Below the pieces are notes generated by a model that had not been told where the DNA came from, made no database searches, and saw only the letters and a list, made by a program, of their open reading frames with translations. A stretch of 64,000 bases of DNA from a virus, in IMG/VR virus record IMGVR_UViG_3300021093_003900, positions 1 through 64,000 of that record; one strand, 5' to 3'. Within the stretch, counting starts at the first letter, position 1. Every line of letters begins with the position of its first letter. A program made the translations under genes and the position numbers. Shown here in pieces: positions 1 to 64,000 of the stretch.

Positions 1-1
1 C

Positions 2-442
2 ACATCCACTACAAATACACAAGGACAGTATTCTTTTTCACAACCTATAGTAAGTGGAGACGAGTGGTATATTGAAGTTGTAATTCCAACAACAACCTCG
101 AACTTATCTTCTGTTGATTTTATCGGTATTGATGATGTGGTATTACAACGAACACCCATTAAGTCTATACATTATCACAAATATGAAGTGAGTGGAGATA
201 ATCTTATTACAATTAATGATATTTATACTATATCAAGAAGAATAAACGGATTAAATTATACAAAAAGAACTTTGTTATTTACTGAACCACAATGGACTAG
301 TCTAAACACTGGAACTTTAGATCTTAGGAGTTCAATACCCGGTGTTTTGAATACCTACACATTCACACCGAGTGCGGGTGGAACCACTAATCTGTATGTT
401 CTATCACCAGGATTTACAAATCAATCAACTTTAAATTATTAA
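2..442 (+). CDS. Partial structural-type protein, C-terminal part
   Basis: The reading frame is open from the first full codon of the window, so the gene begins upstream of base 1 and only its last 146 residues are seen. The fragment is rich in Thr, Ser, Asn and Tyr with alternating beta-type segments and ends in PGFTNQSTLNY. This composition is typical of phage tail, fibre or neck proteins, but no family is recognised. It is followed two bases later by the next plus-strand gene, so the two are probably co-transcribed. Confidence 0.7.
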   Translation, partial: TSTTNTQGQYSFSQPIVSGDEWYIEVVIPTTTSNLSSVDFIGIDDVVLQRTPIKSIHYHKYEVSGDNLITINDIYTISRRINGLNYTKRTLLFTEPQWTSLNTGTLDLRSSIPGVLNTYTFTPSAGGTTNLYVLSPGFTNQSTLNY

Positions 443-444
443 AT

Positions 445-849
445 ATGGATACATTAATATGTTATTTTATATCGAGTGTAATGACCCTTGCACATATAAA
501 TGGAGTACCTGATACCAAATTAACGTATGGTGCTAAACAAATTGTTACAGAATTAGTCAACGAAAAATATACACTTTGTGACGATGGTAGACCAATTACT
601 GTTGAGATATTATCTATTGAGGCACCAACAAAAGGTATACGGGTAGGCCCATTTGAATTTAAACAGAAAAAAACAATTGTTAAAACAAAAATCACAATGA
701 ATGGTGTTGATTATTATGGAGAAGGTTCAAATAAAACATCCGTATCTTCAACTATATTACAATTACAGGATGAAAATTTACCCTTTGAAAGAACTGAGTT
801 TAGTTCAGCCTTAAGGAAAGCTTTATCAAATTCTTTTGGAAAAAATTAA
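445..849 (+). CDS. Hypothetical protein, 134 aa
   Basis: A compact alpha/beta protein whose N-terminus (MDTLICYFISSVMTLAH) is mildly hydrophobic but lacks a clear signal peptide. The middle part (residues 40-100) contains short strands around CDDGRPITVEILSIEAP and VGPFEFKQKKTIVKTKITM. No family is recognised. It lies two bases after the preceding structural-type gene and is followed by a weak hairpin, so it is probably the last gene of that transcript. Confidence 0.65.
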   Translation: MDTLICYFISSVMTLAHINGVPDTKLTYGAKQIVTELVNEKYTLCDDGRPITVEILSIEAPTKGIRVGPFEFKQKKTIVKTKITMNGVDYYGEGSNKTSVSSTILQLQDENLPFERTEFSSALRKALSNSFGKN

Positions 850-855
850 TTTTTG

Positions 856-879
856 ATAAGTCACTCTCAAAAGACTTAT
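856..879. terminator. Weak hairpin between convergent genes
   Basis: A 7-bp stem (ATAAGTC / GACTTAT) with a 10-nt loop sits between the end of the plus-strand gene and the end of the minus-strand cluster. The U-runs are short on both strands, so termination is plausible but not strong. Confidence 0.35.
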
Positions 880-890
880 ATTTTCAAATA

Positions 891-1400
891 CTAATTTGGA
901 TTCTGGAAAATTCTATCGAGTTCGAGATTTTCAACATCACTTCTGGTAGTTTCAAAATCAATATTCCAGTCCCAATAATCTTTGTAATTATCGCCCATAA
1001 TTTCATCTTCATTATTTGCAATTTGATTTTCAGTCGCAAAAGTTCCAAATTCATACTCATAATTTCCTCTTCTTCTTTCATATACTTTAAATGAAAACTC
1101 TAACGAAAATGAATTTTTTTCAGGAATAACAAAATTATTTTCATTGCATGTTGAGTTATTTAAATCATTTAGATTTAGATAAAGTAAATTCCATAAAAAA
1201 AAGAAGTATTGCCAGTCATCGTTATGTAAATTTCTGATATCTGGTAAGTCTAAGAATTTAAACCAAATACGTCTAAGTGTTGAATTACCAATTGAAATAT
1301 CGTCTTCGTCCAAACCACCCAACTCACTTTCTTCAAAAAAATCATACAGTCTTTTTAAAATGTAAAAACACTCAGGCCTAGTTTTAAAAAATTCATTCAT
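891..1400 (-). CDS. Member 4 of a tandem paralogous family, 169 aa
   Basis: Shares the layout of its three upstream neighbours: a helical N-terminal half with an aromatic YxxFFFLxN-type segment (here WQYFFFLWNLLYLN), then a mid segment with a Tyr/Arg stretch (YERRRGNYEYE) and an acidic tail. It is the most divergent and shortest member. The start overlaps the previous gene's stop by eight bases in the arrangement ATGAATGA. No known family is recognised; the position downstream of the endolysin suggests a late-expressed operon, but the role is unknown. Confidence 0.7.
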   Translation of the reverse strand: MNEFFKTRPECFYILKRLYDFFEESELGGLDEDDISIGNSTLRRIWFKFLDLPDIRNLHNDDWQYFFFLWNLLYLNLNDLNNSTCNENNFVIPEKNSFSLEFSFKVYERRRGNYEYEFGTFATENQIANNEDEIMGDNYKDYWDWNIDFETTRSDVENLELDRIFQNPN

Positions 1401-1938
1401 ATAAATCCTCCTCTTTGTCTAATGTTAAATCGTCCATTGATACATCACTATTATCCACTTCTTCATCGCTGTAATCAGGATCATATACATATGGATTTGA
1501 CCAATCTGGAATTAATTCCTCATAATTTTCATAATCTTGTAATTGAGTTTTTGTAATATATCCCTCATATTCAATAACATACTCACCATATTCGTGCCTA
1601 TCTTCATCAACCTCCATATCTGCAGTATACTCTCTATATTTTGGTACAACAATATTTTCAACTGTAAGTTGTTTTTGATTCAACAAAATTATATTTTCAC
1701 TAATACAATTCATTAAAAAGAAAAATACTTCATAGTTGTAATCTTTTAAACCAACAAACTTTGCAGTATTTACCCAAAAATTCCAATATGGACCTCTATG
1801 GATATCAATATCATCTGTTTCAAAATTTTCTGCGGTAACATTAAGTCTACGAGAAAATAAACTGTAGTACGCTCTCACAAATGTTACTAAACGTTCTTTT
1901 GTTGGGAATAATTTCAATATATCTTTTTTGCGAGTCAT
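1393..1938 (-). CDS. Member 3 of a tandem paralogous family, 181 aa
   Basis: Starts MTRKKDILKLFPTKERL. This ATG at 1938 lies five bases after the upstream stop and is preferred over an upstream in-frame ATG at 1986 that would overlap the neighbour by 44 bases. Family features shared with the gene at 2514-3089 are FPTKE near the N-terminus, an aromatic run ending FFFLMN, LTVEN, and a Gly-Tyr motif (YEGY) before a strongly acidic C-terminal tail. The function is unknown. Confidence 0.7.
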   Translation of the reverse strand: MTRKKDILKLFPTKERLVTFVRAYYSLFSRRLNVTAENFETDDIDIHRGPYWNFWVNTAKFVGLKDYNYEVFFFLMNCISENIILLNQKQLTVENIVVPKYREYTADMEVDEDRHEYGEYVIEYEGYITKTQLQDYENYEELIPDWSNPYVYDPDYSDEEVDNSDVSMDDLTLDKEEDLYE

Positions 1939-1942
1939 ATCT

Positions 1943-2521
1943 TTAAATATCTCTATTTTTTCTTTTAAGATTATTAACTGAAACAACCCAAATATCCGTT
2001 ACATTTTCATCTTTTACTTCAAAATCACGGTCGAATGATTCAATGTCTCTAAAAGAACCATCATTTTCAGCACCCCACAAAAAATAACTTTTTGCCTGTT
2101 CTGGATACAAAAAACCTGTTATTGGTACATCGTAATAACCACCCATTTTTGCGTCTGTTAGATATTCAACTACGACATTGAAATAATTTTTTTCAGGTTC
2201 TTTCAGATTACTCTCATTTACAAGATCAAATTTAACACCATGGTTTAGTTTAATTAATTTCATTGAATAATAGAAAAAATTGTTAAAAACAAAAGTATCT
2301 GATAAGTCAATTCCGTATTCTAATAAACTACTCTTCAGATTTTGTTCGGTTATAAATGTATCAAAGGTGCTATAATATTTACTATAAATAAACATATTAA
2401 TATCCTCTAATTGTCCATATTCATCAAAATCATTTGGAAATCTGTTTAAAAAAAATGGATACAATTTTTTTAAATAGACCAAAACATCATTTCTTGAATT
2501 AAAAAAATTATAATCATTCAT
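1943..2521 (-). CDS. Member 2 of a tandem paralogous family, 192 aa
   Basis: Helical protein with the family pattern: a VYLKKLYPFFLNRF-type N-terminal segment, an aromatic FNNFFYYSMKLIKLN segment near residue 95, then an EKNYFNVVVEY strand and a mixed C-terminal half. The start overlaps the stop of the upstream member by eight bases (ATGAATGA), the same junction as between members 3 and 4. It is less similar to members 1 and 3 than they are to each other. No function can be assigned. Confidence 0.7.
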   Translation of the reverse strand: MNDYNFFNSRNDVLVYLKKLYPFFLNRFPNDFDEYGQLEDINMFIYSKYYSTFDTFITEQNLKSSLLEYGIDLSDTFVFNNFFYYSMKLIKLNHGVKFDLVNESNLKEPEKNYFNVVVEYLTDAKMGGYYDVPITGFLYPEQAKSYFLWGAENDGSFRDIESFDRDFEVKDENVTDIWVVSVNNLKRKNRDI

Positions 2522-3089
2522 ATATTTTTGGATCTATAGATTTTTTCTTTATAATATTTGAAATTGCCCAATCATCGTAACTTGTGTCACTGTATTCAAC
2601 GTTAGTCAATTCAGGATCCATTTGTTGATATTCAAACCAATCTTTAAGTAGATGATAGTAACCATTATCAAGGTCGCCTTTGTCAGCATAACCGCTGTAA
2701 GGAACTTTATATTCATATCTGTTTCGACTATAGATAATATCATTTACTCTAACAGTAAAGTAATTGTAATTTTTGATTTTTAAATTCTCAGTGGTTAGTT
2801 CGTTTGATAAAATTGATTCTTGATTTTCAATTATTGTATTCATAATGAAAAAAAACCAATTGAAATTATCCGACTCAAAAGAAAAGGTTGATTTGATCGT
2901 ATTCCAATAGTCAAAAATCGGTGAATCCGTTAATTTGATATCATCCTTATTGATAACTTTGATTCCAGTTTTACGAACAAAATAAGAATGGAAAGCTTTT
3001 AAAAATTTGACAAAACTTTCTTTAGTTGGAAATCTACTTCTAACTCTATCTAAAAACTTTTGATACGAACCAAAATTTTCGTTTGACAT
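2514..3089 (-). CDS. Member 1 of a tandem paralogous family, 191 aa
   Basis: First of the four related genes and ten bases downstream of the endolysin gene. It contains RFPTKESFVKFLKAFHSYF, WFFFIMN, ELTTEN and YSGYADKGDLDNGYY, which align with the corresponding parts of the gene at 1393-1938. There are no transmembrane segments or signal peptide. The close coupling to the endolysin suggests joint late expression, but nothing links the family to lysis directly. Confidence 0.72.
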   Translation of the reverse strand: MSNENFGSYQKFLDRVRSRFPTKESFVKFLKAFHSYFVRKTGIKVINKDDIKLTDSPIFDYWNTIKSTFSFESDNFNWFFFIMNTIIENQESILSNELTTENLKIKNYNYFTVRVNDIIYSRNRYEYKVPYSGYADKGDLDNGYYHLLKDWFEYQQMDPELTNVEYSDTSYDDWAISNIIKKKSIDPKIYE

Positions 3090-3099
3090 AAATTCATTT

Positions 3100-3939
3100 T
3101 TAACTCAACAAACTATAGTATTCTTTGAAATGTTTTAAACGATCAACGAGACCTATTGTTCCACCGTTAACTCTTTTAGTAACGGCTGTGACTGTAGCTT
3201 CATCAGCTCCTTTATCACAAATTGACCACAATTTATTTGAATCAAAAAAGAATGCGGCTGATGCTAACGGATATTTTGTAGCAACTAAATCTGGATTAGC
3301 TACGGTATCCTCACCGATAAACTTAGCAAAGTTGGTGTAGTTTTGTTTACCAGTCAATTGAATAAAACCACGACCTCTAAATTTGAAACCTTCCTTTGTT
3401 GTTTCATCACCATTACCCATTCTACCGCCATAAACTTTAGATGCGATTTTTTCAGGATTACGAGCGTATGATTCCGCAAGATTACTAGGAAAATATTTTG
3501 GAAATATTTTTTTCAAACCATCAGCAGAATAGTTCAAATTTTCTTGAATGTGTTTAAATCCTCCAGATTCGTGACCACATTGTGCCAAGAAATGTGCTAA
3601 TCTAAGAGGTGTTGTAATATTAAATTTTTTCGCGGTATCAGGAATTTGAGCGATTACTGAATCAGGAATGTGACCTTTTAATTTTTCTAATTTAAAAACA
3701 CCACCTGTTGGTATTACAACGTCTTCTTTTACAACTTGTGGTTGTGGTGATGCTGTTGTTGGGAACATTTTTGCCCAAGTACCGTCACCAACAATACCAT
3801 CGGCTGTTAATCCATTAGTGGTTTGCCATTCCTTAACTTTTTTTTCTGTACCAGCACCAAATACACCATCAGCCGTCAGACCAAGTTTAGTTTGAAGTTT
3901 TTTAACATCATCACCTTTTGAGTTTAATTTAAGTAACAT
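3100..3939 (-). CDS. Endolysin: peptidoglycan-binding domain plus GH19 lysozyme/chitinase-like domain
   Basis: Residues 1-59 form a PG_binding_1 domain (VKKLQTKLGLTADGVFG and a second half-repeat GLTADGIVGDGTWAKMF). After a Pro/Val linker, residues of about 85-279 are a GH19-type catalytic domain: the acidic residue in CGHESGGF (E124) is the probable catalytic acid, followed by FRGRGFIQLTGKQNY and AAFFFDSNKLW. GH19 enzymes in phages hydrolyse the glycan strands of peptidoglycan. There is no signal peptide, so the enzyme would need a holin or similar to reach the wall; none is obvious next to it. Confidence 0.92.
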   Translation of the reverse strand: MLLKLNSKGDDVKKLQTKLGLTADGVFGAGTEKKVKEWQTTNGLTADGIVGDGTWAKMFPTTASPQPQVVKEDVVIPTGGVFKLEKLKGHIPDSVIAQIPDTAKKFNITTPLRLAHFLAQCGHESGGFKHIQENLNYSADGLKKIFPKYFPSNLAESYARNPEKIASKVYGGRMGNGDETTKEGFKFRGRGFIQLTGKQNYTNFAKFIGEDTVANPDLVATKYPLASAAFFFDSNKLWSICDKGADEATVTAVTKRVNGGTIGLVDRLKHFKEYYSLLS

Positions 3940-4007
3940 AATTTTGAATTTTTGTATTTAATCCACTCAATTCTGATTTAACATTGAGCTTCATTGGTAA
4001 ATATTCG

Positions 4008-4490
4008 TTACACCCAAATTTGTCCATTAAACTTGGGTACCATTTTTCTTATTTTATGCTTTGAAAGATTAGATAGTGGTGTATTATACAAAATTATATG
4101 ACCTCCAACTTCTAAGTCTGGTGGTAGTTCAGTAATATTGGTATTTTCGAGAGTTAGATCATCCTTAACTTTAAGACCACTTGGAAGTGATACGAGATTT
4201 ACAGATCCATATAAATTTAAATCACTATGTACTGTTAAATTATTCGGAAGTGATTTCAGATTTTTACAGTTAACTAACCATAAATTACCATTAACTGTGG
4301 TAAGGTTTTTTGGTAAGAAATCTATAGATGAACTAATTAGAAGTAGATCACCCTGTGAACCATTCTTAATGTAATCACGTATTATTCTATGGGTTCTAAA
4401 AAGTAATTTCTTATCCTTTTCCTCTTTTGTTCTTCGAGGAATAAAGATGTTTTCATCACTTTCTTTTAATATGTCCAAGAATTTGATCAT
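4008..4490 (-). CDS. Leucine-rich-repeat protein with capsid-targeting-like N-terminus, 160 aa
   Basis: Residues 1-10 (MIKFLDILKE, followed by S) resemble the T4 internal-protein capsid-targeting peptide, which ends in an (I/L)xE cleavage site. Residues of about 50-140 contain about four to five irregular LRR units of the type LPxxLxVxGxLxLxxxxxLxSLP, the last ending in a KHKIRKMVPKFNGQIWV tail. LRRs usually mediate protein binding. It has its own late-type box five bases before the start and is divergent from the gene at 4526. Confidence 0.72.
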   Translation of the reverse strand: MIKFLDILKESDENIFIPRRTKEEKDKKLLFRTHRIIRDYIKNGSQGDLLLISSSIDFLPKNLTTVNGNLWLVNCKNLKSLPNNLTVHSDLNLYGSVNLVSLPSGLKVKDDLTLENTNITELPPDLEVGGHIILYNTPLSNLSKHKIRKMVPKFNGQIWV

Positions 4491-4495
4491 AAATA

Positions 4496-4503
4496 ATAAA
4501 TAT
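4496..4503 (-). promoter_or_regulatory. Late-type box for the LRR gene
   Basis: ATATTTAT on the minus strand, five bases before the start codon at 4490; no -33 element is seen. Confidence 0.45.
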
Positions 4504-4517
4504 TCTTACCAATAATA

Positions 4518-4525
4518 ATATTTAT
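4518..4525 (+). promoter_or_regulatory. Late-type box before the gene at 4526
   Basis: ATATTTAT directly abuts the first in-frame ATG; if it acts as a -10-like element, the transcript would begin near the second ATG at 4538. Confidence 0.45.
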
Positions 4526-5143
4526 ATGAAAAAAATTATGAGAGATCTTATAAAACAAATTCTTAAAGAAGATTTGGTCAAACGACCAATGCTTCTTAAA
4601 GAAAACTGTGAAATTTCTGAGTCTTTGAGACATCACTTAACTAATAAATTGACTCTTTCTGAGAATGTATACAGACCATTTTCAGATAGTTATTTTGAAT
4701 TGATAAATGAAGTTCGTGAGTTGTATTCGATGGACATGATCGAATTGAATGAAGATGATGAGTGGTTTATAAATACAGACATTGGGAAGACAGCATACTA
4801 CAACGGTGATATTGTTTGGTTGGACATTCCGTTTAGAGACGGAAATTTTATATCAGAAGCCGAATATCGCGGTCGTAAAGTAAACTTGAATTCTCCATTC
4901 AGAACACCTGGTGGGCCCAAAAAATTTTCAGTTTATGTTAAGAATAAATCAGGTAATATTATTAAAGTGTCTTTTGGTGACCCAAATCTCAGAGTAAGAA
5001 ATAATAACCCAAAAGCAGCAAAATCTTTTAGAGCTAGACATAAATGTCACACTAAAAAAGACAAAACAAAAGCTGGATACTGGTCTTGTAATATTTCAAG
5101 ATACAGATCTAAACTTGGTATCAAATCATCAAGTCCTTGGTAA
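4526..5143 (+). CDS. Phage protein with FGD / SFRARHxC / YWSC domain, 205 aa
   Basis: The N-terminus MKKIMRDLIKQILKED has the (I/L)xE signature seen at several N-termini in this window. The C-terminal 75 residues form a compact domain common in tailed phages: KFSVYVKNKSG, VSFGDPNLRVR, SFRARHKCHTKKDKTKAGYWSC, whose conserved Cys and His residues suggest metal binding or a structural role. The start at 4526 is provisional; the in-frame ATG at 4538 fits better with the box immediately upstream. The next gene overlaps as TAATG. Confidence 0.75.
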   Translation: MKKIMRDLIKQILKEDLVKRPMLLKENCEISESLRHHLTNKLTLSENVYRPFSDSYFELINEVRELYSMDMIELNEDDEWFINTDIGKTAYYNGDIVWLDIPFRDGNFISEAEYRGRKVNLNSPFRTPGGPKKFSVYVKNKSGNIIKVSFGDPNLRVRNNNPKAAKSFRARHKCHTKKDKTKAGYWSCNISRYRSKLGIKSSSPW

Positions 5144-5412
5144 TGTCAAAACTTCCTTTCACTCAAATTTTAGACAATAATTCAATAGTTCGAAAGTTTT
5201 CTGAAAAAGTAAAAACTCATGAACTTAAGTGGCATTATGATCTAAAACATCGTAAAGTTGTTTGTGAACACGATACTGATTGGTTATTTCAAAGAGATAA
5301 TGAATTACCAATTAAACTAGAAAAAGGAAAAATGATTGAAATCCCATCTTATCAGTATCACAGAATTATTAAAGGTAAAGGTGATTTAGTTGTGAGAATA
5401 TGGGAATTTTAA
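5143..5412 (+). CDS. Small cupin-like protein, 89 aa
   Basis: Starts at the ATG that overlaps the previous stop (TAATG), giving MSKLPFTQILDNN. The pattern ELKWHYDLKHRKV, DTDWLFQRDNELPIKLEKG, IEIPSYQYHRIIKG, DLVVRIWEF resembles a single double-stranded beta-helix (cupin) with His residues in the positions of a metal site (WHYD and YHR). Small cupins of this type occur in phages without a known role. It is translationally coupled to the gene at 4526. Confidence 0.65.
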   Translation: MSKLPFTQILDNNSIVRKFSEKVKTHELKWHYDLKHRKVVCEHDTDWLFQRDNELPIKLEKGKMIEIPSYQYHRIIKGKGDLVVRIWEF

Positions 5413-5427
5413 AATAATCAAAAGATA

Positions 5428-6369
5428 TCAACTTTCTCCTTCATAATTGACGTTGACATCTTGTTCAATATCAAGAGTATCGTCCTGATCCACATCTAGC
5501 ATAATTTCTTGCTCTCCGATAGCCATAAGATCATCAATCATACTTACCTTTTTCTCGTCAAGGTCGTATTTTGCATTTATTTCTAGAGTTTTTGCATCAC
5601 ATAATGATTTATTTGATGTTTTTGGTAAATTTCTGATGTGTGTCAAAATGTAAGGAGGAAGTTCAGTCATCATTGAATCAATTTGATGATCCAACACATT
5701 CCAAAATGTTGGTGAACTTTCATCATTTACATCCCAAAAAACAGCCACTTTATAACCTGTAATTTTATTAATACAATAAATTAAAATTCCACGAGAATAG
5801 TATCTAAAAAAATGATGCGGATTATTTTTAGATGTGGTACACCATTTTGTTCCAGACCCATAAGATTTCGAGGATTCAAAAGTCAAAGGTCTTATGACAA
5901 GCCATTCTTCGTCATCAATGAGTTTGATTACTTCTTTACTTGAACTTTTTACAATAAATTTTGCGTGTGCTTTATGATAAACTTCTCTCAATTGGTCTAA
6001 ATCAGAAATGGTATTAAGATCTAAATTTTCAACATAATTTTTCTGGTAAAGATCCATAAAATCCAAAATCAGTTCTTTTTCACAATATTCATTTAAGAAA
6101 TTATTAAAATAGTCAACCAAAAAATTAATTTCATTTAAATTAATTTTTGACTCTCCGAATTTATCTGATATTTTATCAATTCGTAAACTACTGTACACGT
6201 TGTTTTCAAAGAGACTAGGTTGAACTCTTTTTTTTAGTTCACTTATAATACATTTAGTCATCAGTGGAACGAATTTATTTGTATCGGAACTATCCAAAAG
6301 TGTTAAATAATCCAAAAAAGAAAAGTTCAATTGAGGATTTCTTTGTTTTATTTCTGATAATTTTGCCAT
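5428..6369 (-). CDS. Hypothetical protein with GTKWCTTS motif, 313 aa
   Basis: A mostly helical N-terminal half (1-140) is followed by a mixed domain with WLVIRPLTFESSKSYGSGTKWCTTS, FFRYYSRGILIYCINK and YKVAVFWDVND, and an acidic tail ending in NVNYEGES. Gly-x-x-Trp-Cys-Thr followed by FxxYYxxGxLIY is a pattern that recurs in phage and PcfJ-like proteins of unknown activity; Cys and His could be functional. It is probably co-transcribed from the thioesterase promoter at 6804-6834, with 12 bases between the genes. Confidence 0.7.
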   Translation of the reverse strand: MAKLSEIKQRNPQLNFSFLDYLTLLDSSDTNKFVPLMTKCIISELKKRVQPSLFENNVYSSLRIDKISDKFGESKINLNEINFLVDYFNNFLNEYCEKELILDFMDLYQKNYVENLDLNTISDLDQLREVYHKAHAKFIVKSSSKEVIKLIDDEEWLVIRPLTFESSKSYGSGTKWCTTSKNNPHHFFRYYSRGILIYCINKITGYKVAVFWDVNDESSPTFWNVLDHQIDSMMTELPPYILTHIRNLPKTSNKSLCDAKTLEINAKYDLDEKKVSMIDDLMAIGEQEIMLDVDQDDTLDIEQDVNVNYEGES

Positions 6370-6381
6370 TTTGAAATTTTT

Positions 6382-6798
6382 TTATTTTTGAATTATATTG
6401 TTTGTTTCTGAACCAAAACCATATTTAGCTTTTACTCTTTGTGAAATTGGAATTGGATTACCGTCCTCATCAATCCTTACAAAGGTAATGTAGGTTGATA
6501 ATATCGTTGTTTGATTTCCTGTGTATACATTATGAGTCCTTGCTTCGATGTAAAGTTTTAAAGAAGTATTTCCAATCGTATCAACTTTACCATACACTTT
6601 GAGTAAATGACCTTCTCTTGCTGGTTTTTTGAATAAACATTCATCTATTTTAATTGTAACCATACGAGGTGTATCACACACTTGCATAGCCAAAGAAGCT
6701 CCAGCAGAATCCAACCATTTTAGTAATGTTCCACCAAATAGATTTCCGTGAAAACCTAAATCTGATTTTTTTACAGGATGTGTCGATATGAGTTCCAT
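6382..6798 (-). CDS. Hotdog-fold acyl-CoA thioesterase (YciA-type)
   Basis: 138 aa, the usual length of single-hotdog thioesterases. The N-terminal motif GFHGNLFGGTLLKWLDSAGA matches the active-site helix of YciA/BFIT-type enzymes (Asn/Asp before FGG, Asp in WLDSAGA), followed by VTIKIDECLFKKPAREGHLL and ILSTYITFVRIDEDGNP. These enzymes hydrolyse acyl-CoA to free acid and CoA in the cytoplasm. It is expressed from a near-consensus Bacteroidota promoter that ends five bases before the ATG. It is unusual in a phage; it may alter host lipid or CoA pools. Confidence 0.88.
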   Translation of the reverse strand: MELISTHPVKKSDLGFHGNLFGGTLLKWLDSAGASLAMQVCDTPRMVTIKIDECLFKKPAREGHLLKVYGKVDTIGNTSLKLYIEARTHNVYTGNQTTILSTYITFVRIDEDGNPIPISQRVKAKYGFGSETNNIIQK

Positions 6799-6803
6799 AT
6801 CAA

Positions 6804-6834
6804 CAAATGTAAATCAAAAAACAATCAAGTCAAA
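6804..6834 (-). promoter_or_regulatory. Bacteroidota-type promoter for the thioesterase gene
   Basis: TTTG (6831-6834) and TACATTTG (6804-6811) on the minus strand are separated by 19 bases, an exact match to the TTTG-N19-TAnnTTTG pattern. The ATG follows five bases later, so the mRNA would be leaderless or nearly so. Confidence 0.8.
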
Positions 6835-6865
6835 TAACGTGGATAATAGTTTTCTACAAAATAGT

Positions 6866-7468
6866 TCACTCTTGTTTGGATTTTTTTGCGACTTTTTGAA
6901 GAATTTTTTTGATAAAACTTTGATTTACAGATATAACACTTAACGCAACAATTCTTTTAGCCAAGTCATTTAAATCCTGACTTGAAAATGTCCCAGCATT
7001 TATTTTTAAAATGTAATCTAGTATTGGTAAAAGAAATATGAAAAAAACAATTTCATTTACCATCTTAGCTGATTTTGTTGTATTTGATATGAATGTTCGA
7101 AACAAATTCATCATTTTTTCCGTACTTTTTTTGATCGAATTAAATTCTTTTGTTAAATTTTTTTCTCTGATTAATCTAGAAATTTGACGAATTTCACTGA
7201 CGTTTTGATTATAATAAACAGAACATACTCCGATAATAAGAAGAATTTTTTCGGAGTCAGTTAGATTTGGAAATTCGGAACTTAGAGATGCATTTAGAGG
7301 TCGTACCAATGCACCTATAATGGCTGAGTACGTGAGTAAAAATTTTGTATTTTCTATACCCAAAGTTTTTGCGGTTCTATAAATGGATTTTGTCGCTTTT
7401 TCCAAACCAGAAAAAATTTTCATCAAATCTTCATCAAACCCCTCAGATAAAATTAAATTTTGTGCCAT
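6866..7468 (-). CDS. Hypothetical protein with hydrophobic segments, 200 aa
   Basis: Start chosen at MAQNLILSEGF (7468), six bases after a late-type box, rather than an upstream TTG. The N-terminal LSE|G matches the T4 prohead-protease cleavage rule (I/L)xE|(G/A/S). Hydrophobic stretches occur near residues 45-60, 70-85 and 135-150 (VFFIFLLPILDYIL), with a Lys-rich C-terminus (KKILQKVAKKSKQE). It could be an internal virion or membrane protein; no family is recognised. Confidence 0.65.
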   Translation of the reverse strand: MAQNLILSEGFDEDLMKIFSGLEKATKSIYRTAKTLGIENTKFLLTYSAIIGALVRPLNASLSSEFPNLTDSEKILLIIGVCSVYYNQNVSEIRQISRLIREKNLTKEFNSIKKSTEKMMNLFRTFISNTTKSAKMVNEIVFFIFLLPILDYILKINAGTFSSQDLNDLAKRIVALSVISVNQSFIKKILQKVAKKSKQE

Positions 7469-7474
7469 ACCCCT

Positions 7475-7482
7475 ATAAATAC
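7475..7482 (-). promoter_or_regulatory. Late-type box for the gene ending at 6866
   Basis: GTATTTAT on the minus strand, six bases before the ATG at 7468; it supports that ATG over the upstream TTG. Confidence 0.45.
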
Positions 7483-7500
7483 ACAATGAACAAAAAAAAA

Positions 7501-7572
7501 GTCACACGGTAACCCCCAAACTTAACTAACAATCGCCGACCAAGACTATGAAATTAATTTGACCCGTGTGAC
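7501..7572 (-). ncRNA. Candidate small structured RNA or long-loop terminator
   Basis: A 137-base gap between divergent genes holds a 9-bp perfect inverted repeat (GTCACACGG / CCGTGTGAC) that encloses 54 nt. Read on the minus strand the closing stem is followed directly by nine T residues, as expected for an intrinsically terminated small RNA of about 72 nt. It is more GC-rich than its surroundings. It has no tRNA T-loop. Strand and function are inferred; no riboswitch class is recognised. Confidence 0.4.
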
Positions 7573-7606
7573 ATTTAAAATATAAAATACTTTTTTTGTA
7601 AATCAA

Positions 7607-7614
7607 ATATTTAT
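7607..7614 (+). promoter_or_regulatory. Late-type box for the gene at 7624
   Basis: ATATTTAT nine bases before the ATG, followed by an A-rich leader. Confidence 0.5.
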
Positions 7615-7623
7615 TTAAAAAAA

Positions 7624-8472
7624 ATGAGTAAAAAAATTTATTTGACTGAATCTGAACTCAGAAAGTTAATTGGTCGTGTAATTAAAGAACAAAGTATGGG
7701 TGGAATGCTAACTCCACAAGCGTTTGCACAAGCCTCCGTAGAAGCAGGACAACTAATTAAAAAAGGTGTGTCGACTGCCTTTTCCGATGTAAGTAAGAGA
7801 ATTTGGGATTATGTTGCACGTATAAAAAAATTGGCAATTATATTTCCAGATATGACAGATGAAAAGGAAAGAATAGCTGCAAGTTATATGCATAAATATT
7901 TACCAATCTTTGCAAACCAAGCGGGTTGGACTTCATACGTTTTAAATTCTTTAACAGGGTATAATAGATTAATAAGTACATTGAGTAGTAAGGGTGTAAA
8001 ATTAGACCAACTTATAATTGGCTCTCATGGTGACGGGAAACATTTACTTATGACTAATAACGATGGTGTCGCAAACGCTGATTTTTTATCAAGTATTAAA
8101 AATATAATAACAAATCAAACTATCATTTATTTTACAGCTTGTTATGGTGCAGACAGCCTTAGACTATTGTATGACGCTGCTTGCAAAACTAATACTACCG
8201 TATATGCTTCAACTGGTGTCAATTATTTTAGTTTTGGCTCTGAAAAAGGATTTTACTCATGTTCACCAAAACCATTATTACCAGAAGATAGAAAACAATA
8301 CGACGATTGGGACTATGCAAAAAAGGCAAAGGGTGGTGAACGTGCATATAATGAACTTTTATTAAGAGGTGGATACTGTAAACCTGTTTCTAGTCCACCT
8401 CCATGGTTTGTAGTACCGGGAGCTATGGGGGGAATAGTAAAACCTATTGCGAAAGCTTTAGGGTATGAGTAA
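7624..8472 (+). CDS. Caspase-fold-like (His/Cys dyad) protein with capsid-targeting-like N-terminus, 282 aa
   Basis: Residues 1-22 (KIYLTESELRKLIGRVIKE, then QS) form a short amphipathic helix ending in IxE, like the T4 internal-protein targeting peptide. Residues of about 65-200 have the core of a DUF4347/CHAT-like alpha/beta domain: LDQLIIGSHGDG with H135 and IIYFTACYGADS with C173, the spacing expected for the His/Cys dyad of clan CD peptidases. The C-terminus is Pro-rich and hydrophobic. The protein may be packaged in the head and delivered to the host; the peptidase activity is inferred from the motif only. Confidence 0.65.
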   Translation: MSKKIYLTESELRKLIGRVIKEQSMGGMLTPQAFAQASVEAGQLIKKGVSTAFSDVSKRIWDYVARIKKLAIIFPDMTDEKERIAASYMHKYLPIFANQAGWTSYVLNSLTGYNRLISTLSSKGVKLDQLIIGSHGDGKHLLMTNNDGVANADFLSSIKNIITNQTIIYFTACYGADSLRLLYDAACKTNTTVYASTGVNYFSFGSEKGFYSCSPKPLLPEDRKQYDDWDYAKKAKGGERAYNELLLRGGYCKPVSSPPPWFVVPGAMGGIVKPIAKALGYE

Positions 8473-8508
8473 GAATGATGGGTAATTTGAAATAAAGAAA
8501 ATTTAAAG

Positions 8509-8516
8509 ATATTTAT
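8509..8516 (+). promoter_or_regulatory. Late-type box for the gene at 8530
   Basis: ATATTTAT 13 bases before the ATG, with an oligo-A leader; a TTTG at 8487-8490 could act as an upstream element. Confidence 0.45.
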
Positions 8517-8529
8517 TAGAAAAAAAATT

Positions 8530-9330
8530 ATGAACGCATATTTCGTAGGGATCACTCAACAAGAAAAAAATAACATTCTGGATCAACATAAGAAAATTTA
8601 TGATGGGTACAGATTAGTTCAACAAAACAATACTGAACCACAACCTTTGTATGTTCAAGATTTTGCAAACGACAAGGATGGTTTTGTTGTAAATAATAAG
8701 GGTGATGTAAAAAAATATACAAATATGGGTATCAATGAATCTCAAAAAGATTTTGAAACTATTGAGATGGAGGAAGATGATTGTGTTGAATGTGGCATGA
8801 AGGAAACTTACGAAGATATGTATATGGATCAACCTTCGGAGGAAGATTTTCAAGAAATTGGATTTGAATTTGAAAAACCAATAACTATCCGTGGAAATGT
8901 ATACCACAACACAGGTGACCTCGAAAGGGGTGAAAATATAAATTTAGGAAGTATAATGAACACAGAGGATGGTCTTAGATTTATGTCTATGTCAAACAAA
9001 CCAGAAGGATTAACCCTAGATGAGTTAGTAGACCTTTTAAACCCAATGGATATGGGTGATGCTCATGCGTATCGTGATGATATGGATATGCACCCAGAAG
9101 CGGATGAAATAGATTTAGAAGATTTGTATGCGGCATCCGAGTTTTATGATAAGTTAAAATCAGGTGAGGGACAAAAACCAAGTGATCGATTAAATGAACC
9201 GTCGGACGAGAAAGACAACAATTGGATGTTTGTTGAAGATGAGTTTACGGAGAGTGAAGACTTGGATGAATCATTTTACACACAAAGAAACAAAATACTT
9301 GAAATGTTTCAAAGAACGTCTAGGTTTTGA
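8530..9330 (+). CDS. Acidic hypothetical protein, 266 aa
   Basis: The N-terminal 25 residues (GITQQEKNNILDQHKKIYDGY) form a helix of a type that recurs in unknown proteins of related large phages. Residues 35-75 are a small beta-rich part, and from residue 78 the protein becomes strongly acidic (EMEEDDCVECGMKET, MDMHPEADEIDLEDLY). The C-terminus turns basic (RNKILEMFQRTSRF). It is monocistronic with its own box. It could be a core or scaffold component; no function is known. Confidence 0.65.
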   Translation: MNAYFVGITQQEKNNILDQHKKIYDGYRLVQQNNTEPQPLYVQDFANDKDGFVVNNKGDVKKYTNMGINESQKDFETIEMEEDDCVECGMKETYEDMYMDQPSEEDFQEIGFEFEKPITIRGNVYHNTGDLERGENINLGSIMNTEDGLRFMSMSNKPEGLTLDELVDLLNPMDMGDAHAYRDDMDMHPEADEIDLEDLYAASEFYDKLKSGEGQKPSDRLNEPSDEKDNNWMFVEDEFTESEDLDESFYTQRNKILEMFQRTSRF

Positions 9331-9396
9331 GAATTTTCCGTGAGTTTTTTGTAGATCAAATTTAATGGGAAATATTGATTTTTTTAAAAAAATGAG

Positions 9397-9404
9397 ATAT
9401 TTGT
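9397..9404 (+). promoter_or_regulatory. Late-type box for the gene at 9419
   Basis: ATATTTGT 14 bases before the ATG; a TTG 19 bases upstream of GATATTTG makes this one resemble the host-type promoters too. Confidence 0.45.
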
Positions 9405-9418
9405 AAGAAAAAAAAATT

Positions 9419-9721
9419 ATGGAAATAAGAGAAATTTTGGAAACTAACTTGGTCTCAAATAATTTGGAGGTCAAATTTAGAATAGACGAGGACACCGATG
9501 AAGTCATAAGAACTTACACATTTGATTTGGATGTCATTTTGGAATATGGTTACGACATTTTTCCAGAACCATTGGATATGACCGATATGGATGAAGAGTA
9601 TTTGGATGAGGAATATGAAATGGAAGAATTCGAAACAGAAATCGATGAAAGTGAATTGACATTGTTTATGAATGAATTTTTTTCGATAACTGAAAAACTT
9701 CCTGAAGCCGAAAGTTATTAA
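9419..9721 (+). CDS. Acidic small protein, 100 aa
   Basis: Begins MEIREILETNL and continues with a predicted strand pair (LEVKFRIDEDTDEVIRTYTFDL). Residues 55-85 are a run of Asp, Glu, Met and Tyr (DEEYLDEEYEMEEFETEIDE), and a short hydrophobic helix follows at the C-terminus. No family is recognised. It lies in a series of single genes, each with its own late-type box. Confidence 0.6.
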   Translation: MEIREILETNLVSNNLEVKFRIDEDTDEVIRTYTFDLDVILEYGYDIFPEPLDMTDMDEEYLDEEYEMEEFETEIDESELTLFMNEFFSITEKLPEAESY

Positions 9722-9725
9722 TTGA

Positions 9726-9733
9726 ATATTTAT
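9726..9733 (+). promoter_or_regulatory. Late-type box for the gene at 9739
   Basis: ATATTTAT five bases before the ATG. Confidence 0.45.
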
Positions 9734-9738
9734 AACTT

Positions 9739-9978
9739 ATGAGTGATATTGATATAAATTACTACATAAGAATGTTACGTTCTTTGATAGGTAATAAGGT
9801 TGAATTTGAAGAACAAGATACTGGTGGTACTGCAACTAGCTCAGGCCCACCACCAGCGTACCCAACGGTCACCAAATGGGAAACAGGGATCAAAAGAGGT
9901 TCCGCAAACCAGATAGGTAATACCAAATGGAAAGATTCATATACCATAACAAGAGGTAAAGCGAATACTTTATTATAA
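9739..9978 (+). CDS. Small hypothetical protein, 79 aa
   Basis: An N-terminal amphipathic stretch (INYYIRMLRSLIGNKVEFEE) is followed by a Gly/Ser/Pro linker and a basic tail with two similar WxxxxxxxRG units (TKWETGIKRGSAN and TKWKDSYTITRGKAN). The size and basic tail are consistent with a minor virion or DNA-associated protein, but nothing specific is recognised. It has its own late-type box. Confidence 0.55.
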   Translation: MSDIDINYYIRMLRSLIGNKVEFEEQDTGGTATSSGPPPAYPTVTKWETGIKRGSANQIGNTKWKDSYTITRGKANTLL

Positions 9979-9982
9979 TCAG

Positions 9983-9990
9983 ATATTTAT
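9983..9990 (+). promoter_or_regulatory. Late-type box for the gene at 10002
   Basis: ATATTTAT 11 bases before the ATG with nine A residues between. Confidence 0.5.
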
Positions 9991-10001
9991 CAAAAAAAAA
10001 T

Positions 10002-11132
10002 ATGAAAATCACGAAAAATAAAAAATATTTGTATTATAACGATACAATAGTTGATACTGAAACTTTTGAAAAATACGAAAATATTAGTAGCAATCCATTA
10101 ATTGTTTGTGAAGTTTTACAAAATCAATGTGAATATTTTTACAAAAATAGAATTATTAGTGAAGAAAAAATATTTGAGATAATTCAAAATTTGTCATCTT
10201 CTTTTTTGAGTTTAAATGAAATTGATTTTATGACTTATCAAGTAAGGTTTGGATTAAAATTACTTACTGAAAAAACTCAAAATAATTTAGAATCTGGATT
10301 AAAATTAATTGAGGAAAATTGGGAATACATAAGAGAAAAACTTGTAGAATATTATGAAAATAGTACAAACATCAAATTATTAAATGAAACCTCCAAAAAT
10401 ATAAAATTACTTTTTTCTGATGAGAAATTTAATTGGATTTTTGAAGGTGTATACGATACTACTAATTGGGTAATGACTAAAATTGAAGATTTTTTACTTA
10501 GTTTAAAGGGTGTTGCTCTGTCAACTTTTTTAATGTCTCTAGGTATTGGTGTAGTCACTAATGTTGTTATGTGGGGAGCAATAGCTGTTTGGAAAATCTA
10601 TAAAATAATTGCTGGGAAATTATCGAATTCTATGGAAAATTGGTTTGATGTTGCAATTTGTTTAGTAGGTGCAGTTTTTGGTGGGGCTGTAAAGTATTTA
10701 AAAACTGCAATTAAAGGTATTAGTTTTGCTGCAAAAAATTTAAGGAGAATGAAATCTTTACAACCCATCAGAGACTTATTGAATTTAGGTTCAACCAAAG
10801 TTACCACTATCTTAGAATCATCAAAAAACTTTTTAAAAAAATTACGTGTTTCTGGTGTTGATGGAATTTTTTCCAAAGTGGGTAGTTGGTTAACAAATTT
10901 TTTTGAAAAAATGATGAATTTTTTGAATGACCCAAAAACATCTAAAGCGGCATTGAATACTGTAGCAGCATCTGCTGTATATGTCGGACTTGATAAAGCG
11001 ATTGATAAAATGTTAAAATCAAAAGAAAATAAAAAAAATAAACAAAATAATTCTGAGTACGAACAACTCGGCCAAACGATGGGAAATGTAGACGATCCAG
11101 AATTAGATGATATTTATAACGATGATAACTAA
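10002..11132 (+). CDS. Membrane-associated hypothetical protein, 376 aa
   Basis: Residues 1-160 are helical and Asn/Glu/Lys-rich; hydrophobic segments follow at about 170-200 (LSTFLMSLGIGVVTNVVMWGAIAVW) and 213-232. The remainder is basic, with a second hydrophobic patch near 325, and an acidic C-terminus (DDPELDDIYNDDN). It begins a three-gene transcript with the next two plus-strand genes. The layout resembles injected pilot or internal head proteins, but this is inference. Confidence 0.65.
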   Translation: MKITKNKKYLYYNDTIVDTETFEKYENISSNPLIVCEVLQNQCEYFYKNRIISEEKIFEIIQNLSSSFLSLNEIDFMTYQVRFGLKLLTEKTQNNLESGLKLIEENWEYIREKLVEYYENSTNIKLLNETSKNIKLLFSDEKFNWIFEGVYDTTNWVMTKIEDFLLSLKGVALSTFLMSLGIGVVTNVVMWGAIAVWKIYKIIAGKLSNSMENWFDVAICLVGAVFGGAVKYLKTAIKGISFAAKNLRRMKSLQPIRDLLNLGSTKVTTILESSKNFLKKLRVSGVDGIFSKVGSWLTNFFEKMMNFLNDPKTSKAALNTVAASAVYVGLDKAIDKMLKSKENKKNKQNNSEYEQLGQTMGNVDDPELDDIYNDDN

Positions 11133-11133
11133 T

Positions 11134-12597
11134 ATGGATTCACAATCAGAAATACGGAAACACATTGATTTTGTTATATTGATCAATCAACAAATACTTA
11201 TTGAAACAATAAAACAAATTGACAGACCAATTATAACGGAAAGTAAAGGAAATTTGATAAAACTGTTCAAAATTTTTCTCACAGATAAAAATTTATTCAA
11301 AGCAACTTTACCAAAACTTAAAAACGTAACTTTTTTTAAGAATGTTAATTCAAGAAGGGATTTAGCAACTGTATTAAAAAATTTATCCCCCTTAGAGTAT
11401 AAAGGTGCATTCAAACAATTTATAGATCAGCTTAGTGGTAATGATAGAAGCGCATTTATAAAAGGATTATTTAATGGAAAAGAAGATTTGATCAATAGAG
11501 TTTTAAACAATGCCTCAAATGGAAAAAATTCAGCACTGAAACGATTAACTAATTACTATGAAAATTTAGGACTAACTCAAAACGAAATTGCTGAACAATT
11601 TACTATGGCTACAGGTAAATACGCGGATGATGTTGCCAATTTAATTTACAATAGTACTAAACAAAGTGGTAGTCTAGCTAAACAAACGAAGATGGGAAAG
11701 CTACTTGACACACTAAAACCAAACACAAGAACTAAAAAAATTACAATTCCATGGAAGTTAATTGGAATTGTTGCTGGTGGTGGTGGGTTAATATGGTTAT
11801 TGAATAAATGGGGTGATGATACTGAAATTGTAGATCCTAATGGAAATCCAATAGATCCAACTACACCCTCAGGCTCGCAAGAAACAACTACCCCATCAGG
11901 TTCGCAAGAAAAAACCACAAATATAGTTGCAAAAGATGATGTTTTACCGTCTAAAGACGAATTTGTATTATCATATCCAAATGACAAAAATTGGAGATAT
12001 ATTTGTAAAAACGGAAATTGGTATGCTAGATCTATAGTTAATGGACAAATACGAAATTTAAATTGGGGTGTCAAGAACGGATATCCGAGATGGCAAATTT
12101 CAATAGATAGATTAAATAAAACGTATCCAAATGCTTGTAAAACAACAACTGGAACAACTGTAACAACAACTGGAACAACAACTGGAACAACAACTGGAAC
12201 AACAACTACCACACCAAATCGTATAGGAGCTAATGTGGATAGTTTAGTAAAAGTAGATACATCAAAATACCCTGGAATCTACAACAGACCTCAAGATCAG
12301 TTTACGTTAACACCACCAAGTAGTGACGGGGTAGTTCTGGGAGGATCGGGAGAACAACAAAGAGAACCACTAGTGATTGAACCCACACAAATTAATCTTA
12401 CTAGAGAATATTGTAGAAATTTGTATTCATCTATTGAAAGAAATGACCAAAAAAGTGGTAGAAAAACAGCAACACCAAAACAGTTAGGTGAGGTCGAAAG
12501 ATGCTTACAACAATATAACATTTTCAAATTAGCTGCTTTAAATGTAAGAAATAGGTATGGTTATACTATGTCTGGTGGCGACAAAGGAATAAGATAA
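11134..12597 (+). CDS. Large Thr-rich hypothetical protein with one membrane segment, 487 aa
   Basis: Start set at MDSQSEIRKHIDF, one base after the upstream stop; an earlier ATG at 11107 would overlap by 26 bases. The N-terminal part contains PIITE|S, a possible prohead-protease site. A hydrophobic segment (WKLIGIVAGGGGLIWLLNKW) lies near residue 210, followed by Ser/Thr/Gly linkers, a small globular part (WRYICKNGNWYARS) and a TTGTTTG repeat tract. It may be a virion or injected protein that spans a membrane. Confidence 0.65.
   Translation: MDSQSEIRKHIDFVILINQQILIETIKQIDRPIITESKGNLIKLFKIFLTDKNLFKATLPKLKNVTFFKNVNSRRDLATVLKNLSPLEYKGAFKQFIDQLSGNDRSAFIKGLFNGKEDLINRVLNNASNGKNSALKRLTNYYENLGLTQNEIAEQFTMATGKYADDVANLIYNSTKQSGSLAKQTKMGKLLDTLKPNTRTKKITIPWKLIGIVAGGGGLIWLLNKWGDDTEIVDPNGNPIDPTTPSGSQETTTPSGSQEKTTNIVAKDDVLPSKDEFVLSYPNDKNWRYICKNGNWYARSIVNGQIRNLNWGVKNGYPRWQISIDRLNKTYPNACKTTTGTTVTTTGTTTGTTTGTTTTTPNRIGANVDSLVKVDTSKYPGIYNRPQDQFTLTPPSSDGVVLGGSGEQQREPLVIEPTQINLTREYCRNLYSSIERNDQKSGRKTATPKQLGEVERCLQQYNIFKLAALNVRNRYGYTMSGGDKGIR
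12139..12210 (+). repeat. 12-bp coding repeat (Thr-Thr-Thr-Gly tract)
   Basis: About five imperfect copies of ACAACAACTGGA encode Thr/Gly linker residues inside the 487-aa protein. The repeat number is likely to vary by slippage. Confidence 0.75.
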
Positions 12598-12612
12598 ATA
12601 AATAAAAATTAT

Positions 12613-13269
12613 ATGAAAAATATATCACGAAGTCTAAAACGTAATATTTCTGAAATTAGAGAAAAAAAAAATAATCTTATCATAGAACATAGTATTGTTC
12701 AATCAAGATTAAAATTTGTTCTAGAACAAGAATATAAAAATAATGACGCTAAATTTATTGCTCTACTTGAAGAAATAATAAATTTAGAGGAACAAGGTTA
12801 TAATTTATCTCTAATAAATGAAGAAGAGTTTGATTTTTTTTCAATGTTAGGACGTATATTTGGGGGGTCATTTACATCAATATGGGAAGTTTTAGGTGAA
12901 AAAATGGCAGATTCTTTAGCCGACAAACTTCAGATCAATAAAACTAATTGGGTTTATAATGTGATTGTTTCGTTTATTACAAGTGTGAATTGGAGAAACT
13001 ATGGTAAATTATTTACAGATTGTAAATTTTTGACTAACGGAATTTCCGACGCAGTAATTGAAGGTACACTTAGACAAATGCAAAAAGAAAATGTTGATGA
13101 CGAAAATATTGGTGGTTATGTACTCAGCGCTTTAAGAAATTCAATAATGAAAGAGTTTGCTGAAAGAAAAGACTCTTTAATACAAAAATTGGAGGATATT
13201 ATCGGTGGAATAATTTGCGGTCAAGTTTCTAAGTGGAAATCTAATATAGCCAAAATTAACATCGAATAA
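12613..13269 (+). CDS. Hypothetical protein, 218 aa
   Basis: A basic helical N-terminus (MKNISRSLKRNISEIREKK) leads into a coiled-coil-like region, then a Gly-rich hydrophobic patch (FSMLGRIFGGSFTSIWEVLG) at about residue 75 and a C-terminal hydrophobic segment (LEDIIGGIICGQVSKW). It follows the 487-aa gene after 15 bases, and the three genes 10002-13269 appear to be one unit with similar amphipathic and hydrophobic architecture. No family is recognised. Confidence 0.62.
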   Translation: MKNISRSLKRNISEIREKKNNLIIEHSIVQSRLKFVLEQEYKNNDAKFIALLEEIINLEEQGYNLSLINEEEFDFFSMLGRIFGGSFTSIWEVLGEKMADSLADKLQINKTNWVYNVIVSFITSVNWRNYGKLFTDCKFLTNGISDAVIEGTLRQMQKENVDDENIGGYVLSALRNSIMKEFAERKDSLIQKLEDIIGGIICGQVSKWKSNIAKINIE

Positions 13270-13275
13270 CAATTT

Positions 13276-13767
13276 TCAAAAAAAATCTCTTTTGAAGTTT
13301 TCCCAAGTAGATTCCAAATTTTTACCAGCAATTTCAGTAAAAAATTGAGGTTCGTACGGTTGTTTATTTAATTTCATTTTTGCTTGTTCTAAACTTTTGT
13401 CGCCCTTTTTTACATTACAACTAGAACAAGATGTCACCATATTTGACCAAGTATTTAGTCCGCCTTTAGATCGAGGAATGATGTGATCAATAGTTAAGTT
13501 TCTTTTTGACCCGCAATAAACACACTGATGATTATCTCGAGCATAAATTCTATGACGACTAATTTTGATTGCTTTTGGTCGAAATTTGACATAATTAAAT
13601 AATCTAATGATCAAAGGTCGAATAAATTCCCCTGAAACCGTTAAAATTTTTTCTAGATCCTCTTTCAAAATTTCCGCTTTACCTTTCAAAATTAACTTCA
13701 TACTTTTTTGTAAAGAAGTTATATTCAATGGTGTGAAATCAGCATTTAATACTAATACGTGGCTCAT
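13276..13767 (-). CDS. HNH endonuclease, 163 aa
   Basis: Start set at MSHVLVLNADFTPL (13767); an upstream ATG at 13785 would sit inside the promoter. Residues of about 80-130 contain a full HNH module: CVYCG, LTIDHIIPRSKGG with the catalytic His, WSNMVTSCSSCNVKKGD with the second Cys pair and Asn. The N-terminal extension (LNADFTPLNITSLQKSMKLILKGKAEIL) is typical of the McrA-like HNH family found in phages and bacteria. It cuts DNA; it could act in packaging, host DNA degradation or mobility. Confidence 0.88.
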   Translation of the reverse strand: MSHVLVLNADFTPLNITSLQKSMKLILKGKAEILKEDLEKILTVSGEFIRPLIIRLFNYVKFRPKAIKISRHRIYARDNHQCVYCGSKRNLTIDHIIPRSKGGLNTWSNMVTSCSSCNVKKGDKSLEQAKMKLNKQPYEPQFFTEIAGKNLESTWENFKRDFF

Positions 13768-13783
13768 TATTTGACTTTTTATC

Positions 13784-13814
13784 AAAAAATACTAAATTTT
13801 GTTCGTAAATCAAA
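13784..13814 (-). promoter_or_regulatory. Host-type promoter for the HNH gene
   Basis: TTTG (13811-13814) and TATTTTTT (13784-13791) on the minus strand with a 19-base spacer; the last base of the -7 element deviates. The start codon follows 16 bases later. Confidence 0.5.
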
Positions 13815-13821
13815 TATAATT

Positions 13822-14016
13822 ATGTCATACTGTATTATCAAAAATATTAAAGTCGAAAGTAAAGATACAAACATTCACAAAACACTACCTGTGATTCTTT
13901 TGGATAATCAGGATGAAGTATTAGAATTTGAAAATTTTGACGAGGCTGAAAAATTTCGAGTTTTGCTCCAGAAAAATTCTGACTCAAATCACGAATATTT
14001 AGTTAAACAGATTTAA
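13822..14016 (+). CDS. Small hypothetical protein, 64 aa
   Basis: Start set at MSYCIIKNIKVESKDTN, because an earlier in-frame ATG (13759) would lie within the divergent HNH gene. Short strands and one helix (FDEAEKFRVLLQKNSD) suggest a small alpha/beta protein. Only two bases separate it from the DUF6915-like gene. The function is unknown. Confidence 0.6.
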   Translation: MSYCIIKNIKVESKDTNIHKTLPVILLDNQDEVLEFENFDEAEKFRVLLQKNSDSNHEYLVKQI

Positions 14017-14018
14017 AA

Positions 14019-14372
14019 ATGGCACATCCAATTCTTCACGCAAAATCATCTGCAAAAAAATTTGGTGGAAAATGGGAAGATTATATTCACTTACATAATT
14101 GGCTTGATGAAACAAAAGGGTGGGTAGGACACTCTATACACCGAATGTTTCGACATCATAGTGAAGGAATTTTTGAAATGGAAAAAATTTTTGGTACATC
14201 ATTTCAAAATAGTGAAGATAAGATTGTTTATACAAGGTATGTGGGTGAACAACATGTATTGGAAGATTGTTATAATTACATTCCTTCAGCAAAAGAATGG
14301 ATAGACGCGATCAAATCTGAAAAAAAACCTATGTGGTTTTTAAGAACAGGTAAAATAGAATTAGAAGATTAG
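14019..14372 (+). CDS. DUF6915-like protein, 117 aa
   Basis: The sequence follows the family closely: MAHPILHAKSSAKKFGGKWE, HLHNWLDETK, HRMFRHHSEGIFEMEKIFG, YVGEQHVLEDCYNYIPSAKEW. The His-rich pattern (H6, and HRMFRHH near residue 41) hints at a metal site. Members occur in bacteria and phages without an experimentally known role. It lies between two small genes of unknown function. Confidence 0.75.
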   Translation: MAHPILHAKSSAKKFGGKWEDYIHLHNWLDETKGWVGHSIHRMFRHHSEGIFEMEKIFGTSFQNSEDKIVYTRYVGEQHVLEDCYNYIPSAKEWIDAIKSEKKPMWFLRTGKIELED

Positions 14373-14380
14373 ATATTTAC
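14373..14380 (+). promoter_or_regulatory. Late-type box for the gene at 14385
   Basis: ATATTTAC four bases before the ATG. Confidence 0.4.
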
Positions 14381-14384
14381 TTGT

Positions 14385-15125
14385 ATGAACCAAACAGCAA
14401 AACAACTTGTAGCCGTAATAAAATACTGGCAAAAAAAATGTTCTAAAGTATATTTTGAAATGGATGGAGAGTTTGGTGGATTTGCATGGGATCACCAAAA
14501 GTCATGTCAATGCATTTCAATAGACAATTCAAAGACCGAATTACCATATCCAACTCCAATGCGAGTAGTCATGCAGTATTTGATTGATTTACTAGATTTG
14601 GAAGATAGAGCAGTAAATGATATAGATGTGGAAGACCCGAACATTTATGCATATGAATTTGAGTTTAATTTTTCAGAAATGAATTTCAAAGTGTATTGTA
14701 ATTATTCTTACATTATGGAAGGTAATGAAATAGTTTCAGTGAGAAACGCCAAAAATAATGCAACGTTAACTGAAGTATTGAATGATCTTAAAAAAAATGG
14801 AAAGAAAGGGAAATACCGAGTTGATTTCAATGGTAGTGGAGACTCTGGATATATTGATGATAATATGAGTAGTTTGGAAAGGTCTGAGGCAGATAACATT
14901 CCAAGTGGATTAGAGGATGAGTTATATGACTTCTTAGGTGCCAGACACCCTGGGTGGGAAAATAATGAGGGTAGTTTCGGGTTTTTTATTATTGACTTAA
15001 ATAATAACTCAATTGAACTAAATTATACCGAAAATTATGAAGAAAGTGACACCGTAATGATTCATATGGGTTCAATAGACGAATTAATTCAAACTATAAC
15101 TTCAAGTGACAACAATAACAATTAA
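14385..15125 (+). CDS. Paralogue A of a tandem pair, 246 aa
   Basis: Shares with the next gene the N-terminal KQLxAxIxYWxKKC motif, the central EVLNDLKKNGKKGKYRVDFN followed by GSGDSGYIDD, IPSGLEDELYDFL, PGWEN and GFFIIDLNNNSIELNYT. The DFxGxGDSGxID segment resembles DUF6878-type proteins. It appears cytosolic and acidic. No function is known for the family. Confidence 0.72.
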   Translation: MNQTAKQLVAVIKYWQKKCSKVYFEMDGEFGGFAWDHQKSCQCISIDNSKTELPYPTPMRVVMQYLIDLLDLEDRAVNDIDVEDPNIYAYEFEFNFSEMNFKVYCNYSYIMEGNEIVSVRNAKNNATLTEVLNDLKKNGKKGKYRVDFNGSGDSGYIDDNMSSLERSEADNIPSGLEDELYDFLGARHPGWENNEGSFGFFIIDLNNNSIELNYTENYEESDTVMIHMGSIDELIQTITSSDNNNN

Positions 15126-15134
15126 ATTAATAAA

Positions 15135-15878
15135 ATGAATTCACCAGTAAAACAACTTATGGCTTTGATTAGCTATTGGAAAAAAAAATGTCATGTAGTT
15201 TCTTTTAATGTGGACGGAGATCTTTCTAGGATTTACGAGAGACGTGACTACTGTTGGTGTCACCAAGTAGATGGTAATGAATTTAAACAACCATTCCCAA
15301 TTCCAATGTCTGGTGTAGTATCTTTCATTGCTGAAAAATTAAATTTGGAAATAATACAGTATCACAATATCGATCAGGATCCAGAACTTGTTCATACTGA
15401 ATTCTTCGAATATTCATTTGACTTCCCAAATAATAAATTTACGGTAACTGGAGATTTTTCATATCTTACTGAAGGAGACGGAAAAAATTACCTTATGAGT
15501 ACTAAAAAAAATCCAAAATTAGATGAAGTATTAAATGATTTAATGAATGACGGTAAAAAAGGAAAGTATCGTGTTGATTTCAATGGTGATGGTGATGAGG
15601 GTTATATCGATGACAAAATGAGTTCGTTGGAAATTAAAGATGAAGTTCGAATTCCAAGTGGACTAGAAGATATATTATATGATTTTTTGGAAACTACGAT
15701 CCCAGGTTGGGAAGAAGAAAATGGCGGCCAAGGGTTTTTCATTATTGATTTAGACAAAAGAACACTTAGGTTAAATTATACACCAACAATCAATGTCAAC
15801 GAAGAACTTTTAATTTACACTTCTTCTTTGGATAAATTCATTCAAACGATTAGTGTCGATACGGAGAGTGTCGAATGA
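15135..15878 (+). CDS. Paralogue B of a tandem pair, 247 aa
   Basis: Aligns along its whole length with the preceding gene: KQLMALISYWKKKC, KKGKYRVDFNGDGDEGYIDD, IPSGLEDILYDFLE, PGWEEENGGQGFFIIDLDKR. The N-terminal third is the most divergent, with a Cys/His pair (CWCH) where paralogue A has CQC. The gap is nine bases. Its 3' end overlaps the convergent lipoprotein gene by 69 bases, both frames being intact. Confidence 0.72.
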   Translation: MNSPVKQLMALISYWKKKCHVVSFNVDGDLSRIYERRDYCWCHQVDGNEFKQPFPIPMSGVVSFIAEKLNLEIIQYHNIDQDPELVHTEFFEYSFDFPNNKFTVTGDFSYLTEGDGKNYLMSTKKNPKLDEVLNDLMNDGKKGKYRVDFNGDGDEGYIDDKMSSLEIKDEVRIPSGLEDILYDFLETTIPGWEEENGGQGFFIIDLDKRTLRLNYTPTINVNEELLIYTSSLDKFIQTISVDTESVE

Positions 15879-16205
15879 TTTAGTACTATTGTAGTGTTCA
15901 CGTGAAAGGTAAATTAAACACTCAATTTCTTTTTCTTTAAGTTTTTTTTCTTTGATCTTCATTTCTATATTCACTTTTTTCAAAGAATCAGTTGTTTGAA
16001 CATACAAAACGTTTTTTTCTTTAATTTTTGGTATTCGTGATTCAATACTATCCAAAATTTTGTTCAAGCTATCCAAATTAGTTGTAGGTTCTGAAGAAAT
16101 GGTGTCCAAAAAAATAATTGTAGAATCGATGTATGTTTCTTCTTCCTTAGTTTGAATAAAGTTACAAGAACTGAAAATCAAAAAAAACAATAGTAAATAT
16201 TTCAT
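15810..16205 (-). CDS. Outer-membrane lipoprotein, spanin (Rz1)-like, 131 aa
   Basis: A type II signal peptide MKYLLLFFLIFSSC with the lipobox Cys at position 14, then a Ser/Thr-rich segment and a coiled-coil-prone stretch (LNKILDSIESRIPKIKEKN, EMKIKEKKLKEKEIE). It starts four bases before the stop of the upstream gene, which encodes a one-TM coiled-coil protein. This order and overlap match two-component spanins, which fuse inner and outer membranes at lysis. Assignment rests on architecture, not sequence similarity. Confidence 0.65.
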   Translation of the reverse strand: MKYLLLFFLIFSSCNFIQTKEEETYIDSTIIFLDTISSEPTTNLDSLNKILDSIESRIPKIKEKNVLYVQTTDSLKKVNIEMKIKEKKLKEKEIECLIYLSREHYNSTKSFDTLRIDTNRLNEFIQRRSVN

Positions 16206-16456
16206 CTTGTTTGTTCGTTAAGTACCGATAATATTCCTTGAGTTCTAGCCAAGGTACTATCTGTTTTACGTAATCTTTCTGTTAAATTTTTTACATCTTC
16301 TCTTAGTTCAATAACATCCGATGAACAACTTTCGATTTGTTTTTGATAGTTCATTTTGTTGTCGACCCATAAATACCCAACAACTAAAATCAAAATGAAT
16401 TGAATATACTTGAGAGGATCTTTCAAATAATCTTCAAACGATAAAGGAATCTTCAT
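16202..16456 (-). CDS. Inner-membrane coiled-coil protein, i-spanin (Rz)-like, 84 aa
   Basis: Start set at MKIPLSFEDYLKD (16456), five bases after a late-type box; the upstream start would run through the box. One transmembrane segment (YIQFILILVVGYLWV, about residues 17-32) is followed by a periplasmic coiled coil (IESCSSDVIELREDVKNLTERLRKTD). It is paired with the downstream lipoprotein through an ATGA overlap, the arrangement of an i-spanin/o-spanin pair. Confidence 0.65.
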   Translation of the reverse strand: MKIPLSFEDYLKDPLKYIQFILILVVGYLWVDNKMNYQKQIESCSSDVIELREDVKNLTERLRKTDSTLARTQGILSVLNEQTR

Positions 16457-16461
16457 ACTGT

Positions 16462-16469
16462 ATAAATAT
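16462..16469 (-). promoter_or_regulatory. Late-type box for the spanin-like pair
   Basis: ATATTTAT on the minus strand five bases before the ATG at 16456. Confidence 0.45.
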
Positions 16470-16483
16470 TCTAAAACATAATT

Positions 16484-16491
16484 ATATTTAA
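16484..16491 (+). promoter_or_regulatory. Late-type box for the gene at 16501
   Basis: ATATTTAA nine bases before the ATG, back to back with the minus-strand box at 16462-16469. Confidence 0.4.
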
Positions 16492-16500
16492 ATAAAAAAA

Positions 16501-17166
16501 ATGGCATACATTGAACACAATTTTTTTCCACTCAAAGTTTTCCTTAGAAATGAGTACTTATACCAAGGAAAAAAAGGTCATGGAGAATTCACACCCGGAG
16601 TTATTATATCTGTAAGATGTATGCCGGGACAAGCCACATTATTTCAAGTTCTTTTAGAAAATGGAGTTTTAAGAGACAAATTACCAAGTCACGCTCTTTT
16701 GACCGAACCTGAATTACCAAATCCAGATTTACCTTTTCATTATTTACAGATTTGGAATTGTTTTTCTTATAATTTTACTTTAATACATTTGTCATACGTA
16801 TACGATACTCCTGTAGAAGTTTATATGAAAGATAGAAAATTTTATAAAGGAAATTATTACGCTACAATAAATTGGGGTAGTAATGATTTTAATACTGATC
16901 TAACATTATCTGAAGATCCATTGGAGCATAAATCTCATCATATTATTTTACTAGAAAATGGTCAAATAGCTCTACAACCAAACAATCGAATTAAATGGTT
17001 TGAACCTAGTTTTGTTACAAAACCTTTTCCAGAAAAACCAGATTATCTTGTTAATAAAGATTATTATAATTGTGAAGGGTATGAAAAATGGAATACTGAA
17101 GATAGTGAAAGAATGTTTTATGATAATGAATCTGATTTTTCAAAAAAAATAATACAAAATTGTTAA
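16501..17166 (+). CDS. Hypothetical protein, 221 aa
   Basis: Beta-rich protein with two similar halves: an N-terminal unit (LYQGKKGHGEFTPGVIISVRC, LFQVLLENGVLRDKLPSHALL) and a second (KFYKGNYYATINWG, HHIILLENGQIALQPNNRIKW). This suggests a duplicated SH3-like or OB-like barrel, each unit ending in a ligand-facing LLENG loop. Homologous proteins are common in T4-like phages of aquatic hosts, without a known role as far as I recall. Confidence 0.65.
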   Translation: MAYIEHNFFPLKVFLRNEYLYQGKKGHGEFTPGVIISVRCMPGQATLFQVLLENGVLRDKLPSHALLTEPELPNPDLPFHYLQIWNCFSYNFTLIHLSYVYDTPVEVYMKDRKFYKGNYYATINWGSNDFNTDLTLSEDPLEHKSHHIILLENGQIALQPNNRIKWFEPSFVTKPFPEKPDYLVNKDYYNCEGYEKWNTEDSERMFYDNESDFSKKIIQNC

Positions 17167-17184
17167 TTTAATTAATAGAACGTG

Positions 17185-17192
17185 ATATTTAA
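17185..17192 (+). promoter_or_regulatory. Late-type box for the gene at 17214
   Basis: ATATTTAA 21 bases before the ATG; distance is longer than usual. Confidence 0.35.
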
Positions 17193-17213
17193 TTGTTAAA
17201 TCTATTTGACAAG

Positions 17214-17840
17214 ATGAATTGGATCAATATTATTACAACTCTTATAACCTCAACAACATCAATTATTGTGGCACTTATTGCTGCTGGGTTTTTTAAGAGT
17301 TGGATGGATAAATTTAAAGAAAAAAAATCACAAGGAAAACTTATCAAACAAATTCAAAAAGATGAGGTTGTACATTTTACAATTAGAGAACTAAGAAGAA
17401 AATATAATGCGGATAGAATTTATATTATGCAGTTCCACAATGGTGGTATGTTCTACACACAAGCTCCGATGCAAAAAGTATCGATAACCTTTGAAAGGTG
17501 TTCTGATGGTCTCGAGAGAATGTTCGAAAGATTTCAACACGTATTTGTTTCGCATCACACTTGGTTTATTTCAGAAACAATCAATATGAGTATGTTTTCA
17601 ACAAACCTAGAAGAAGATGTTAGAGATTTACCAACAAGAAGTTTATTGAAAACATTTGGAAACTACGCTCTCAGTTCAGTACCTATCTATGATATAAATA
17701 AAAATTTGATTGGAATACTTTCTTTAGGCTGGGTGTTTTCTGAAATTCCAGATGAAATTCTAGAAAATAATAATTTTACAGAAAAATTCAAAACTGAATT
17801 ATTATCTGAATCAAATTCGTTAGCAACATATTTATTATAA
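17214..17840 (+). CDS. Membrane-anchored GAF-like protein, 208 aa
   Basis: Start set at MNWINIITTLITS, not the TTG seven codons upstream. The N-terminus is a single transmembrane helix (IITTLITSTTSIIVALIAAGFF), followed by a basic linker. A GAF-like alpha/beta domain follows: YNADRIYIMQFHNGG, GNYALSSVPIYDINKNLIGILSLGW. Comparable anchored GAF-like proteins in phages have no established ligand. The stop overlaps the next start by one base. Confidence 0.7.
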   Translation: MNWINIITTLITSTTSIIVALIAAGFFKSWMDKFKEKKSQGKLIKQIQKDEVVHFTIRELRRKYNADRIYIMQFHNGGMFYTQAPMQKVSITFERCSDGLERMFERFQHVFVSHHTWFISETINMSMFSTNLEEDVRDLPTRSLLKTFGNYALSSVPIYDINKNLIGILSLGWVFSEIPDEILENNNFTEKFKTELLSESNSLATYLL

Positions 17841-18520
17841 TGTCAGCAAAATTATTTAGTACTGATAATGTAAGTCTTGGTGGTGGTCCAGCGGCCCACA
17901 GAAGTAGAGCAGGATATAAGGCGGGTGATTGGTTTAGTGGAAAGGGATACGATTTACATGTAAAACCTGGTACAGAGGTTTATTCACTTACTGATGGTAA
18001 AGTAGTAGCTAATAATTTGGATCCCGATAATTGTAAAAAAGGTGTATATGGACATAGAGTAACTATTTTAGCAGATAATGGTGATGAACTTTATTACACA
18101 CATATCGAAAGTAAATTAACGGTTGGCCAAAAAATTAAAAAAGGAGATCTGATTGGTAAAGTACGAAAAGGTTGTGGTGTTAAACCACATTTACATGTTG
18201 CAAGTAAGAAAAAAGATGTTAAGGACTACGTTGATTTCAAAACTTGGGCTATTATTGGAGGCGCAGCCGCTTTAATAAGTGTAAATAAAAAAGATAATGA
18301 AAAAGATAACGAAACAGATACAGAAGAAGAAAATGGAGGACAAGACCCCGAAAAAAAACAAAAAGATAAAAAAGAACCAGCAACAGACTTACTCCGACAA
18401 AAATATTTTGATGCTGTTAGTATTCCATTCACATTAATTGGGTTGCCGGGTTTAGCTGAAAGCATTCAAGCTAATAGTAATTTAGATAAAGAAATTAGAC
18501 GTATAAAACAATTATTGTAA
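17840..18520 (+). CDS. M23-like (LytM-fold) peptidase, probably degenerate, 226 aa
   Basis: Residues of about 35-120 have the lysostaphin-type fold: GYDLHVKPGTEVYSLTDGKVV, YGHRVTILADNGDELYYTHI, LTVGQKIKKGDLIGKV, PHLHVAS with the HxH motif. The His that normally lies four residues before the first Asp is absent (GKGYD), so one zinc ligand is missing. A hydrophobic segment (WAIIGGAAALISV) and a charged linker follow. It is either a structural wall-binding part of the tail or an enzyme with an altered site. Confidence 0.75.
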   Translation: MSAKLFSTDNVSLGGGPAAHRSRAGYKAGDWFSGKGYDLHVKPGTEVYSLTDGKVVANNLDPDNCKKGVYGHRVTILADNGDELYYTHIESKLTVGQKIKKGDLIGKVRKGCGVKPHLHVASKKKDVKDYVDFKTWAIIGGAAALISVNKKDNEKDNETDTEEENGGQDPEKKQKDKKEPATDLLRQKYFDAVSIPFTLIGLPGLAESIQANSNLDKEIRRIKQLL

Positions 18521-18524
18521 AAAA

Positions 18525-18548
18525 AAAGTCCGAATTACTTCGGACTTT
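18525..18548 (-). terminator. Intrinsic terminator of the 52-aa lipoprotein gene
   Basis: A perfect 10-bp stem (AAAGTCCGAA / TTCGGACTTT) with a TTAC loop; on the minus strand it is followed by a run of T. It also closes the plus-strand operon ending at 18520. Confidence 0.88.
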
Positions 18549-18570
18549 AGAGATTCTAAAACTACTAGGA

Positions 18571-18729
18571 TTACTTAATAGTTTGAGTTGAATCGGTTAC
18601 TACTGCTGCAGTATCTACAGTTTCAGTAGTTTCTTCAACAACAGTTTCTTCAACGGTTGTTTCTTCTGTAGCTTCTTGACAAGAAACTAGAGCGGTGGCA
18701 AAAAGAGCCAAGAAAAGGATGTTTTTCAT
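18571..18729 (-). CDS. Small lipoprotein, 52 aa
   Basis: Start set at MKNILFLALFATALVSCQEA (18729): a type II signal peptide with lipobox LVSC and Cys17. The mature part is only 36 residues, almost entirely Thr, Val and Glu repeats. It is a monocistronic unit with a full host-type promoter (18751-18781) and a strong terminator. An independent small surface lipoprotein of this kind could act in superinfection exclusion or envelope modification; this is a guess from context. Confidence 0.7.
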   Translation of the reverse strand: MKNILFLALFATALVSCQEATEETTVEETVVEETTETVDTAAVVTDSTQTIK

Positions 18730-18750
18730 AAATTTGTTTTTTTTATGATG

Positions 18751-18781
18751 TAAATATACACCCAAAGTTATAAATGTCAAA
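18751..18781 (-). promoter_or_regulatory. Bacteroidota-type promoter for the small lipoprotein
   Basis: TTTG (18778-18781) and TATATTTA (18751-18758) on the minus strand with a 19-base spacer. Confidence 0.75.
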
Positions 18782-18876
18782 TAAATGTACAAAAAATTAT
18801 TTATTTTTTTTTTAATGTCTATTATATTGGACATTCAATAATTTTTTTGATCAAACAAAATATTTACAACTATACG

Positions 18877-18884
18877 ATATTTAT
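18877..18884 (+). promoter_or_regulatory. Late-type box for the gene at 18889
   Basis: ATATTTAT four bases before the ATG; a second similar element (AATATTTAC) lies 17 bases upstream. Confidence 0.45.
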
Positions 18885-18888
18885 GTTT

Positions 18889-19191
18889 ATGAATGATTTA
18901 AAGAGAATTTTAAGAGAGAATCTTAAGAGACATATAAGAGAGGAATCTGCGAAAAAAAAACCAGAAGTTCATGTCCCTGAAAATTGTTTTGGTGGGCCAA
19001 AGACTTACGCTGGTGGACTTGTAGCTCTTATACAGTTATTAATGAAAGATAATGACAGAGATGCAAAATTAGCTGTTGAAGACTTTAAACAATTCCTGAA
19101 AGGAAGTTCTAAAATTGACGGTAAAGTAGTGGTTCAGATTCTCGAAAAACATGGAAAGAATCAGTACATTTCTTTTGCTGGTTGTTTTTAA
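18889..19191 (+). CDS. Small hypothetical protein with repeated basic N-terminus, 100 aa
   Basis: Start set at MNDLKRILRENLKRHIREES, after the box; ATG codons further upstream lie within the promoter. The N-terminal 20 residues form a basic helix with (I/L)xE repeats as in other putative capsid-targeted proteins here. The rest contains PENCFGGPKTYAGGLVALIQLL and ends in YISFAGCF. The function is unknown. A perfect palindrome follows the stop. Confidence 0.62.
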   Translation: MNDLKRILRENLKRHIREESAKKKPEVHVPENCFGGPKTYAGGLVALIQLLMKDNDRDAKLAVEDFKQFLKGSSKIDGKVVVQILEKHGKNQYISFAGCF

Positions 19192-19213
19192 ACCCATCGA
19201 ATTCGATGGGTTT
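19190..19213. terminator. Perfect 24-bp palindrome between convergent genes
   Basis: AAACCCATCGAA followed by its exact complement, seven bases beyond the tmRNA 3' end and overlapping the end of the plus-strand gene. It probably ends both transcripts, though U-runs are short. Confidence 0.7.
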
Positions 19214-19219
19214 GGTTTG

Positions 19220-19620
19220 TGGAGCTAGGTGGATTCGAACCACCGTCCTGTGAATTATTTCACGAGAGGCCTACATGATTATTCGATTATTCATAACCGA
19301 CAAATAGTTGGTTCTCATTTACCATTATTACCAACAACCGTGGGAGTTTCACTTAGATCGGTAGAACCCCTAACTTAACCTCCATTCCTTTTTGGGTAGA
19401 AACCACACCGTAAGGACTTCTGTTGCAAGGTACTTAGTCCGTAACCCCCGGTGATTGTCTCAATTAAGCTACAACCGCGACATCAGACTTCAAGAGTCCG
19501 ATTGTCTCCATACGTGCGAAAACATCGCCATTTGATTGTTTGAACCAGTTTTTACGAGGTTAATTCAGCCCCGTCATGCTCTCTCAGATCCATTGAAACC
19601 AGTCGATTCCTGTTAGCCCC
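19220..19620 (-). ncRNA. ssrA: Transfer-messenger RNA (tmRNA)
   Basis: About 401 nt. The ends pair as a tRNA-like acceptor stem (GGGGCUA with UAGCUCC), including the G3-U wobble recognised by alanyl-tRNA synthetase, with discriminator A at 19220 and no encoded CCA. A T-arm (GGUGG UUCGAAU CCACC) lies at 19229-19246. The 5' part has the usual GCAUGACGGGG...CCUCG segment. A reading frame ends with a stop at 19464-19466, giving a C-terminus LLKSDVAVVA, unlike the common ALAA. tmRNA rescues stalled ribosomes and tags the product for proteolysis. Its own host-type promoter lies upstream. Confidence 0.93.
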
Positions 19621-19629
19621 GAGTGAATA

Positions 19630-19659
19630 TAAATATACTAAAAAATTTTGAAATGTCAA
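19630..19659 (-). promoter_or_regulatory. Bacteroidota-type promoter for tmRNA
   Basis: TTG (19657-19659) and TATATTTA (19630-19637) on the minus strand with a 19-base spacer; the RNA 5' end at 19620 lies nine bases after the -7 element. It overlaps the promoter of the divergent peptidase gene. Confidence 0.82.
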
Positions 19660-19677
19660 GTTCTTGAACTATATTTG
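19648..19677 (+). promoter_or_regulatory. Bacteroidota-type promoter for the M20 peptidase gene
   Basis: TTG (19648-19650), 19-base spacer and a consensus TATATTTG (19670-19677); the ATG follows seven bases later, so the mRNA is predicted to be leaderless. Confidence 0.8.
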
Positions 19678-19684
19678 CTTCATT

Positions 19685-20515
19685 ATGGAATACAGAAATT
19701 ATGACTTGTTGAAAACTATTTTGGCAGTCCCAACTAAAACTTATCAAGAGGACTTGATGATCGAGTTTCTTGACAATTATTTGACTGAACACAATATACC
19801 ACACTACGTGGATGATTATGGGAATGTTTATGCCACCAAAACATCGGAGAGATTTCAAAATCAAGTTTTTCCTTGTGTAATAGCACATACTGATACAGTT
19901 CACAATTTGGTTGATCAAATTATAGTTGAAGAATTTATTGGTAAGGACAGACAACAAAGATCCAAGACTTGTTTAAAAGGTGTAAACTCGAAAGGTAAAC
20001 CAACTGGTATTGGTGGCGACGATAAATGTGGAATTTTTGGAGGACTTACAATATTGATGGATTTACCACATGTAAAGGTGGCATTTTTTGTAAGTGAAGA
20101 AACTGGATGTCACGGTTCAAAAAATAGTGATCCCGAATTTTTCAAGAACGTTGGATATACAATTCAACTTGATGCTCCAGAAAATTATATGATCTCTGAA
20201 GTTTGTAGTGGTGTTCGGTTATTTGATAGAGATTCAGATTTTTTCTTGAAAGTAAATCCGATTATCACCGAAATGATGATTGGCGCTCAGTATATGTACC
20301 ACCCATATACTGACGTTTCTCAAATGGTACTCAAACACGGATTGACCTCAATTAATATTTCTTGTGGTTATTACAATTACCACACCGCAAATGAATACAT
20401 TGTCTTAGATGACCTTTACAATTCAATTGAGGTTGCCAAACGAATGATTGAGTCATTGGGTTATGAAGTTCACCGAATGGAATCAAACAAACGATTACAA
20501 GATTTACGTTGGTGA
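19685..20515 (+). CDS. M20/M42-type zinc aminopeptidase (peptidase T-like), 277 aa
   Basis: Start set at MEYRNYDLLK, since an upstream TTG is inside the promoter. Metal-ligand motifs are in order: AHTDTV (H68, D70), GIGGDDKCGIFGG (D112), SEETGCHGS (E138/E139), QLDAP (D163) and YYNYHTANEY (H233). It is shorter than full M20 enzymes (about 400 aa), lacking most of the dimerisation domain. Such enzymes release amino acids from peptides. It is divergent from tmRNA and convergent with clpC, fitting a role in recycling degradation products. Confidence 0.85.
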   Translation: MEYRNYDLLKTILAVPTKTYQEDLMIEFLDNYLTEHNIPHYVDDYGNVYATKTSERFQNQVFPCVIAHTDTVHNLVDQIIVEEFIGKDRQQRSKTCLKGVNSKGKPTGIGGDDKCGIFGGLTILMDLPHVKVAFFVSEETGCHGSKNSDPEFFKNVGYTIQLDAPENYMISEVCSGVRLFDRDSDFFLKVNPIITEMMIGAQYMYHPYTDVSQMVLKHGLTSINISCGYYNYHTANEYIVLDDLYNSIEVAKRMIESLGYEVHRMESNKRLQDLRW

Positions 20516-20530
20516 TAATTGATGAAAAAG

Positions 20531-20556
20531 AAAAAGGGGACTTAAGTCCCCTTTTT
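20531..20556. terminator. Strong bidirectional terminator
   Basis: A perfect 26-bp palindrome (AAAAAGGGGACTT and complement) that serves the convergent peptidase and clpC genes and overlaps the clpC stop codon. Confidence 0.9.
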
Positions 20557-22551
20557 TGTTGATATCTTAATCTCTTCATCTTTGTAGGTGAGGTAATAAT
20601 TTTTACCCTCTACAATATCACCCGACAGATATTTTTCGGAGATTACGTCTTCAATTTTTTCTTGAATAGCTCTTTTGATTGGTCGAGCACCATAGGTCTC
20701 ATCAAATCCAACTTCAGCAATATGTTCAACAACTGAATCTTGACAAGTCACATTGATCTTCAATCCTTTGAGACGACTTGTAAGTTTTGCAACTTCAATT
20801 TTAACAATCTCCTTAACCTCTTCTTTTCCGAGGGAATTGAAGACAATAACATCATCAATACGATTGAGAAATTCTGGTTGAAAATATTTTTTCATTTCAG
20901 ATTGAAGGATTGTTTTTTTCTTTTCTTCTTCAGCGTACCTGCTTGTTCTGAAACCGATACCAGTTCCGAAATCTTGAATTTTTTTGATACCAATGTTTGA
21001 TGTCATAATAATCAAACAATTTTTGAAACTAATTTTTCTACCTAGTCCATCCGTGATATGTCCTTCGTCAAGCATTTGAAGAAGTGTATGAAAGATGTCT
21101 TTGTTGGCTTTTTCAATCTCATCGAATAAAACAAGTGAGTATGGTTTAGCTTTTACCTGTTCGGTAAGTTGACCACCCTGATCATAACCAACGTATCCAG
21201 GAGGAGCACCAATCAACCTAGAAACATTATGTTTTTCTTGGTATTCACTCATATCTACACGAATGAGAGCGTCAGGAGATCCAAAAATTTGTTCGGCTAA
21301 TTGTTTTGCCAAATGTGTTTTTCCTGTTCCAGTTCCACCTAAGAAAATGTAACTACCAATCGGTTTATTTGGGTCTTTAAATTTCAAACGGTTTCTACGA
21401 ATTGATTTCGAAATTTTGGTAATCGCTTCGTTTTGTCCAATTACTTTTTTTGACAATTCATTTTCAAGATTGGACAAAGTATTCTTATCATCCAAAGTCA
21501 AACGGTTCAAAGGTATTTTAGTCATATTGGACACAACATCCAAAACCACATCCACATCAATTGGACGTTTGTTCATCAAGAGTTCTTCTTCAAATTTTTT
21601 CTTTTCGATTTCTAGTTTATCCAGAATTTTCTTTTCAGCATCTCTTAAGTCGGCAGCTTTTTCATAGTCTTGTTTTTTGACCACATCCATTTTTTGTTTT
21701 TTAATTTCAGAAGCTTTTGTTTTAAGATTTTCAATAATTGGTGGCGCTTTGATATCAATTTGTGATTTGGAACCAACCTCATCCAGAATATCAAAAGCTT
21801 TGTCTGGGAACTCTCTATCCGTAATATACCTATCTGCCAAGTTCACACAGAGTTCTAATACTTCATCTGAATACGTGACTTTATGAAAATCCTCGTATCT
21901 TGATTTGGATTGCTTGATGATTTGGAGTGTTTCCGTTTTTGATGGTGGATCTACAACAACTTTTTGAAATCTTCTTTCAAGGGCACCATCTTTTTCAATA
22001 TGTTGTCTATATTCATCAAAAGTTGTCGCACCAATACAATGAATTTCACCACGAGATAATGCTGGTTTGAAAATATTTGAAGCATCCATAGCTCCCGACG
22101 AATTCCCAGCACCAACCATAGTGTGGATTTCGTCAATGAAAATAATAACATCAGGATTTTCAACAATCTCTTCAATAATAGCTTTCATTCGTTCCTCAAA
22201 TTGTCCACGATATTTTGTACCAGCAACAATTGAAGTAAGATCTAAATTTACAATTCGTTTATCCCTTAGATTTCTCGGACATTTACCTTCGTGAATTTGA
22301 ATTGCTAACCCTTCCACAATTGAGGTTTTACCAGCACCGGGTTCACCAATGATAATTGCGTTATTTTTTTTTCTACGAGATAAAATTTGAGCAATTCGAG
22401 TAATTTCTACTTCACGACCAACAACTGGATCCAATTTACCTTCAGCGGCTAATTTATTTAAATCCCGACTGAAATTATCCAATACAGGTGTTCCACCACT
22501 TTTTTTACGAACATCTTGTTCTTTTTCGTTCTCATCCATTGATTCTATCAT
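20542..22551 (-). CDS. clpC: ClpC-like AAA+ unfoldase lacking the N-domain, 669 aa
   Basis: Two AAA+ modules: Walker A GEPGAGKT (69-76) and Walker B IIFIDE (136-141); Walker A GGTGTGKT (405-412) and Walker B LVLFDE (473-478). Between them is a UVR-like helix (KKQDYEKAADLRDAEKKI, about 292-309), diagnostic of ClpC rather than ClpB. The N-terminal adaptor domain of about 140 residues is missing. The D2 loop GTGIGFRT (528-535) retains the IGF-type tripeptide used to dock ClpP, so it could work with host ClpP. It has an excellent host-type promoter and faces dnaK. Confidence 0.93.
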   Translation of the reverse strand: MIESMDENEKEQDVRKKSGGTPVLDNFSRDLNKLAAEGKLDPVVGREVEITRIAQILSRRKKNNAIIIGEPGAGKTSIVEGLAIQIHEGKCPRNLRDKRIVNLDLTSIVAGTKYRGQFEERMKAIIEEIVENPDVIIFIDEIHTMVGAGNSSGAMDASNIFKPALSRGEIHCIGATTFDEYRQHIEKDGALERRFQKVVVDPPSKTETLQIIKQSKSRYEDFHKVTYSDEVLELCVNLADRYITDREFPDKAFDILDEVGSKSQIDIKAPPIIENLKTKASEIKKQKMDVVKKQDYEKAADLRDAEKKILDKLEIEKKKFEEELLMNKRPIDVDVVLDVVSNMTKIPLNRLTLDDKNTLSNLENELSKKVIGQNEAITKISKSIRRNRLKFKDPNKPIGSYIFLGGTGTGKTHLAKQLAEQIFGSPDALIRVDMSEYQEKHNVSRLIGAPPGYVGYDQGGQLTEQVKAKPYSLVLFDEIEKANKDIFHTLLQMLDEGHITDGLGRKISFKNCLIIMTSNIGIKKIQDFGTGIGFRTSRYAEEEKKKTILQSEMKKYFQPEFLNRIDDVIVFNSLGKEEVKEIVKIEVAKLTSRLKGLKINVTCQDSVVEHIAEVGFDETYGARPIKRAIQEKIEDVISEKYLSGDIVEGKNYYLTYKDEEIKISTKKGT

Positions 22552-22567
22552 TTTCTTTATTTTTTTA

Positions 22568-22598
22568 CAAATATAGTGAACTATTGATTAAAAAACAA
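22568..22598 (-). promoter_or_regulatory. Consensus Bacteroidota promoter for clpC
   Basis: TTG (22596-22598), 20-base spacer and TATATTTG (22568-22575) on the minus strand, ahead of an A-rich leader. Confidence 0.85.
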
Positions 22599-22640
22599 TC
22601 TTTGTCATATTGTCAGAAAAAATAAATTTTTTATGTCATA

Positions 22641-22668
22641 TTGACTTATTTTTCTGATTGGTATATTG
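22641..22668 (+). promoter_or_regulatory. Probable promoter for dnaK
   Basis: TTG (22641-22643), 18-base spacer and TATATTG (22662-22668); an alternative -7 element TATATTTT begins at 22673. No CIRCE-type inverted repeat is seen in the 159-base intergenic region. Confidence 0.5.
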
Positions 22669-22710
22669 TTTGTATATTTTAGGATAAAATAAAACTAAAA
22701 AAACAAAGTT

Positions 22711-24582
22711 ATGAATAAAAATGTGATTATCGGTATCGACTTAGGTACCACAAACTCGGCGGTAGCAATTATTGAAGGTGGTCAACCTATCGTGGTTGCT
22801 AATTCAGAAGGTAAGAGAACTACACCATCGATTGTTGCTTTTACTGATAAAGATCGAAAGGTTGGTGATCCTGCAAAAAGACAGGCGGTAACCAATCCAG
22901 AAAAGACAGTCTTTTCAATAAAAAGATTTATTGGTAAAGATTTTGATAAATGTAAAGCAGAGTCAAAAAAAGTTCCTTACAAAACAACCAAAACATCAAC
23001 TGGTCTAGTTGGTGTAAAAATTGATGATAAGACATATACACCACAAGAAATTTCAGCAACTATTCTACAGAAAATGAAAAAAACAGCTGAAGATTATTTG
23101 GGTTATGAAGTAACTAGAGCGGTTATTACGGTACCTGCTTATTTCGGTGACCAAGAAAGGAGTGCTACTATTGAGGCTGGTGAAATTGCTGGATTGAAAG
23201 TTGAAAGGATTATTAATGAACCGACAGCTGCAGCATTGGCTTATGGTTTAGATAAAAAATCAAAAGATTCTAAAATATTGGTATTTGACTGTGGTGGTGG
23301 AACTCATGACGTATCGGTACTTGAAATTGGTGATGGGATTTTTGAAGTAAAATCCACTGATGGTGACACACATTTGGGTGGCGACGATTTTGACAACGCA
23401 ATTATCAATTGGATGACATCTGAGTTTCAAAATGAATATGGTATTGATCTTACAAAAGATCCAATGGCCCTCCAAAGAGTTAGAGAAGCCGCTGAAAAAG
23501 CAAAAATTGAATTGTCGTCATCTTCAAACAGTGAAATTAATTTACCTTACATTACTGCTCGTGAAGGTGTTCCTGTTCACTTTGTTAAATCATTACCAAG
23601 AAGTAAATTTGAACAACTGACAAAAGATTTGGTTGACAGAACAATTGCTTGTGCGAAAAAAGCTCTTAAAAACGCTAAATTAAAACCATCCGAAATTGAT
23701 GAGGTTGTTTTAGTTGGTGGATCTACTCGTATTCCAGCAATCCAAGAAGCGGTTGAGAACTTCATTGGTAAAAAAGCAAATAAATCAGTTAATCCTGATG
23801 AAGTTGTGGCTTTGGGAGCTGCTATACAAGGTGCGGTTCTTACTGGTGATGTAGATGATGTACTACTTTTAGATGTTATTCCATTGTCATTCGGTATCGA
23901 AACTATGGGTGGTGTGATGACAAAAATTATTGAAGCTAATACAACCATTCCAATCAAAAAACAACAAACATTCTCAACCGCTGTTGATAATCAACCAACT
24001 GTGGATATTAATGTACTACAAGGTGAAAGACCAATGGCAAATGATAACAGATCTTTGGGTAGATTTTTCTTGGAAGGTATTACACCAGCACCACGAGGTG
24101 TACCACAAATTGAAGTTACAATTGATATCGATGCAAATGGAATTCTTCATGTCACCGCAAAAGACCAAGCGTCTGGTAAGGAAAATAAAATCAGAATTGA
24201 AGGTGGTTCTTCACTAAAACCAGAAGAAATCGAAAGAATGAAACGTGAAGCTCAAGAAAATTTGGAACAAGATAAATTGGCACAACAAAGAGTTGAATTG
24301 TTCAATCAATGTGATAATCAAATTTTCAACACGAAAAAAAATATGGAAGAGTGGAAAGATAAGTTTACTGAAGAACAATCTACGAAGTTAAATGAATGTT
24401 TGGAAAATTTAGAGAAAGCTTATTCTGAACGAAATGAAGAAAATTGTAAAGAACATTCGGAAAAACTTAATAAAGTCTTTATTGAAGTTTCGAACGAAAT
24501 ATACTCAACAATGAAACCAGAAGACGACATGAATACTACAAATGATATTCAAGACGTTGAATTCACAGAAGTAGAAAAGTAA
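22711..24582 (+). CDS. dnaK: Hsp70 chaperone DnaK, 623 aa
   Basis: Full-length Hsp70: phosphate-1 motif [30 protein letters not shown], phosphate-2 region [13 protein letters not shown], adenosine motif [13 protein letters not shown], the linker [18 protein letters not shown], then substrate-binding and helical lid parts and a C-terminus DVEFTEVEK like the bacterial EEVDK tail. DCGGGTHD deviates from DLGGGTFD at two positions. No DnaJ or GrpE gene is in the window, so host partners may be used. It folds or disaggregates proteins with ATP. It is divergently paired with clpC. Confidence 0.95.
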
Positions 24583-24589
24583 TTTTCGT

Positions 24590-24597
24590 ATATTTAT
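24590..24597 (+). promoter_or_regulatory. Late-type box after dnaK
   Basis: ATATTTAT immediately upstream of the dnaK terminator hairpin; it could drive the KTSC gene at 24644 through the hairpin. Confidence 0.35.
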
Positions 24598-24599
24598 GG

Positions 24600-24630
24600 A
24601 AAGACCGACCCCTAAAAAAAGTCGGTCTTT
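24600..24630 (+). terminator. Intrinsic terminator of dnaK
   Basis: A 10-bp stem (AAAGACCGAC / GTCGGTCTTT) with an 11-nt A-rich loop, 17 bases after the dnaK stop. Confidence 0.8.
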
Positions 24631-24643
24631 TAATTTAAAAACT

Positions 24644-24889
24644 ATGGCAATATCAAAACAAACAATCGAGGGTACTAAAATAATAAATGAAGTACAATCA
24701 AGTAATTTAGTCAGGACTGAATATGATACTAGTGATAGTAGTTTGGTTGTAGAATTTAAAAATGGAACCAAATACTCCTATGAAAATGTTCCCCATAAAA
24801 TATATGCACAATTTAGATTAGCGGAGTCACAAGGAAATTTTTTCAATATTAACATCGCAAAAGTATTCAAATACAAAAAACTGACTTGA
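24644..24889 (+). CDS. KTSC-domain protein, 81 aa
   Basis: Start set at MAISKQTIEGTK after the hairpin; an ATG at 24596 would be translated through it. The sequence is a single KTSC domain (named after the C-terminus of some lysyl-tRNA synthetases): SSNLVRTEYDTSDSSLVVEF, GTKYSYENVPHKIYAQF, AESQGNFFNINI, KVFKYKKL. Such small proteins are common in phages and may bind nucleic acid, but their role is not established. Confidence 0.82.
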   Translation: MAISKQTIEGTKIINEVQSSNLVRTEYDTSDSSLVVEFKNGTKYSYENVPHKIYAQFRLAESQGNFFNINIAKVFKYKKLT

Positions 24890-24893
24890 TAAT

Positions 24894-24901
24894 ATATTTA
24901 T
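24894..24901 (+). promoter_or_regulatory. Late-type box for the nucleotidyltransferase gene
   Basis: ATATTTAT five bases before the ATG at 24907. Confidence 0.45.
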
Positions 24902-24906
24902 TATGA

Positions 24907-25641
24907 ATGGAAGGTTATCAAGAAATACTCAAATCATTTGAAACTAGAGATATTCTCAATGGTGAGATATGGAATGATGTTTTTACGGACAATCCAAGAC
25001 TTAAACCTCAGATCAGAAAAATTTTATTGAAAATTGCTTCTGAGTTTCAAGGATACTTAGGTGATGATATTTTTTTATCGGATGTAAGATTCACCGGGTC
25101 TTTAGCCAATTATAATTGGTCGAAGTTTTCGGATATTGATTTACATTGTATCATAGATTTTGAACAATTCGATCCATCAGAAAGAGAATTGTATAAAGAA
25201 CTCTTCAAACTGAAAAAAACACTTTTTAATGAAAACCATAACATCAGAGTAAAGGGTTATGAAGTTGAATTATATGCAGAGGATATTTCAGAAAAACATG
25301 TATCATCTGGTGTTTATTCAGTTCTATTTAACGATTGGATCAACCAACCGATTAAGAAAAAAGTAAATATAGATAAGAAATTTTTCTTACAGAAAGCGGA
25401 TACAATGATGGATAGAATTGATAATTTGATGATTGATGTTAAAGATCTAGATATTGATACCGCATTGAAAAAAATAAAAGATTTTAATGACAAACTTAAA
25501 AAATATAGAAAATCTGGGTTAGATAAGGGTGGTGAACTTTCATATGAAAATATGATATTCAAATTTTTACGAAGGAATGGGTATCTAGAAAAACTTCAAA
25601 CATTTAAAAATGAGTTAATGGATAGGAAACTTTCGCTTTAA
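24907..25641 (+). CDS. Pol-beta-superfamily nucleotidyltransferase, 244 aa
   Basis: Contains the signature FTGSLANYNWSKFSDIDLH (G64, S65; D76 and D78 as metal ligands) and a third acidic strand YEVELYAED. A helical C-terminal half follows with Lys-rich coiled-coil character (LKKIKDFNDKLKKYRKSGLD). Enzymes of this superfamily transfer a nucleotide to RNA, protein or a small molecule, or act as toxin components; the substrate cannot be told from the sequence. No HEPN partner is seen nearby. Confidence 0.82.
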   Translation: MEGYQEILKSFETRDILNGEIWNDVFTDNPRLKPQIRKILLKIASEFQGYLGDDIFLSDVRFTGSLANYNWSKFSDIDLHCIIDFEQFDPSERELYKELFKLKKTLFNENHNIRVKGYEVELYAEDISEKHVSSGVYSVLFNDWINQPIKKKVNIDKKFFLQKADTMMDRIDNLMIDVKDLDIDTALKKIKDFNDKLKKYRKSGLDKGGELSYENMIFKFLRRNGYLEKLQTFKNELMDRKLSL

Positions 25642-25674
25642 CAATTTAATAATTCGATTATTTAACATTTCAGT

Positions 25675-25682
25675 ATATTTAT
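25675..25682 (+). promoter_or_regulatory. Late-type box for the gene at 25696
   Basis: ATATTTAT (within TATATTTAT) 13 bases before the ATG; it may be the start of the packaging and head transcript. Confidence 0.5.
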
Positions 25683-25695
25683 AACATAAAAAACT

Positions 25696-25884
25696 ATGAA
25701 CGGAGCATTTAGCGCAGGTACAGAATATTTTGAATGTAGAGTTTGTTTCAGTAGTTCAGGATGTACTTGTACCTCCTCAACTCAACAAACTTTACCACAT
25801 CCTATTTGGTCAACAAATAGAGAAGTTGCAATTATTCAGTTGGGTATGGTACAATTGGGTGGAATGCACGGACTTAATTCATAA
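25696..25884 (+). CDS. Small Cys-rich protein, 62 aa
   Basis: The N-terminal half carries four Cys residues in ECRVCFSSSGCTCTSS, possibly a small metal site; the second half (REVAIIQLGMVQLGGMHGLNS) is hydrophobic. It precedes the 419-aa gene by 20 bases and shares its promoter. No family is recognised. Confidence 0.6.
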   Translation: MNGAFSAGTEYFECRVCFSSSGCTCTSSTQQTLPHPIWSTNREVAIIQLGMVQLGGMHGLNS

Positions 25885-25904
25885 AAAAACTAAAAAAAAA
25901 TAAA

Positions 25905-27164
25905 ATGGCAGATCTAAAACCTATTGGGAGCGAAAGATTAACTGGTAAATCCAAAATACAAAGAATTTTGGAAATTTCTCGTTATAAAGAGAACATCCCT
26001 AAAAGTATCAATGAAACCACAAGAACTGAATACAGCAAGGTTTTATCGGACGGAAATGAATATGAGATTGTTAAAGAAAAAATGGGATATGTAATCAAAA
26101 AAAGAGTTGATGAATCTTATGATTATATTGAACCTATGAAAAACAGAAAACACTATGGCTCTTATTCAGCCGCTTTAAAACGTTTGAATTTAATAGCTAA
26201 AGAGGTAAATAGATTAGTTGAAAATGAAGAGGAAACACCTTTGTTTAATTTAGGTGAACAAAAAAGATTCACATTAAAAACACCAAAGCCACCAGTGCCA
26301 CCCTCAGTTCCAGCAACAGCTCAACCAGTTGCACCTGCTGAAATGCCAGCACCAATGGGAGACGTGACTTCCGCTGATGATATGCCACCTGTTGATATGA
26401 GTCAAAATATAGGGGGTGAAGAAACGCCTATGCCTGATATGGGGGGTGAAGAAACACCTATGCCTGACATGGGGGGTGAAGAAACGCCTATGCCTGATAT
26501 GGGTGGTGAAATACCTGATATGGGTGGTGGAAAAGAAGAAGTTTCTTTTCGTACAATTCAAAAATTAACAGGAAAACTAGGTCAAAAACTAAGAATGTTG
26601 GATGACACAGTTGGTATGACATCTGAAGATGTAAAGTATGTATTAAATTCTATCTTATCTGCGGTTGATTTATCGAAACTAGAAGACGAAGATCGTGAAG
26701 ATATTTTGGCTAATTTTGAAGATGATTATGATGAAGATATGATGGGATCTGATGATATGGGTGATCAAATTGATGTCGACACTGAAGTTGATGTTGAAGA
26801 ACCCAAAATGTCAGCACCAAAAGAAGAATTTAGTGAGGAAGATGATGATGGATTCCGTAAAAGAATTAGTCCAATTATGGACTCATTTTTTGCTGAATCT
26901 GAGGTTGAAAAACTTTTATCTCGATACTATCGTGTGAATGAAAAGGAAAAGAAATTGAAAGATAAAAAAATAGATGAATATAAAAAAGTGACATTGAATC
27001 AAGTAAATCAACTAGCCGAAACAAAAAAACAAAAGGATAGTGCTGAGTTTATTATAAAAGAAACCAAAGGATTTAAGTTCAAAGGTAAGACTAATCTTAA
27101 AAACCTAGTTTTTGAAAATAATGGTGAAATTTTGAAAATTGATTTAGATGGACAATTTCTATGA
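25905..27164 (+). CDS. Acidic repeat-containing virion-type protein, 419 aa
   Basis: An N-terminal helical and beta domain (about 1-125) is followed by a Pro-rich linker (PKPPVPPSVPATAQPVAPAEMP), tandem GGEETPMPDM repeats (about 170-208), a short globular part (FRTIQKLTGKLGQKLRMLDD), an acidic stretch, and a C-terminal Lys-rich helical region. It is first of a coupled set leading to the terminase. It is probably structural or part of the morphogenetic core; no homologue is recognised. Confidence 0.65.
   Translation: MADLKPIGSERLTGKSKIQRILEISRYKENIPKSINETTRTEYSKVLSDGNEYEIVKEKMGYVIKKRVDESYDYIEPMKNRKHYGSYSAALKRLNLIAKEVNRLVENEEETPLFNLGEQKRFTLKTPKPPVPPSVPATAQPVAPAEMPAPMGDVTSADDMPPVDMSQNIGGEETPMPDMGGEETPMPDMGGEETPMPDMGGEIPDMGGGKEEVSFRTIQKLTGKLGQKLRMLDDTVGMTSEDVKYVLNSILSAVDLSKLEDEDREDILANFEDDYDEDMMGSDDMGDQIDVDTEVDVEEPKMSAPKEEFSEEDDDGFRKRISPIMDSFFAESEVEKLLSRYYRVNEKEKKLKDKKIDEYKKVTLNQVNQLAETKKQKDSAEFIIKETKGFKFKGKTNLKNLVFENNGEILKIDLDGQFL
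26413..26528 (+). repeat. 30-bp tandem coding repeat
   Basis: Three near-identical 30-bp units encoding GGEETPMPDM plus a shortened fourth, inside the 419-aa gene. Confidence 0.85.
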
Positions 27165-27556
27165 GCCACTTAATTTATATCAACGGACTAGGCCCGAATT
27201 ATAAAGGAGATAACATTTACGAATTTATCTTTAGTGACTCTTTTGATGTGTGGGGAGATAACTGGGATTCAAAACCAGCTCACGGTCATCCATTACCACC
27301 TGAAATGAAATACATAACTAAAGTCGGTATTCTACGTAATACTGAGGTGATACTGGATCTAGTTCAAAATTCTGACTATATGGGTGTTATTGATGCTATG
27401 GAAGACATAATAGCCCTTGGTTGGGAAACAGATGAAAGTTGTGGCGAAAATAAAAGATTAGTATTTAAGTTTGGTGAACCCGAACAAAGTATAAAAGATA
27501 AACTTTACGAAAGAGATGTCGTATTGGAATTTGAAAAACAAATGTCTTATGTCTAA
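27161..27556 (+). CDS. Hypothetical protein, 131 aa
   Basis: Starts by an ATGA overlap with the preceding stop. It is an alpha/beta protein with aromatic-rich strands (YIFSDSFDVWGDNWDSKPAHG is interrupted here: key residues are DVWGDNW and PAHGHPLPPEM) and a C-terminal half like a small regulatory fold (VIDAMEDIIALGWETDESCG, RLVFKFGEPEQSIKDKLYE). A similar small protein is common next to packaging genes of related large phages as far as I recall; the function is unknown. Confidence 0.68.
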   Translation: MSHLIYINGLGPNYKGDNIYEFIFSDSFDVWGDNWDSKPAHGHPLPPEMKYITKVGILRNTEVILDLVQNSDYMGVIDAMEDIIALGWETDESCGENKRLVFKFGEPEQSIKDKLYERDVVLEFEKQMSYV

Positions 27557-28367
27557 AATTAAAATTAATAAGTTAGTAAAAGCTGGACTAAGTAGAAATA
27601 TGGTTTCGCAATTGTCCGAGAGAGCAATGGATGTGTTAATTCAAAAATTTATTTTGGATGAACAAACTACGATGGTTCCAGCAAGCGACCAACGCACAAT
27701 TCAAGATTTAAAAAATCAGAAAAAAACATTTGCTGTTTACGAAAAAGAAGTAACTGAGGATGAAGAAGATCCTATGGATTTTGAAAAAGGTGAGAGAACT
27801 CAAGATCCACACCAAGTTGGCCCATCAACAGACGATGGTTTTGGTAATTACGGCGATGGTATGGATGAAGGCGAAATGACTGAAAAAAAACAAAAGAAAA
27901 ATCCTTGGGCTATTTGCACGGCAACTATGGGTAAAAAATTTGGTACAACTGAAAGAAGTGATTGGTCTAAAAGACAGATGAAAGAATATGAGAGATGTGT
28001 AATGGATGTCAAAAAACAGGTCAAAGAAAATAAGAACCCCCTACTTCCAATCCTAGAAAATATAACTAGAAAACAAATTGAAACCAATTTGTTACCTCAG
28101 ATGGATAAAGCTTCATTAATTGAGATGGTCGCTAAAAACCAATCTATTGTTAAAAGACCACTTCATAATTCATCCAAAGATAAAACCAAAAAGATGAAAA
28201 AACCTCTCGGTTCTATGTTTTCAGTTACTAAAGAAAAATTTGAGAGTGATCTCAAAGAAATGGAAAAAACAGAAGGAAAAACACGTGAATTATCACCCAA
28301 TCTCGGTAAGACCAAAATTCCTGATTACTTAACTTTTGATCAACTTAATATTAAATTTAAAAAGTAA
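27549..28367 (+). CDS. Hypothetical basic/acidic protein, 272 aa
   Basis: Start set at MSKIKINKLVKAGLSRN (27549), which overlaps the previous stop by eight bases. An N-terminal helical segment, a central acidic, Gly-rich linker, then a Trp/Cys unit (NPWAICTATMGKKFGTTERSD) of the type seen in small phage proteins, a Lys-rich part and a C-terminus SPNLGKTKIPDYLTFDQLNI. It ends in TAATG shared with the next start. No family is recognised. Confidence 0.65.
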   Translation: MSKIKINKLVKAGLSRNMVSQLSERAMDVLIQKFILDEQTTMVPASDQRTIQDLKNQKKTFAVYEKEVTEDEEDPMDFEKGERTQDPHQVGPSTDDGFGNYGDGMDEGEMTEKKQKKNPWAICTATMGKKFGTTERSDWSKRQMKEYERCVMDVKKQVKENKNPLLPILENITRKQIETNLLPQMDKASLIEMVAKNQSIVKRPLHNSSKDKTKKMKKPLGSMFSVTKEKFESDLKEMEKTEGKTRELSPNLGKTKIPDYLTFDQLNIKFKK

Positions 28368-29617
28368 TGTTAAAGAAAAAATTTATTAAAGAAGCGCCGA
28401 TCGACTATGGTGATAGACCAGAAAGAATGGATTCGGGTACACAGAGGAAAATAGAAACTGGGCAAACTCCTATTTCCAAACAACCTTTTATGCCTAAAAT
28501 CACAGGAACACAAACATTCGAAGAAGTTATTGCCTCTGAAAGATTTAAACAAGTAATCGAAAACATTCGTAGATATACTGACATACCTGGTCCTGTTGAT
28601 ATGCGAAACATCAGTCAATTACAGATGTTATTAATGTCAGCACTCCGAGAAATAGTAAACATTGAAAAACAACACAAGGAATATTTAGAAAACTTATCAA
28701 TTGAATTGGTTAGAAAAGAATTAGAAATAAGCCTCTCTGAGATAGAGTATGAATCTTATTTGGTTAGTCCTGATGACATTTCCAACGAAGGTTTTCAAAT
28801 GGAACCTGAAGAGAAATCCGTAGAAGAAATAGCAAAATTATTTCAAACACCAGAAAAGGAAAAGGATGAAGAAGAAAACCCAGTCGAAAGTTTACTAAGA
28901 GCCTTAGAAGAGTTTAATATTGAAAGAAGTAAGAGAAGATTAATTAATATGTTCATTCAAGGTGCTGGGGCTAAAGCCCAATATATGTACCATTTGATTG
29001 AAGAAAAATTAAATGAACTAGATCCAAGGTTATTAAATTTATATGGAACATTAATGTCCGTCAATGAAATGTTATATTGGATTTTGAACGAAAACATGCT
29101 AGGAAATTTGATGGGAAGTAAAGCTGGTTCGGTTGAAGTCGATACAAATCAAGATCCCCCGAAAGTTGTTGCCAAAGGGGTTATTTTTCCAGTGTTACTA
29201 CACGAGTTGGTGAAAGGAACGTATGAAGTTATTGGAAAATTCGGATTACCATCAAACCCTGAAAAACAAAAGATGGTTACAGGATACGAGGATACGTTAC
29301 CTGCTGAGGTTTGGGATTTAAGATTTGGGCCTGTGTTCTGGGAAAGATTATTAAACGTGTATCCTGATAGGATTTTTGAATCAGGACAAAGATTTATACA
29401 AAATTATTTGTTTCAAAAATTTGTTATGATGAGTGCTGAAGAATTTATTGATCTAACAAAAATGATTCTTTTGGGTAATCCGAAAGCAAATCAAATTTTG
29501 GATAGAATGGTAAAAGAAATATCGGAAAGATTGAGAGAACTAGAAAATGAAGCTAGTAAAAAAGATGAGGATGATGAATTGGGTGATATTAACATTGACG
29601 ATATCTTCAATCGATAA
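28367..29617 (+). CDS. Hypothetical protein upstream of terminase, 416 aa
   Basis: The N-terminus MLKKKFIKE|APIDYGD carries a candidate prohead-protease site. The rest is helical, with IGKFGLPSNP, LPAEVWDLRFGPVFWERLL and an acidic C-terminal tail (ASKKDEDDELGDINIDDIF). Its place directly before the large terminase gene could suit a packaging or portal-associated role, but the length is much greater than T4 gp16 and no small-terminase motif is seen. Confidence 0.65.
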   Translation: MLKKKFIKEAPIDYGDRPERMDSGTQRKIETGQTPISKQPFMPKITGTQTFEEVIASERFKQVIENIRRYTDIPGPVDMRNISQLQMLLMSALREIVNIEKQHKEYLENLSIELVRKELEISLSEIEYESYLVSPDDISNEGFQMEPEEKSVEEIAKLFQTPEKEKDEEENPVESLLRALEEFNIERSKRRLINMFIQGAGAKAQYMYHLIEEKLNELDPRLLNLYGTLMSVNEMLYWILNENMLGNLMGSKAGSVEVDTNQDPPKVVAKGVIFPVLLHELVKGTYEVIGKFGLPSNPEKQKMVTGYEDTLPAEVWDLRFGPVFWERLLNVYPDRIFESGQRFIQNYLFQKFVMMSAEEFIDLTKMILLGNPKANQILDRMVKEISERLRELENEASKKDEDDELGDINIDDIFNR

Positions 29618-29627
29618 CTGAAATGAA

Positions 29628-31397
29628 ATGGGATTTACTAAAGAACAACTTTTACTTGAATATACCAAGTGTGTTAGGAATACAGAATACGCTTTAAAAA
29701 CATATTTGCAAACTTATGACAATACACAGTTAAAATATGTTCCTCTAGAACTTTTTCCAGATCAGGCAACCCTTATTAAAGATTACGAAGAACACAACGA
29801 AAACATTGCAAAGAAATATAGACAAGCTGGTGTATCTACAGTTACCGCGGCTTGGATTAGTAAAAAATTAGCATTCGCTCTTAAAAACAAACCCGAAAAG
29901 GTTTTGTGTATTGCAAATAAGTTGGATACTGCGGTTGAATTTGCAAATAAAGTGAGGGGGTTTATTGACCAATGGCCAAGTTGGGTGGGTATTACCTACA
30001 GTAATGAAAAAAATTCCCAAAGACATTTTAAAATTTCTAACGGGTGTGAAGTCAAAGCGGTTGCTACGTCTAAGGATGCGTTAAGGGGTTATACACCAAC
30101 AATTCTTATTTTTGATGAGGCAGCGTATATTGAGGCTGATAGTGATTTCTGGGCGGCCTGTATGGCCTCGTTATCGACAGGGGGTAAAGTAATTGTTATT
30201 TCCACACCAAATGGATACGACCCGATATATTATGAGATCTATGACCAATCTTTAAGGGGGATTAATGATTTTAAAATAACCGAAATGTTTTGGTGGAGAG
30301 ATCCAAGATACACCAAAGATTTACAGTTTTTAAAAGTAGATGATCTTATTCATTTTTATCTTAACAGAGATGAATACCCAAATCTAGAAATTGTTGATTT
30401 TTCAGACACACTACCATTTGATCGAGACTATGATGAGATCCAAAAATTATTTGAAAGTGGATACAAACCAACGTCAAATTGGTTTGAAAAAATGGTCAAG
30501 AAATTAAAATATGATAAAAGAAAAGTTGCACAAGAATTAGAATGTAATTTTTTGGGGTCTGGTGATAATGTATTTGAATCCAATAGGATTCAAAGAATAT
30601 TGGAAAATGATATAAAAGAACCAGTAAACAAAATGGTGAGTGGTGGTTTGTGGTTATGGAAAGAACCAGTTTTGGGACATCGATATATTATGGGTGTTGA
30701 CGTGAGCAGAGGTGATAGCGAAGACTTTTCAACTTTTCAAATTTTTGATTTCGACGATCGTGAACAGGTCGTTGAATATTTGGGAAAATTACCCCCCGAT
30801 AGTCTAGCGGATATTGTTTATAAGTGGGCAACAATGTATAAAGCATTTGTTGTTATTGATATTACTGGTGGTATGGGAGTCTCAACCGCAAGAAAACTTC
30901 AAGAACTAGGTTACAAAGATTTATATGTTGATGGTATGGATATTGCAAATAAATGGAAATTTGATCCAAAAATACAAGATAAAATACCGGGAATAAATTT
31001 TAACAATAAACGAGTACAAATAATTTCCGCACTAGAAGAATATTTTCGTCACGGATTAAAAATACATTCAATTCGTCTTGTTAATGAAATGAATACATTC
31101 GTTTATATTAATGGTCGTCCTGATCATATGAAAGGACAACACGACGATTTAATTATGTCTCTTGCTATGGCGGTATATGTTGCCGATTATTCATTTACTC
31201 AGTTACAAAAAGTATCACAACAAGCAAAAGTTTTATTGGAATCTTGGGAAGTAAAAACATACGAACAACCTTCATCCCAACATTTTAATCCAGCATTACC
31301 AAACACAAATTATAAAGAAAATCCAGCGTTTAGAAATCAACCATCAAGAGCTGACTATGAACAATATTCTTGGTTGTTCGGTGGTGGTAAGCGTTGA
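29628..31397 (+). CDS. Terminase large subunit (T4 gp17-like), 589 aa
   Basis: ATPase domain: deviant Walker A KYRQAGVST (63-71), Walker B TILIFDEAA (158-166), coupling motif VIVISTPNG (188-196). Nuclease domain: GVDVSRGDS with D358, VVIDITGG with D411 and HDDLIMSL with D506/D507 as probable metal ligands. The length is close to T4 gp17 (610 aa). It cuts concatemers and drives DNA into the prohead at the portal. The portal gene follows after 30 bases, with a box of its own. Confidence 0.95.
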   Translation: MGFTKEQLLLEYTKCVRNTEYALKTYLQTYDNTQLKYVPLELFPDQATLIKDYEEHNENIAKKYRQAGVSTVTAAWISKKLAFALKNKPEKVLCIANKLDTAVEFANKVRGFIDQWPSWVGITYSNEKNSQRHFKISNGCEVKAVATSKDALRGYTPTILIFDEAAYIEADSDFWAACMASLSTGGKVIVISTPNGYDPIYYEIYDQSLRGINDFKITEMFWWRDPRYTKDLQFLKVDDLIHFYLNRDEYPNLEIVDFSDTLPFDRDYDEIQKLFESGYKPTSNWFEKMVKKLKYDKRKVAQELECNFLGSGDNVFESNRIQRILENDIKEPVNKMVSGGLWLWKEPVLGHRYIMGVDVSRGDSEDFSTFQIFDFDDREQVVEYLGKLPPDSLADIVYKWATMYKAFVVIDITGGMGVSTARKLQELGYKDLYVDGMDIANKWKFDPKIQDKIPGINFNNKRVQIISALEEYFRHGLKIHSIRLVNEMNTFVYINGRPDHMKGQHDDLIMSLAMAVYVADYSFTQLQKVSQQAKVLLESWEVKTYEQPSSQHFNPALPNTNYKENPAFRNQPSRADYEQYSWLFGGGKR

Positions 31398-31410
31398 TTT
31401 ATAAATCGAA

Positions 31411-31418
31411 GTATTTAC
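31411..31418 (+). promoter_or_regulatory. Late-type box for the portal gene
   Basis: GTATTTAC nine bases before the ATG at 31428. Confidence 0.4.
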
Positions 31419-31427
31419 CATTAAAAG

Positions 31428-34229
31428 ATGGAAGATAAAAATTTAACAATATGGCAAAGACTTTCCCAAAGTTTTGGGCCTAACTCACTTCTAGGTCAGG
31501 ATTTACCTACATATAAATTTGATAAGAAAGAATTACTCAGAACGCAAAGTAAGGATGAATATGAAAAACAAAAACTTCAAGCACAACAAACTTACTATCT
31601 TGTAAGTCAATGGGCTAAAGTTGAAAACAATTTATACAACCAAGCGGTATACTATGAACCAACAAGATTGGCATCATACTATGATTTCGAAAGTATGGAA
31701 TATTCGTTAAGTTCTGAAACACTCATAGCAACACCTGATGGTTTTATAACAATAAAAGACCTTGCAGATAAAGGTCGAGATTACGAATTTATTGTATATG
31801 CTTACGATCATAACACCGAAAAAGTTGTACCCGCATTAGCAAGGAACGCTCATTACACACGTGATGAAATGACGTATAAAATTACATTTGATGATGGGTC
31901 ACACATAATTGCAACATATGGTCACAGATTTTTAAAACGTGATGGCGTTTTCGAGGTTGTTGAAAACTTAAAACCCGGTGATTCTATGATGCCATTTTAT
32001 CGTAAATCATTTTTTGATAATCAAAATTATAATTGGGTATATGTGTGTAATTCTAATGAAGGACATCACGGATGGGTTTCTGAACACAAATTAATTGCTG
32101 AATGGTATTACGACAAAAAAGTTAGTGTTGACGAAGAAATTCATCACAAAGATTTTAATGGTAAAAATAATAACCCTGAAAATTTGCAAATTATGAATAT
32201 TTCAGAGCACAGGGCTTATCACAGAAAATTGAATAATGAAAAACTTTGGGCTAATCCAGAATTCAGAGAAAAAATGTCAATTGTTGCTAAAAAAAAGGGA
32301 AAACTAAGTTGGAATGGGAGGAGAGTGGGTGTCAAGAACCCGTCTTATTTTCACATACCCTACGATTTAATAGTTCAAAAAGCTACTGAGCATAAAACTT
32401 TAATGGGTACAGCTTCGGCACTTAATATTTCATACAAAAAATTACAAAGAGAAATAACATATGCTGGGTATAAAGATTGGAGTACTTTTTGTTTTGCTTA
32501 TGGTATTGGAAAATCGAAATATTCAATCGCTAAGGTTAAAGGTGATAGTTATGTTTTTAACCATAAAATTGTAAGTATTGAACCGCACGGAGTTGTGCCA
32601 GTGTATGACTTGAGTGTACCTGGATATAAAAACTTTGCAACTGACACCATATTTTCCCATAACACACCAGAAATCGCGTCAGCATTGGATACATATGCTG
32701 AAGAATCAACCACCGTTGATGAAAATGGTTTTATGTTACAGATTTATTCTGATTCGCCCAGAATAAAATCTATTCTAGCGGATTTATTTAATAACGCTCT
32801 TGACATCAACACAAACTTACCGATGTGGACACGTAATACCGCCAAATATGGTGATAATTTTGTGTTTCTGAAATTAGACCCTGAAAAAGGTGTTGTGGGT
32901 TGTTTACAACTACCTAACATTGAAATAGAAAGAATTGAGGTAGGAATGAAAGGGAGAGCAACCTCAGGATTTGGAGCTGCACAAGCATCCAACGCCGATA
33001 CAAAAAGTTTAACATTTACTTGGAAAAACAAACAACTGGATTTTAATAGTTGGGAAATTGCCCACTTCCGATTGTTAGGTGATGATCGTAAATTACCTTA
33101 CGGAACAGCGATGACCGAAAAAGCAAGAAGGATTTGGAAACAATTGGTATTAGCTGAGGATGCAATGCTTGTTTATCGAACATCTAGAGCCCCTGAAAGA
33201 AGGGTATTTAAAGTTTATGTTGGTAATATGGACGACGCGGATGTTTATCCATATGTCCAAAGATTTGCACAACAATTTAAAAAAGATCAGATTGCAGACC
33301 CAAAAACAGGTAATGTTGACATGAGATTCAATCAGATGGCGGTAGACCAAGACTTTTTTATCCCTGTTAGAGATCCTGCAGCACCTACACCAATTGACAC
33401 TTTAGCTGGTGCTCAAAATCTGTCAGAGATTGCAGATATCGAGTACATTCAGAAAAAACTCTTGACGGCACTTAGAATTCCGAAAGCATTTTTAGGATTT
33501 GAGGAACCTGTTGGTGATGGTAAAAATTTATCACTACAAGACATTCGTTTTGCAAGAACAATTAATAGAATTCAAAAGTGTATGATTTCGGAGTTAAATA
33601 AAATTGCTATTATACACTTGTTTTTACTTGGTTTTGAAGATGAACTTGGTTCATTTCAATTATCACTGACTAATCCATCTAAACAAGCCGATTTACTCGC
33701 AGTAGAAGTTTGGAAAGAAAAAATGTTATTGTATAGAGATTGTGTCACTAAAATTGAAGGTATTGCACCAGTATCTCAGGCTTGGGCCAAAAAACACGTT
33801 CTTGGATTTTCAGATGATGAAATCAAACTTGATTTACAACAACAAAGAATGGAAATGGCGGTAGCGACAGAACTCACAAATACGCCTAATGTTATTAACA
33901 GAACAGGTATATTTGACAGTATCGATAAGTTGTACGGAAAACAAGTTATGAGTGGAGAATCATCAACCACAGGTACACTACCTATGGGTGGTGTAGAACC
34001 ATTACCTCCTAGTGGTGGTGGATTTGGTGGAGATATAGGTGTGGGTGGAACACCACCACCACCTCTAGGGGTACCCACATTAGCACCAGAAAGTAGGAAA
34101 AAAACACCAAACATAATCTTAGAAAGGATGGAAATAGAAAATAGAGAAGAAATAGATTTTGACAAAGGTGAAAAAATATTATCATCAATTCAAAATGAGT
34201 TGGACAAATTATCAGATGAAACTATTTAA
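31428..34229 (+). CDS. Portal protein (T4 gp20-like) interrupted by an intein, 933 aa precursor
   Basis: The exteins join DFESMEY (ending at residue 92) to TPEIASALDTYAEES (from residue 413), the conserved portal segment, giving a mature portal of about 613 aa. Portal features in the C-extein include WTRNTAKYGDNFVFL, SWEIAHFRLLGDDRKLPYG and AGAQNLSEIADIEYIQKKLL. Residues 93-412 are an intein (listed separately). The C-terminus is Pro/Gly-rich. The portal forms the dodecameric ring for DNA passage; splicing is required for a normal product. Confidence 0.94.
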   Translation: MEDKNLTIWQRLSQSFGPNSLLGQDLPTYKFDKKELLRTQSKDEYEKQKLQAQQTYYLVSQWAKVENNLYNQAVYYEPTRLASYYDFESMEYSLSSETLIATPDGFITIKDLADKGRDYEFIVYAYDHNTEKVVPALARNAHYTRDEMTYKITFDDGSHIIATYGHRFLKRDGVFEVVENLKPGDSMMPFYRKSFFDNQNYNWVYVCNSNEGHHGWVSEHKLIAEWYYDKKVSVDEEIHHKDFNGKNNNPENLQIMNISEHRAYHRKLNNEKLWANPEFREKMSIVAKKKGKLSWNGRRVGVKNPSYFHIPYDLIVQKATEHKTLMGTASALNISYKKLQREITYAGYKDWSTFCFAYGIGKSKYSIAKVKGDSYVFNHKIVSIEPHGVVPVYDLSVPGYKNFATDTIFSHNTPEIASALDTYAEESTTVDENGFMLQIYSDSPRIKSILADLFNNALDINTNLPMWTRNTAKYGDNFVFLKLDPEKGVVGCLQLPNIEIERIEVGMKGRATSGFGAAQASNADTKSLTFTWKNKQLDFNSWEIAHFRLLGDDRKLPYGTAMTEKARRIWKQLVLAEDAMLVYRTSRAPERRVFKVYVGNMDDADVYPYVQRFAQQFKKDQIADPKTGNVDMRFNQMAVDQDFFIPVRDPAAPTPIDTLAGAQNLSEIADIEYIQKKLLTALRIPKAFLGFEEPVGDGKNLSLQDIRFARTINRIQKCMISELNKIAIIHLFLLGFEDELGSFQLSLTNPSKQADLLAVEVWKEKMLLYRDCVTKIEGIAPVSQAWAKKHVLGFSDDEIKLDLQQQRMEMAVATELTNTPNVINRTGIFDSIDKLYGKQVMSGESSTTGTLPMGGVEPLPPSGGGFGGDIGVGGTPPPPLGVPTLAPESRKKTPNIILERMEIENREEIDFDKGEKILSSIQNELDKLSDETI
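31704..32663 (+). mobile_element. Intein with HNH homing endonuclease domain in the portal gene
   Basis: 320 residues. Block A SLSSETLIATPDG starts with Ser1; block B is IIATYGHRFL with the conserved Thr-x-x-His; blocks F and G are VYDLSVPGYKNF and TIFSHN with a terminal His-Asn; the +1 extein residue is Thr. The central part has an HNH motif (EEIHHKDFNGKNNNPENLQI) and a DNA-binding-like tail (LMGTASALNISYKKLQREI). Such elements excise at protein level and home into empty alleles. Confidence 0.93.
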
Positions 34230-34242
34230 CAAATAAAAAACT

Positions 34243-34944
34243 ATGAAATTCGGAGAACTATTTTCAGCAATCGAAAGCCATTTGTTATCCTCTTACAAGA
34301 AAGGAATTTTTGAATCACAAATAAACGGCTTCAACAATTTGGTACTTAAAAATAAAAAATTATCATCAATATTCTATCTTTATAATCAATTAGACAAAAC
34401 CAATTCTTTAGACCGAGAATCAGCTGAATTATTAATTCAGGAAACGGTCAAACAAATTGAAAATATTAAACTTGACGTAAAAAAGAAATTAGTGGAACTA
34501 TGGTTGAAAGATGTAAAAACTGAGAATGTCTACAAAGATATCGATAATTTGATTTACACAGATATTACAAATTTAGTAGAAACAGTACAGTCTAAAAAGA
34601 AATTGATTTCAACACTTACAGAAACAGTTCAACCAAAAGAAAAAGTTAATATACCAATAACAACTCTTTTCAAAATCGCAAATAGAACAACATCAGAATA
34701 TGTCCAAAGTTTGGATGAGGACACGAAAAAAGAATTGACAAATATTCTTACCGAAGATATTGAGGTGTTAGAAAACAAATATACTGAACTTAAAAAAGAC
34801 ACAATAGAAAAATTAAGACAAAAATTGTCTGAGAATTCTGGTGAAGTTTTTAATAAAATTGAAGAAGTTCTTTATCAGATCGACAGAGAATCGTTTGACA
34901 GGATTAATTACGTGAGGTTAAAGTCCTTATCGGACAATTTGTAA
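34243..34944 (+). CDS. Helical hypothetical protein between portal and protease, 233 aa
   Basis: Almost entirely charged alpha-helix with coiled-coil segments (LIQETVKQIENIKLDVKKKL, LENKYTELKKDTIEKLRQKL). It occupies the place where T4 carries the small prohead core genes 67 and 68, so it may be a core component; sequence does not prove it. It is 13 bases after the portal gene and convergent with the bS21 gene. Confidence 0.65.
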   Translation: MKFGELFSAIESHLLSSYKKGIFESQINGFNNLVLKNKKLSSIFYLYNQLDKTNSLDRESAELLIQETVKQIENIKLDVKKKLVELWLKDVKTENVYKDIDNLIYTDITNLVETVQSKKKLISTLTETVQPKEKVNIPITTLFKIANRTTSEYVQSLDEDTKKELTNILTEDIEVLENKYTELKKDTIEKLRQKLSENSGEVFNKIEEVLYQIDRESFDRINYVRLKSLSDNL

Positions 34945-34946
34945 TT

Positions 34947-35138
34947 TCAGTTCTCCGCGTCACGTTTTCTTTGAATGAATTGAGCCTTCAAAACTTCTTT
35001 TCTTCTTTTTTGAGCCTTACTCTCAAAAGAAAGTCTTGACAATAATCCTTCATTTTGTTTTGTTTTGATAATTTTTCCTTTTAATAATTTCAAGGATTTA
35101 TCAAGACTAGATGTTCCGTTTACTTTAATTTTAATCAT
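34947..35138 (-). CDS. rpsU: Ribosomal protein bS21, phage-encoded, 63 aa
   Basis: The sequence has the bS21 pattern: a short N-terminal strand (MIKIKVNGTS), the helix SLDKSLKLLKGKIIKTK, then LLSRLSFESKAQKRRKEVLKA and a basic end QFIQRKRDAEN. The length (63 aa) is that of bS21 in Bacteroidota (about 64-66 aa). bS21 sits by the anti-Shine-Dalgarno end of 16S rRNA, and viral copies are known from metagenomes. It is the only minus-strand gene inside the head cluster, with its own late-type box. Confidence 0.85.
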   Translation of the reverse strand: MIKIKVNGTSSLDKSLKLLKGKIIKTKQNEGLLSRLSFESKAQKRRKEVLKAQFIQRKRDAEN

Positions 35139-35143
35139 GTGCT

Positions 35144-35151
35144 ATAAATAA
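35144..35151 (-). promoter_or_regulatory. Late-type box for bS21
   Basis: TTATTTAT on the minus strand five bases before the ATG at 35138. Confidence 0.45.
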
Positions 35152-35233
35152 TAGAAAAGTTAAAAAAAATTTGATTTGTATCAATAATTGTGTTATTTTT
35201 TTGTAAAAATAAACGAGTATAGAATATGGATAA

Positions 35234-35683
35234 ATGAAAAAAGGCAAAACCTGTAAATTGAACGGATTTACAAGATTGAAAAGTACGTATGGAACAGTAG
35301 ATTCTAAAACATTTAAATCTTTGTATTTGAACATACAAAGTTGGGTGACACCTCAAAAAAGTGTCGAAAATTGGTCAAGAGTGGTAAACATTCTAAATAG
35401 AGAAATAAAGGAGACCATAAATGAAATTTTAGATCTTACATTATTACAACCAAAATTTATTTTAGACCTAGACCTAAGAACCAGTGGATTAGTTGTTGGG
35501 AAAAAAAGTTTTATGAATTTGGAAATAACATTCTTTGTGGCGAAAAATGTAGAATTCAAATCAACATTACTAAAAACACATCTTCAAAATCTTACATCAT
35601 TTATAAATTCACACAATTTTACAAAAAACACTTACTTTAAATTTGAAAAAACAAAGAAACTGAAAACAATTGATATTATCTAA
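35234..35683 (+). CDS. Hypothetical protein, 149 aa
   Basis: A basic protein (MKKGKTCKLNGFTRLK) with a helical middle (NWSRVVNILNREIKETINEILDL) and a beta hairpin-like C-terminal half (FILDLDLRTSGLVVGKKSFM, LEITFFVAKN). It sits just upstream of the prohead protease. It may be a core or head-assembly factor by position; no family is recognised. The promoter is not clear. Confidence 0.62.
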   Translation: MKKGKTCKLNGFTRLKSTYGTVDSKTFKSLYLNIQSWVTPQKSVENWSRVVNILNREIKETINEILDLTLLQPKFILDLDLRTSGLVVGKKSFMNLEITFFVAKNVEFKSTLLKTHLQNLTSFINSHNFTKNTYFKFEKTKKLKTIDII

Positions 35684-35690
35684 TATTTAT
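35683..35690 (+). promoter_or_regulatory. Late-type box for the prohead protease gene
   Basis: ATATTTAT 14 bases before the ATG at 35705; it begins at the stop codon of the preceding gene. Confidence 0.5.
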
Positions 35691-35704
35691 CAATAAATTT
35701 TTTT

Positions 35705-36436
35705 ATGAAAATATTAAGGTCAAACGAAGTAGGTAGAGGAATTTTAATTGAAATGGATGCTGGATATATTTCAGCAACTGATGAAAGAAATTTGAAAGTA
35801 ATTCAAGAACAGAAAACTCAATTAGATCATTCTAAACCTTTTGAATTTTATGCTGTACTTCAAAAGTACAACACACCAAACAGAAATGGTAGAGTATATC
35901 CTGAAGAAATTCTCAAAAGAGAAGCTGAAAATTATAGAAAATTAATCAAAAAGGGAGTGGCTCTTTCAGAACTTAATCACCCAGAATCTTCACTTATTGA
36001 TTTAGATCGAGTATGTCACGTTATTACTGATTTATGGTGGGAAAACCAAATGCTTTTAGGAAAATTAAAATTATTGACATCACCGGGTTTTCACGAGAGA
36101 GGTATCGTTTCAACAAAAGGAGACCAAGCAGCTAACTTACTCAGGCAAGGAGTTACTTTGGGTATATCCTCAAGAGGTGTAGGATCCTTGAAAAAGGTAG
36201 GTGAACAAAATGAAGTTCAGAAAGATTTCGAATTAATTTGTTTTGATTTGGTATCATCACCCTCAACACCCGGAGCGTATCTATTTACAAATATTGATGA
36301 TAAATATTCGTTTGATGAAAATATTGAAGAAGAAAAAAAAATGAGACAAATATCTACTGAATCATCAAATGACGGTAATCCTATGAATCGCTCTATTGAT
36401 TTAATGAATAAATTGAATAACTTTTTAAAAAAATAA
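35705..36436 (+). CDS. Prohead core protease (T4 gp21-like), 243 aa
   Basis: Conserved segments: FYAVLQKYNTPNRNGRVYP, SELNHPESS with the catalytic His (H92), and TLGISSRGVGSL with the nucleophile Ser (S155 or S156), followed by ICFDLVSSPSTPGAYL. T4 gp21 is a serine protease that cleaves scaffold, capsid and internal proteins after (I/L)xE. Its place before the scaffold and capsid genes matches T4 order. The C-terminus (EEEKKMRQISTESSN) is probably self-cleaved. Confidence 0.93.
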   Translation: MKILRSNEVGRGILIEMDAGYISATDERNLKVIQEQKTQLDHSKPFEFYAVLQKYNTPNRNGRVYPEEILKREAENYRKLIKKGVALSELNHPESSLIDLDRVCHVITDLWWENQMLLGKLKLLTSPGFHERGIVSTKGDQAANLLRQGVTLGISSRGVGSLKKVGEQNEVQKDFELICFDLVSSPSTPGAYLFTNIDDKYSFDENIEEEKKMRQISTESSNDGNPMNRSIDLMNKLNNFLKK

Positions 36437-36439
36437 TTT

Positions 36440-36652
36440 ATGGAAGAATCAAAGTATTTTGTATCAAAAATACAATATGATCTACCCGATGAAAATTCAG
36501 GTAAGATCAAAAAGATCACTGAAATGAAACTTGTACGAGCAATTTCAGTTACAGATGTTGAAGCCAAAGTAACTGAAAAGTACCAAGGTTTCCAACACGA
36601 TTGGCGAATAACTTCGGTAGTCGAAAGTAAAATTGACGAAGTGATTGAGTGA
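36440..36652 (+). CDS. DUF4494-like small protein, 70 aa
   Basis: The pattern KYFVSKIQYDLPDENSGK, ITEMKLVRAISVTDVEAKVTE, WRITSVVESKIDEVIE resembles DUF4494, a small family known chiefly from Bacteroidota and their phages. It starts four bases after the protease stop and is followed by a strong terminator, closing the transcript. The role is unknown. Confidence 0.7.
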   Translation: MEESKYFVSKIQYDLPDENSGKIKKITEMKLVRAISVTDVEAKVTEKYQGFQHDWRITSVVESKIDEVIE

Positions 36653-36657
36653 AAATT

Positions 36658-36686
36658 AACCCCACAAATTAGTGGGGTTTTTTTTT
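36658..36686 (+). terminator. Strong intrinsic terminator before the scaffold gene
   Basis: An 8-bp stem (AACCCCAC / GTGGGGTT) with a 6-nt loop, followed by a run of T. Confidence 0.92.
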
Positions 36687-36741
36687 GAAAATTTTTTTTA
36701 CAACAAAAATTCTAAAAATTAATATTTTTTACGTTATGGGT

Positions 36742-36749
36742 ATATTTAT
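36742..36749 (+). promoter_or_regulatory. Late-type box for the scaffold and capsid transcript
   Basis: ATATTTAT (within TATATTTAT) just after the terminator. It abuts an ATG at 36750, which favours the downstream ATG at 36771 as the true start. Confidence 0.5.
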
Positions 36750-36770
36750 ATGGAAAAATTTAATATTTCT

Positions 36771-38459
36771 ATGGCAGACAAAAAGTCATTAGTAGAGGAA
36801 GCACTTCTTCAGATGAAAAATCTTGAAGATGTTGTTACTGAAAACGCAAAAGGAATACTTGCTTCAACTATGAAGGAAGAAATCTCTGAGTTGGTAAAAG
36901 AGTCTTTGAAAAACAAGGCTAAAAATAAATTGAAAGAACAAGACGAACCAGATACTGATCCTGATGATGTGGATATGGATCCTGATGACATGGATATGGA
37001 TTCTGATGATGAAATGGATATGGATCCTGATGATGACATGGATATGGATCCTGATGATGACATGGATATGGATCCTGATGATGACATGGATATGGATCCT
37101 GATGATGAAATGGATATGGAACCTGAGGTTAATATTGACATTGAAGACGATGTGGTGGAAATCCCAGACGACGCTTCAATGGAAGACGTTCTTAGTGTAT
37201 TCAAAAAAATGGGGCCGTCAGATAGAATAATCGTTAAAAAAGAAGGTGATAAAATTCACCTTGACGACGAAGATGAAGATGTTGAATATATCATCTCAAC
37301 TAACGAATCGATTTCAGAAAAAGAACGGATGTCAGATAGGGATTTAGATCGAATTATGAATGATATCTTCGAAGATGAAGATGTAGTCGATGATTTTGAC
37401 GAAGATGACTTGGATGATACTCTTGGTGAAGATATGGATTCTGATATAGATGTGGAAACAGACGAAGTTGTATATGAAATTTCAATGGACGAAGAAATGG
37501 ACGAAGAAATGGACGAGGAAATGTATGAGGGAATGGACGAGGAAATGTATGAGGGAATGGACGAGGAAATGTATGAGGGAATGGATGAGGAAATGTATGA
37601 GGGAATGGATGAAGAAGTAGAGGAAACTATGTATGAGTCCAAGTTTGGTATGAAACCTATTATGTTTTCTAATTGGAAATCAGGAAAAAAATTGGGTTCT
37701 AAAACTGAAACTAAAGAATCTACTACAACAAAACCCAAAGAAAAAGAAAAGGTTGAAACTGGTAAGGAAAAATCAAAAAGTCCTTTCCATAGACCAGGTG
37801 AAAAAACAGCGCCTAAAGCTAAAAAAACCGAAACTAAAGAAGGTATGGGTAAATTCAAACCAAAGGGTACTGGAATGAATCTTTCTCCGAAAAAATTTGA
37901 ATACAAAGAAGGAAAGAAACATGACATATCAGCGGTTGAAAAAAGAATTGCTGGAGCATTCTCCAAAGGTGAAACTAAAGAGGCGGCTAGAACTCTAGGT
38001 AATGGAACAAGAAACTTTGCTCCAAGAAAAGGTCTACCAAAAATGAAAGTGATTCCCAATTCTGCAATTAGAGAAGAAGTTGAATCTTTGAGACAAAAAA
38101 ATGTTGAGTATCAAAAAGCATTGAATGTTTTCAGAGAAAAACTTAACGAAGTTGCTGTCTTCAATTCAAATTTGGCTTACGCTACAAGGTTATTCACAGA
38201 ACATCCTACGTCCAAACAAGAAAAGATTAACATCTTAAGAAGATTTGATGAAGTTGAGACAATTAAAGAATCTAAAAATTTGTACAACGCAGTCAAAAAT
38301 GAATTAACAAATTCAAATAAAAATGTGGTTACTGAATCAATAGAAAAAATCGAAAAAACACATTCTTCAGGATCATCACAAAATTTAATTGAATCAAAAA
38401 CTTATGAAAATCCTCAGTTCATGCGAATGAAGGATATCATGCAAAAAATAAATAAATAA
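36771..38459 (+). CDS. Prohead scaffold-like core protein (T4 gp22 position), 562 aa
   Basis: Start set at MADKKSLVEEALLQMKNLED, 21 bases after the box; an ATG at 36750 is an alternative. The protein is extremely acidic, with two repeat arrays (DPDDDMDM and MDEEMYEG types), a basic middle and a C-terminal coiled-coil part (EEVESLRQKNVEYQKALNVFREKLNEVA) as in T4 gp22. It lies between the protease and the major capsid genes, the gp22 position. Scaffold proteins guide prohead assembly and are degraded by the protease. Confidence 0.82.
   Translation: MADKKSLVEEALLQMKNLEDVVTENAKGILASTMKEEISELVKESLKNKAKNKLKEQDEPDTDPDDVDMDPDDMDMDSDDEMDMDPDDDMDMDPDDDMDMDPDDDMDMDPDDEMDMEPEVNIDIEDDVVEIPDDASMEDVLSVFKKMGPSDRIIVKKEGDKIHLDDEDEDVEYIISTNESISEKERMSDRDLDRIMNDIFEDEDVVDDFDEDDLDDTLGEDMDSDIDVETDEVVYEISMDEEMDEEMDEEMYEGMDEEMYEGMDEEMYEGMDEEMYEGMDEEVEETMYESKFGMKPIMFSNWKSGKKLGSKTETKESTTTKPKEKEKVETGKEKSKSPFHRPGEKTAPKAKKTETKEGMGKFKPKGTGMNLSPKKFEYKEGKKHDISAVEKRIAGAFSKGETKEAARTLGNGTRNFAPRKGLPKMKVIPNSAIREEVESLRQKNVEYQKALNVFREKLNEVAVFNSNLAYATRLFTEHPTSKQEKINILRRFDEVETIKESKNLYNAVKNELTNSNKNVVTESIEKIEKTHSSGSSQNLIESKTYENPQFMRMKDIMQKINK
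36957..37121 (+). repeat. 24-bp-type coding repeat (DPDDDMDM)
   Basis: About six imperfect units encoding Asp/Met/Pro octapeptides in the scaffold-like gene; long antisense frames here are repeat artefacts. Confidence 0.85.
37497..37619 (+). repeat. 24-bp coding repeat (MDEEMYEG)
   Basis: About four near-identical units plus partial ones, distinct from the first array in the same gene. Confidence 0.85.
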
Positions 38460-38460
38460 A

Positions 38461-38490
38461 CAAAACTAAATAAAACTAAATAAAACTAAA
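38461..38490 (+). repeat. Three 10-bp repeats in the capsid gene leader
   Basis: (T/C)AAAACTAAA three times in a row directly before the ATG. There is no Shine-Dalgarno sequence. In Bacteroidota A-rich leaders favour initiation, so this may be a translation enhancer. Confidence 0.6.
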
Positions 38491-40353
38491 ATGGGTGCAT
38501 TATTAGAAAGCGGTCTAGTTGGTAATATCGGGTTGAAACACCTTAAAGTTATCAAAGAAGACACAATTAACAAGTGGGACAAACTTGGGTTCCTAGAAGG
38601 ACTTAGAGGCCACATGAAAGAAAACGTTGCTCAATTGTATGAGAACCAAGCGTCTTTCTTGATAAACGAAGCTTCATCAACTTCAGACAGCGGTTCATTT
38701 GAAACTGTTGTATTCCCTATCGTGAGAAGGGTTTTCTCCAAACTTTTGGCGAACGATATCGTATCGGTTCAAGCTATGAATTTACCTATTGGTAAATTGT
38801 TCTACTTTGTTCCAAAGATCCAAGGTTATTCTGGTGGTACTTCACCAAACGACTTAGGTTGGTTAGGACAGAGTGGTGACCACTATGCTCCGATCGGTTC
38901 ACCAGGAAACTATCCGGGTAACCAAAATGCGGGTTATACTGCTGGTGATAGTACAGGTGATTACAATCCTTATTACAAAAAAGATCTTTACGATCTATTT
39001 TATGAAGGTGATGAGGCAACTCTTAACCCTCCAGGTCTTTTTGACTATTCAAAAGGTAAATGGACAGCAACAACAGCAACTACAGTAACTGTTGCGTGGA
39101 ATGCTGGTGGAAATCTAGTTGTTTCTGGTTATGGCTCAACTGATTATCGTAAGGTAATCTTGGCTATGAGTGGTTTCTCTAACGCTGGTGCTGGTCAATT
39201 GATCGGACCAAATGGTAATACAATGGACACCGAAGAATTCCTTTCTGGATTAAATATCTTTGGTGTGTATGCCAACACAACAACAGCTAGCCAAGCACCA
39301 GGTGCTGGTAATCCATTCCTTTTCAGAGTTGTAACTCAGAAATATGGTAAAGGTATCGTTCAATACGGATCACAAACTAACACAACATGGCCAATCGGTA
39401 ATAACTCTGGTGGTGCATACAATAATGTATGTGATGCAAATGGTGTTATCTATCTCGAAGTGGATCTTCAACAACCAGTTTGTGTATCTTGTGGACAAAC
39501 AACACCTGATGGTTATACAGGTTCAACATTCTCTTCCTCAACTGCGAATAACAATGCTTTCATTGCTATTTACAGAGTGTACAAAGAACTTGAATTTGAA
39601 GATCAGATTGGTGAGGTTTCTTTTGATTTGGAATCTGTCACAGTTTCTGTTACAGAAAGAAAATTGAGAGCCCAATGGTCTCCTGAACTTGCTCAAGACG
39701 TTTCGGCATTCCACAACATTGATGCAGAAGCTGAGTTAACAGCTCTTCTTTCTGAACAAGTTGCGGCTGAAATCGACAGAGAAATTTTGAGAGATTTGAG
39801 AAAAGGTGCTGCATGGAACTTGAGATGGGATTACAACGGTTGGAAGAGATTAGCTTCTACTGGTACAACCCCTTACACTCAAAAGGACTGGAATCAAACA
39901 CTTATCACTGCTATCAATCAGTTGTCGGCACAAATTCACAAGTCGACATTAAGAGGTGGTGCTAACTGGGTTGTTTGTTCTTCAGAAATTTCTGCGATCT
40001 TCGATGATTTGGAATATTTCCACGTATCGAACGCGGCTCCTGAACAAGATCAATACAATATGGGTATTGAGAGAATTGGTACACTATCTGGTAGATATCA
40101 GGTTTATAGGGATCCTTACTTCCCACCGAACCAACTTATCATCGGACACAAAGGTACGTCATTGTTAGATACTGGTTACATTTACGCTCCGTATGTACCT
40201 CTACAATTGACACCTACAATGTACAATCCATTCAACTTTACACCTATCAAAGGAATAATGACAAGATACGCCAAGAAAATGGTTAACAACCGTTTCTACG
40301 GACGTGTCACATGTGATGGTATTCGTACTTTCGATTTGAGAGAATTGCGTTAA
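38491..40353 (+). CDS. Major capsid protein (T4 gp23-like), 620 aa
   Basis: T4-type features: an N-terminal region probably removed by the protease, FETVVFPIVRRVFSKLLAND, VQAMNLPIGKLFYFVPK, later ERKLRAQWSPELAQD and LTALLSEQVAAEIDREIL, and C-terminal GTLSGRYQVYRDPYFPPNQ. It is about 100 residues longer than T4 gp23, the extra residues lying in a Gly/Thr/Asn-rich region around 130-330. The synonymous usage is less AT-biased than neighbours, as expected for a highly expressed gene. It forms the hexamer lattice of the head. Confidence 0.95.
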   Translation: MGALLESGLVGNIGLKHLKVIKEDTINKWDKLGFLEGLRGHMKENVAQLYENQASFLINEASSTSDSGSFETVVFPIVRRVFSKLLANDIVSVQAMNLPIGKLFYFVPKIQGYSGGTSPNDLGWLGQSGDHYAPIGSPGNYPGNQNAGYTAGDSTGDYNPYYKKDLYDLFYEGDEATLNPPGLFDYSKGKWTATTATTVTVAWNAGGNLVVSGYGSTDYRKVILAMSGFSNAGAGQLIGPNGNTMDTEEFLSGLNIFGVYANTTTASQAPGAGNPFLFRVVTQKYGKGIVQYGSQTNTTWPIGNNSGGAYNNVCDANGVIYLEVDLQQPVCVSCGQTTPDGYTGSTFSSSTANNNAFIAIYRVYKELEFEDQIGEVSFDLESVTVSVTERKLRAQWSPELAQDVSAFHNIDAEAELTALLSEQVAAEIDREILRDLRKGAAWNLRWDYNGWKRLASTGTTPYTQKDWNQTLITAINQLSAQIHKSTLRGGANWVVCSSEISAIFDDLEYFHVSNAAPEQDQYNMGIERIGTLSGRYQVYRDPYFPPNQLIIGHKGTSLLDTGYIYAPYVPLQLTPTMYNPFNFTPIKGIMTRYAKKMVNNRFYGRVTCDGIRTFDLRELR

Positions 40354-40371
40354 TTTTCTCAATGGTAATTG

Positions 40372-40404
40372 AAAAAAGGGACAATTACTTGTCCCTTTTT
40401 TTTT
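40372..40404. terminator. Strong terminator after the major capsid gene
   Basis: A 12-bp stem (AAAAAGGGACAA / TTGTCCCTTTTT) with a TTAC loop followed by more T; on the minus strand it could also end the gene at 40410. Confidence 0.92.
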
Positions 40405-40409
40405 GTATA

Positions 40410-40640
40410 TTATTTTGGAGAAGATAGGATTAAAATCCTCAATGATTTTGAAATTACTTCACTTTCTTTCAGTGAAAAAACACCATTCATATGTGCATAA
40501 TTCAATGCTTGTTGAATACAATACGCCGCTTGAGCTGAATTAATATCATCAATGAACTTTGACAGATTTTCTTCAGAATCATAATTTATTACCCCAAATA
40601 AAGTTCCCAAAATTTTAAGTTTTTCCTGTTCATTTTCCAT
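40410..40640 (-). CDS. Small helical protein, 76 aa
   Basis: Four or five predicted helices (ENEQEKLKILGTLFGVINYD, LSKFIDDINSAQAAYCIQQA, MNGVFSLKESEVISKSLRIL). No family is recognised. It is divergent from the gene at 40675; the 34-base gap contains a symmetric TGTATTTACA element that could serve both directions. Confidence 0.6.
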   Translation of the reverse strand: MENEQEKLKILGTLFGVINYDSEENLSKFIDDINSAQAAYCIQQALNYAHMNGVFSLKESEVISKSLRILILSSPK

Positions 40641-40647
40641 AATGAAT

Positions 40648-40655
40648 GTATTTAC
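40648..40655 (+). promoter_or_regulatory. Late-type box between divergent genes
   Basis: GTATTTAC, part of a symmetric TGTATTTACA, 19 bases before the ATG at 40675. Confidence 0.35.
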
Positions 40656-40674
40656 ATTAAGGTAGTAAAAAAAA

Positions 40675-41253
40675 ATGAATAATCAACTCAGGGAAGATTT
40701 AGCCGTTTGGTTTGGAACCAAAAAAAAGAAGAAAGGTAGTAAAGAACCACAAGGGCCTTGGGTTAACATTTGCCGTAAAAAAGAAGGTGGTGGACATCCA
40801 CCATGTGGGAGAGGTGACACAGATAAAGGCTCATATCCGAAATGTAGGGCTAAGAGTGTTGCATCAAGGATGACAGACGCACAAAAGAAAGCGGCTTGTC
40901 AACAAAAAAGAACTGCAGAAAAAAAAGACACACAATCAGGTAAAGGTCAAAAACCTGTGTATACATCATATAAACCAAAAAAAACCAAAAAAAACGAGGC
41001 TATGAGAGCCATTATTAAAAATCTTCTGCAGGAAACAATTAATCGAAAACAAATGCTCGAACTAGGGACATTAGTAGAATTGGAGCACACTAAAAATCCA
41101 AAAAGGGCAAAAGAAATTGCCAAGGATCATTTAGAACAAAATTCCAAATACTATTGTCTAATGTTCAGAATAGGACTCATTGATAAAAAAGATGCCAAGA
41201 AAATGGCAAAAGAGATTTGCCCTACGATTCAAGAAAATGAAGAATACCTCTAA
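40675..41253 (+). CDS. DUF5872/DUF5661-like two-domain phage protein, 192 aa
   Basis: The N-terminal part has WVNICRKKEGGGHPPCGRGD and SYPKCRAKSVASRMTDAQKK, as in DUF5872-like phage proteins with conserved Cys. A basic linker leads to a putative protease-type site (RAIIKNLLQE|T) and a DUF5661-like C-terminal domain (LELGTLVELEHTKNPKRAKE, IAKDHLEQNSKYYCLM). Both domains are common in large phages, with no proven role. The 3' end overlaps the convergent gene by 32 bases. Confidence 0.75.
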   Translation: MNNQLREDLAVWFGTKKKKKGSKEPQGPWVNICRKKEGGGHPPCGRGDTDKGSYPKCRAKSVASRMTDAQKKAACQQKRTAEKKDTQSGKGQKPVYTSYKPKKTKKNEAMRAIIKNLLQETINRKQMLELGTLVELEHTKNPKRAKEIAKDHLEQNSKYYCLMFRIGLIDKKDAKKMAKEICPTIQENEEYL

Positions 41254-41626
41254 GGGAATATTTAATATTCTGGGTAATCTTTTTTTCCATCAGAGATCTT
41301 TTTAATTCAATTTTTTGGTTGAATTTTTCAATTAATTTTTGGTGGAGAAATTCATTTAAGTAAACATTGTAAGCACAATGTTCATTTACAATGTTTACAT
41401 TGACTGAGTCAATTGTAATAAACAAGTTTTTATCATCATTTTTGATGTACCGTTTGTTTGTAATTGGTGCCATTAAAAGCTCACTTGTATCATCTTCAAT
41501 TAAATTTATACAAATTTTAAATGCAATCATCTCATATCTTGATTGCATTTTTGGTCTTAAGTACCTAAGAGTTTCGATGTACTTTTTTTTGAAAAATCGT
41601 TTAACTTCTAAATAGATTTTTTTCAT
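41222..41626 (-). CDS. Hypothetical protein, 134 aa
   Basis: Basic N-terminus (MKKIYLEVKRFFKKKYIETL), an alpha/beta middle (MIAFKICINLIEDDTSELLM, LFITIDSVNVNIVN) and a Lys/Arg-rich helical end. No family is recognised. It overlaps the end of the convergent plus-strand gene by 32 bases. A typical late-type box is not evident upstream. Confidence 0.55.
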   Translation of the reverse strand: MKKIYLEVKRFFKKKYIETLRYLRPKMQSRYEMIAFKICINLIEDDTSELLMAPITNKRYIKNDDKNLFITIDSVNVNIVNEHCAYNVYLNEFLHQKLIEKFNQKIELKRSLMEKKITQNIKYSLRGILHFLES

Positions 41627-41679
41627 TGTCTAAGTTCTTGTCACAAATATAAATTAAATATTCAAAAAACCAAATAAAA

Positions 41680-42165
41680 TTACAACTTCATAACTTTCAA
41701 AAACTCAGTCCAAGTCTCAAGGTCAGTTTCGTTTCTACCAATATTCGCAGCATACGTACACAAAACTACATTATCGATAGTATAACCCCTGTTTCGATCT
41801 AAACGATCAATAGATGGTTGTTGGGGGTGTTTGTTTTTATTTGATGGAACCATAGGAATTTTAAACCAATAACATAATCCAAGTTGATTTTCATACATTT
41901 TTTTTATATCTCCAACGGTAATATTGTGCTCAACTCCACGACGTTTTGAGGTATGGATCAATGTATTTTCCCATAATTTTATTCTTCTTTCAATTTGTTT
42001 GAGTGACTCAATTTTTTTAAAATTTAAATCTCTCCGTTTATCTCTTTTATATTGTCTAGTGGTCTCAAGTGTGCATAATTTACATCTTGTACCTCTCTGA
42101 CTTTTATAGTATTCATCGTAGGATTTCATTATTCCACAAACACTACATTTTTTTTGTATATCCAT
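41680..42165 (-). CDS. HNH-type (homing) endonuclease, 161 aa
   Basis: Start set at MDIQKKCSVCGIMKSYDEYY (42165), next to a doubled late-type box; an upstream start would run through it. An N-terminal Cys-pair zinc ribbon (CSVCG ... RCKLC) is followed by a basic linker and an HNH-like core: LCYWFKIPMVPSN, QPSIDRLDRNRGYTIDNVVL, CTYAANIGRNE. SIDRxDxxxGYxxDNV is a signature of free-standing HNH endonucleases in phages. It may be a mobile gene. Confidence 0.82.
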   Translation of the reverse strand: MDIQKKCSVCGIMKSYDEYYKSQRGTRCKLCTLETTRQYKRDKRRDLNFKKIESLKQIERRIKLWENTLIHTSKRRGVEHNITVGDIKKMYENQLGLCYWFKIPMVPSNKNKHPQQPSIDRLDRNRGYTIDNVVLCTYAANIGRNETDLETWTEFLKVMKL

Positions 42166-42169
42166 AAAT

Positions 42170-42177
42170 ATAAATAT
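42170..42177 (-). promoter_or_regulatory. Late-type box for the HNH gene
   Basis: ATATTTAT on the minus strand four bases before the ATG; a second copy overlaps the start (42164-42171). Confidence 0.4.
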
Positions 42178-42193
42178 GGATAAACTTGTTTTT

Positions 42194-42823
42194 TTAACAA
42201 TAAGGTGGTGAACATCTTTTTTTACCATCCAATCCTTTAATTTTTCCTTTACAAACTTGAACGCCGTAACCCGAACTATAAGCGCTAGGGTAGACATCAA
42301 ATTTTGCTTTAGCGGCCGATTTACCACGCGCACATAATTTAGTTCCAGTTTTTTTACGACCCTCTTGAACTTGAAGTTGGTTTGATTTAGATTTATTTTC
42401 CAAATATTTGATATACATCTCTAAGTCATTCATTCCAAAATAATCAACATCATTTTCATTAAACCAAGCTAATACATCTTTCCAATTAGTTGTTCGATTT
42501 ATATTTTTTAAACATTCAACTTCACCCCCCATACTAGAGAAAGTCGATTGTTCTTGCATCATATTAGGTTGATTATTAAAATTATTTTTCATAAAATCAT
42601 AAACTTGATCAATTGACTCGGTTGATGATGCAATATGATCTTGAGCCCAATCATGACCATTATCCAATAATTGCTCAACTTGATTTTTATCATATTTTAA
42701 TAATTCACTAGCTTGATCTCTAATTTGTTCCAAGTTGGAAAAAAACATATATCTATCCTCTTGTTCAGATAGAATTTTTGATAGTTTTTCGTATTGTTCT
42801 TTAGTTAAAATAAGTTTTTTCAT
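42194..42823 (-). CDS. Phage protein with Cys-rich C-terminal domain, 209 aa
   Basis: The N-terminus MKKLILTKEQYEKLSKILSE|Q matches the LTExx...(I/L)xE pattern of the candidate capsid-targeted proteins. The middle is helical. The C-terminal 50 residues form a domain seen in many phages: KLCARGKSAAKAKFDVYPSA, YSSGYGVQVCKGKIKG, CSPPYC. The start overlaps the stop of the 493-aa gene as ATGA. The function is unknown. Confidence 0.72.
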   Translation of the reverse strand: MKKLILTKEQYEKLSKILSEQEDRYMFFSNLEQIRDQASELLKYDKNQVEQLLDNGHDWAQDHIASSTESIDQVYDFMKNNFNNQPNMMQEQSTFSSMGGEVECLKNINRTTNWKDVLAWFNENDVDYFGMNDLEMYIKYLENKSKSNQLQVQEGRKKTGTKLCARGKSAAKAKFDVYPSAYSSGYGVQVCKGKIKGLDGKKRCSPPYC

Positions 42824-44301
42824 TTTTCGTTTACGATTTGAAAAGTTAATTGTCTTTTATAAGTATCTTTTTGTCCACTAGTATTCACTTTGATATCAAC
42901 ATAATATTCATTAGGAATTTTATCTCTAGTATCGAAAATAAAATAGTATTCATTTGGTGTTCTGTTAATTGGTGTCCATCCCTGAACTTCAACTTCCGTT
43001 TGTCCTTCCCTCACATATACTCTGTATTGAGCTTCGATGTTTTGTAAAACAAACGCACTTGTGTAAGCTTGTTTTATCACAACCATTACTTTACGAATGT
43101 CTGTGTTTACGATTTTTTCATTTTGTTTTATACCACTAAAATCGAAACCATATAAAATAGGGTCTTTTGAAACACTTCCGATTTGATAAAAAGCTGAATA
43201 AGATTGTAATACAAATTGATTTTCAATGTCATCAAGATTATTTCCTTGAGCGATAATATTTGTCCACTTGTCGGTAAATTGACACGGTGTATTATATCCT
43301 GATAATGGCGGTATTGTAACTTCATAAACCCCCCTACTAATAAGACAACTTGTAAGTCCTGTGTAACCCGATATTGGTTCATCATCTGGATCTAAGATAT
43401 CCACGATTGGGTTTTGATCTAAGTTTAGATAATCACCATTTGCAAAAATGTAGAGATACAATTTATTGGTTCTACCTTGTACAAAGGTAACTCTATTATC
43501 TTGAATCAAATCATCAAATGTGGTTTGTAGAAATGGTTGATAAAAAGTTTGGGTATGTCTTGTGAAAAATCCCACAGAATACGTTACGGTGAGCCCTGTG
43601 ATGTTTTCTATTTGAGGGACATACGCAATACCCCATCCTGTAGAACCTGTCGTAGAACCCGTTAAAATCGAATTTATTTCGTGGGTCATATCAAAGTTGA
43701 TATCTTCATTTCCAAATTCGAAATGTTGTGTATCAACGATCGTAAGTGCTGAGTAGTTAAGTCCAGTATTTCCACTGCTTGTGTTATTATTACTGTATAT
43801 TCCCGGATATGACCAATTTGTAATTGTTGTTGTTTGATACCAGTTTGATGGTCTTGTAGAGAAAGCTTTATTAAAACCCCAACTATCCAGTGCGGGTGTA
43901 TCAACGTAATCATATCCAACACCTTCGTCCCAAGTTTGTGAATTACCTGTGGAACCTGATGTTTTTGGAATACGGAATAATATTAAATCAAAAGATGCTG
44001 TTCGAATTGATCCGTCCGAAGCTTCGGTATTAAGAAGATCTATATCAAAACTTGAAGTGTTTGTCATCTTGAGTGTGTGTGTCATTGCTGACGTACACCC
44101 AGTTGATATGGTACCAGATGCAATATTTTCTATCAAGGGTGTTAGATCTAGATCAAAAATAAATCGTGTAAAACCGTTTGGTGCCGTTGTTTGTAGACTT
44201 GTACCATAAAATAATTGCATTACAGGATTACGACCCGTATTTACAAAACTATTTTTTTGTATGGTATTATTTTTTGAAAAGTAGGAACGAAAAATCGACA
44301 T
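42820..44301 (-). CDS. Putative tail or baseplate structural protein, 493 aa
   Basis: Beta-rich, rich in Thr, Ser, Asn and Tyr. It begins SYFSKNNTIQKNSFVNTGRN and has several Ig-like or jelly-roll-like strands; the C-terminal part contains YEFDFSG-like strands and WTPINRTPNEYYFIFDTRDK. No enzymatic motif is seen. It lies next to the gp5-like hub gene in what looks like the baseplate cluster; its likely role is structural. Confidence 0.65.
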   Translation of the reverse strand: MSIFRSYFSKNNTIQKNSFVNTGRNPVMQLFYGTSLQTTAPNGFTRFIFDLDLTPLIENIASGTISTGCTSAMTHTLKMTNTSSFDIDLLNTEASDGSIRTASFDLILFRIPKTSGSTGNSQTWDEGVGYDYVDTPALDSWGFNKAFSTRPSNWYQTTTITNWSYPGIYSNNNTSSGNTGLNYSALTIVDTQHFEFGNEDINFDMTHEINSILTGSTTGSTGWGIAYVPQIENITGLTVTYSVGFFTRHTQTFYQPFLQTTFDDLIQDNRVTFVQGRTNKLYLYIFANGDYLNLDQNPIVDILDPDDEPISGYTGLTSCLISRGVYEVTIPPLSGYNTPCQFTDKWTNIIAQGNNLDDIENQFVLQSYSAFYQIGSVSKDPILYGFDFSGIKQNEKIVNTDIRKVMVVIKQAYTSAFVLQNIEAQYRVYVREGQTEVEVQGWTPINRTPNEYYFIFDTRDKIPNEYYVDIKVNTSGQKDTYKRQLTFQIVNEK

Positions 44302-44315
44302 TCATAAATTTTATT

Positions 44316-44323
44316 ATAAATAT
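44316..44323 (-). promoter_or_regulatory. Late-type box for the 493-aa gene
   Basis: ATATTTAT on the minus strand 14 bases before the ATG at 44301, touching the stop of the upstream gene. Confidence 0.4.
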
Positions 44324-45813
44324 CAATTTATTCGGATATTTTCATTTAGAGCTCTAAATCTCCAAGGAAAAGAAAATAAATCTGATTTTTGATCTCCAGC
44401 CCATGTAAGTGCGTCTGGTGGTAAACTCGGATGAGAGTGAACGTGATTCTGCAAGAACCTAGATATTTTTTCTAGATAATCAAATAATATTTCACCCCTG
44501 ATCATAGAATAGGTGTTTGGTATTACATTATCCTGAAGTTGTTGTTGTGAAATACCCATTAAAGTATTTGGGTTTGGGGATAGTGACGGATCAAATACAA
44601 TGTTACCAGTTCTGTGCGACATCATTACTATCGTGTCAGCAGCACTCATCATATAGGTTCCAGAATCAGTCGTTACTTGTTTGGGGGTTATTGTTTCAAT
44701 AACAAATTCACTAGGTTTTCCAATTAAACCTTTACTACTTACTAGACCGAAAGAAAATCCTTTTGGCCCTTGACCCGGATTAAGTGTTATTTTAGAAATG
44801 AATTGAGACGCATTAGAGAACTCAATTGGGTTATTCACACTTGAACCGGGTTTGAGTAAATTTCTGATTTGAATATTGGGTCTGTAAACAAATGGAAATC
44901 TATTGTTACCCAAACTAGGGCCGTTTGTTATATTGCCATCGTTGATTTGATTGATAAATGAATTGATTGCTATAACCGTGTTTTCTAATGTTGAACCAAG
45001 AAATTGTTGGGTATAAACAACATAAGAAACATCACTTAAATCAGAATCATAGTTGATGTTATCTGTAAGTGTTTTTTCGACAGATTTGAGTTTATACAAC
45101 GTAATATCACCAGTAAAAGCATTTTGTTGATTATCTAAGTTATAAACATTCCATTCAATAAGATATTGGGTTTCTTGATTTAATTGATTTATTTTGATTA
45201 AATCTTGTGATTTTAAATCTTGGGATTTTACATCAAATGATGAAACTTGGATATATGCACGTTTTTCGTTTGCAATTGGAAACTTATTTGTCTTCAAATC
45301 CAAAGTTTTTCCAGCTCTGATTAGGACACCATTAGGTTTAACAATGATATCAGAAGTGCCACGACCTAGAACTGAGACATCGTTCAGTTCTGGGAATACT
45401 CCAAAACTTTGGACATTTTTTAATGAACCATCTTTATTTTTAAGTGCCAAGTTTTGTTTAATTCTATAACCCAATGAAGTGTTTTTACCAGCCCCTTGAG
45501 CATTTTCATACTTCATTGTCATAGGGCTACTATAAGCTCCTTGAACATAGTACGCGTCTTGGTATCTTCTCTCACTATTTTGAAAAATTACACTAATTCT
45601 TTCTCCAACTGCGGGTACTTGGGATAAAAACATTGGAAGAAGAGGTGAAACAATAAATGGATCTTTCAACGTGAACTCATCTTTTCCTACCTGAAAGTTA
45701 TATGCTTGAAGAGCCGATTCGATGTTTTGATCAAAAGGATACGCTCTTACACGGCCTAACATCATAGGATCTTCGTTGTCTACAACAGTTGCTGGATATA
45801 AAATTTTATTCAT
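44323..45813 (-). CDS. Baseplate hub protein with gp5/VgrG-like OB domain, 496 aa
   Basis: The N-terminal 90 residues look like the OB-fold of T4 gp5/gp27-associated or VgrG proteins: PATVVDNEDPMMLGRVRAYP, FIVSPLLPMFLSQVPAVGER, ISVIFQNSERRYQDAYYVQG. Later parts are beta-rich, without a lysozyme domain. The C-terminal region ends in NHVHSHPSLPPDA. It is probably the central spike or hub of the baseplate. The start overlaps the previous stop by eight bases. Confidence 0.82.
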   Translation of the reverse strand: MNKILYPATVVDNEDPMMLGRVRAYPFDQNIESALQAYNFQVGKDEFTLKDPFIVSPLLPMFLSQVPAVGERISVIFQNSERRYQDAYYVQGAYSSPMTMKYENAQGAGKNTSLGYRIKQNLALKNKDGSLKNVQSFGVFPELNDVSVLGRGTSDIIVKPNGVLIRAGKTLDLKTNKFPIANEKRAYIQVSSFDVKSQDLKSQDLIKINQLNQETQYLIEWNVYNLDNQQNAFTGDITLYKLKSVEKTLTDNINYDSDLSDVSYVVYTQQFLGSTLENTVIAINSFINQINDGNITNGPSLGNNRFPFVYRPNIQIRNLLKPGSSVNNPIEFSNASQFISKITLNPGQGPKGFSFGLVSSKGLIGKPSEFVIETITPKQVTTDSGTYMMSAADTIVMMSHRTGNIVFDPSLSPNPNTLMGISQQQLQDNVIPNTYSMIRGEILFDYLEKISRFLQNHVHSHPSLPPDALTWAGDQKSDLFSFPWRFRALNENIRIN

Positions 45814-46027
45814 AGTTATTCCTCAAATTATATTCGTGTAATACTTTGTTGTATAGATTTTCAACGTTGTCTAAATGTGTCGACAGATTGATAATCATTT
45901 GTTTGGTTTCCTCGAAATCCTCAGCTAAAAAATCCATAGCCTGAACCAATTCATTATTACCACTGGATTTAATCTCTGTAATAATACTGTTTAATTTATC
46001 AATATCAATTTTTGGCGTCTGTATCAT
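45806..46027 (-). CDS. Small helical protein, 73 aa
   Basis: Coiled-coil-like throughout (LNSIITEIKSSGNNELVQAM, FEETKQMIINLSTHLDNVEN). It is coupled to the hub gene by an ATGAATAA overlap and follows the 691-aa gene after one base. It may be a small baseplate component or chaperone; no homologue is recognised. Confidence 0.6.
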   Translation of the reverse strand: MIQTPKIDIDKLNSIITEIKSSGNNELVQAMDFLAEDFEETKQMIINLSTHLDNVENLYNKVLHEYNLRNNYE

Positions 46028-46028
46028 A

Positions 46029-48104
46029 TTACAAATTTAATCCAAATGCTTCAACTGGAGGTTGTGGTACCCCAAATCCTACAGCTGGTGGTAATGGTAC
46101 TAAAACACTTGTTTTTGAATTCAAGTATCGTTCCCTTTCTATCCCTTGTTGTGAACCGAAAAATGATTGTGTCATAAAGTTTGGTGCACCACTAGGCATC
46201 GCTCCAGTTGGAATTCCAACACTTTGAAACTCTTTGACTATTTCTAGATTTGCTCTGACTTCTGAGAAACCAGATCTGAATTTTGACAAAGGTAAAAATA
46301 TCGCTGGTATTTGTATTCTTGTACCCGCAAGTGCCACTTGAAATATTTGTTGGATCTCATCAATAATACTCTGACATCTTCGGTAATCTCCAAATAATTT
46401 GACCAATATTCCACCTACAGTTAGAAGTTGAAGAATTATAGCTTCTTTTTTGGAGCCATTTTCTTTCAGTTTTCTGATCAAAATTCTTAATAATAAAACA
46501 ATTTCTTTTTTTATTTCTTGAACCAATATCTTTAAAAATTTAGAAATCACTTTTGATGAAAGGTTGATAAATAATTTACTGAATATTACAGAAAATTGTA
46601 AAATGTTTGTAACTTTACTTAGTATTTGACGATATGTGGGTAAAATAGTCGCAAGCATTAAGTAAAAACCTAACAAAATTTTTGGTGATAGAATTGAAGA
46701 AAAAAATGCTTGTGGAATTTTCTTCAGTAATTCGGTATCCACAACCAATCTAAAATTCAAACCGGGTATAGAAACATTGTTTTGTAGATTATCAACAAAT
46801 GTACTTTCTACCGATTCAAATGCTTGTAGAATTTCTCCTGCGGTATTGGCACTCAAAACTAACAATATTTGGTTTGTGATTTCTTCATTATTTACTGGTA
46901 ATTTGATATTATCACAGTCTTGAAACTCAACAACCCCCTTTCTCAAATTTTCGATTGTGTAATCAATTTCCCTAAGATCGATTTCGTTAAATTGAAAAAA
47001 ACTAGCATCAACGTCTTGAGTTGGGGAAACCTTCGCAATACCAGACACATCGATTTCGTTTCTGTCATCGAAACATAAACCCAACACTCTTTGCAATAAT
47101 AATTGATATTTTCCTTTCAATTCAAGTTGTTGTGAGGATAAATTCATTTGTATACTTAAAGATCCACAAACTGAATCAAAAATTTGTCCAAATACATTTT
47201 GTAAATCAACAATCTCAAGTTTACCATAATAGTCCGTCAAAAATTGTGAAACGACATTATTTTGTGGTCTGTTAATTAAATCAATTTTGTAAAATGCGCC
47301 AGTGTTTCCTAAGTTATCAGTTGTTGTAAATTGTATATTGAATAGTGGTTGAGTTGAAACACCGTTAAAAAATTGTCCTGTCGTTGCAAAATATGATTGT
47401 CCGGGTGTTTGGGTTAATTCGTAGAGATCTTTATTAAAAGGGTATTTACCGTTTGTTTGTGTGGTGTATGGGACTCCAGTTTCGTAAAAAATTTTACCTA
47501 CTTTTGAGTTTGGATTAGTTTGTAACATACCAAACAAGTCAATTGATTGAACTGGTATGTACAATGAATCGGTATTCACCCCAACTTGATTTATTAAATT
47601 TGAGGTATCATTACCCAAAAAGGTTTGTTCTTGAGAACATCCTAGTTGATTAATAATTTCAGAAGTAAGTAGTTCTGGTAATTCTGATCGAACTTTATTA
47701 ATAACTTTTACAAAAATTTTCTTTACTGAATCAACTTTAGACTTTGCTTGATCCACTTTATTTTTTGCTTTATCTAACGAACTAGAGATTTGAGTCCCAA
47801 CCGAATTCACGCCACCTTCCACTGATCCGATAGCGGAAGTTACTTGCGAAGTTAGGGTTTGAACAGGAATTGTTTTTAAGATCTCAACAAGTTGTTCCAA
47901 TTTATTTTTTACTTGTCTTTGATATTCTTTCTTTTGATCCTGAATTTTTTTTAATTGTTCAACAAGTTTTTTTTCTCCGATTTCAAGATTGGATTGTCTT
48001 TTTTTGACAATTTCTTGTTTTTGGGTTTCAACTTCGTTATAAGCGGCAACAGCTTCTATTTCATCTCTGATACCTTGCCATTGTTGATCATATACACCAC
48101 CCAT
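46029..48104 (-). CDS. Putative baseplate structural protein, 691 aa
   Basis: An N-terminal coiled coil (EIVKKRQSNLEIGEKKLVEQ, VDQAKSKVDSVKKIFVKVIN), a beta-rich middle (about 190-340) and a long helical part with hydrophobic segments (GFYLMLATILPTYRQILSK). The C-terminus is Pro/Gly-rich (LVPLPPAVGFGVPQPP). Its length, context and architecture suggest a baseplate wedge or tail-assembly protein. Nothing proves the identity. Confidence 0.65.
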   Translation of the reverse strand: MGGVYDQQWQGIRDEIEAVAAYNEVETQKQEIVKKRQSNLEIGEKKLVEQLKKIQDQKKEYQRQVKNKLEQLVEILKTIPVQTLTSQVTSAIGSVEGGVNSVGTQISSSLDKAKNKVDQAKSKVDSVKKIFVKVINKVRSELPELLTSEIINQLGCSQEQTFLGNDTSNLINQVGVNTDSLYIPVQSIDLFGMLQTNPNSKVGKIFYETGVPYTTQTNGKYPFNKDLYELTQTPGQSYFATTGQFFNGVSTQPLFNIQFTTTDNLGNTGAFYKIDLINRPQNNVVSQFLTDYYGKLEIVDLQNVFGQIFDSVCGSLSIQMNLSSQQLELKGKYQLLLQRVLGLCFDDRNEIDVSGIAKVSPTQDVDASFFQFNEIDLREIDYTIENLRKGVVEFQDCDNIKLPVNNEEITNQILLVLSANTAGEILQAFESVESTFVDNLQNNVSIPGLNFRLVVDTELLKKIPQAFFSSILSPKILLGFYLMLATILPTYRQILSKVTNILQFSVIFSKLFINLSSKVISKFLKILVQEIKKEIVLLLRILIRKLKENGSKKEAIILQLLTVGGILVKLFGDYRRCQSIIDEIQQIFQVALAGTRIQIPAIFLPLSKFRSGFSEVRANLEIVKEFQSVGIPTGAMPSGAPNFMTQSFFGSQQGIERERYLNSKTSVLVPLPPAVGFGVPQPPVEAFGLNL

Positions 48105-48105
48105 T

Positions 48106-48477
48106 TCATTTGTTCATTTTGTATTTATCATCCTCAAATGATTCAACATCCTTCATAATTAATGATTGTAACATATCCTCATCAATATCGGTCAATGACA
48201 TATCTGATTGATGACTCAAAGATTTTTCCCAAATTGTAGACTGGAGCTTGGCCAACGTAAGTTTTTTTTCAACAACGTCATTTATGATTTTTTGTTGTTT
48301 TTCCAACACAGGACCTATATTCTGCATATCATCAGGTTCTTTTAAAAAAGACAACATTTTATTTTGAACTCTGATCGCTGTAGTTCTTTGTTCTACCAAT
48401 TCGTTGTAAATTTCCTGCATTAAAGCAAGAATTGAGTCCTTGGATAAATTGATTTCTTTTCTTCTAGGTGTTGCCAT
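48106..48477 (-). CDS. Hypothetical helical protein, 123 aa
   Basis: Basic N-terminus (MATPRRKEINLSKDSILALM) then long helices (YNELVEQRTTAIRVQNKMLS, VLEKQQKIINDVVEKKLTLA) and an acidic C-terminal end. It looks like a small coiled-coil structural protein. It is first of the baseplate transcript, with a late-type box four bases before its ATG. Confidence 0.62.
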   Translation of the reverse strand: MATPRRKEINLSKDSILALMQEIYNELVEQRTTAIRVQNKMLSFLKEPDDMQNIGPVLEKQQKIINDVVEKKLTLAKLQSTIWEKSLSHQSDMSLTDIDEDMLQSLIMKDVESFEDDKYKMNK

Positions 48478-48481
48478 ACAA

Positions 48482-48489
48482 ATAAATAG
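48482..48489 (-). promoter_or_regulatory. Late-type box for the baseplate operon
   Basis: CTATTTAT on the minus strand four bases before the ATG at 48477. Confidence 0.4.
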
Positions 48490-48503
48490 TTAAAACGCGA
48501 TAA

Positions 48504-49229
48504 TTAATCGATAAGTTTATTTAAAACACTTACATACAATTTTTTGAATTTTTTCATAGATGATCTTATTTCTTTGGTATTCAAATTTGTCATCTCTCGT
48601 ATTGAAAGTAATATAATATTTTTATTGTACTTATTATTTTCTGTACCTTCGAAATTAGTTTTATAATTTTCAAATAATTCCAAAAGTGAAATACCTAGTT
48701 TTATTTCGTTATCAGATAAATTTCGTTCATCCAAATAGATCTTAAGTTCAGAAATAAAAACTTGAATTATATCATCGGCTTCGTTTTTTTCATTTTCCAA
48801 GTAATAGACCATATCAGGTCGATTTTCTAAAGTAGACGATATATCTTCATATGAAATGTTTCGATTTGTATCTTTTTGGTCTTTTATAATTTGACCCATA
48901 AGATAATTTTTACAAATTGTACCGAAATAAGAGTAGGCTTTTTTGTTTTTGGCTGGTTTGAATTTTTCTACTTTTGTCATCAAAAACCCATGAGTGTCAT
49001 GATGAATTTCGTGGAAATCCATATCTTTACGATACAACTTATATCTCCTAATAATAGAAGATATCATTTTGTCTAAAGGAGCTTTTAAGTAGGTATTGTA
49101 GATTTCATTTTTTTCTTCAGCTGAGTCGGTCGCAAGAAATCTTAAGACCGCATCTTCTTCTCTTTGATCAAAATAGTTTTCTTTAGATACCTTTTTCTTT
49201 TCCTTTTTTTCTTCGTTTTCGATGGACAT
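48504..49229 (-). CDS. Late-transcription sigma factor (T4 gp55-like), 241 aa
   Basis: Residues of about 45-118 look like sigma region 2: KAPLDKMISSIIRRYKLYRK, MDFHEIHHDTHGFLMTKVEK, KKAYSYFGTICKNYLMGQII. The C-terminal half has a helical region (LSDNEIKLGISLLELFENYK, REMTNLNTKEIRSSMKKFKK), with no clear region 4, as in gp55, which lacks -35 contacts. A highly charged N-terminus precedes it. It probably directs RNA polymerase to the ATATTTAT-type boxes. The stop-start junction with the GT gene is TAATG. Confidence 0.85.
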   Translation of the reverse strand: MSIENEEKKEKKKVSKENYFDQREEDAVLRFLATDSAEEKNEIYNTYLKAPLDKMISSIIRRYKLYRKDMDFHEIHHDTHGFLMTKVEKFKPAKNKKAYSYFGTICKNYLMGQIIKDQKDTNRNISYEDISSTLENRPDMVYYLENEKNEADDIIQVFISELKIYLDERNLSDNEIKLGISLLELFENYKTNFEGTENNKYNKNIILLSIREMTNLNTKEIRSSMKKFKKLYVSVLNKLID

Positions 49230-50044
49230 TAACCCATTTGTAGTTCAAATTTTATGTTCCTGTCATCTTTAAAGTAAAACTCTTTCTTTGCACAAGCGAT
49301 CCAAAATTTAATTTCATCTTCTGTCATTAGAGAGGATCCATTTTTGTAGTTCCAGAAAATAGAACCTTCTCTCATCGTTGTGTGTTTGTAGCCAATTCTG
49401 GGAATTGTCATTATTTTGGCTGTGTTATATGTCATCCTCAACAATAACTCATAAACAAATGTCAATTTCATAGATGCTTTGAACCCTCCGTACTCTAGAA
49501 TACTTGATTTTTTAACCACACAACCAGACGTTTGAAAATTTTGGTATTGTAATAAAGTTTCATTTGATAAATACCCAATTTCTTGGGAGAAGTTTGCGGC
49601 AAAAGTTGCTTCATTTGTGAAACCAAGAAATACACCCTTATCATCAACATCAACTACGATTGGTAAAAACACATCTACCTCAGGGTAAAAATTAATATAT
49701 TTCTGAACGTTTCTGAACCATACATTAGAATATTCATCATCGAATTCAAAAAAACTTACATAAGTTGATTGTGCATTTTCAACGCCATGATTGAGTTGAG
49801 ATTGAAAATTTGGTTCCTTAGTGTACGGTAACAATTTAACATTCAAATTTTCAAAATTGTAGTTTTTTAATTTTTCGACTAAAGTTTCTTCTTCAGTATG
49901 AACAATAATTACTTCATTGAGGGATATGTCTTGAATTTGGAGGGATTTGATCGCCTTATCAAAGTATTCATCAAAATCTCTAACTAATCCTGATTTTATC
50001 GGTAATATTATAGTTATGTCTAAACTTTCCATTTTAGTTTTCAT
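49229..50044 (-). CDS. GT2-like glycosyltransferase, 271 aa
   Basis: GT-A features: ITIILPIKSGLV, SLQIQDISLNEVIIVHTEEE, and an acidic FFEFDDEYSN in the DxD position, followed by SGCVVKKSSILEYGGFK as in the GT2 acceptor part. It is in the long sugar operon. Two starts are possible: 50044 (overlapping the neighbour by 11 bases) or MESLDIT at 50032, one base after its stop. Confidence 0.78.
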   Translation of the reverse strand: MKTKMESLDITIILPIKSGLVRDFDEYFDKAIKSLQIQDISLNEVIIVHTEEETLVEKLKNYNFENLNVKLLPYTKEPNFQSQLNHGVENAQSTYVSFFEFDDEYSNVWFRNVQKYINFYPEVDVFLPIVVDVDDKGVFLGFTNEATFAANFSQEIGYLSNETLLQYQNFQTSGCVVKKSSILEYGGFKASMKLTFVYELLLRMTYNTAKIMTIPRIGYKHTTMREGSIFWNYKNGSSLMTEDEIKFWIACAKKEFYFKDDRNIKFELQMG

Positions 50045-51089
50045 TTAATTGGTTTAATTGTTGAAAGAAAAATTCCTTTCTTTTAAGTTGAAATTCGTTG
50101 AAAATTTTACTTACTTCAGTATCAAAACTTTCAGTCATTCTATAATTGTTAGCGGTAACTTCACCTTCACTGTATAATGTAGTAAGTACGCTATCTTCTA
50201 ACCATGTTTGAGCAAAGTCTGCAATCACATCAACAATTTGTAATGTATTTTCTACCCAGACACCATTTTTTTCATTCATCCACTCAGGTTTTAAATTTGG
50301 AATTTTACCAATTACAGGTATACCAGACGCCATACACTCAATAGGAAAAGTACCAAATGATGATGTTGGATCCAACCAAACACCTAAGAAAGCATCTTTC
50401 ATTGCATTTGAAAATTCTTCTTCACTCAATCCTCTGAGATCTCTGAAAGTAAAAAACCTAAATTGTGGATATTTGAGGTAAAAACTTTTGATTAAATTGA
50501 GACCATCACGTTGTTCTCTAGAGTGAACTAATATGATCGGTTTTGGTGGATGTGTTTGTTTAACAAAACAGTCTGAAATTGTTGGTTTTAGAATATCAAA
50601 AGATATATTTCTCATAATTTTGGAAATCTCATCTTTTTGTGTTTCTGAAGTCGCAATACATTTATAAAAACCGTATTGTTGCCAAGCAGCTCCAGGTGTC
50701 AATGTTTCTAGAACATGGTCATATGCTTGACAGAGTACAATTTTACCACAAGGTAAATTTTTTACTTGTTCCATAACAAATCCAAAAATTTCAGGTATAA
50801 CTAAAATATCTTCAGGAGCAATTTGTAAATTTGTACCTTCAATAACTTGAAACTCAAGACCTTCATATTTTTTGAATGACCAACTATCGATCGGTGTGTA
50901 ATCAGATTTTTCATACAACATAACTACCTTATAACCCTCTTTGGTTAGAGAATTGGCAATGTCGTAAATGAATCTGATGGATGCCTTAGCATTTCCTTTT
51001 GTGTCTTGGACAAAAAAATATATTTTGTTCGACTTGGTGTCTATATTGTAAAGAGACCTTTGTAGATTTTGTTTTAAATCTTCACTCAT
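50034..51089 (-). CDS. GT-B (GT4-like) glycosyltransferase, 351 aa
   Basis: The N-terminal Rossmann half has RFIYDIANSLTKEGYKVVML, the C-terminal half ISDCFVKQTHPPKPIILVHS, then AMKDAFLGVWLDPTSSFGTF and IECMASGIPVIGK, which match the nucleotide-sugar binding region of GT4 enzymes (SFG...E...G.P). It transfers sugar from an NDP donor in the cytoplasm. The gene overlaps its downstream neighbour. Confidence 0.8.
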   Translation of the reverse strand: MSEDLKQNLQRSLYNIDTKSNKIYFFVQDTKGNAKASIRFIYDIANSLTKEGYKVVMLYEKSDYTPIDSWSFKKYEGLEFQVIEGTNLQIAPEDILVIPEIFGFVMEQVKNLPCGKIVLCQAYDHVLETLTPGAAWQQYGFYKCIATSETQKDEISKIMRNISFDILKPTISDCFVKQTHPPKPIILVHSREQRDGLNLIKSFYLKYPQFRFFTFRDLRGLSEEEFSNAMKDAFLGVWLDPTSSFGTFPIECMASGIPVIGKIPNLKPEWMNEKNGVWVENTLQIVDVIADFAQTWLEDSVLTTLYSEGEVTANNYRMTESFDTEVSKIFNEFQLKRKEFFFQQLNQLNEN

Positions 51090-51091
51090 TT

Positions 51092-51358
51092 TTAAAGTTT
51101 TTGTATAAATTTATTGAATAACATTGTATTCCAAGCTAATCGAAATGAAACACTCAAATCTTGTGATTTACTGACCATTTTTTCATCGATTGGTTGCATT
51201 TCAGAAAAAACAACTTCAGTTAATGTTTTTATAACTTCGTATTTTATGACAGAAATATGTTGACTTTCACCAGTTCCTGAAAACTCAGGGCGATCGACGA
51301 AAGAATCAATCGCATTGATGTTCAAATAGTATTTTTCACCTAAAACGTCTAACATCAT
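51092..51358 (-). CDS. Small hypothetical protein, 88 aa
   Basis: Contains LGEKYYLNINAIDSFVDRPE and a helical C-terminal half (DLSVSFRLAWNTMLFNKFIQ). No family is recognised. It is coupled on both sides (ATGA with the HAD-like gene, two bases before the GT4 gene), so it probably belongs to the sugar operon. Confidence 0.62.
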   Translation of the reverse strand: MMLDVLGEKYYLNINAIDSFVDRPEFSGTGESQHISVIKYEVIKTLTEVVFSEMQPIDEKMVSKSQDLSVSFRLAWNTMLFNKFIQKL

Positions 51359-51951
51359 ATTAAATTTTTAATGTAATCATTTAATTCACCGATAGAATTT
51401 ATAGTAATATTGGTTTTTATTTCCGAATTATATGGTTTTTCGAATTTAATTAAAGTTTTATTTTTATTAATTTGTAATAATTCAGGTTCTGCCGTAACTA
51501 AAATATCAAATTCTTTCCAGATTTTTCTTTTATTCTTATGGTTGTAAAAAATTATTTTTTCAATTTCACATCCGAACTTGGATATAAAAAACAGAGTTGC
51601 TGGTTTACTTTTACCAACCTGTTTGGAAATTAATAAAAACTCAACTTTACCAAAATACTCCCTGTAAATTTCGTTTAAAATATGGAACGTACTCATCTCT
51701 GTCGATGGCGCATGTCCAAAAATTTGCATAGCGAATTCGTTATACATAAAGTTGTAATACTCTTCATCATTCTTAAAATTGAAATGATTTTTATAGTTAG
51801 ATGTATTGTATGGTTTATAGATTTCAAATTTAAAATCTTTGTCAACCAATTCTAATTCATCGATAAAGAATTTTTGATAGATCTGTTCTATTTTTTCGAA
51901 AGTGTCCCTCAGAACACCTTCAATATCAATTGCTATTCGAAATTTTGGCAT
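51355..51951 (-). CDS. HAD-like phosphatase-type protein, 198 aa
   Basis: Start set at MPKFRIAIDIEGVLRDTF (51951), which overlaps the epimerase gene by 26 bases. RIAIDIEGVLRDTF fits motif I of HAD hydrolases (DxDGVL with Glu for the second Asp), and VEFLLISKQVGKSKPATLFF gives motif II/III-like Ser and Lys. A C-terminal EFDILVTAEPELL may hold motif IV. The second Asp being replaced makes activity uncertain. It may act on sugar phosphates in this operon. Confidence 0.65.
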   Translation of the reverse strand: MPKFRIAIDIEGVLRDTFEKIEQIYQKFFIDELELVDKDFKFEIYKPYNTSNYKNHFNFKNDEEYYNFMYNEFAMQIFGHAPSTEMSTFHILNEIYREYFGKVEFLLISKQVGKSKPATLFFISKFGCEIEKIIFYNHKNKRKIWKEFDILVTAEPELLQINKNKTLIKFEKPYNSEIKTNITINSIGELNDYIKNLI

Positions 51952-53062
51952 ATGTTTTTTTTTGTTGAACCATTTTGTTAATCCATTCGTATGTTTTTTC
52001 AATACCTTCTTTGAGTGGCATTGTACTTTCCCACCCAACTTTTTCTTTGTATAATTTATTATCGGAGTTTCTACCTCTGACCCCAGTTGGGCATTTAAAT
52101 CCGTATTTTTTTATAAACTCATCGCCATCAATATTAGTAATTTTGATATTCTTACCTGATATATTGATTGCAAGTTGTGCCAATTCATTAATTGAAACCA
52201 TTTCTTCTGACCCAATGTTCACTGGCCCTGTGAAATCGCTTTCCATTAATCTTAAAACCGCCTCAACACATTCCTCAACATACATAAATGATCGTGTTTG
52301 CTTACCATCACCCCAAACTTCAATTTCATAATCAGGTCTTGATTGTTCTTCGATTTTGATTGCATCATCGATTTCTGCGACTTTTCTACACATTGCTGCT
52401 GGTGATTTTTCTTTACCACCAATCCAAGTACCTTGTGGGCCAAAAATATTATGAAATCTTGCAATTCTAACATTAAGACCATAGTTTCGAGAAAATGCTA
52501 GATATAAACGTTCAGAAAAAAGTTTTTCCCAACCATACTCCGAATCTGGATTCGCTGGATATGCCGATGATTCTTCACAGTTTGGATTATCTGGATCTAG
52601 TTGATTATGTTCAGGATACATACAAGCCGAAGAAGAGTAAAATACTTTACCTACTTTTGTTTTGACAGCTTCATGAGCAACATTAAGATTTATTGTTGCT
52701 GAGTTATGCATTACATCCGCATCGTGATTACCTGTAAAAATGTATCCAGCACCACCCATATCTGCAGCAAGTTGGTAGACCTCATCAAAACCTTGGGTTT
52801 TCAGGAAAGGTTGTTTGAGATATTTGAATGGTTGTGGGTACCCACTATTGTTGACTTCTAATCTCATTATCGCTTCCACGTTATGAGAATCTCTTAAATC
52901 ATAGGTGAGAAATTCATCACATATTTCATTTTCAGGGAAGTATTCGTGTCGTTTTAAATCAACTACTCGTACATAATGTCCTTCGGACTTTAATCTTTTT
53001 GCTAGATGTCCTCCAATGAAACCTCCTCCACCGAGAACTAAAATATTTTTAAATTGTTTCAT
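51926..53062 (-). CDS. GDP-mannose 3,5-epimerase-like SDR enzyme, 378 aa
   Basis: Extended SDR: NAD-binding LVLGGGGFIGGHLAKRL, AADMGGAGYIFTGNHD with the GME-type motif, FYSSSACMYPE, then DSEYGWEKLFSERLY carrying the YxxxK pair, RFHNIFGPQGTW and REKSPAA-like GGKEKSPAAMCRK. These are close to GDP-mannose 3,5-epimerases, which make GDP-L-galactose or gulose. With the GDP-mannose dehydratase-like gene at 56222 it indicates GDP-sugar supply. Confidence 0.9.
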   Translation of the reverse strand: MKQFKNILVLGGGGFIGGHLAKRLKSEGHYVRVVDLKRHEYFPENEICDEFLTYDLRDSHNVEAIMRLEVNNSGYPQPFKYLKQPFLKTQGFDEVYQLAADMGGAGYIFTGNHDADVMHNSATINLNVAHEAVKTKVGKVFYSSSACMYPEHNQLDPDNPNCEESSAYPANPDSEYGWEKLFSERLYLAFSRNYGLNVRIARFHNIFGPQGTWIGGKEKSPAAMCRKVAEIDDAIKIEEQSRPDYEIEVWGDGKQTRSFMYVEECVEAVLRLMESDFTGPVNIGSEEMVSINELAQLAINISGKNIKITNIDGDEFIKKYGFKCPTGVRGRNSDNKLYKEKVGWESTMPLKEGIEKTYEWINKMVQQKKTYAKISNSN

Positions 53063-53066
53063 AATA

Positions 53067-53639
53067 TTATTTAATATAAATAACTAATCTATCGGTTGGA
53101 TCTAGAACACTAGGCATTAACCAATAATCAATAATTTTTTTATTTTCAAATGTTCCTAATATTTTATCAATTGTCAGGGTTATTAGTGAATCATCTATTT
53201 GAACACTATGTCCCACACCAAATAATCGTACATCATCAATCAAAACCAACCCCAAATCACCAGTAAAATGTTTGTCAATAATACTACACTCTTGTAAAAC
53301 TGGAAAATCTATCTTACCTACCGAGGTACCAGGGCCAGAGTTGTGACCATCCAACCAAAATAAACTATTTCTAGGTTCTAATCTAAGTATGGTGCTAAGT
53401 ATGTCTATGGTATCTCCGTACATAACAGAAGTGTTAGATACCTCTTTGAATAACGCTTCGGCTCTATTATAAAGAGGCACATCAATTTCGATTGTGTATA
53501 CTTTCTCAAAAAGACTAGAAGCTAATTTTGTGGTTTCACCCATATATGTACCAGATTCAATGAATACTGGAAAATCCTGATATGTTTTGTCTATTTTATG
53601 TAGACATGTGTCTAGTAAATTTTTTTCTAAAGCTGGCAT
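53067..53639 (-). CDS. Class I SAM methyltransferase-like protein, 190 aa
   Basis: FIESGTYMGETTKLASSLFE resembles the SAM-binding motif I, followed by VYTIEIDVPLYNRAEALF and LFWLDGHNSGPGTSVG. The WLDGHxSG signature is known in TylF/MacO- and FkbM-related methyltransferases in phages and sugar clusters. The substrate is probably a glycan or sugar. An 87-base gap upstream holds only AT-rich sequence and a small hairpin. Confidence 0.72.
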   Translation of the reverse strand: MPALEKNLLDTCLHKIDKTYQDFPVFIESGTYMGETTKLASSLFEKVYTIEIDVPLYNRAEALFKEVSNTSVMYGDTIDILSTILRLEPRNSLFWLDGHNSGPGTSVGKIDFPVLQECSIIDKHFTGDLGLVLIDDVRLFGVGHSVQIDDSLITLTIDKILGTFENKKIIDYWLMPSVLDPTDRLVIYIK

Positions 53640-53726
53640 AAATTCGCGGTTTAATTAATTTTTATATTTTTAAAAAAAAATAAAAATATTCGAAACAAAG
53701 TAAATATGTTATTGAATCTTATCGAT

Positions 53727-54662
53727 TCAATTGAAGTATGTTCGGTACTCTTTGAAATACAAATTTGTATTTTCAGGTAAATGATCAGTAAAATTGTGTA
53801 TATTATCAATAAACTTTAAAGTATTTCGATAACCAATTATTTCGTTCTCTAAGTTACGAATAAGATCTTGAGGATTTCTTTCTTGATAGACTGAAGCTGA
53901 AGTAAAAATAACAGAGTTGGGATGATAAAATTGTTGAATGTATGCACCCCAAATGTCATCCATTCTTCCGACAAATGGTAAAACTGAATAATTTTTCAAT
54001 ACACTTCTGTGCAGAAAAGTATTTTGTGAATTATATGGTGTCATTTGGTGTGTTGTGAATGGGTCAAATTTTTCAAATTTTACAATTGGTTTTTTACTCA
54101 ATCTACAGATCGCATCAATATCTGGATCACCATCCCAAAATTCAGCTTGTACTAAGGGTACAATTTCAATCTTTCCTTTATATTCAATATCGTTTTTGAC
54201 TTTCAAGTATTCAATAGGAAATCCTCTGTGCCACAAATCATTGTGACTAGTGATAGACAATGGATCAAAGTACGAACAATTAATGTTTTCATAGAGATCG
54301 ACAATAACCTTTTGTCCAACATAAATTTGATCACCCCAAAAATCGTAAGGGATATTATCATCATCTACTGTTGCAACTATCTCAGCTTGATTGAGGTAAG
54401 CGTAAATAAAACCGATATTTCTTCTTTGTATAGTATTCCAACCAATTACGTTAGATATTTTTGGAAATAATGTGTCTTGTTGTTCGGGGGAAAGATAAAC
54501 TACATTTTTGTAGTTTTTTTCTAGTTTTCTATATTCATTATGTGGTGTTTTTTTATCACCAACTATTATAAACTGAAAACCTTTTTTGTCAGCAATCTCA
54601 CAAAATTTTAGTGTTGCTTTAGTCGGACTATTAATCGTTGTGGTAACTATAAACTTTATCAT
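53727..54662 (-). CDS. DUF288/STELLO-type glycosyltransferase-like protein, 311 aa
   Basis: Start set at MIKFIVTTTINSPTKATLKF (54662), an ATGA overlap with its upstream neighbour. WNTIQRRNIGFIYAYLNQAE followed by TVDDDNIPYDFWGD is the pattern of the DUF288/STELLO and UDP-arabinose mutase-like group with a DDD metal motif. The rest resembles GT-A folds. It is likely to transfer or interconvert a sugar in this cassette. Confidence 0.75.
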   Translation of the reverse strand: MIKFIVTTTINSPTKATLKFCEIADKKGFQFIIVGDKKTPHNEYRKLEKNYKNVVYLSPEQQDTLFPKISNVIGWNTIQRRNIGFIYAYLNQAEIVATVDDDNIPYDFWGDQIYVGQKVIVDLYENINCSYFDPLSITSHNDLWHRGFPIEYLKVKNDIEYKGKIEIVPLVQAEFWDGDPDIDAICRLSKKPIVKFEKFDPFTTHQMTPYNSQNTFLHRSVLKNYSVLPFVGRMDDIWGAYIQQFYHPNSVIFTSASVYQERNPQDLIRNLENEIIGYRNTLKFIDNIHNFTDHLPENTNLYFKEYRTYFN

Positions 54663-55381
54663 ACAAATTCTGGTGAGGGTAAACACATACCGTCAGTCCT
54701 GCGATTATGACGTTGTGTTCTTTCATTTGTTCTATGATTATGATATGTTGGATATCTTATTGCGGCTGATTTTGGTTTAAATCCTGCTTCGTAAATTTTA
54801 TTCAGAAAGCAATTTTCCCCACCTTGATTACCTAGAAAACAACCAGATTCTGCTATAAACTTTTTTGTTTTCCAAGCCCACCCACAATGGGCACATGGAA
54901 CAAACGATCGTACAGTTTCGTCATTCATAAACCAATTTTTATCTATAATTTTTTGAGTATTAAACATATTAAGACCATCATTATCTGATTGTTTATAAGC
55001 TTCTGGAGACTGACCAATACTCGGATCTCTCATAGATCGATTTGTAAAAAGTAAAAAAACATTATCGTCACATTCAAAATTCATAATTTCTTCTCCGAAT
55101 GTCGTGTCGGAATTTGTAAAAAACTTAAAATCCGTATCACTCGATACTTCATTTGTAAAATCATATAACTGTTTCATGGATATCATTCCCGTTTTATTCA
55201 AGTTATGGACACATATTTTATCAGAATCATAATCTTTAAACTTGAGATAGTCTTCGTTTTCTTGACACCAAACGTGTATAACATCAAAAAATTTCGAATT
55301 CCACTCCAAAGTATTCTTTATTTCTCTTAATCTTTCGTCACTATTATAACGAAATCCATCAATACTTAAAATTTTACGCAT
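54659..55381 (-). CDS. Putative glycosyltransferase, 240 aa
   Basis: A GT-A-like order of elements: ILSIDGFRYNSDERLREIKN, FKFFTNSDTTFGEEIMNF with a possible DxT/DxD site, and CAHCGWAWKTKKFIAESGCF, LGNQGGENCFLNKIYEAGFK like the acceptor part of GT2 proteins. It has a His-rich tail (TYHNHRTNERTQRHNRRTDG). No clear family match, so the assignment depends on the operon. Confidence 0.58.
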   Translation of the reverse strand: MRKILSIDGFRYNSDERLREIKNTLEWNSKFFDVIHVWCQENEDYLKFKDYDSDKICVHNLNKTGMISMKQLYDFTNEVSSDTDFKFFTNSDTTFGEEIMNFECDDNVFLLFTNRSMRDPSIGQSPEAYKQSDNDGLNMFNTQKIIDKNWFMNDETVRSFVPCAHCGWAWKTKKFIAESGCFLGNQGGENCFLNKIYEAGFKPKSAAIRYPTYHNHRTNERTQRHNRRTDGMCLPSPEFV

Positions 55382-55384
55382 ACA

Positions 55385-56218
55385 CTAAATTTGTTCAATA
55401 TTAAATAAATATTCTCCTTTACCCCAATTTTCCGAGTTTTCAGTTTGTTGAAAATTCTGAATATATTTATGTTTATCATTACTAATTGTAACACCACCAG
55501 AACCATCACCGTGCCCATAATGGTTCATATGGAACACTGGTAAGTCCAATTTAGAAATGACCCCACACATAGCACCTTTCTTCATTAGGTTACTATCTGC
55601 AAAATTTCTGTAAATCATAGATTCTTCAAACCCCTTCATTTTGTACCATAAATTTCTGTGTGCAAGTTGATAGTCTCCACAACAAACAACAGTAGACCAC
55701 GGATCACCCACATCTTCAGGGATCCTATTTGCGTCAGGTTTTGCAAGATAATTTTGGAAATTAGTGATTAAATAATCACCAAAATCTTTATGATTTTGTA
55801 CACTTAAAAACTCATGTGGTTCCACATCTCTTCTAGGTGCGGCATACAAGGTGTTATGATCCAAAGAAGTTAAGTTTGGTCGATCAGCAATAATATCGAT
55901 GTTTGTTGATACAATAAAATCAGAAGTTGCAAGTCTTATACCAATATTTCGGGCTAAAACCTCGACAATTTGTATATTGGATAACCCTAAACCAAAATCC
56001 TCGATCATTTGTTTAGTTACTTCTATGTGTTTAAGTCTTCCTTTTTTTGGTACTAGTGATCTTATTTCTTCAATTAGAGACCTGTTCTCTGAATTCCAAT
56101 CTACATAAATAACTTCATCGTACCTTTCAATAAAATTTATTAAACATAGAGCACTACGATGATTTAAGTGTCCACCATAGTCATCATTTCTAGAAATTAT
56201 TACAGCAGTAATCGTCAT
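55385..56218 (-). CDS. GT2-like glycosyltransferase, 277 aa
   Basis: ITAVIISRNDDYGGHLNHRS, VLARNIGIRLATSDFIVSTNIDII (split here: RNIGIRLATSDFIVSTNIDI) are GT-A elements, NxD taking the place of DxD. Later GFEESMIYRNFADSNLMKKG and FHMNHYGHGDGSGG may hold the catalytic and metal-binding residues. It lies between the SDR gene and another GT. Confidence 0.72.
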   Translation of the reverse strand: MTITAVIISRNDDYGGHLNHRSALCLINFIERYDEVIYVDWNSENRSLIEEIRSLVPKKGRLKHIEVTKQMIEDFGLGLSNIQIVEVLARNIGIRLATSDFIVSTNIDIIADRPNLTSLDHNTLYAAPRRDVEPHEFLSVQNHKDFGDYLITNFQNYLAKPDANRIPEDVGDPWSTVVCCGDYQLAHRNLWYKMKGFEESMIYRNFADSNLMKKGAMCGVISKLDLPVFHMNHYGHGDGSGGVTISNDKHKYIQNFQQTENSENWGKGEYLFNIEQI

Positions 56219-56221
56219 TTT

Positions 56222-57208
56222 TTAATTTTTTAATTTTTTTAACCAATAGTTTAATAGATCTTTCATAGTTTGTTCCAGTGTATACTCGGGTTTCCAACCT
56301 GTAATTTCAAATAACTCTGTAGAATCACCTACTTGTACCTGTATGTCTATCGGTCTGTATAATTTATCATCTATTCTTTGTTCTATCTCGTTATAAGGAA
56401 TTCCAGACGCTTCAATTAATTTATCTGTAAAATATTGCATTTTATGTACGTCAGAACCACAAACGTTAAATACCTTTCCATCCGAATCTGGTGTCATCAT
56501 AAGAAGATAATATGCATTTACACAATCTCTTACATCTATAACAACTCGTTCAGTTTTGAGATTACCGACTCTGAGTACTTTTTCTTGTAAACCTAGAACC
56601 ATTTTAGCTATTTGGAATGCGTCAGATGAAATCGAAAAATTAAAACCTCGACGAGGGCCAGTATGTGAGAACGCTCTTGTAATAAAACCTTTTATAAAAC
56701 CATTTTTGAACCTTTCCTGAAGATATAAATCTATCGCGGCCTTAGATGCTGCGTATGGATTTGAAGGAGTTAACGGATCAGTAACTTTCAATATCCCTTT
56801 ATCTTTACAAGTGTCACCATATACCTCAGATGTTGAACAAAACATTAATTTAGTTTCTGTTTTTTCTAAGACAGTGATAATATTCATACTAGCCGTAACA
56901 TTTTCTTCAAACGTTAAAATTGGATCCGCAAAACTTGTTGGTGGATGTGATTGAGCGGCCAAATGAAAGACACCATCAAAAACTTGATTAAAAAATAATT
57001 TATGAACGGAGTGGTAAACTCTAAGATCCAAATTGTGAAAAGTAATAGAGTTGTATTCTTCTAAAGTTAGTATATCAAGTAGATCTGTTTGTCTACCATT
57101 TGGACATCGTATCACTCCGTGTACTTCATGTCCTTTTGATAACAAAAGTTTTGCTAAATTTGGTCCAGCAAATCCTGTTATTCCTGTGATTAAAAATTTC
57201 TTTTTCAT
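56222..57208 (-). CDS. GDP-mannose 4,6-dehydratase / GDP-6-deoxyhexulose reductase-like SDR, 328 aa
   Basis: Start set at MKKKFLITGITGFAG (57208), an ATGA overlap with the upstream gene. It has the NAD(P) motif TGITGFAGPNLAKLLL, HLAAQSHPPTSFADP, STSEVYGD and the catalytic NPYAASKAAIDLYL. AFSHTGPRRGFNFSISSDAF resembles both GMD (PRRG.NF) and Rmd (HTGP, SDFA) enzymes, so the exact reaction is open. Either gives GDP-6-deoxy sugars on the route to GDP-fucose or GDP-rhamnose. Confidence 0.87.
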   Translation of the reverse strand: MKKKFLITGITGFAGPNLAKLLLSKGHEVHGVIRCPNGRQTDLLDILTLEEYNSITFHNLDLRVYHSVHKLFFNQVFDGVFHLAAQSHPPTSFADPILTFEENVTASMNIITVLEKTETKLMFCSTSEVYGDTCKDKGILKVTDPLTPSNPYAASKAAIDLYLQERFKNGFIKGFITRAFSHTGPRRGFNFSISSDAFQIAKMVLGLQEKVLRVGNLKTERVVIDVRDCVNAYYLLMMTPDSDGKVFNVCGSDVHKMQYFTDKLIEASGIPYNEIEQRIDDKLYRPIDIQVQVGDSTELFEITGWKPEYTLEQTMKDLLNYWLKKLKN

Positions 57209-57915
57209 TTCAGATAAATCCAATTTTGTTTGAATAAGTTAATTATATGATAAAAGTTTGGAGTTGTAAATCTTGAAGTTAAAAACATTTTATCAGCTTT
57301 CAATTTCAATTTCTCCAATATGTAATTGAATGATGTATCTACTATCGAAATTTCTTTTGCGTTTTCAAAAACTTTGGCCCAGTCAAAGGGGGTAAATTCG
57401 TCTGTAATCTCAACTTTTATAACTTTGTAAAGTTTATTGTAAGGAACTGGTTTCGATGCTGTATGAGGAGGGGTACCCCATGTGTTTGAAACAACTACAT
57501 AGTCCTCATCATCTTTCAATCCCAAAAAATTGTAGTATAGATTATTTTCTTTCTCTTTGTTTCTTTTCCAAGTGAAATGACCTTGCCAACCATTGAAATC
57601 ATGTCCAACGAAAGAATATTTCACTTCCATACATGAACCAGGTAAGTGTTGATCGGCAAAACGAATTGGATAATATTCAAACTCAGGTTCTCTTACAATC
57701 TGACTACTACTCATAAATTGCTTGTATGGAAAACTTTCACTTAGCGTGTAAAACTCTAAGTTTGGTTTGGAAATATAATCTTTAACGAATATAAGATTGT
57801 CAGCAACAGGAAATATTACTTTAAACCCCTCTTGTATTTTCAAATCAACAAACTTTTGGAGAAAAAAAATATCTCCAAGACCAGCAGGTTGGTTTATTAA
57901 ACATGTTTTAAACAC
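57205..57915 (-). CDS. GT-B-like protein, 236 aa
   Basis: INQPAGLGDIFFLQKFVDLK resembles the N-terminal glycine loop of GT9/GT11-type GT-B proteins; EISIVDTSFNYILEKLKLKA corresponds to the C-terminal surface where the nucleotide binds. It is shorter than full GT-B enzymes and could be a single-domain relative. The operon overlaps on both sides. Confidence 0.58.
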   Translation of the reverse strand: MFKTCLINQPAGLGDIFFLQKFVDLKIQEGFKVIFPVADNLIFVKDYISKPNLEFYTLSESFPYKQFMSSSQIVREPEFEYYPIRFADQHLPGSCMEVKYSFVGHDFNGWQGHFTWKRNKEKENNLYYNFLGLKDDEDYVVVSNTWGTPPHTASKPVPYNKLYKVIKVEITDEFTPFDWAKVFENAKEISIVDTSFNYILEKLKLKADKMFLTSRFTTPNFYHIINLFKQNWIYLK

Positions 57916-58717
57916 AATTTTTTATGTAATTTTCAAACAACCAATCATCTAAAATTTCATATTGGAGTGCCCTCTCAAAGTTTTCTTTTATTGAATTGAT
58001 TTTTGAATGATAAAGTTCTGGTGTTAGTAATGATAGATCTTCTAAATCATCCAAAAATATTATACCGTCGGAATTGAAATGTTGAACAATTTTTTTAGTA
58101 CCTTTAAATACTGGGATTGTTCCAGTCAAAAAACAATCTAATATTTTTTCAGTAAAATAGGTATCATACGTATTATTTTCAATTGCTATCGAAAACATGT
58201 AGTCAACTAACCCTGTTTCTTTTTTTTCAATTTCTCCGAAACCTCTACCAAACAAGTCTAATTTGTCTCTATTTTGAAGAGCAAAATTATATCTAAACCT
58301 ATGTTGTTCAGTAGCTTGTTTATCTGAAGTTATCATTGAAATCAACTTAGATTTAGTGTAAATTTTAGGTTCCTCGATATAAGACCCATAAGCTGGAGAC
58401 CATTTAAAAATAGGATCAAGTTGAACTAGTTCGTCATTGTGTGTCCAAACTTGTTCGTAGGTATTCTTAATTTTTTCGACTTCAGACTTTGCTTGTTCCG
58501 ATGTACCACCATCGTAGGATTTACTTTCGAGGATCCATAGAAACTTTTTTTTACCATCGTTAGCATCTCCGAATCCAGCCCACATACCGCCATCAATATA
58601 AACAGATATTGGATTTTCACGTGAAAAAAAATCCCATTTAATGTGTTTAGAAACTTTCCACCAAGTTGAGCAATATGCATGAGCAAAATTACCCGATAAC
58701 ATATTCAAATGTACCAT
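57908..58717 (-). CDS. GT10-like fucosyltransferase, 269 aa
   Basis: The C-terminal part has the GT10 signature: YMFSIAIENNTYDTYFTEKI, LDCFLTGTIPVFKGTKKI, DGIIFLDDLEDL. The E/Y/TEK motif binds GDP-fucose in alpha-1,3-fucosyltransferases. The N-terminal half is acceptor-binding and divergent. With the GT11-like gene it points to a fucosylated product. Confidence 0.85.
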   Translation of the reverse strand: MVHLNMLSGNFAHAYCSTWWKVSKHIKWDFFSRENPISVYIDGGMWAGFGDANDGKKKFLWILESKSYDGGTSEQAKSEVEKIKNTYEQVWTHNDELVQLDPIFKWSPAYGSYIEEPKIYTKSKLISMITSDKQATEQHRFRYNFALQNRDKLDLFGRGFGEIEKKETGLVDYMFSIAIENNTYDTYFTEKILDCFLTGTIPVFKGTKKIVQHFNSDGIIFLDDLEDLSLLTPELYHSKINSIKENFERALQYEILDDWLFENYIKNCV

Positions 58718-58721
58718 ATTA

Positions 58722-59333
58722 TTATTTTTTTATGAAGAAACCATCACCCCAAGTACCACCATCCCAAGTTTGCTCAACTAATTCGAAACCGTACGGGGAT
58801 AAGAAATCGATTAATTGTTCAATACGCGTACAGTCTTGGTAGAGCTCGTCTCGATTTATTTCGGACATAATATAGTCAATATTGTGTAAAGTTTTCTCGG
58901 CACCTTTAAATACCTCCAATTCATAACCTTGGACATCAATATTTATAAAGTTGAAACCTAAAAGATCAATACCCAAATCGTCTAATCGTTTCATTTCAAC
59001 TTCTTCAGTTGACTCAAATTTGATATGTGGATATTGTGTAAGATGTAATACTGGATTCAAAATCGAACTAGATTGACCGTTATTAGCTGTTTCAACATTC
59101 ATTGAAATTTTTTTATTATCATTTCCTAAGGCAATATTCATCAACGTATAGTTTTCACCAATATTGTTTTTTAATACTTTAAAGTTTGATGATAAAGGTT
59201 CAAAAAAAATTCTTCTTTGTATACCAAGATCGTTATATGCATTGTTTTCCTCACCGAAGTGGGCACCAATATGAAGAACGCCATTGATCTTCATATTGTA
59301 TTTATTGACGATTGCGTTTAAGTTAAGCAACAT
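58722..59333 (-). CDS. FkbM-family methyltransferase, 203 aa
   Basis: GVLHIGAHFGEENNAYNDLG (motif I), IFFEPLSSNFKVLKNNIGEN, NINIALG-like MNIALGND and FNFINIDVQGYELEVFKGAE are typical of FkbM methyltransferases, which O-methylate sugars or glycans. The start overlaps the GT11 gene by 11 bases, so the pair are likely coupled. Confidence 0.86.
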   Translation of the reverse strand: MLLNLNAIVNKYNMKINGVLHIGAHFGEENNAYNDLGIQRRIFFEPLSSNFKVLKNNIGENYTLMNIALGNDNKKISMNVETANNGQSSSILNPVLHLTQYPHIKFESTEEVEMKRLDDLGIDLLGFNFINIDVQGYELEVFKGAEKTLHNIDYIMSEINRDELYQDCTRIEQLIDFLSPYGFELVEQTWDGGTWGDGFFIKK

Positions 59334-60147
59334 ATTCTAATATTCCATTTTTTGATTCTACGTTTATGATAATCCAATTTGATTCGTAAATGTCTTTAAA
59401 GTTTGATGGACCACCAGTACCAAACCAAATCGACGGTGCAATTACTTTTTTATTTTCATTTCTATTGAGAAAACTTCCCCACCACGAGAAAGTTGAATTA
59501 CAAATGATATTATTTTTACACAGCGACATTAACCAAATTTCTTTATAATCTTCATCCTCTTCTACTATAATCATATTGGGAAAGTTCAGATTTTCTTTTA
59601 CCCAGTTTTTGTCTTCCGAAAAAACAAAAATTGTAGAATAATCTTGTACCAAATGCAAAGCTCTTTGGATGTAACTTAAACCAACACTAGGATGGATGTG
59701 AGGGTTCATCAAATAGTCACCTCTTCTGATATGAATTGAGACGGTATTTGAGTCATTCAATTGGGGATATTTATAGAAAAAATCTGTAACTACATCATTA
59801 GTAGGTGAAAAAAGTTCACGCACCTCATTATCGTATCCTAAAAAATTTTTACTACTTTGAAAGTATCCAGTAAAAACAGTTTTTTCATCAAATGGTTTTA
59901 CTGAACTATATTCCCATTCCCAAGGGTTTATAACCACTTCCTTGAATCCATTGTGAGATGTACCAAACTGAAAATTTTTAAAAATATTTTTAGTGTAGTT
60001 TTCAATACCTTTACCTTGCATAGGTGTCCATGAATGAGGTAAAATAAAAACTGGTCGATTATGTTTTAATCCTTGACAATAGGCATGTGCTGCCTGAAAC
60101 ATTTGGTTCCCTAGACCACCCATCAACTTACATGAAATATAATTCAT
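59323..60147 (-). CDS. GT11-type alpha-1,2-fucosyltransferase-like protein, 274 aa
   Basis: GT11 motifs in order: LMGGLGNQMFQAAHAY (motif at 8-23), VSIHIRRGDYL for GDP-fucose binding (HxRRGD), and NNIICNSTFSWWGSFLN. The length (274 aa) is typical of bacterial GT11. The preceding GTs are coupled by ATGA. It probably adds L-fucose, or a related GDP-sugar, to a glycan. Confidence 0.92.
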   Translation of the reverse strand: MNYISCKLMGGLGNQMFQAAHAYCQGLKHNRPVFILPHSWTPMQGKGIENYTKNIFKNFQFGTSHNGFKEVVINPWEWEYSSVKPFDEKTVFTGYFQSSKNFLGYDNEVRELFSPTNDVVTDFFYKYPQLNDSNTVSIHIRRGDYLMNPHIHPSVGLSYIQRALHLVQDYSTIFVFSEDKNWVKENLNFPNMIIVEEDEDYKEIWLMSLCKNNIICNSTFSWWGSFLNRNENKKVIAPSIWFGTGGPSNFKDIYESNWIIINVESKNGILEYVA

Positions 60148-60869
60148 CGATTGAGTGTTTTTAATTTGGGTTTATTACGAATTTGGTCAGCGTTTTTATT
60201 TTGAATACTTACACCACCACCAGCACTTAAATCTTTATGGTCATTATATGGGGATTCAGCGTTATAAACATATGAAATTTTATCAATGAATTTATAGTGT
60301 TTTTTTCCCGCTAATTCGATTAGAGGAAATGAGTATGCAACGTCAGCCCCAGATTTATAATACTCATTATTTTCATCTAAAAAGTTTTCTTTTGGTATAT
60401 TTTTCCATAAGAATGACTTCCAAGTTCTTAAATGTGAAAATCTGAAAGGATCCGACCTGATCGTATCAGGGTTACATTCTTGAGAAAATCCACTATTTCC
60501 ATTACTATACATAAAAGACCCGTTGGTTAACCAAATATTTTTGTCGGAATAAGTCTTATTTATCAATGATAATACATCATTACCCAGAAGAAAATCATCA
60601 GCATCCACTTCAACTACAATATCTTCATCATCAAATTGAGAAATTAATTCGTCCATATTTTTCAATTTAAACTTTTTTTCATCGTTCTTGATTAAAATGA
60701 ACCGATCATCCCCGCCTATAAGTTCTTGTGCAAATTCATATCCACCGTCGGTAGATAAATCATCAATCATATAAACGTAGAAGTGATTCAAAGTTTGTAT
60801 TTTCAAACTTTTTACGTATGTCGAAAGATAATTTTTTGCGTTCCAAAAACACGATACTACTTTGATCAT
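60144..60869 (-). CDS. GT2-like glycosyltransferase, 241 aa
   Basis: MIKVVSCFWNAKNYLSTYVK, VYMIDDLSTDGGYEFAQELI and DEDIVVEVDADDFLL with DxD-type metal residues are typical of GT2 enzymes. The end of the protein (GGGVSIQNKNADQIRNKPKL) is an acceptor or tail part. It lies between the bifunctional GT and the GT11 gene in the overlapping operon. Confidence 0.85.
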   Translation of the reverse strand: MIKVVSCFWNAKNYLSTYVKSLKIQTLNHFYVYMIDDLSTDGGYEFAQELIGGDDRFILIKNDEKKFKLKNMDELISQFDDEDIVVEVDADDFLLGNDVLSLINKTYSDKNIWLTNGSFMYSNGNSGFSQECNPDTIRSDPFRFSHLRTWKSFLWKNIPKENFLDENNEYYKSGADVAYSFPLIELAGKKHYKFIDKISYVYNAESPYNDHKDLSAGGGVSIQNKNADQIRNKPKLKTLNR

Positions 60870-60870
60870 A

Positions 60871-62514
60871 TTATATCTGTTGATTTACTACTCGATAGTA
60901 TTTGTCCTCAATTAATTGACCAACAACATCACTATTAAATTTATTTAACTCTTCACTAGATGGTGGTGTGGTCAAAGTTTTTTCTATAATATTTCCAGAT
61001 GAATCAACTTTATAAATCCACGCTGGTTTTCCGCAAAACCAACTTTCGATTGTCGTGCGACCAAGTAATATACCTGCAGTTTCACTAACTCTCTTAATGT
61101 AATCTTCAGTTCTCCATGTTGAGTTAAAGTATTTGACATGGGAATTTTGTAGTAAAGTTTCTAGATAATTTGATTTATTATCACCGACAAGCCACAATTC
61201 TTTTCCATTTTCTTTTGTGTAAGAAACTAAATCCTTGATTGTGTTTTCTCTTAAGTAATCAATACTACCAACAAATAAGACCGCATTCTCGACTTGAGTA
61301 TTTTTTTGAGAAAATCGTTCATTATCAACAGGGTTATAAATTACAGAAGTTCTTTCTCTAGGTATTTCATAAACGTCAATAATATGTTCTTGAATTTCTG
61401 GACGAATACAAATATATTCACGAATTGTTTCATTAATTACTGGTTTTTCCAAACGTATTACTTCTGAATGAATAGTTGAAATTTTTGGAATATTCGGATA
61501 AAGTTGACAAATATAATTTGTTGTAGGTTCGTGCTGAACATGTATAATATCAAAATTCACTTCAGATACTTTATACATTGTATTAGGTATAGATAAGACC
61601 ATTCCTTCTTGTGTTCTTAAACTCCATTTACCATCACCCAATTTGAACCCAGGTGGTTCTTTTAATGAGTACACCTTGATTCCTAGTTTTTTTGCCATGT
61701 CTTCTAAAGGTCGCCCAATATCAGAAAGCACCGAGACATCATGACCTAATTTTACAAGTGTCTTTGCTAATTCGTAAACATAAACTTCAGAACCTGTAAA
61801 TGTTTTAAAAAAGAGACAAGACAACAAAATTTTTAGTTTTTCTTCTTTTTTCTTCGGTAGAATTTTCGGAAGTTCATTTGAATATCTTTCAATAAATTTA
61901 ACTCTATTTTCTTCCCACTTTTCGTTTGTCATACCGATAGACTTATGTGTGACACGTATATCAAACATAACTCCAATTTGTACTCCTTCCAAAAAGTTTT
62001 GAAATGAAAAGTTAACATCGTAAAAATGAAAACCTTTGACAGTTTCATCAAATCTAGTTTTAATTCTGGATTTACTTAAACAAATAAATAATCCATCAAC
62101 CATAACAACGTCTTTTAGTTTATCGCCTAAACTAGAACTATATTTTGATTCCCATTTTTTACCATCACTTTCATGATTTACAATACCAAACATTTTACTC
62201 CTATCTTCCCACCACATTCCACTTTTTGGTACATACGTTGTTCCAGCCAAACCAATTATTCCGTGTGGATTTTTTTCAAAGTGTCTTGTCAGTTTTTTTG
62301 CCCAATTTTTAGTATCAAAGTAAATGTCATCATGACATAAAACAACTATATCATTTGAGGCTTCATTCAAAATTTCATTATAAACTTCTGTTAATGAACG
62401 ACCGTTTGAATTTACTTTTTCGATAATTTCGACTTTTGGTAAACCACTTGATTTACGAAGTAACTCTTTGAATTCTTCTGAAGAATTTCTTGTACTATAT
62501 CCTATCGTAATCAT
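60871..62514 (-). CDS. Bifunctional GT2-GT4 glycosyltransferase fusion, 547 aa
   Basis: Residues of about 1-225 are a GT2-like module: MITIGYSTRNSSEEFKELLR, DIVVLCHDDIYFDTKNW (HDD as metal site). Residues 230-547 are a GT4-like GT-B module: ILLSCLFFKTFTGSEVYVYE, DIIHVQHEPTT-like region, SVIYNPVDNERFSQ, AVLFVGSIDYLRE and ETAGILLGRTTIESWFCGKP. The two activities may add sequential sugars. The start is four bases from the dUTPase gene. Confidence 0.87.
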   Translation of the reverse strand: MITIGYSTRNSSEEFKELLRKSSGLPKVEIIEKVNSNGRSLTEVYNEILNEASNDIVVLCHDDIYFDTKNWAKKLTRHFEKNPHGIIGLAGTTYVPKSGMWWEDRSKMFGIVNHESDGKKWESKYSSSLGDKLKDVVMVDGLFICLSKSRIKTRFDETVKGFHFYDVNFSFQNFLEGVQIGVMFDIRVTHKSIGMTNEKWEENRVKFIERYSNELPKILPKKKEEKLKILLSCLFFKTFTGSEVYVYELAKTLVKLGHDVSVLSDIGRPLEDMAKKLGIKVYSLKEPPGFKLGDGKWSLRTQEGMVLSIPNTMYKVSEVNFDIIHVQHEPTTNYICQLYPNIPKISTIHSEVIRLEKPVINETIREYICIRPEIQEHIIDVYEIPRERTSVIYNPVDNERFSQKNTQVENAVLFVGSIDYLRENTIKDLVSYTKENGKELWLVGDNKSNYLETLLQNSHVKYFNSTWRTEDYIKRVSETAGILLGRTTIESWFCGKPAWIYKVDSSGNIIEKTLTTPPSSEELNKFNSDVVGQLIEDKYYRVVNQQI

Positions 62515-62516
62515 AA

Positions 62517-63200
62517 TTAAATTCCTGTTGAACCAAACCCATTTTCACCTCGTTCCTTATCTTGTAAATTTTCTTGAAGTTGTAAATTAACTACAGATCC
62601 TACATAGACAGGATATAGTCCACATTGAGCGATTTTTTGTTGTTTTTTTATAACAATTGGGTCTGGTGTTGAGTTGTAAACAATCACTTTTATTTCACCA
62701 TTATAACCCGAGTCAATTGTTCCCGGACTGTTTAAAACGATCAATCCTTGATTGATAGCAAGACCACTTTTAGTTCTGACTTGTAATTCATTATGTGAAG
62801 GAATATCAAACTTCAACCCTGTCGGAATTAAAGCTCTCTGAAACCCATCTAATTTGTACTCAATTACCGAATGCAAATCGAAACAGGAGTCTGTTCCATA
62901 ATTATATTTGGGATCTACAGCATCAGGATGAATCTTGACGTAATTTAGTTTCATTCTTTGATCCATATTTGATTGATCAGATAATTCAGTCATAAAGTTT
63001 GAATTTTCTTCTGAAGAAAGAATTGCTATAAGGTTTTCTAGATCGAACCCGAGTTTTTGTGATAAATTTGACAACTCGTTTTCATCATCTTCTTTTGTAA
63101 ATTCTTGAGATAGATTTTTTAATTCTTCTTGAAGTTCAGACAATGTTTGATTTATCTCATAATCAGGATCGTCAAGTTTGTTTGTATTACTATTGTCCAT
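62517..63200 (-). CDS. dUTPase with N-terminal extension, 227 aa
   Basis: The C-terminal 145 residues hold the trimeric dUTPase motifs: GTDSCFDLHS (I), VRTKSGLA (II), GTIDSGYNGEIKVIVYN (III), QKIAQCGLYPV (IV) and RGENGFGSTG (V). The N-terminal 80 residues are an acidic helical extension without a recognised match. The enzyme hydrolyses dUTP to dUMP. It overlaps the exonuclease start by one base. Confidence 0.92.
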   Translation of the reverse strand: MDNSNTNKLDDPDYEINQTLSELQEELKNLSQEFTKEDDENELSNLSQKLGFDLENLIAILSSEENSNFMTELSDQSNMDQRMKLNYVKIHPDAVDPKYNYGTDSCFDLHSVIEYKLDGFQRALIPTGLKFDIPSHNELQVRTKSGLAINQGLIVLNSPGTIDSGYNGEIKVIVYNSTPDPIVIKKQQKIAQCGLYPVYVGSVVNLQLQENLQDKERGENGFGSTGI

Positions 63201-63901
63201 TATTTTAATTCTTTTAGTTTTTTTATTAAGTCAACTAATACTAAAACGTCCCTCTCACAATACTCAACAATCAAATTAAGTTGATTGTGTTCCCAGTATG
63301 CTTCGTGAACTCTATTACCCGTAATTTCACCTTCTTTAGATGATGGTACACCCATAGCTGAGCACATTAACTCCAAGGACGATAAACCAAAAGGATTACC
63401 AAATTTCCAGACATCCATAGTATCTATTGCTCTAATTTCCCAAGGTTTTGTTTCATAACTTGGTAGTAATGTTGAAGGTTTAATTCCGTTTATTACCATC
63501 CTTTTAAGTAAGTGAGGAATATCAAAATTTTTGACATTGTGACCACACAACCAAAAATCCGATTTTTGAACTTTATTGAATAAATGATTAATTTCAAATA
63601 GAGTTTGTTTTTCATCATGTCCTGAGATGGTTTGTTTGTGAACTTTTCCATCAGGTGTTACAAAAGCAAAACTAGCACAGACTATTTTTGAAAACTCGGG
63701 AACAAGTGCTGCTCGGTTTATAAACACTTGTTCTTTTGGTAATTCTTTATCTTCAGGAAATCTTTTCAAAAACCAGTCAAAATAGTTGTGAAATTGCTTA
63801 AACAACATTTCATTGTTCTTTTCAAGCTCTTCATAGTTTTTGAATAAACCTACAGTTTCAATGTCAAAAAAAAGGATTTTATTTATTGGTTGTGTAATCA
63901 T
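63200..63901 (-). CDS. PolB-type 3'-5' exonuclease, 233 aa
   Basis: DEDD motifs: ILFFDIETVGL (ExoI), WLCGHNVKNFDIPHLL (ExoII) and EYCERDVLVLVDL (ExoIII), as in the predicted PolB-like exonuclease family (DNA_pol_B_exo2). A conserved TKPWEIRAIDTMDVWKFG segment supports the family. It may act in DNA repair or proofreading. It is coupled to the preceding gene by ATGA. Confidence 0.9.
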   Translation of the reverse strand: MITQPINKILFFDIETVGLFKNYEELEKNNEMLFKQFHNYFDWFLKRFPEDKELPKEQVFINRAALVPEFSKIVCASFAFVTPDGKVHKQTISGHDEKQTLFEINHLFNKVQKSDFWLCGHNVKNFDIPHLLKRMVINGIKPSTLLPSYETKPWEIRAIDTMDVWKFGNPFGLSSLELMCSAMGVPSSKEGEITGNRVHEAYWEHNQLNLIVEYCERDVLVLVDLIKKLKELK

Positions 63902-64000
63902 AATATGGATCTGTAAAATTCTGCTCTATCTTTTGTAACTTTTTCTAAACTATATTTTTCGTGGACAGTTTCATATAATCGTTCACCCAAGTCTTTGGCG
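63898..64000 (-). CDS. Partial protein, C-terminal 33 residues
   Basis: Only the end is in the window: a helical stretch (GERLYETVHEKYSLEKVTKD) finishing AEFYRSIL. Such endings are typical of GT1/GT4 glycosyltransferases. The gene starts beyond base 64000 and overlaps the exonuclease start by four bases. Confidence 0.6.
   Translation of the reverse strand, partial: AKDLGERLYETVHEKYSLEKVTKDRAEFYRSIL

Follow-up and report, generated by a model that had tools for sequence, protein, structure and literature searches.

What does the open reading frame at positions 7624-8472 (+) of this phage DNA encode, and would its product travel in the phage particle? The frame lies in a window of 64,000 nucleotides, the whole stretch analysed here, which is part of a 115,056-base IMG/VR record. 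From an ATG start it encodes a protein of 282 aa (31.2 kDa, pI 9.3) made up of an N-terminal tag, a helical linker, a clan-CD-like alpha/beta domain and a C-terminal GxC segment. A sequence-only reading had picked out a His/Cys pair in this protein, H135 within SHGDG and C173 within ACYGADS, and both residues are present at exactly these positions. We find that the frame belongs to a family of virus proteins, unnamed until now, in which a head-loading tag is joined to a caspase-like domain, and on account of this combination the protein is probably carried in the particle and delivered into the bacterium at the start of infection.

The protein as a whole matched nothing in Pfam or PADLOC, its best sub-threshold matches being to NCBIfam ActS (E=0.07), PHROGs (E=0.06) and PDB sequences (E=1.3). 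For the conserved domain nothing significant was found in PHROG, Pfam, NCBIfam or PADLOC, and no sequence-family library recognised it as a peptidase. The sole tblastn match among named phages was a weak one of Riemerella tape-measure proteins to aa 42-88 (E=1e-3), which we judged coincidental because it falls mostly outside the conserved domain.

The N-terminal tag and the head module

The window carries a T4-type head module with a terminase large subunit, a portal, a prohead protease, an acidic putative scaffold and a gp23-type major capsid protein. The protease (35705-36436, +; Pfam Peptidase_S77 E=5.9e-22, phrog_207 E=1.5e-42) is of the T4 gp21 family and is the predicted processor of the tag; between it and the capsid gene lies the putative scaffold (36750-38459, +), which matched no family and is named from its position and composition. 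The capsid protein (38491-40353, +; phrog_138 E=4.7e-65) begins with about 60 residues ending ...LYENQASFLINE/ASSTSD (here and below a slash marks the junction), giving a predicted cleavage site FLINE/A, and this layout is shared by the close relatives that we checked. In T4 gp23 the 65 N-terminal residues are removed by gp21 (PMC9958956). Among 16 relative records, 7 have a gp23-type capsid protein, and the same 7 have the prohead protease, the records that have no such capsid protein being mostly short contigs. Three other genes of the window were noted in passing. The portal gene (31428-34229) holds an apparent intein with an HNH domain at roughly aa 93-411, recognised from HNH family matches and, by eye, from LSSETLIATPDG ... 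FSHN/T; the gene at 22711-24582 appears by eye to encode an Hsp70/DnaK-like protein with 194 relatives in viral contigs, and a second contig that carries a member of the present family also has a DnaK (L195:5922-7781); and 6385-6798 resembles, by eye, a hotdog-fold acyl-CoA thioesterase, a gene that is uncommon in phages and is conserved in the near relatives.

Residues 1-22 of our protein (7624-7689, +), MSKKIYLTESELRKLIGRVIKE, read as a capsid-targeting-type propeptide. Followed by Q, this N-terminus fits a tag that 46 distinct ORF starts carry in 2.65 Mb of DNA from related phages, compared with 1 match in 18,248 residue-shuffled N-termini, and the tagged starts lead into different bodies, about half of them belonging to one conserved family near the capsid gene. 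A leucine or isoleucine stands two before the glutamate in 40/46 starts and a glutamine follows it in 31/46; since the search pattern demanded a hydrophobic residue at the former position and left the latter unconstrained, the informative parts are the excess of L/I and the free Q. The peptide ends VIKE/Q, and the capsid protein has the T4-like site LINE/A. The T4 prohead protease follows the site rule (L/I)xE, and the tag ends at such a site in a genome that has both a gp21-family protease and a gp23-type capsid protein. That T4 cuts after glutamate has been confirmed (PMC5694885), and T4 internal proteins have diverse bodies with the targeting sequence alone in common (PMC3012670). Additional support comes from the family members in other phages, whose N-peptides differ and yet are of the same kind (LINE/Q, VVNE/Q, ILRE/Q, IINE/Q, FISE/Q, LYE/Q and ILLE/K). 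The motif [IL]xEQ occurs within residues 5-45 in 7/14 of them and in 5.9% of 2187 other proteins (binomial p about 6e-6, with relatives that are not fully independent). At several loci (L180, L183 and L201), moreover, the family gene lies among other genes with tag-type N-termini.

Combined with the gp21-family protease and the matching site in the capsid protein, the recurrence of the tag supports the earlier suggestion of a capsid-targeting-like N-terminus. Packaging is well supported by these sequence comparisons, which make it highly probable that the protein enters the head and is cut there; the cut is predicted to fall between E22 and Q23, and injection into the host would follow. The alternative is that the N-terminal peptide does not target the capsid and that a late protein stays in the cell, for example in envelope modification or phage exclusion. 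It is consistent with the evidence for packaging being sequence-based, the tag having been matched to T4 logic and not to T4 sequence, whereas the recurrence of the tag with its (L/I)xE end and frequent following Q, the matching protease and capsid site, and the occurrence of different tags of one kind in different relatives all argue against it, and we consider it improbable. One further tagged protein deserves mention. A conserved protein, MKTVKLTESDLNRIVKKVLTEQ...NYMFFSNLEQIKRQ, bears the same tag at about 25 T4-type loci, where it is encoded near the capsid gene, on the minus strand and a few kb after it (L008, L011, L024, L028, L052, L065 and others); it is probably a core internal protein.

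A conserved dyad in a probable clan-CD-like domain

A search with back-translated patterns from the single sequence returned an identical contig as its sole match. Scans of DNA for FTAC[YH]GAD and FTACxGAD gave 13 further distinct phage relatives, on contigs of 7 to 430 kb and with 24-35% identity to the window protein in a 14-row alignment; because of these relatives the dyad is more than a chance observation, and we regard the family and its dyad as real with near certainty from the alignment. Twelve positions are invariant in 14/14 (G133, H135, G136, F170, T171, A172, C173, G175, A176, D177, G198 and C213), among them the order His-Gly ... Ala-Cys that is the signature of clan CD, with a His-to-Cys spacing of 38-57 residues. 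The proposed catalytic histidine (codon 8026-8028, +; GSHG) and the proposed nucleophile C173 (codon 8140-8142, +; FTACYGAD) are joined by a second invariant cysteine, C213 (8260-8262, +; FYSCSP), and by a third conserved one, C252 (8377-8379, +; GGYC), present in 13/14 members, the exception being a truncated contig. With that contig set aside, the segment separating C213 from C252 varies widely in length, from 18 to 191 residues.

The last viral scan for members made no additions. Two records from a 50-record search with the window protein were rejected as relatives of the domain, L166 being a portal match and L167 a match to the tag only. In cellular contigs, pattern scans gave 8 and then 26 matches, none with both motifs: the 8 failed tblastn, the His half of the motif is absent in all of the 26, and the best-scoring ones read as response-regulator-like proteins. 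Within the family several members depart from the common architecture. Two (L178:12518-13603 and L172:653-1753) begin with an additional domain of about 160 aa, after which come an internal tag-like stretch (SIKESVLKEG, NIKEQ) and then the caspase-like domain; two others (L175:3137-3910 and L179:191-964) have a zinc-ribbon-like CxxC...CxxC segment between tag and core, which a shorter relative (L171) is without; and one (L176:4113-4771) is apparently split over two reading frames. The gene immediately upstream of the relative in L192 shares 43% identity with a putative structural gene of the window (42823-44301).

AlphaFold2 models built with the 14-row alignment have a mean pLDDT of 69 for the window protein and 71 for the L192 relative. 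In the window protein a helical linker of low model confidence (aa 23-66; 7690-7821, +) leads into the conserved alpha/beta core (aa 69-213; 7828-8262, +; defined by alignment and model), with strands b1 at 69-74, b2 at 102-106, b3 at 127-134, b4 at 162-170 and b5 at 193-196. In both members the elements run strand-helix-strand-helix-strand(H)-helix-strand(C)-helix-strand, and the His and the Cys come directly after successive strands, H135 at the end of b3 and C173 directly after b4. The blocks holding the strands that lead to the two residues have pLDDT 92-93, and the ten-residue blocks that hold the residues themselves about 67 (window protein). The sequence-only reading was to fall if H135 and C173 were not adjacent in a predicted fold, and we observe that both follow successive strands of one domain.

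Fold searches gave a mixed answer, the clan-CD-like strand order appearing in the models while matches to caspase folds stayed below significance. Foldseek against the PDB returned no match at E<=0.001, only mixed alpha/beta folds, the top 50 of which repeatedly include caspase-family proteins (CED-3, caspase-1, metacaspase and MALT1), not significant and beside other alpha/beta folds. In a search of viral models the best two matches (E=4.5e-4 and 2.1e-3) are without a functional name and 4 of the top 50 are annotated as caspase or C14, and such proteins recur, below significance, in all three fold searches. The comparison with DUF4347 (PF14252) was clearer. Using a DUF4347 profile built from bacterial genomes, HHalign paired histidine with histidine and cysteine with cysteine across 73 columns, unforced and with the following strand in register, at a score of 25.3, compared with at most 20.2 in 200 column shuffles and 12.5 for the reversed profile. 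The single-comparison E was 0.0034 for the family profile (0/200 shuffles as high), and most single members gave the same register, one of them at E=4.5e-5. These results point to remote homology with DUF4347, the dyad being in register, and PF14252 passed its Pfam cut-off in 0/14 members and nowhere in the phage's own genome. Peptidase_C14 (PF00656) fared worse, with no Pfam match and a best HHalign alignment to bacterial C14 that is out of register. Taken together, model topology and the unforced profile alignment agree with the earlier proposal of a clan CD or DUF4347-like dyad arrangement; the fold class is well supported, and a clan-CD-like fold is likely. Families of clan CD are united by structure and the His-Cys dyad and not by sequence (PMC12445089).

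What this domain would do depends on how its conserved residues are read. C213 and C252 match the dyad in conservation, lie outside the classic clan-CD site, and flank the variable insert, where they may form a disulphide or bind metal. An alternative is thus a packaged and injected protein that is no protease and would bind and thereby inhibit a host enzyme. Its domain would be a clan-CD-like pseudoenzyme or a metal-stabilised binding domain, with some of H135, C173, C213 and C252 coordinating zinc or joined in a disulphide. The invariance of C213, the presence of C252 in every complete sequence and the lack of any peptidase family match would fit such a protein, as would the example of the T4 internal proteins with known targets, which inhibit restriction enzymes (PMC12373910). 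However, the residues keep the order and motifs of clan CD (HG, then AC and then G) and not those of a zinc motif, and T171, G175, A176 and D177 near C173 are invariant in an active-site-like manner, so that we hold this alternative to be unlikely. We think that the domain is somewhat more likely than not to be catalytically active.

An exchangeable cassette

Two copies of ATATTTATT flank the gene, and the same motif is also found ahead of head genes. The left repeat, ATATTTAT at 7607-7614 (+), is a candidate late promoter, and the right one, at 8509-8516 (+), stands before the next gene; near relatives have one copy and no intervening gene. Three near relatives are without exactly ORF 7624-8472 and have matching DNA on both sides, 92-99% identical in two of them and about 80-90% in the third, so that window positions 7624 and 8509 abut. 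As the empty join has one ATATTTAT(T/A) and the window two, the inserted unit is one motif plus one ORF.

In the window 12 starts have ATATTTAT no more than 30 nt upstream, compared with 0.45 expected, among them those of our ORF, the prohead protease, the putative scaffold and a putative structural gene (sites include those at 7607-7614, 8509-8516, 9726-9733, 9983-9990 and 35683-35690). It also precedes relatives in L181, L195 and L188, and is not universal upstream of the family (4/13 loci tested). From its placement we infer that the motif is a late promoter; it differs from T4's TATAAATA. The surrounding region (7600-13270; L272, L274 and L276) is a hypervariable island where near-identical phages have had genes swapped. 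An alternative gene in L274 and L276 has another type of tag (MSYDSKKTLSENVEEILSEQ), a peptide ending ILSE/Q, and at 10002-12597 of the window two adjacent proteins with membrane-spanning stretches, the first preceded by the motif, are possibly further internal or ejection proteins.

These observations describe ORF 7624-8472 as an exchangeable, accessory cassette that is gained and lost as a promoter-plus-ORF unit, the gene being accessory because it is absent from near-identical phages. PeSLs are described, in a work cited in PMC4503421, as promoter-borne early cassettes that shuffle genes of T4-like phages; the present cassette would be a late-gene counterpart. Its accessory nature also bears on whether the protein might be a maturation enzyme that cleaves scaffold or other core proteins within the prohead, and not a host effector. 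The protein would be targeted to the core, where the gp21-family protease acts (PMC9958956), and cysteine peptidases often require removal of a propeptide (PMC12445089). However, the phage already has its gp21-family protease, and three near relatives with the neighbouring genome in common lack the gene, which a search of 49 related records also failed to find; it is therefore not needed for head assembly, and we consider a role in the prohead very improbable.

A proposed injected peptidase and its meaning

The reading that we lean towards as a whole is that of a late internal head protein that loses its tag at E22, is injected, and has as its body a clan-CD-like domain, probably a protease. 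According to this reading the gene would be expressed late in a T4-type phage, and the first 22 residues would target the protein to the prohead core, where the gp21-family protease would cut after E22 and remove the tag. The remaining basic protein of 28.5 kDa would be packaged alongside the DNA and injected into the host, and there H135 may serve as general base and C173 as nucleophile of the caspase/DUF4347-like domain, most likely a cysteine peptidase that would cleave a host or defence protein early in infection. Catalysis and target are proposals, and action on host defence specifically is a tentative suggestion. More speculative is the proposal that environmental T4-type phages have a family of virion-packaged, co-injected cysteine peptidases that destroy host defence or regulatory proteins on entry and are moved between phages as single promoter-plus-ORF cassettes when a repeated late promoter recombines; this we regard as possible and rather doubtful.

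Each half of the design is known separately. IPI, IPII, IPIII and Alt of T4 have a capsid-targeting sequence, are processed by gp21 and are co-injected. With them the protein shares an N-terminal propeptide ending in a glutamate site, a genome that also encodes a gp21-family protease, accessory genes at variable loci, and the character of a small basic protein; however, its tag sequence differs from T4's and its body is a clan-CD-like domain, unlike the T4 internal proteins with known targets, which are inhibitors. T4 Alt is an ADP-ribosyltransferase. With clan CD (caspase C14, metacaspase, legumain C13 and clostripain C11) it shares the order of the dyad motifs and, in the models, their placement after successive alpha/beta strands, and it differs in the extra conserved C213 and C252 with the variable insert between them, and in having no significant sequence or fold match. 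DUF4347, in the examples used here, is part of long open frames from cells (about 800-4600 aa) and has YGC where our family has TAC-x-GAD, and we found no demonstrated activity for it. The sporulation peptidase YabG has been proposed as a member of clan CD through its His-Cys dyad and Ala-Cys motif, with no sequence homology (PMC12445089); it is cellular and without a capsid tag, and resembles our family in dyad and Ala-Cys by description. Searches of the open-licence literature brought up neither the tag nor any packaged clan-CD protein, in line with the earlier remark that no characterised phage protein of such design was known, and by sequence the joining of a packaged internal protein to a clan-CD-like domain appears to be new.

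If true, a head-packaged caspase-like enzyme would mean a catalytic disarming of the cell before any phage gene is expressed. Three T4 internal proteins enter the cell by injection and inhibit type IV restriction enzymes (PMC12373910), and in contrast to such blocking of restriction enzymes a packaged protein of this kind would act by catalysis. The family supplies 14 sequences in which a candidate active site can be tested, and the near-identical phages whose sites are cleanly empty provide natural pairs with and without the gene for the study of its function. Moreover, the recurring tag offers a simple route to listing the injected proteins of large environmental T4-type phages.
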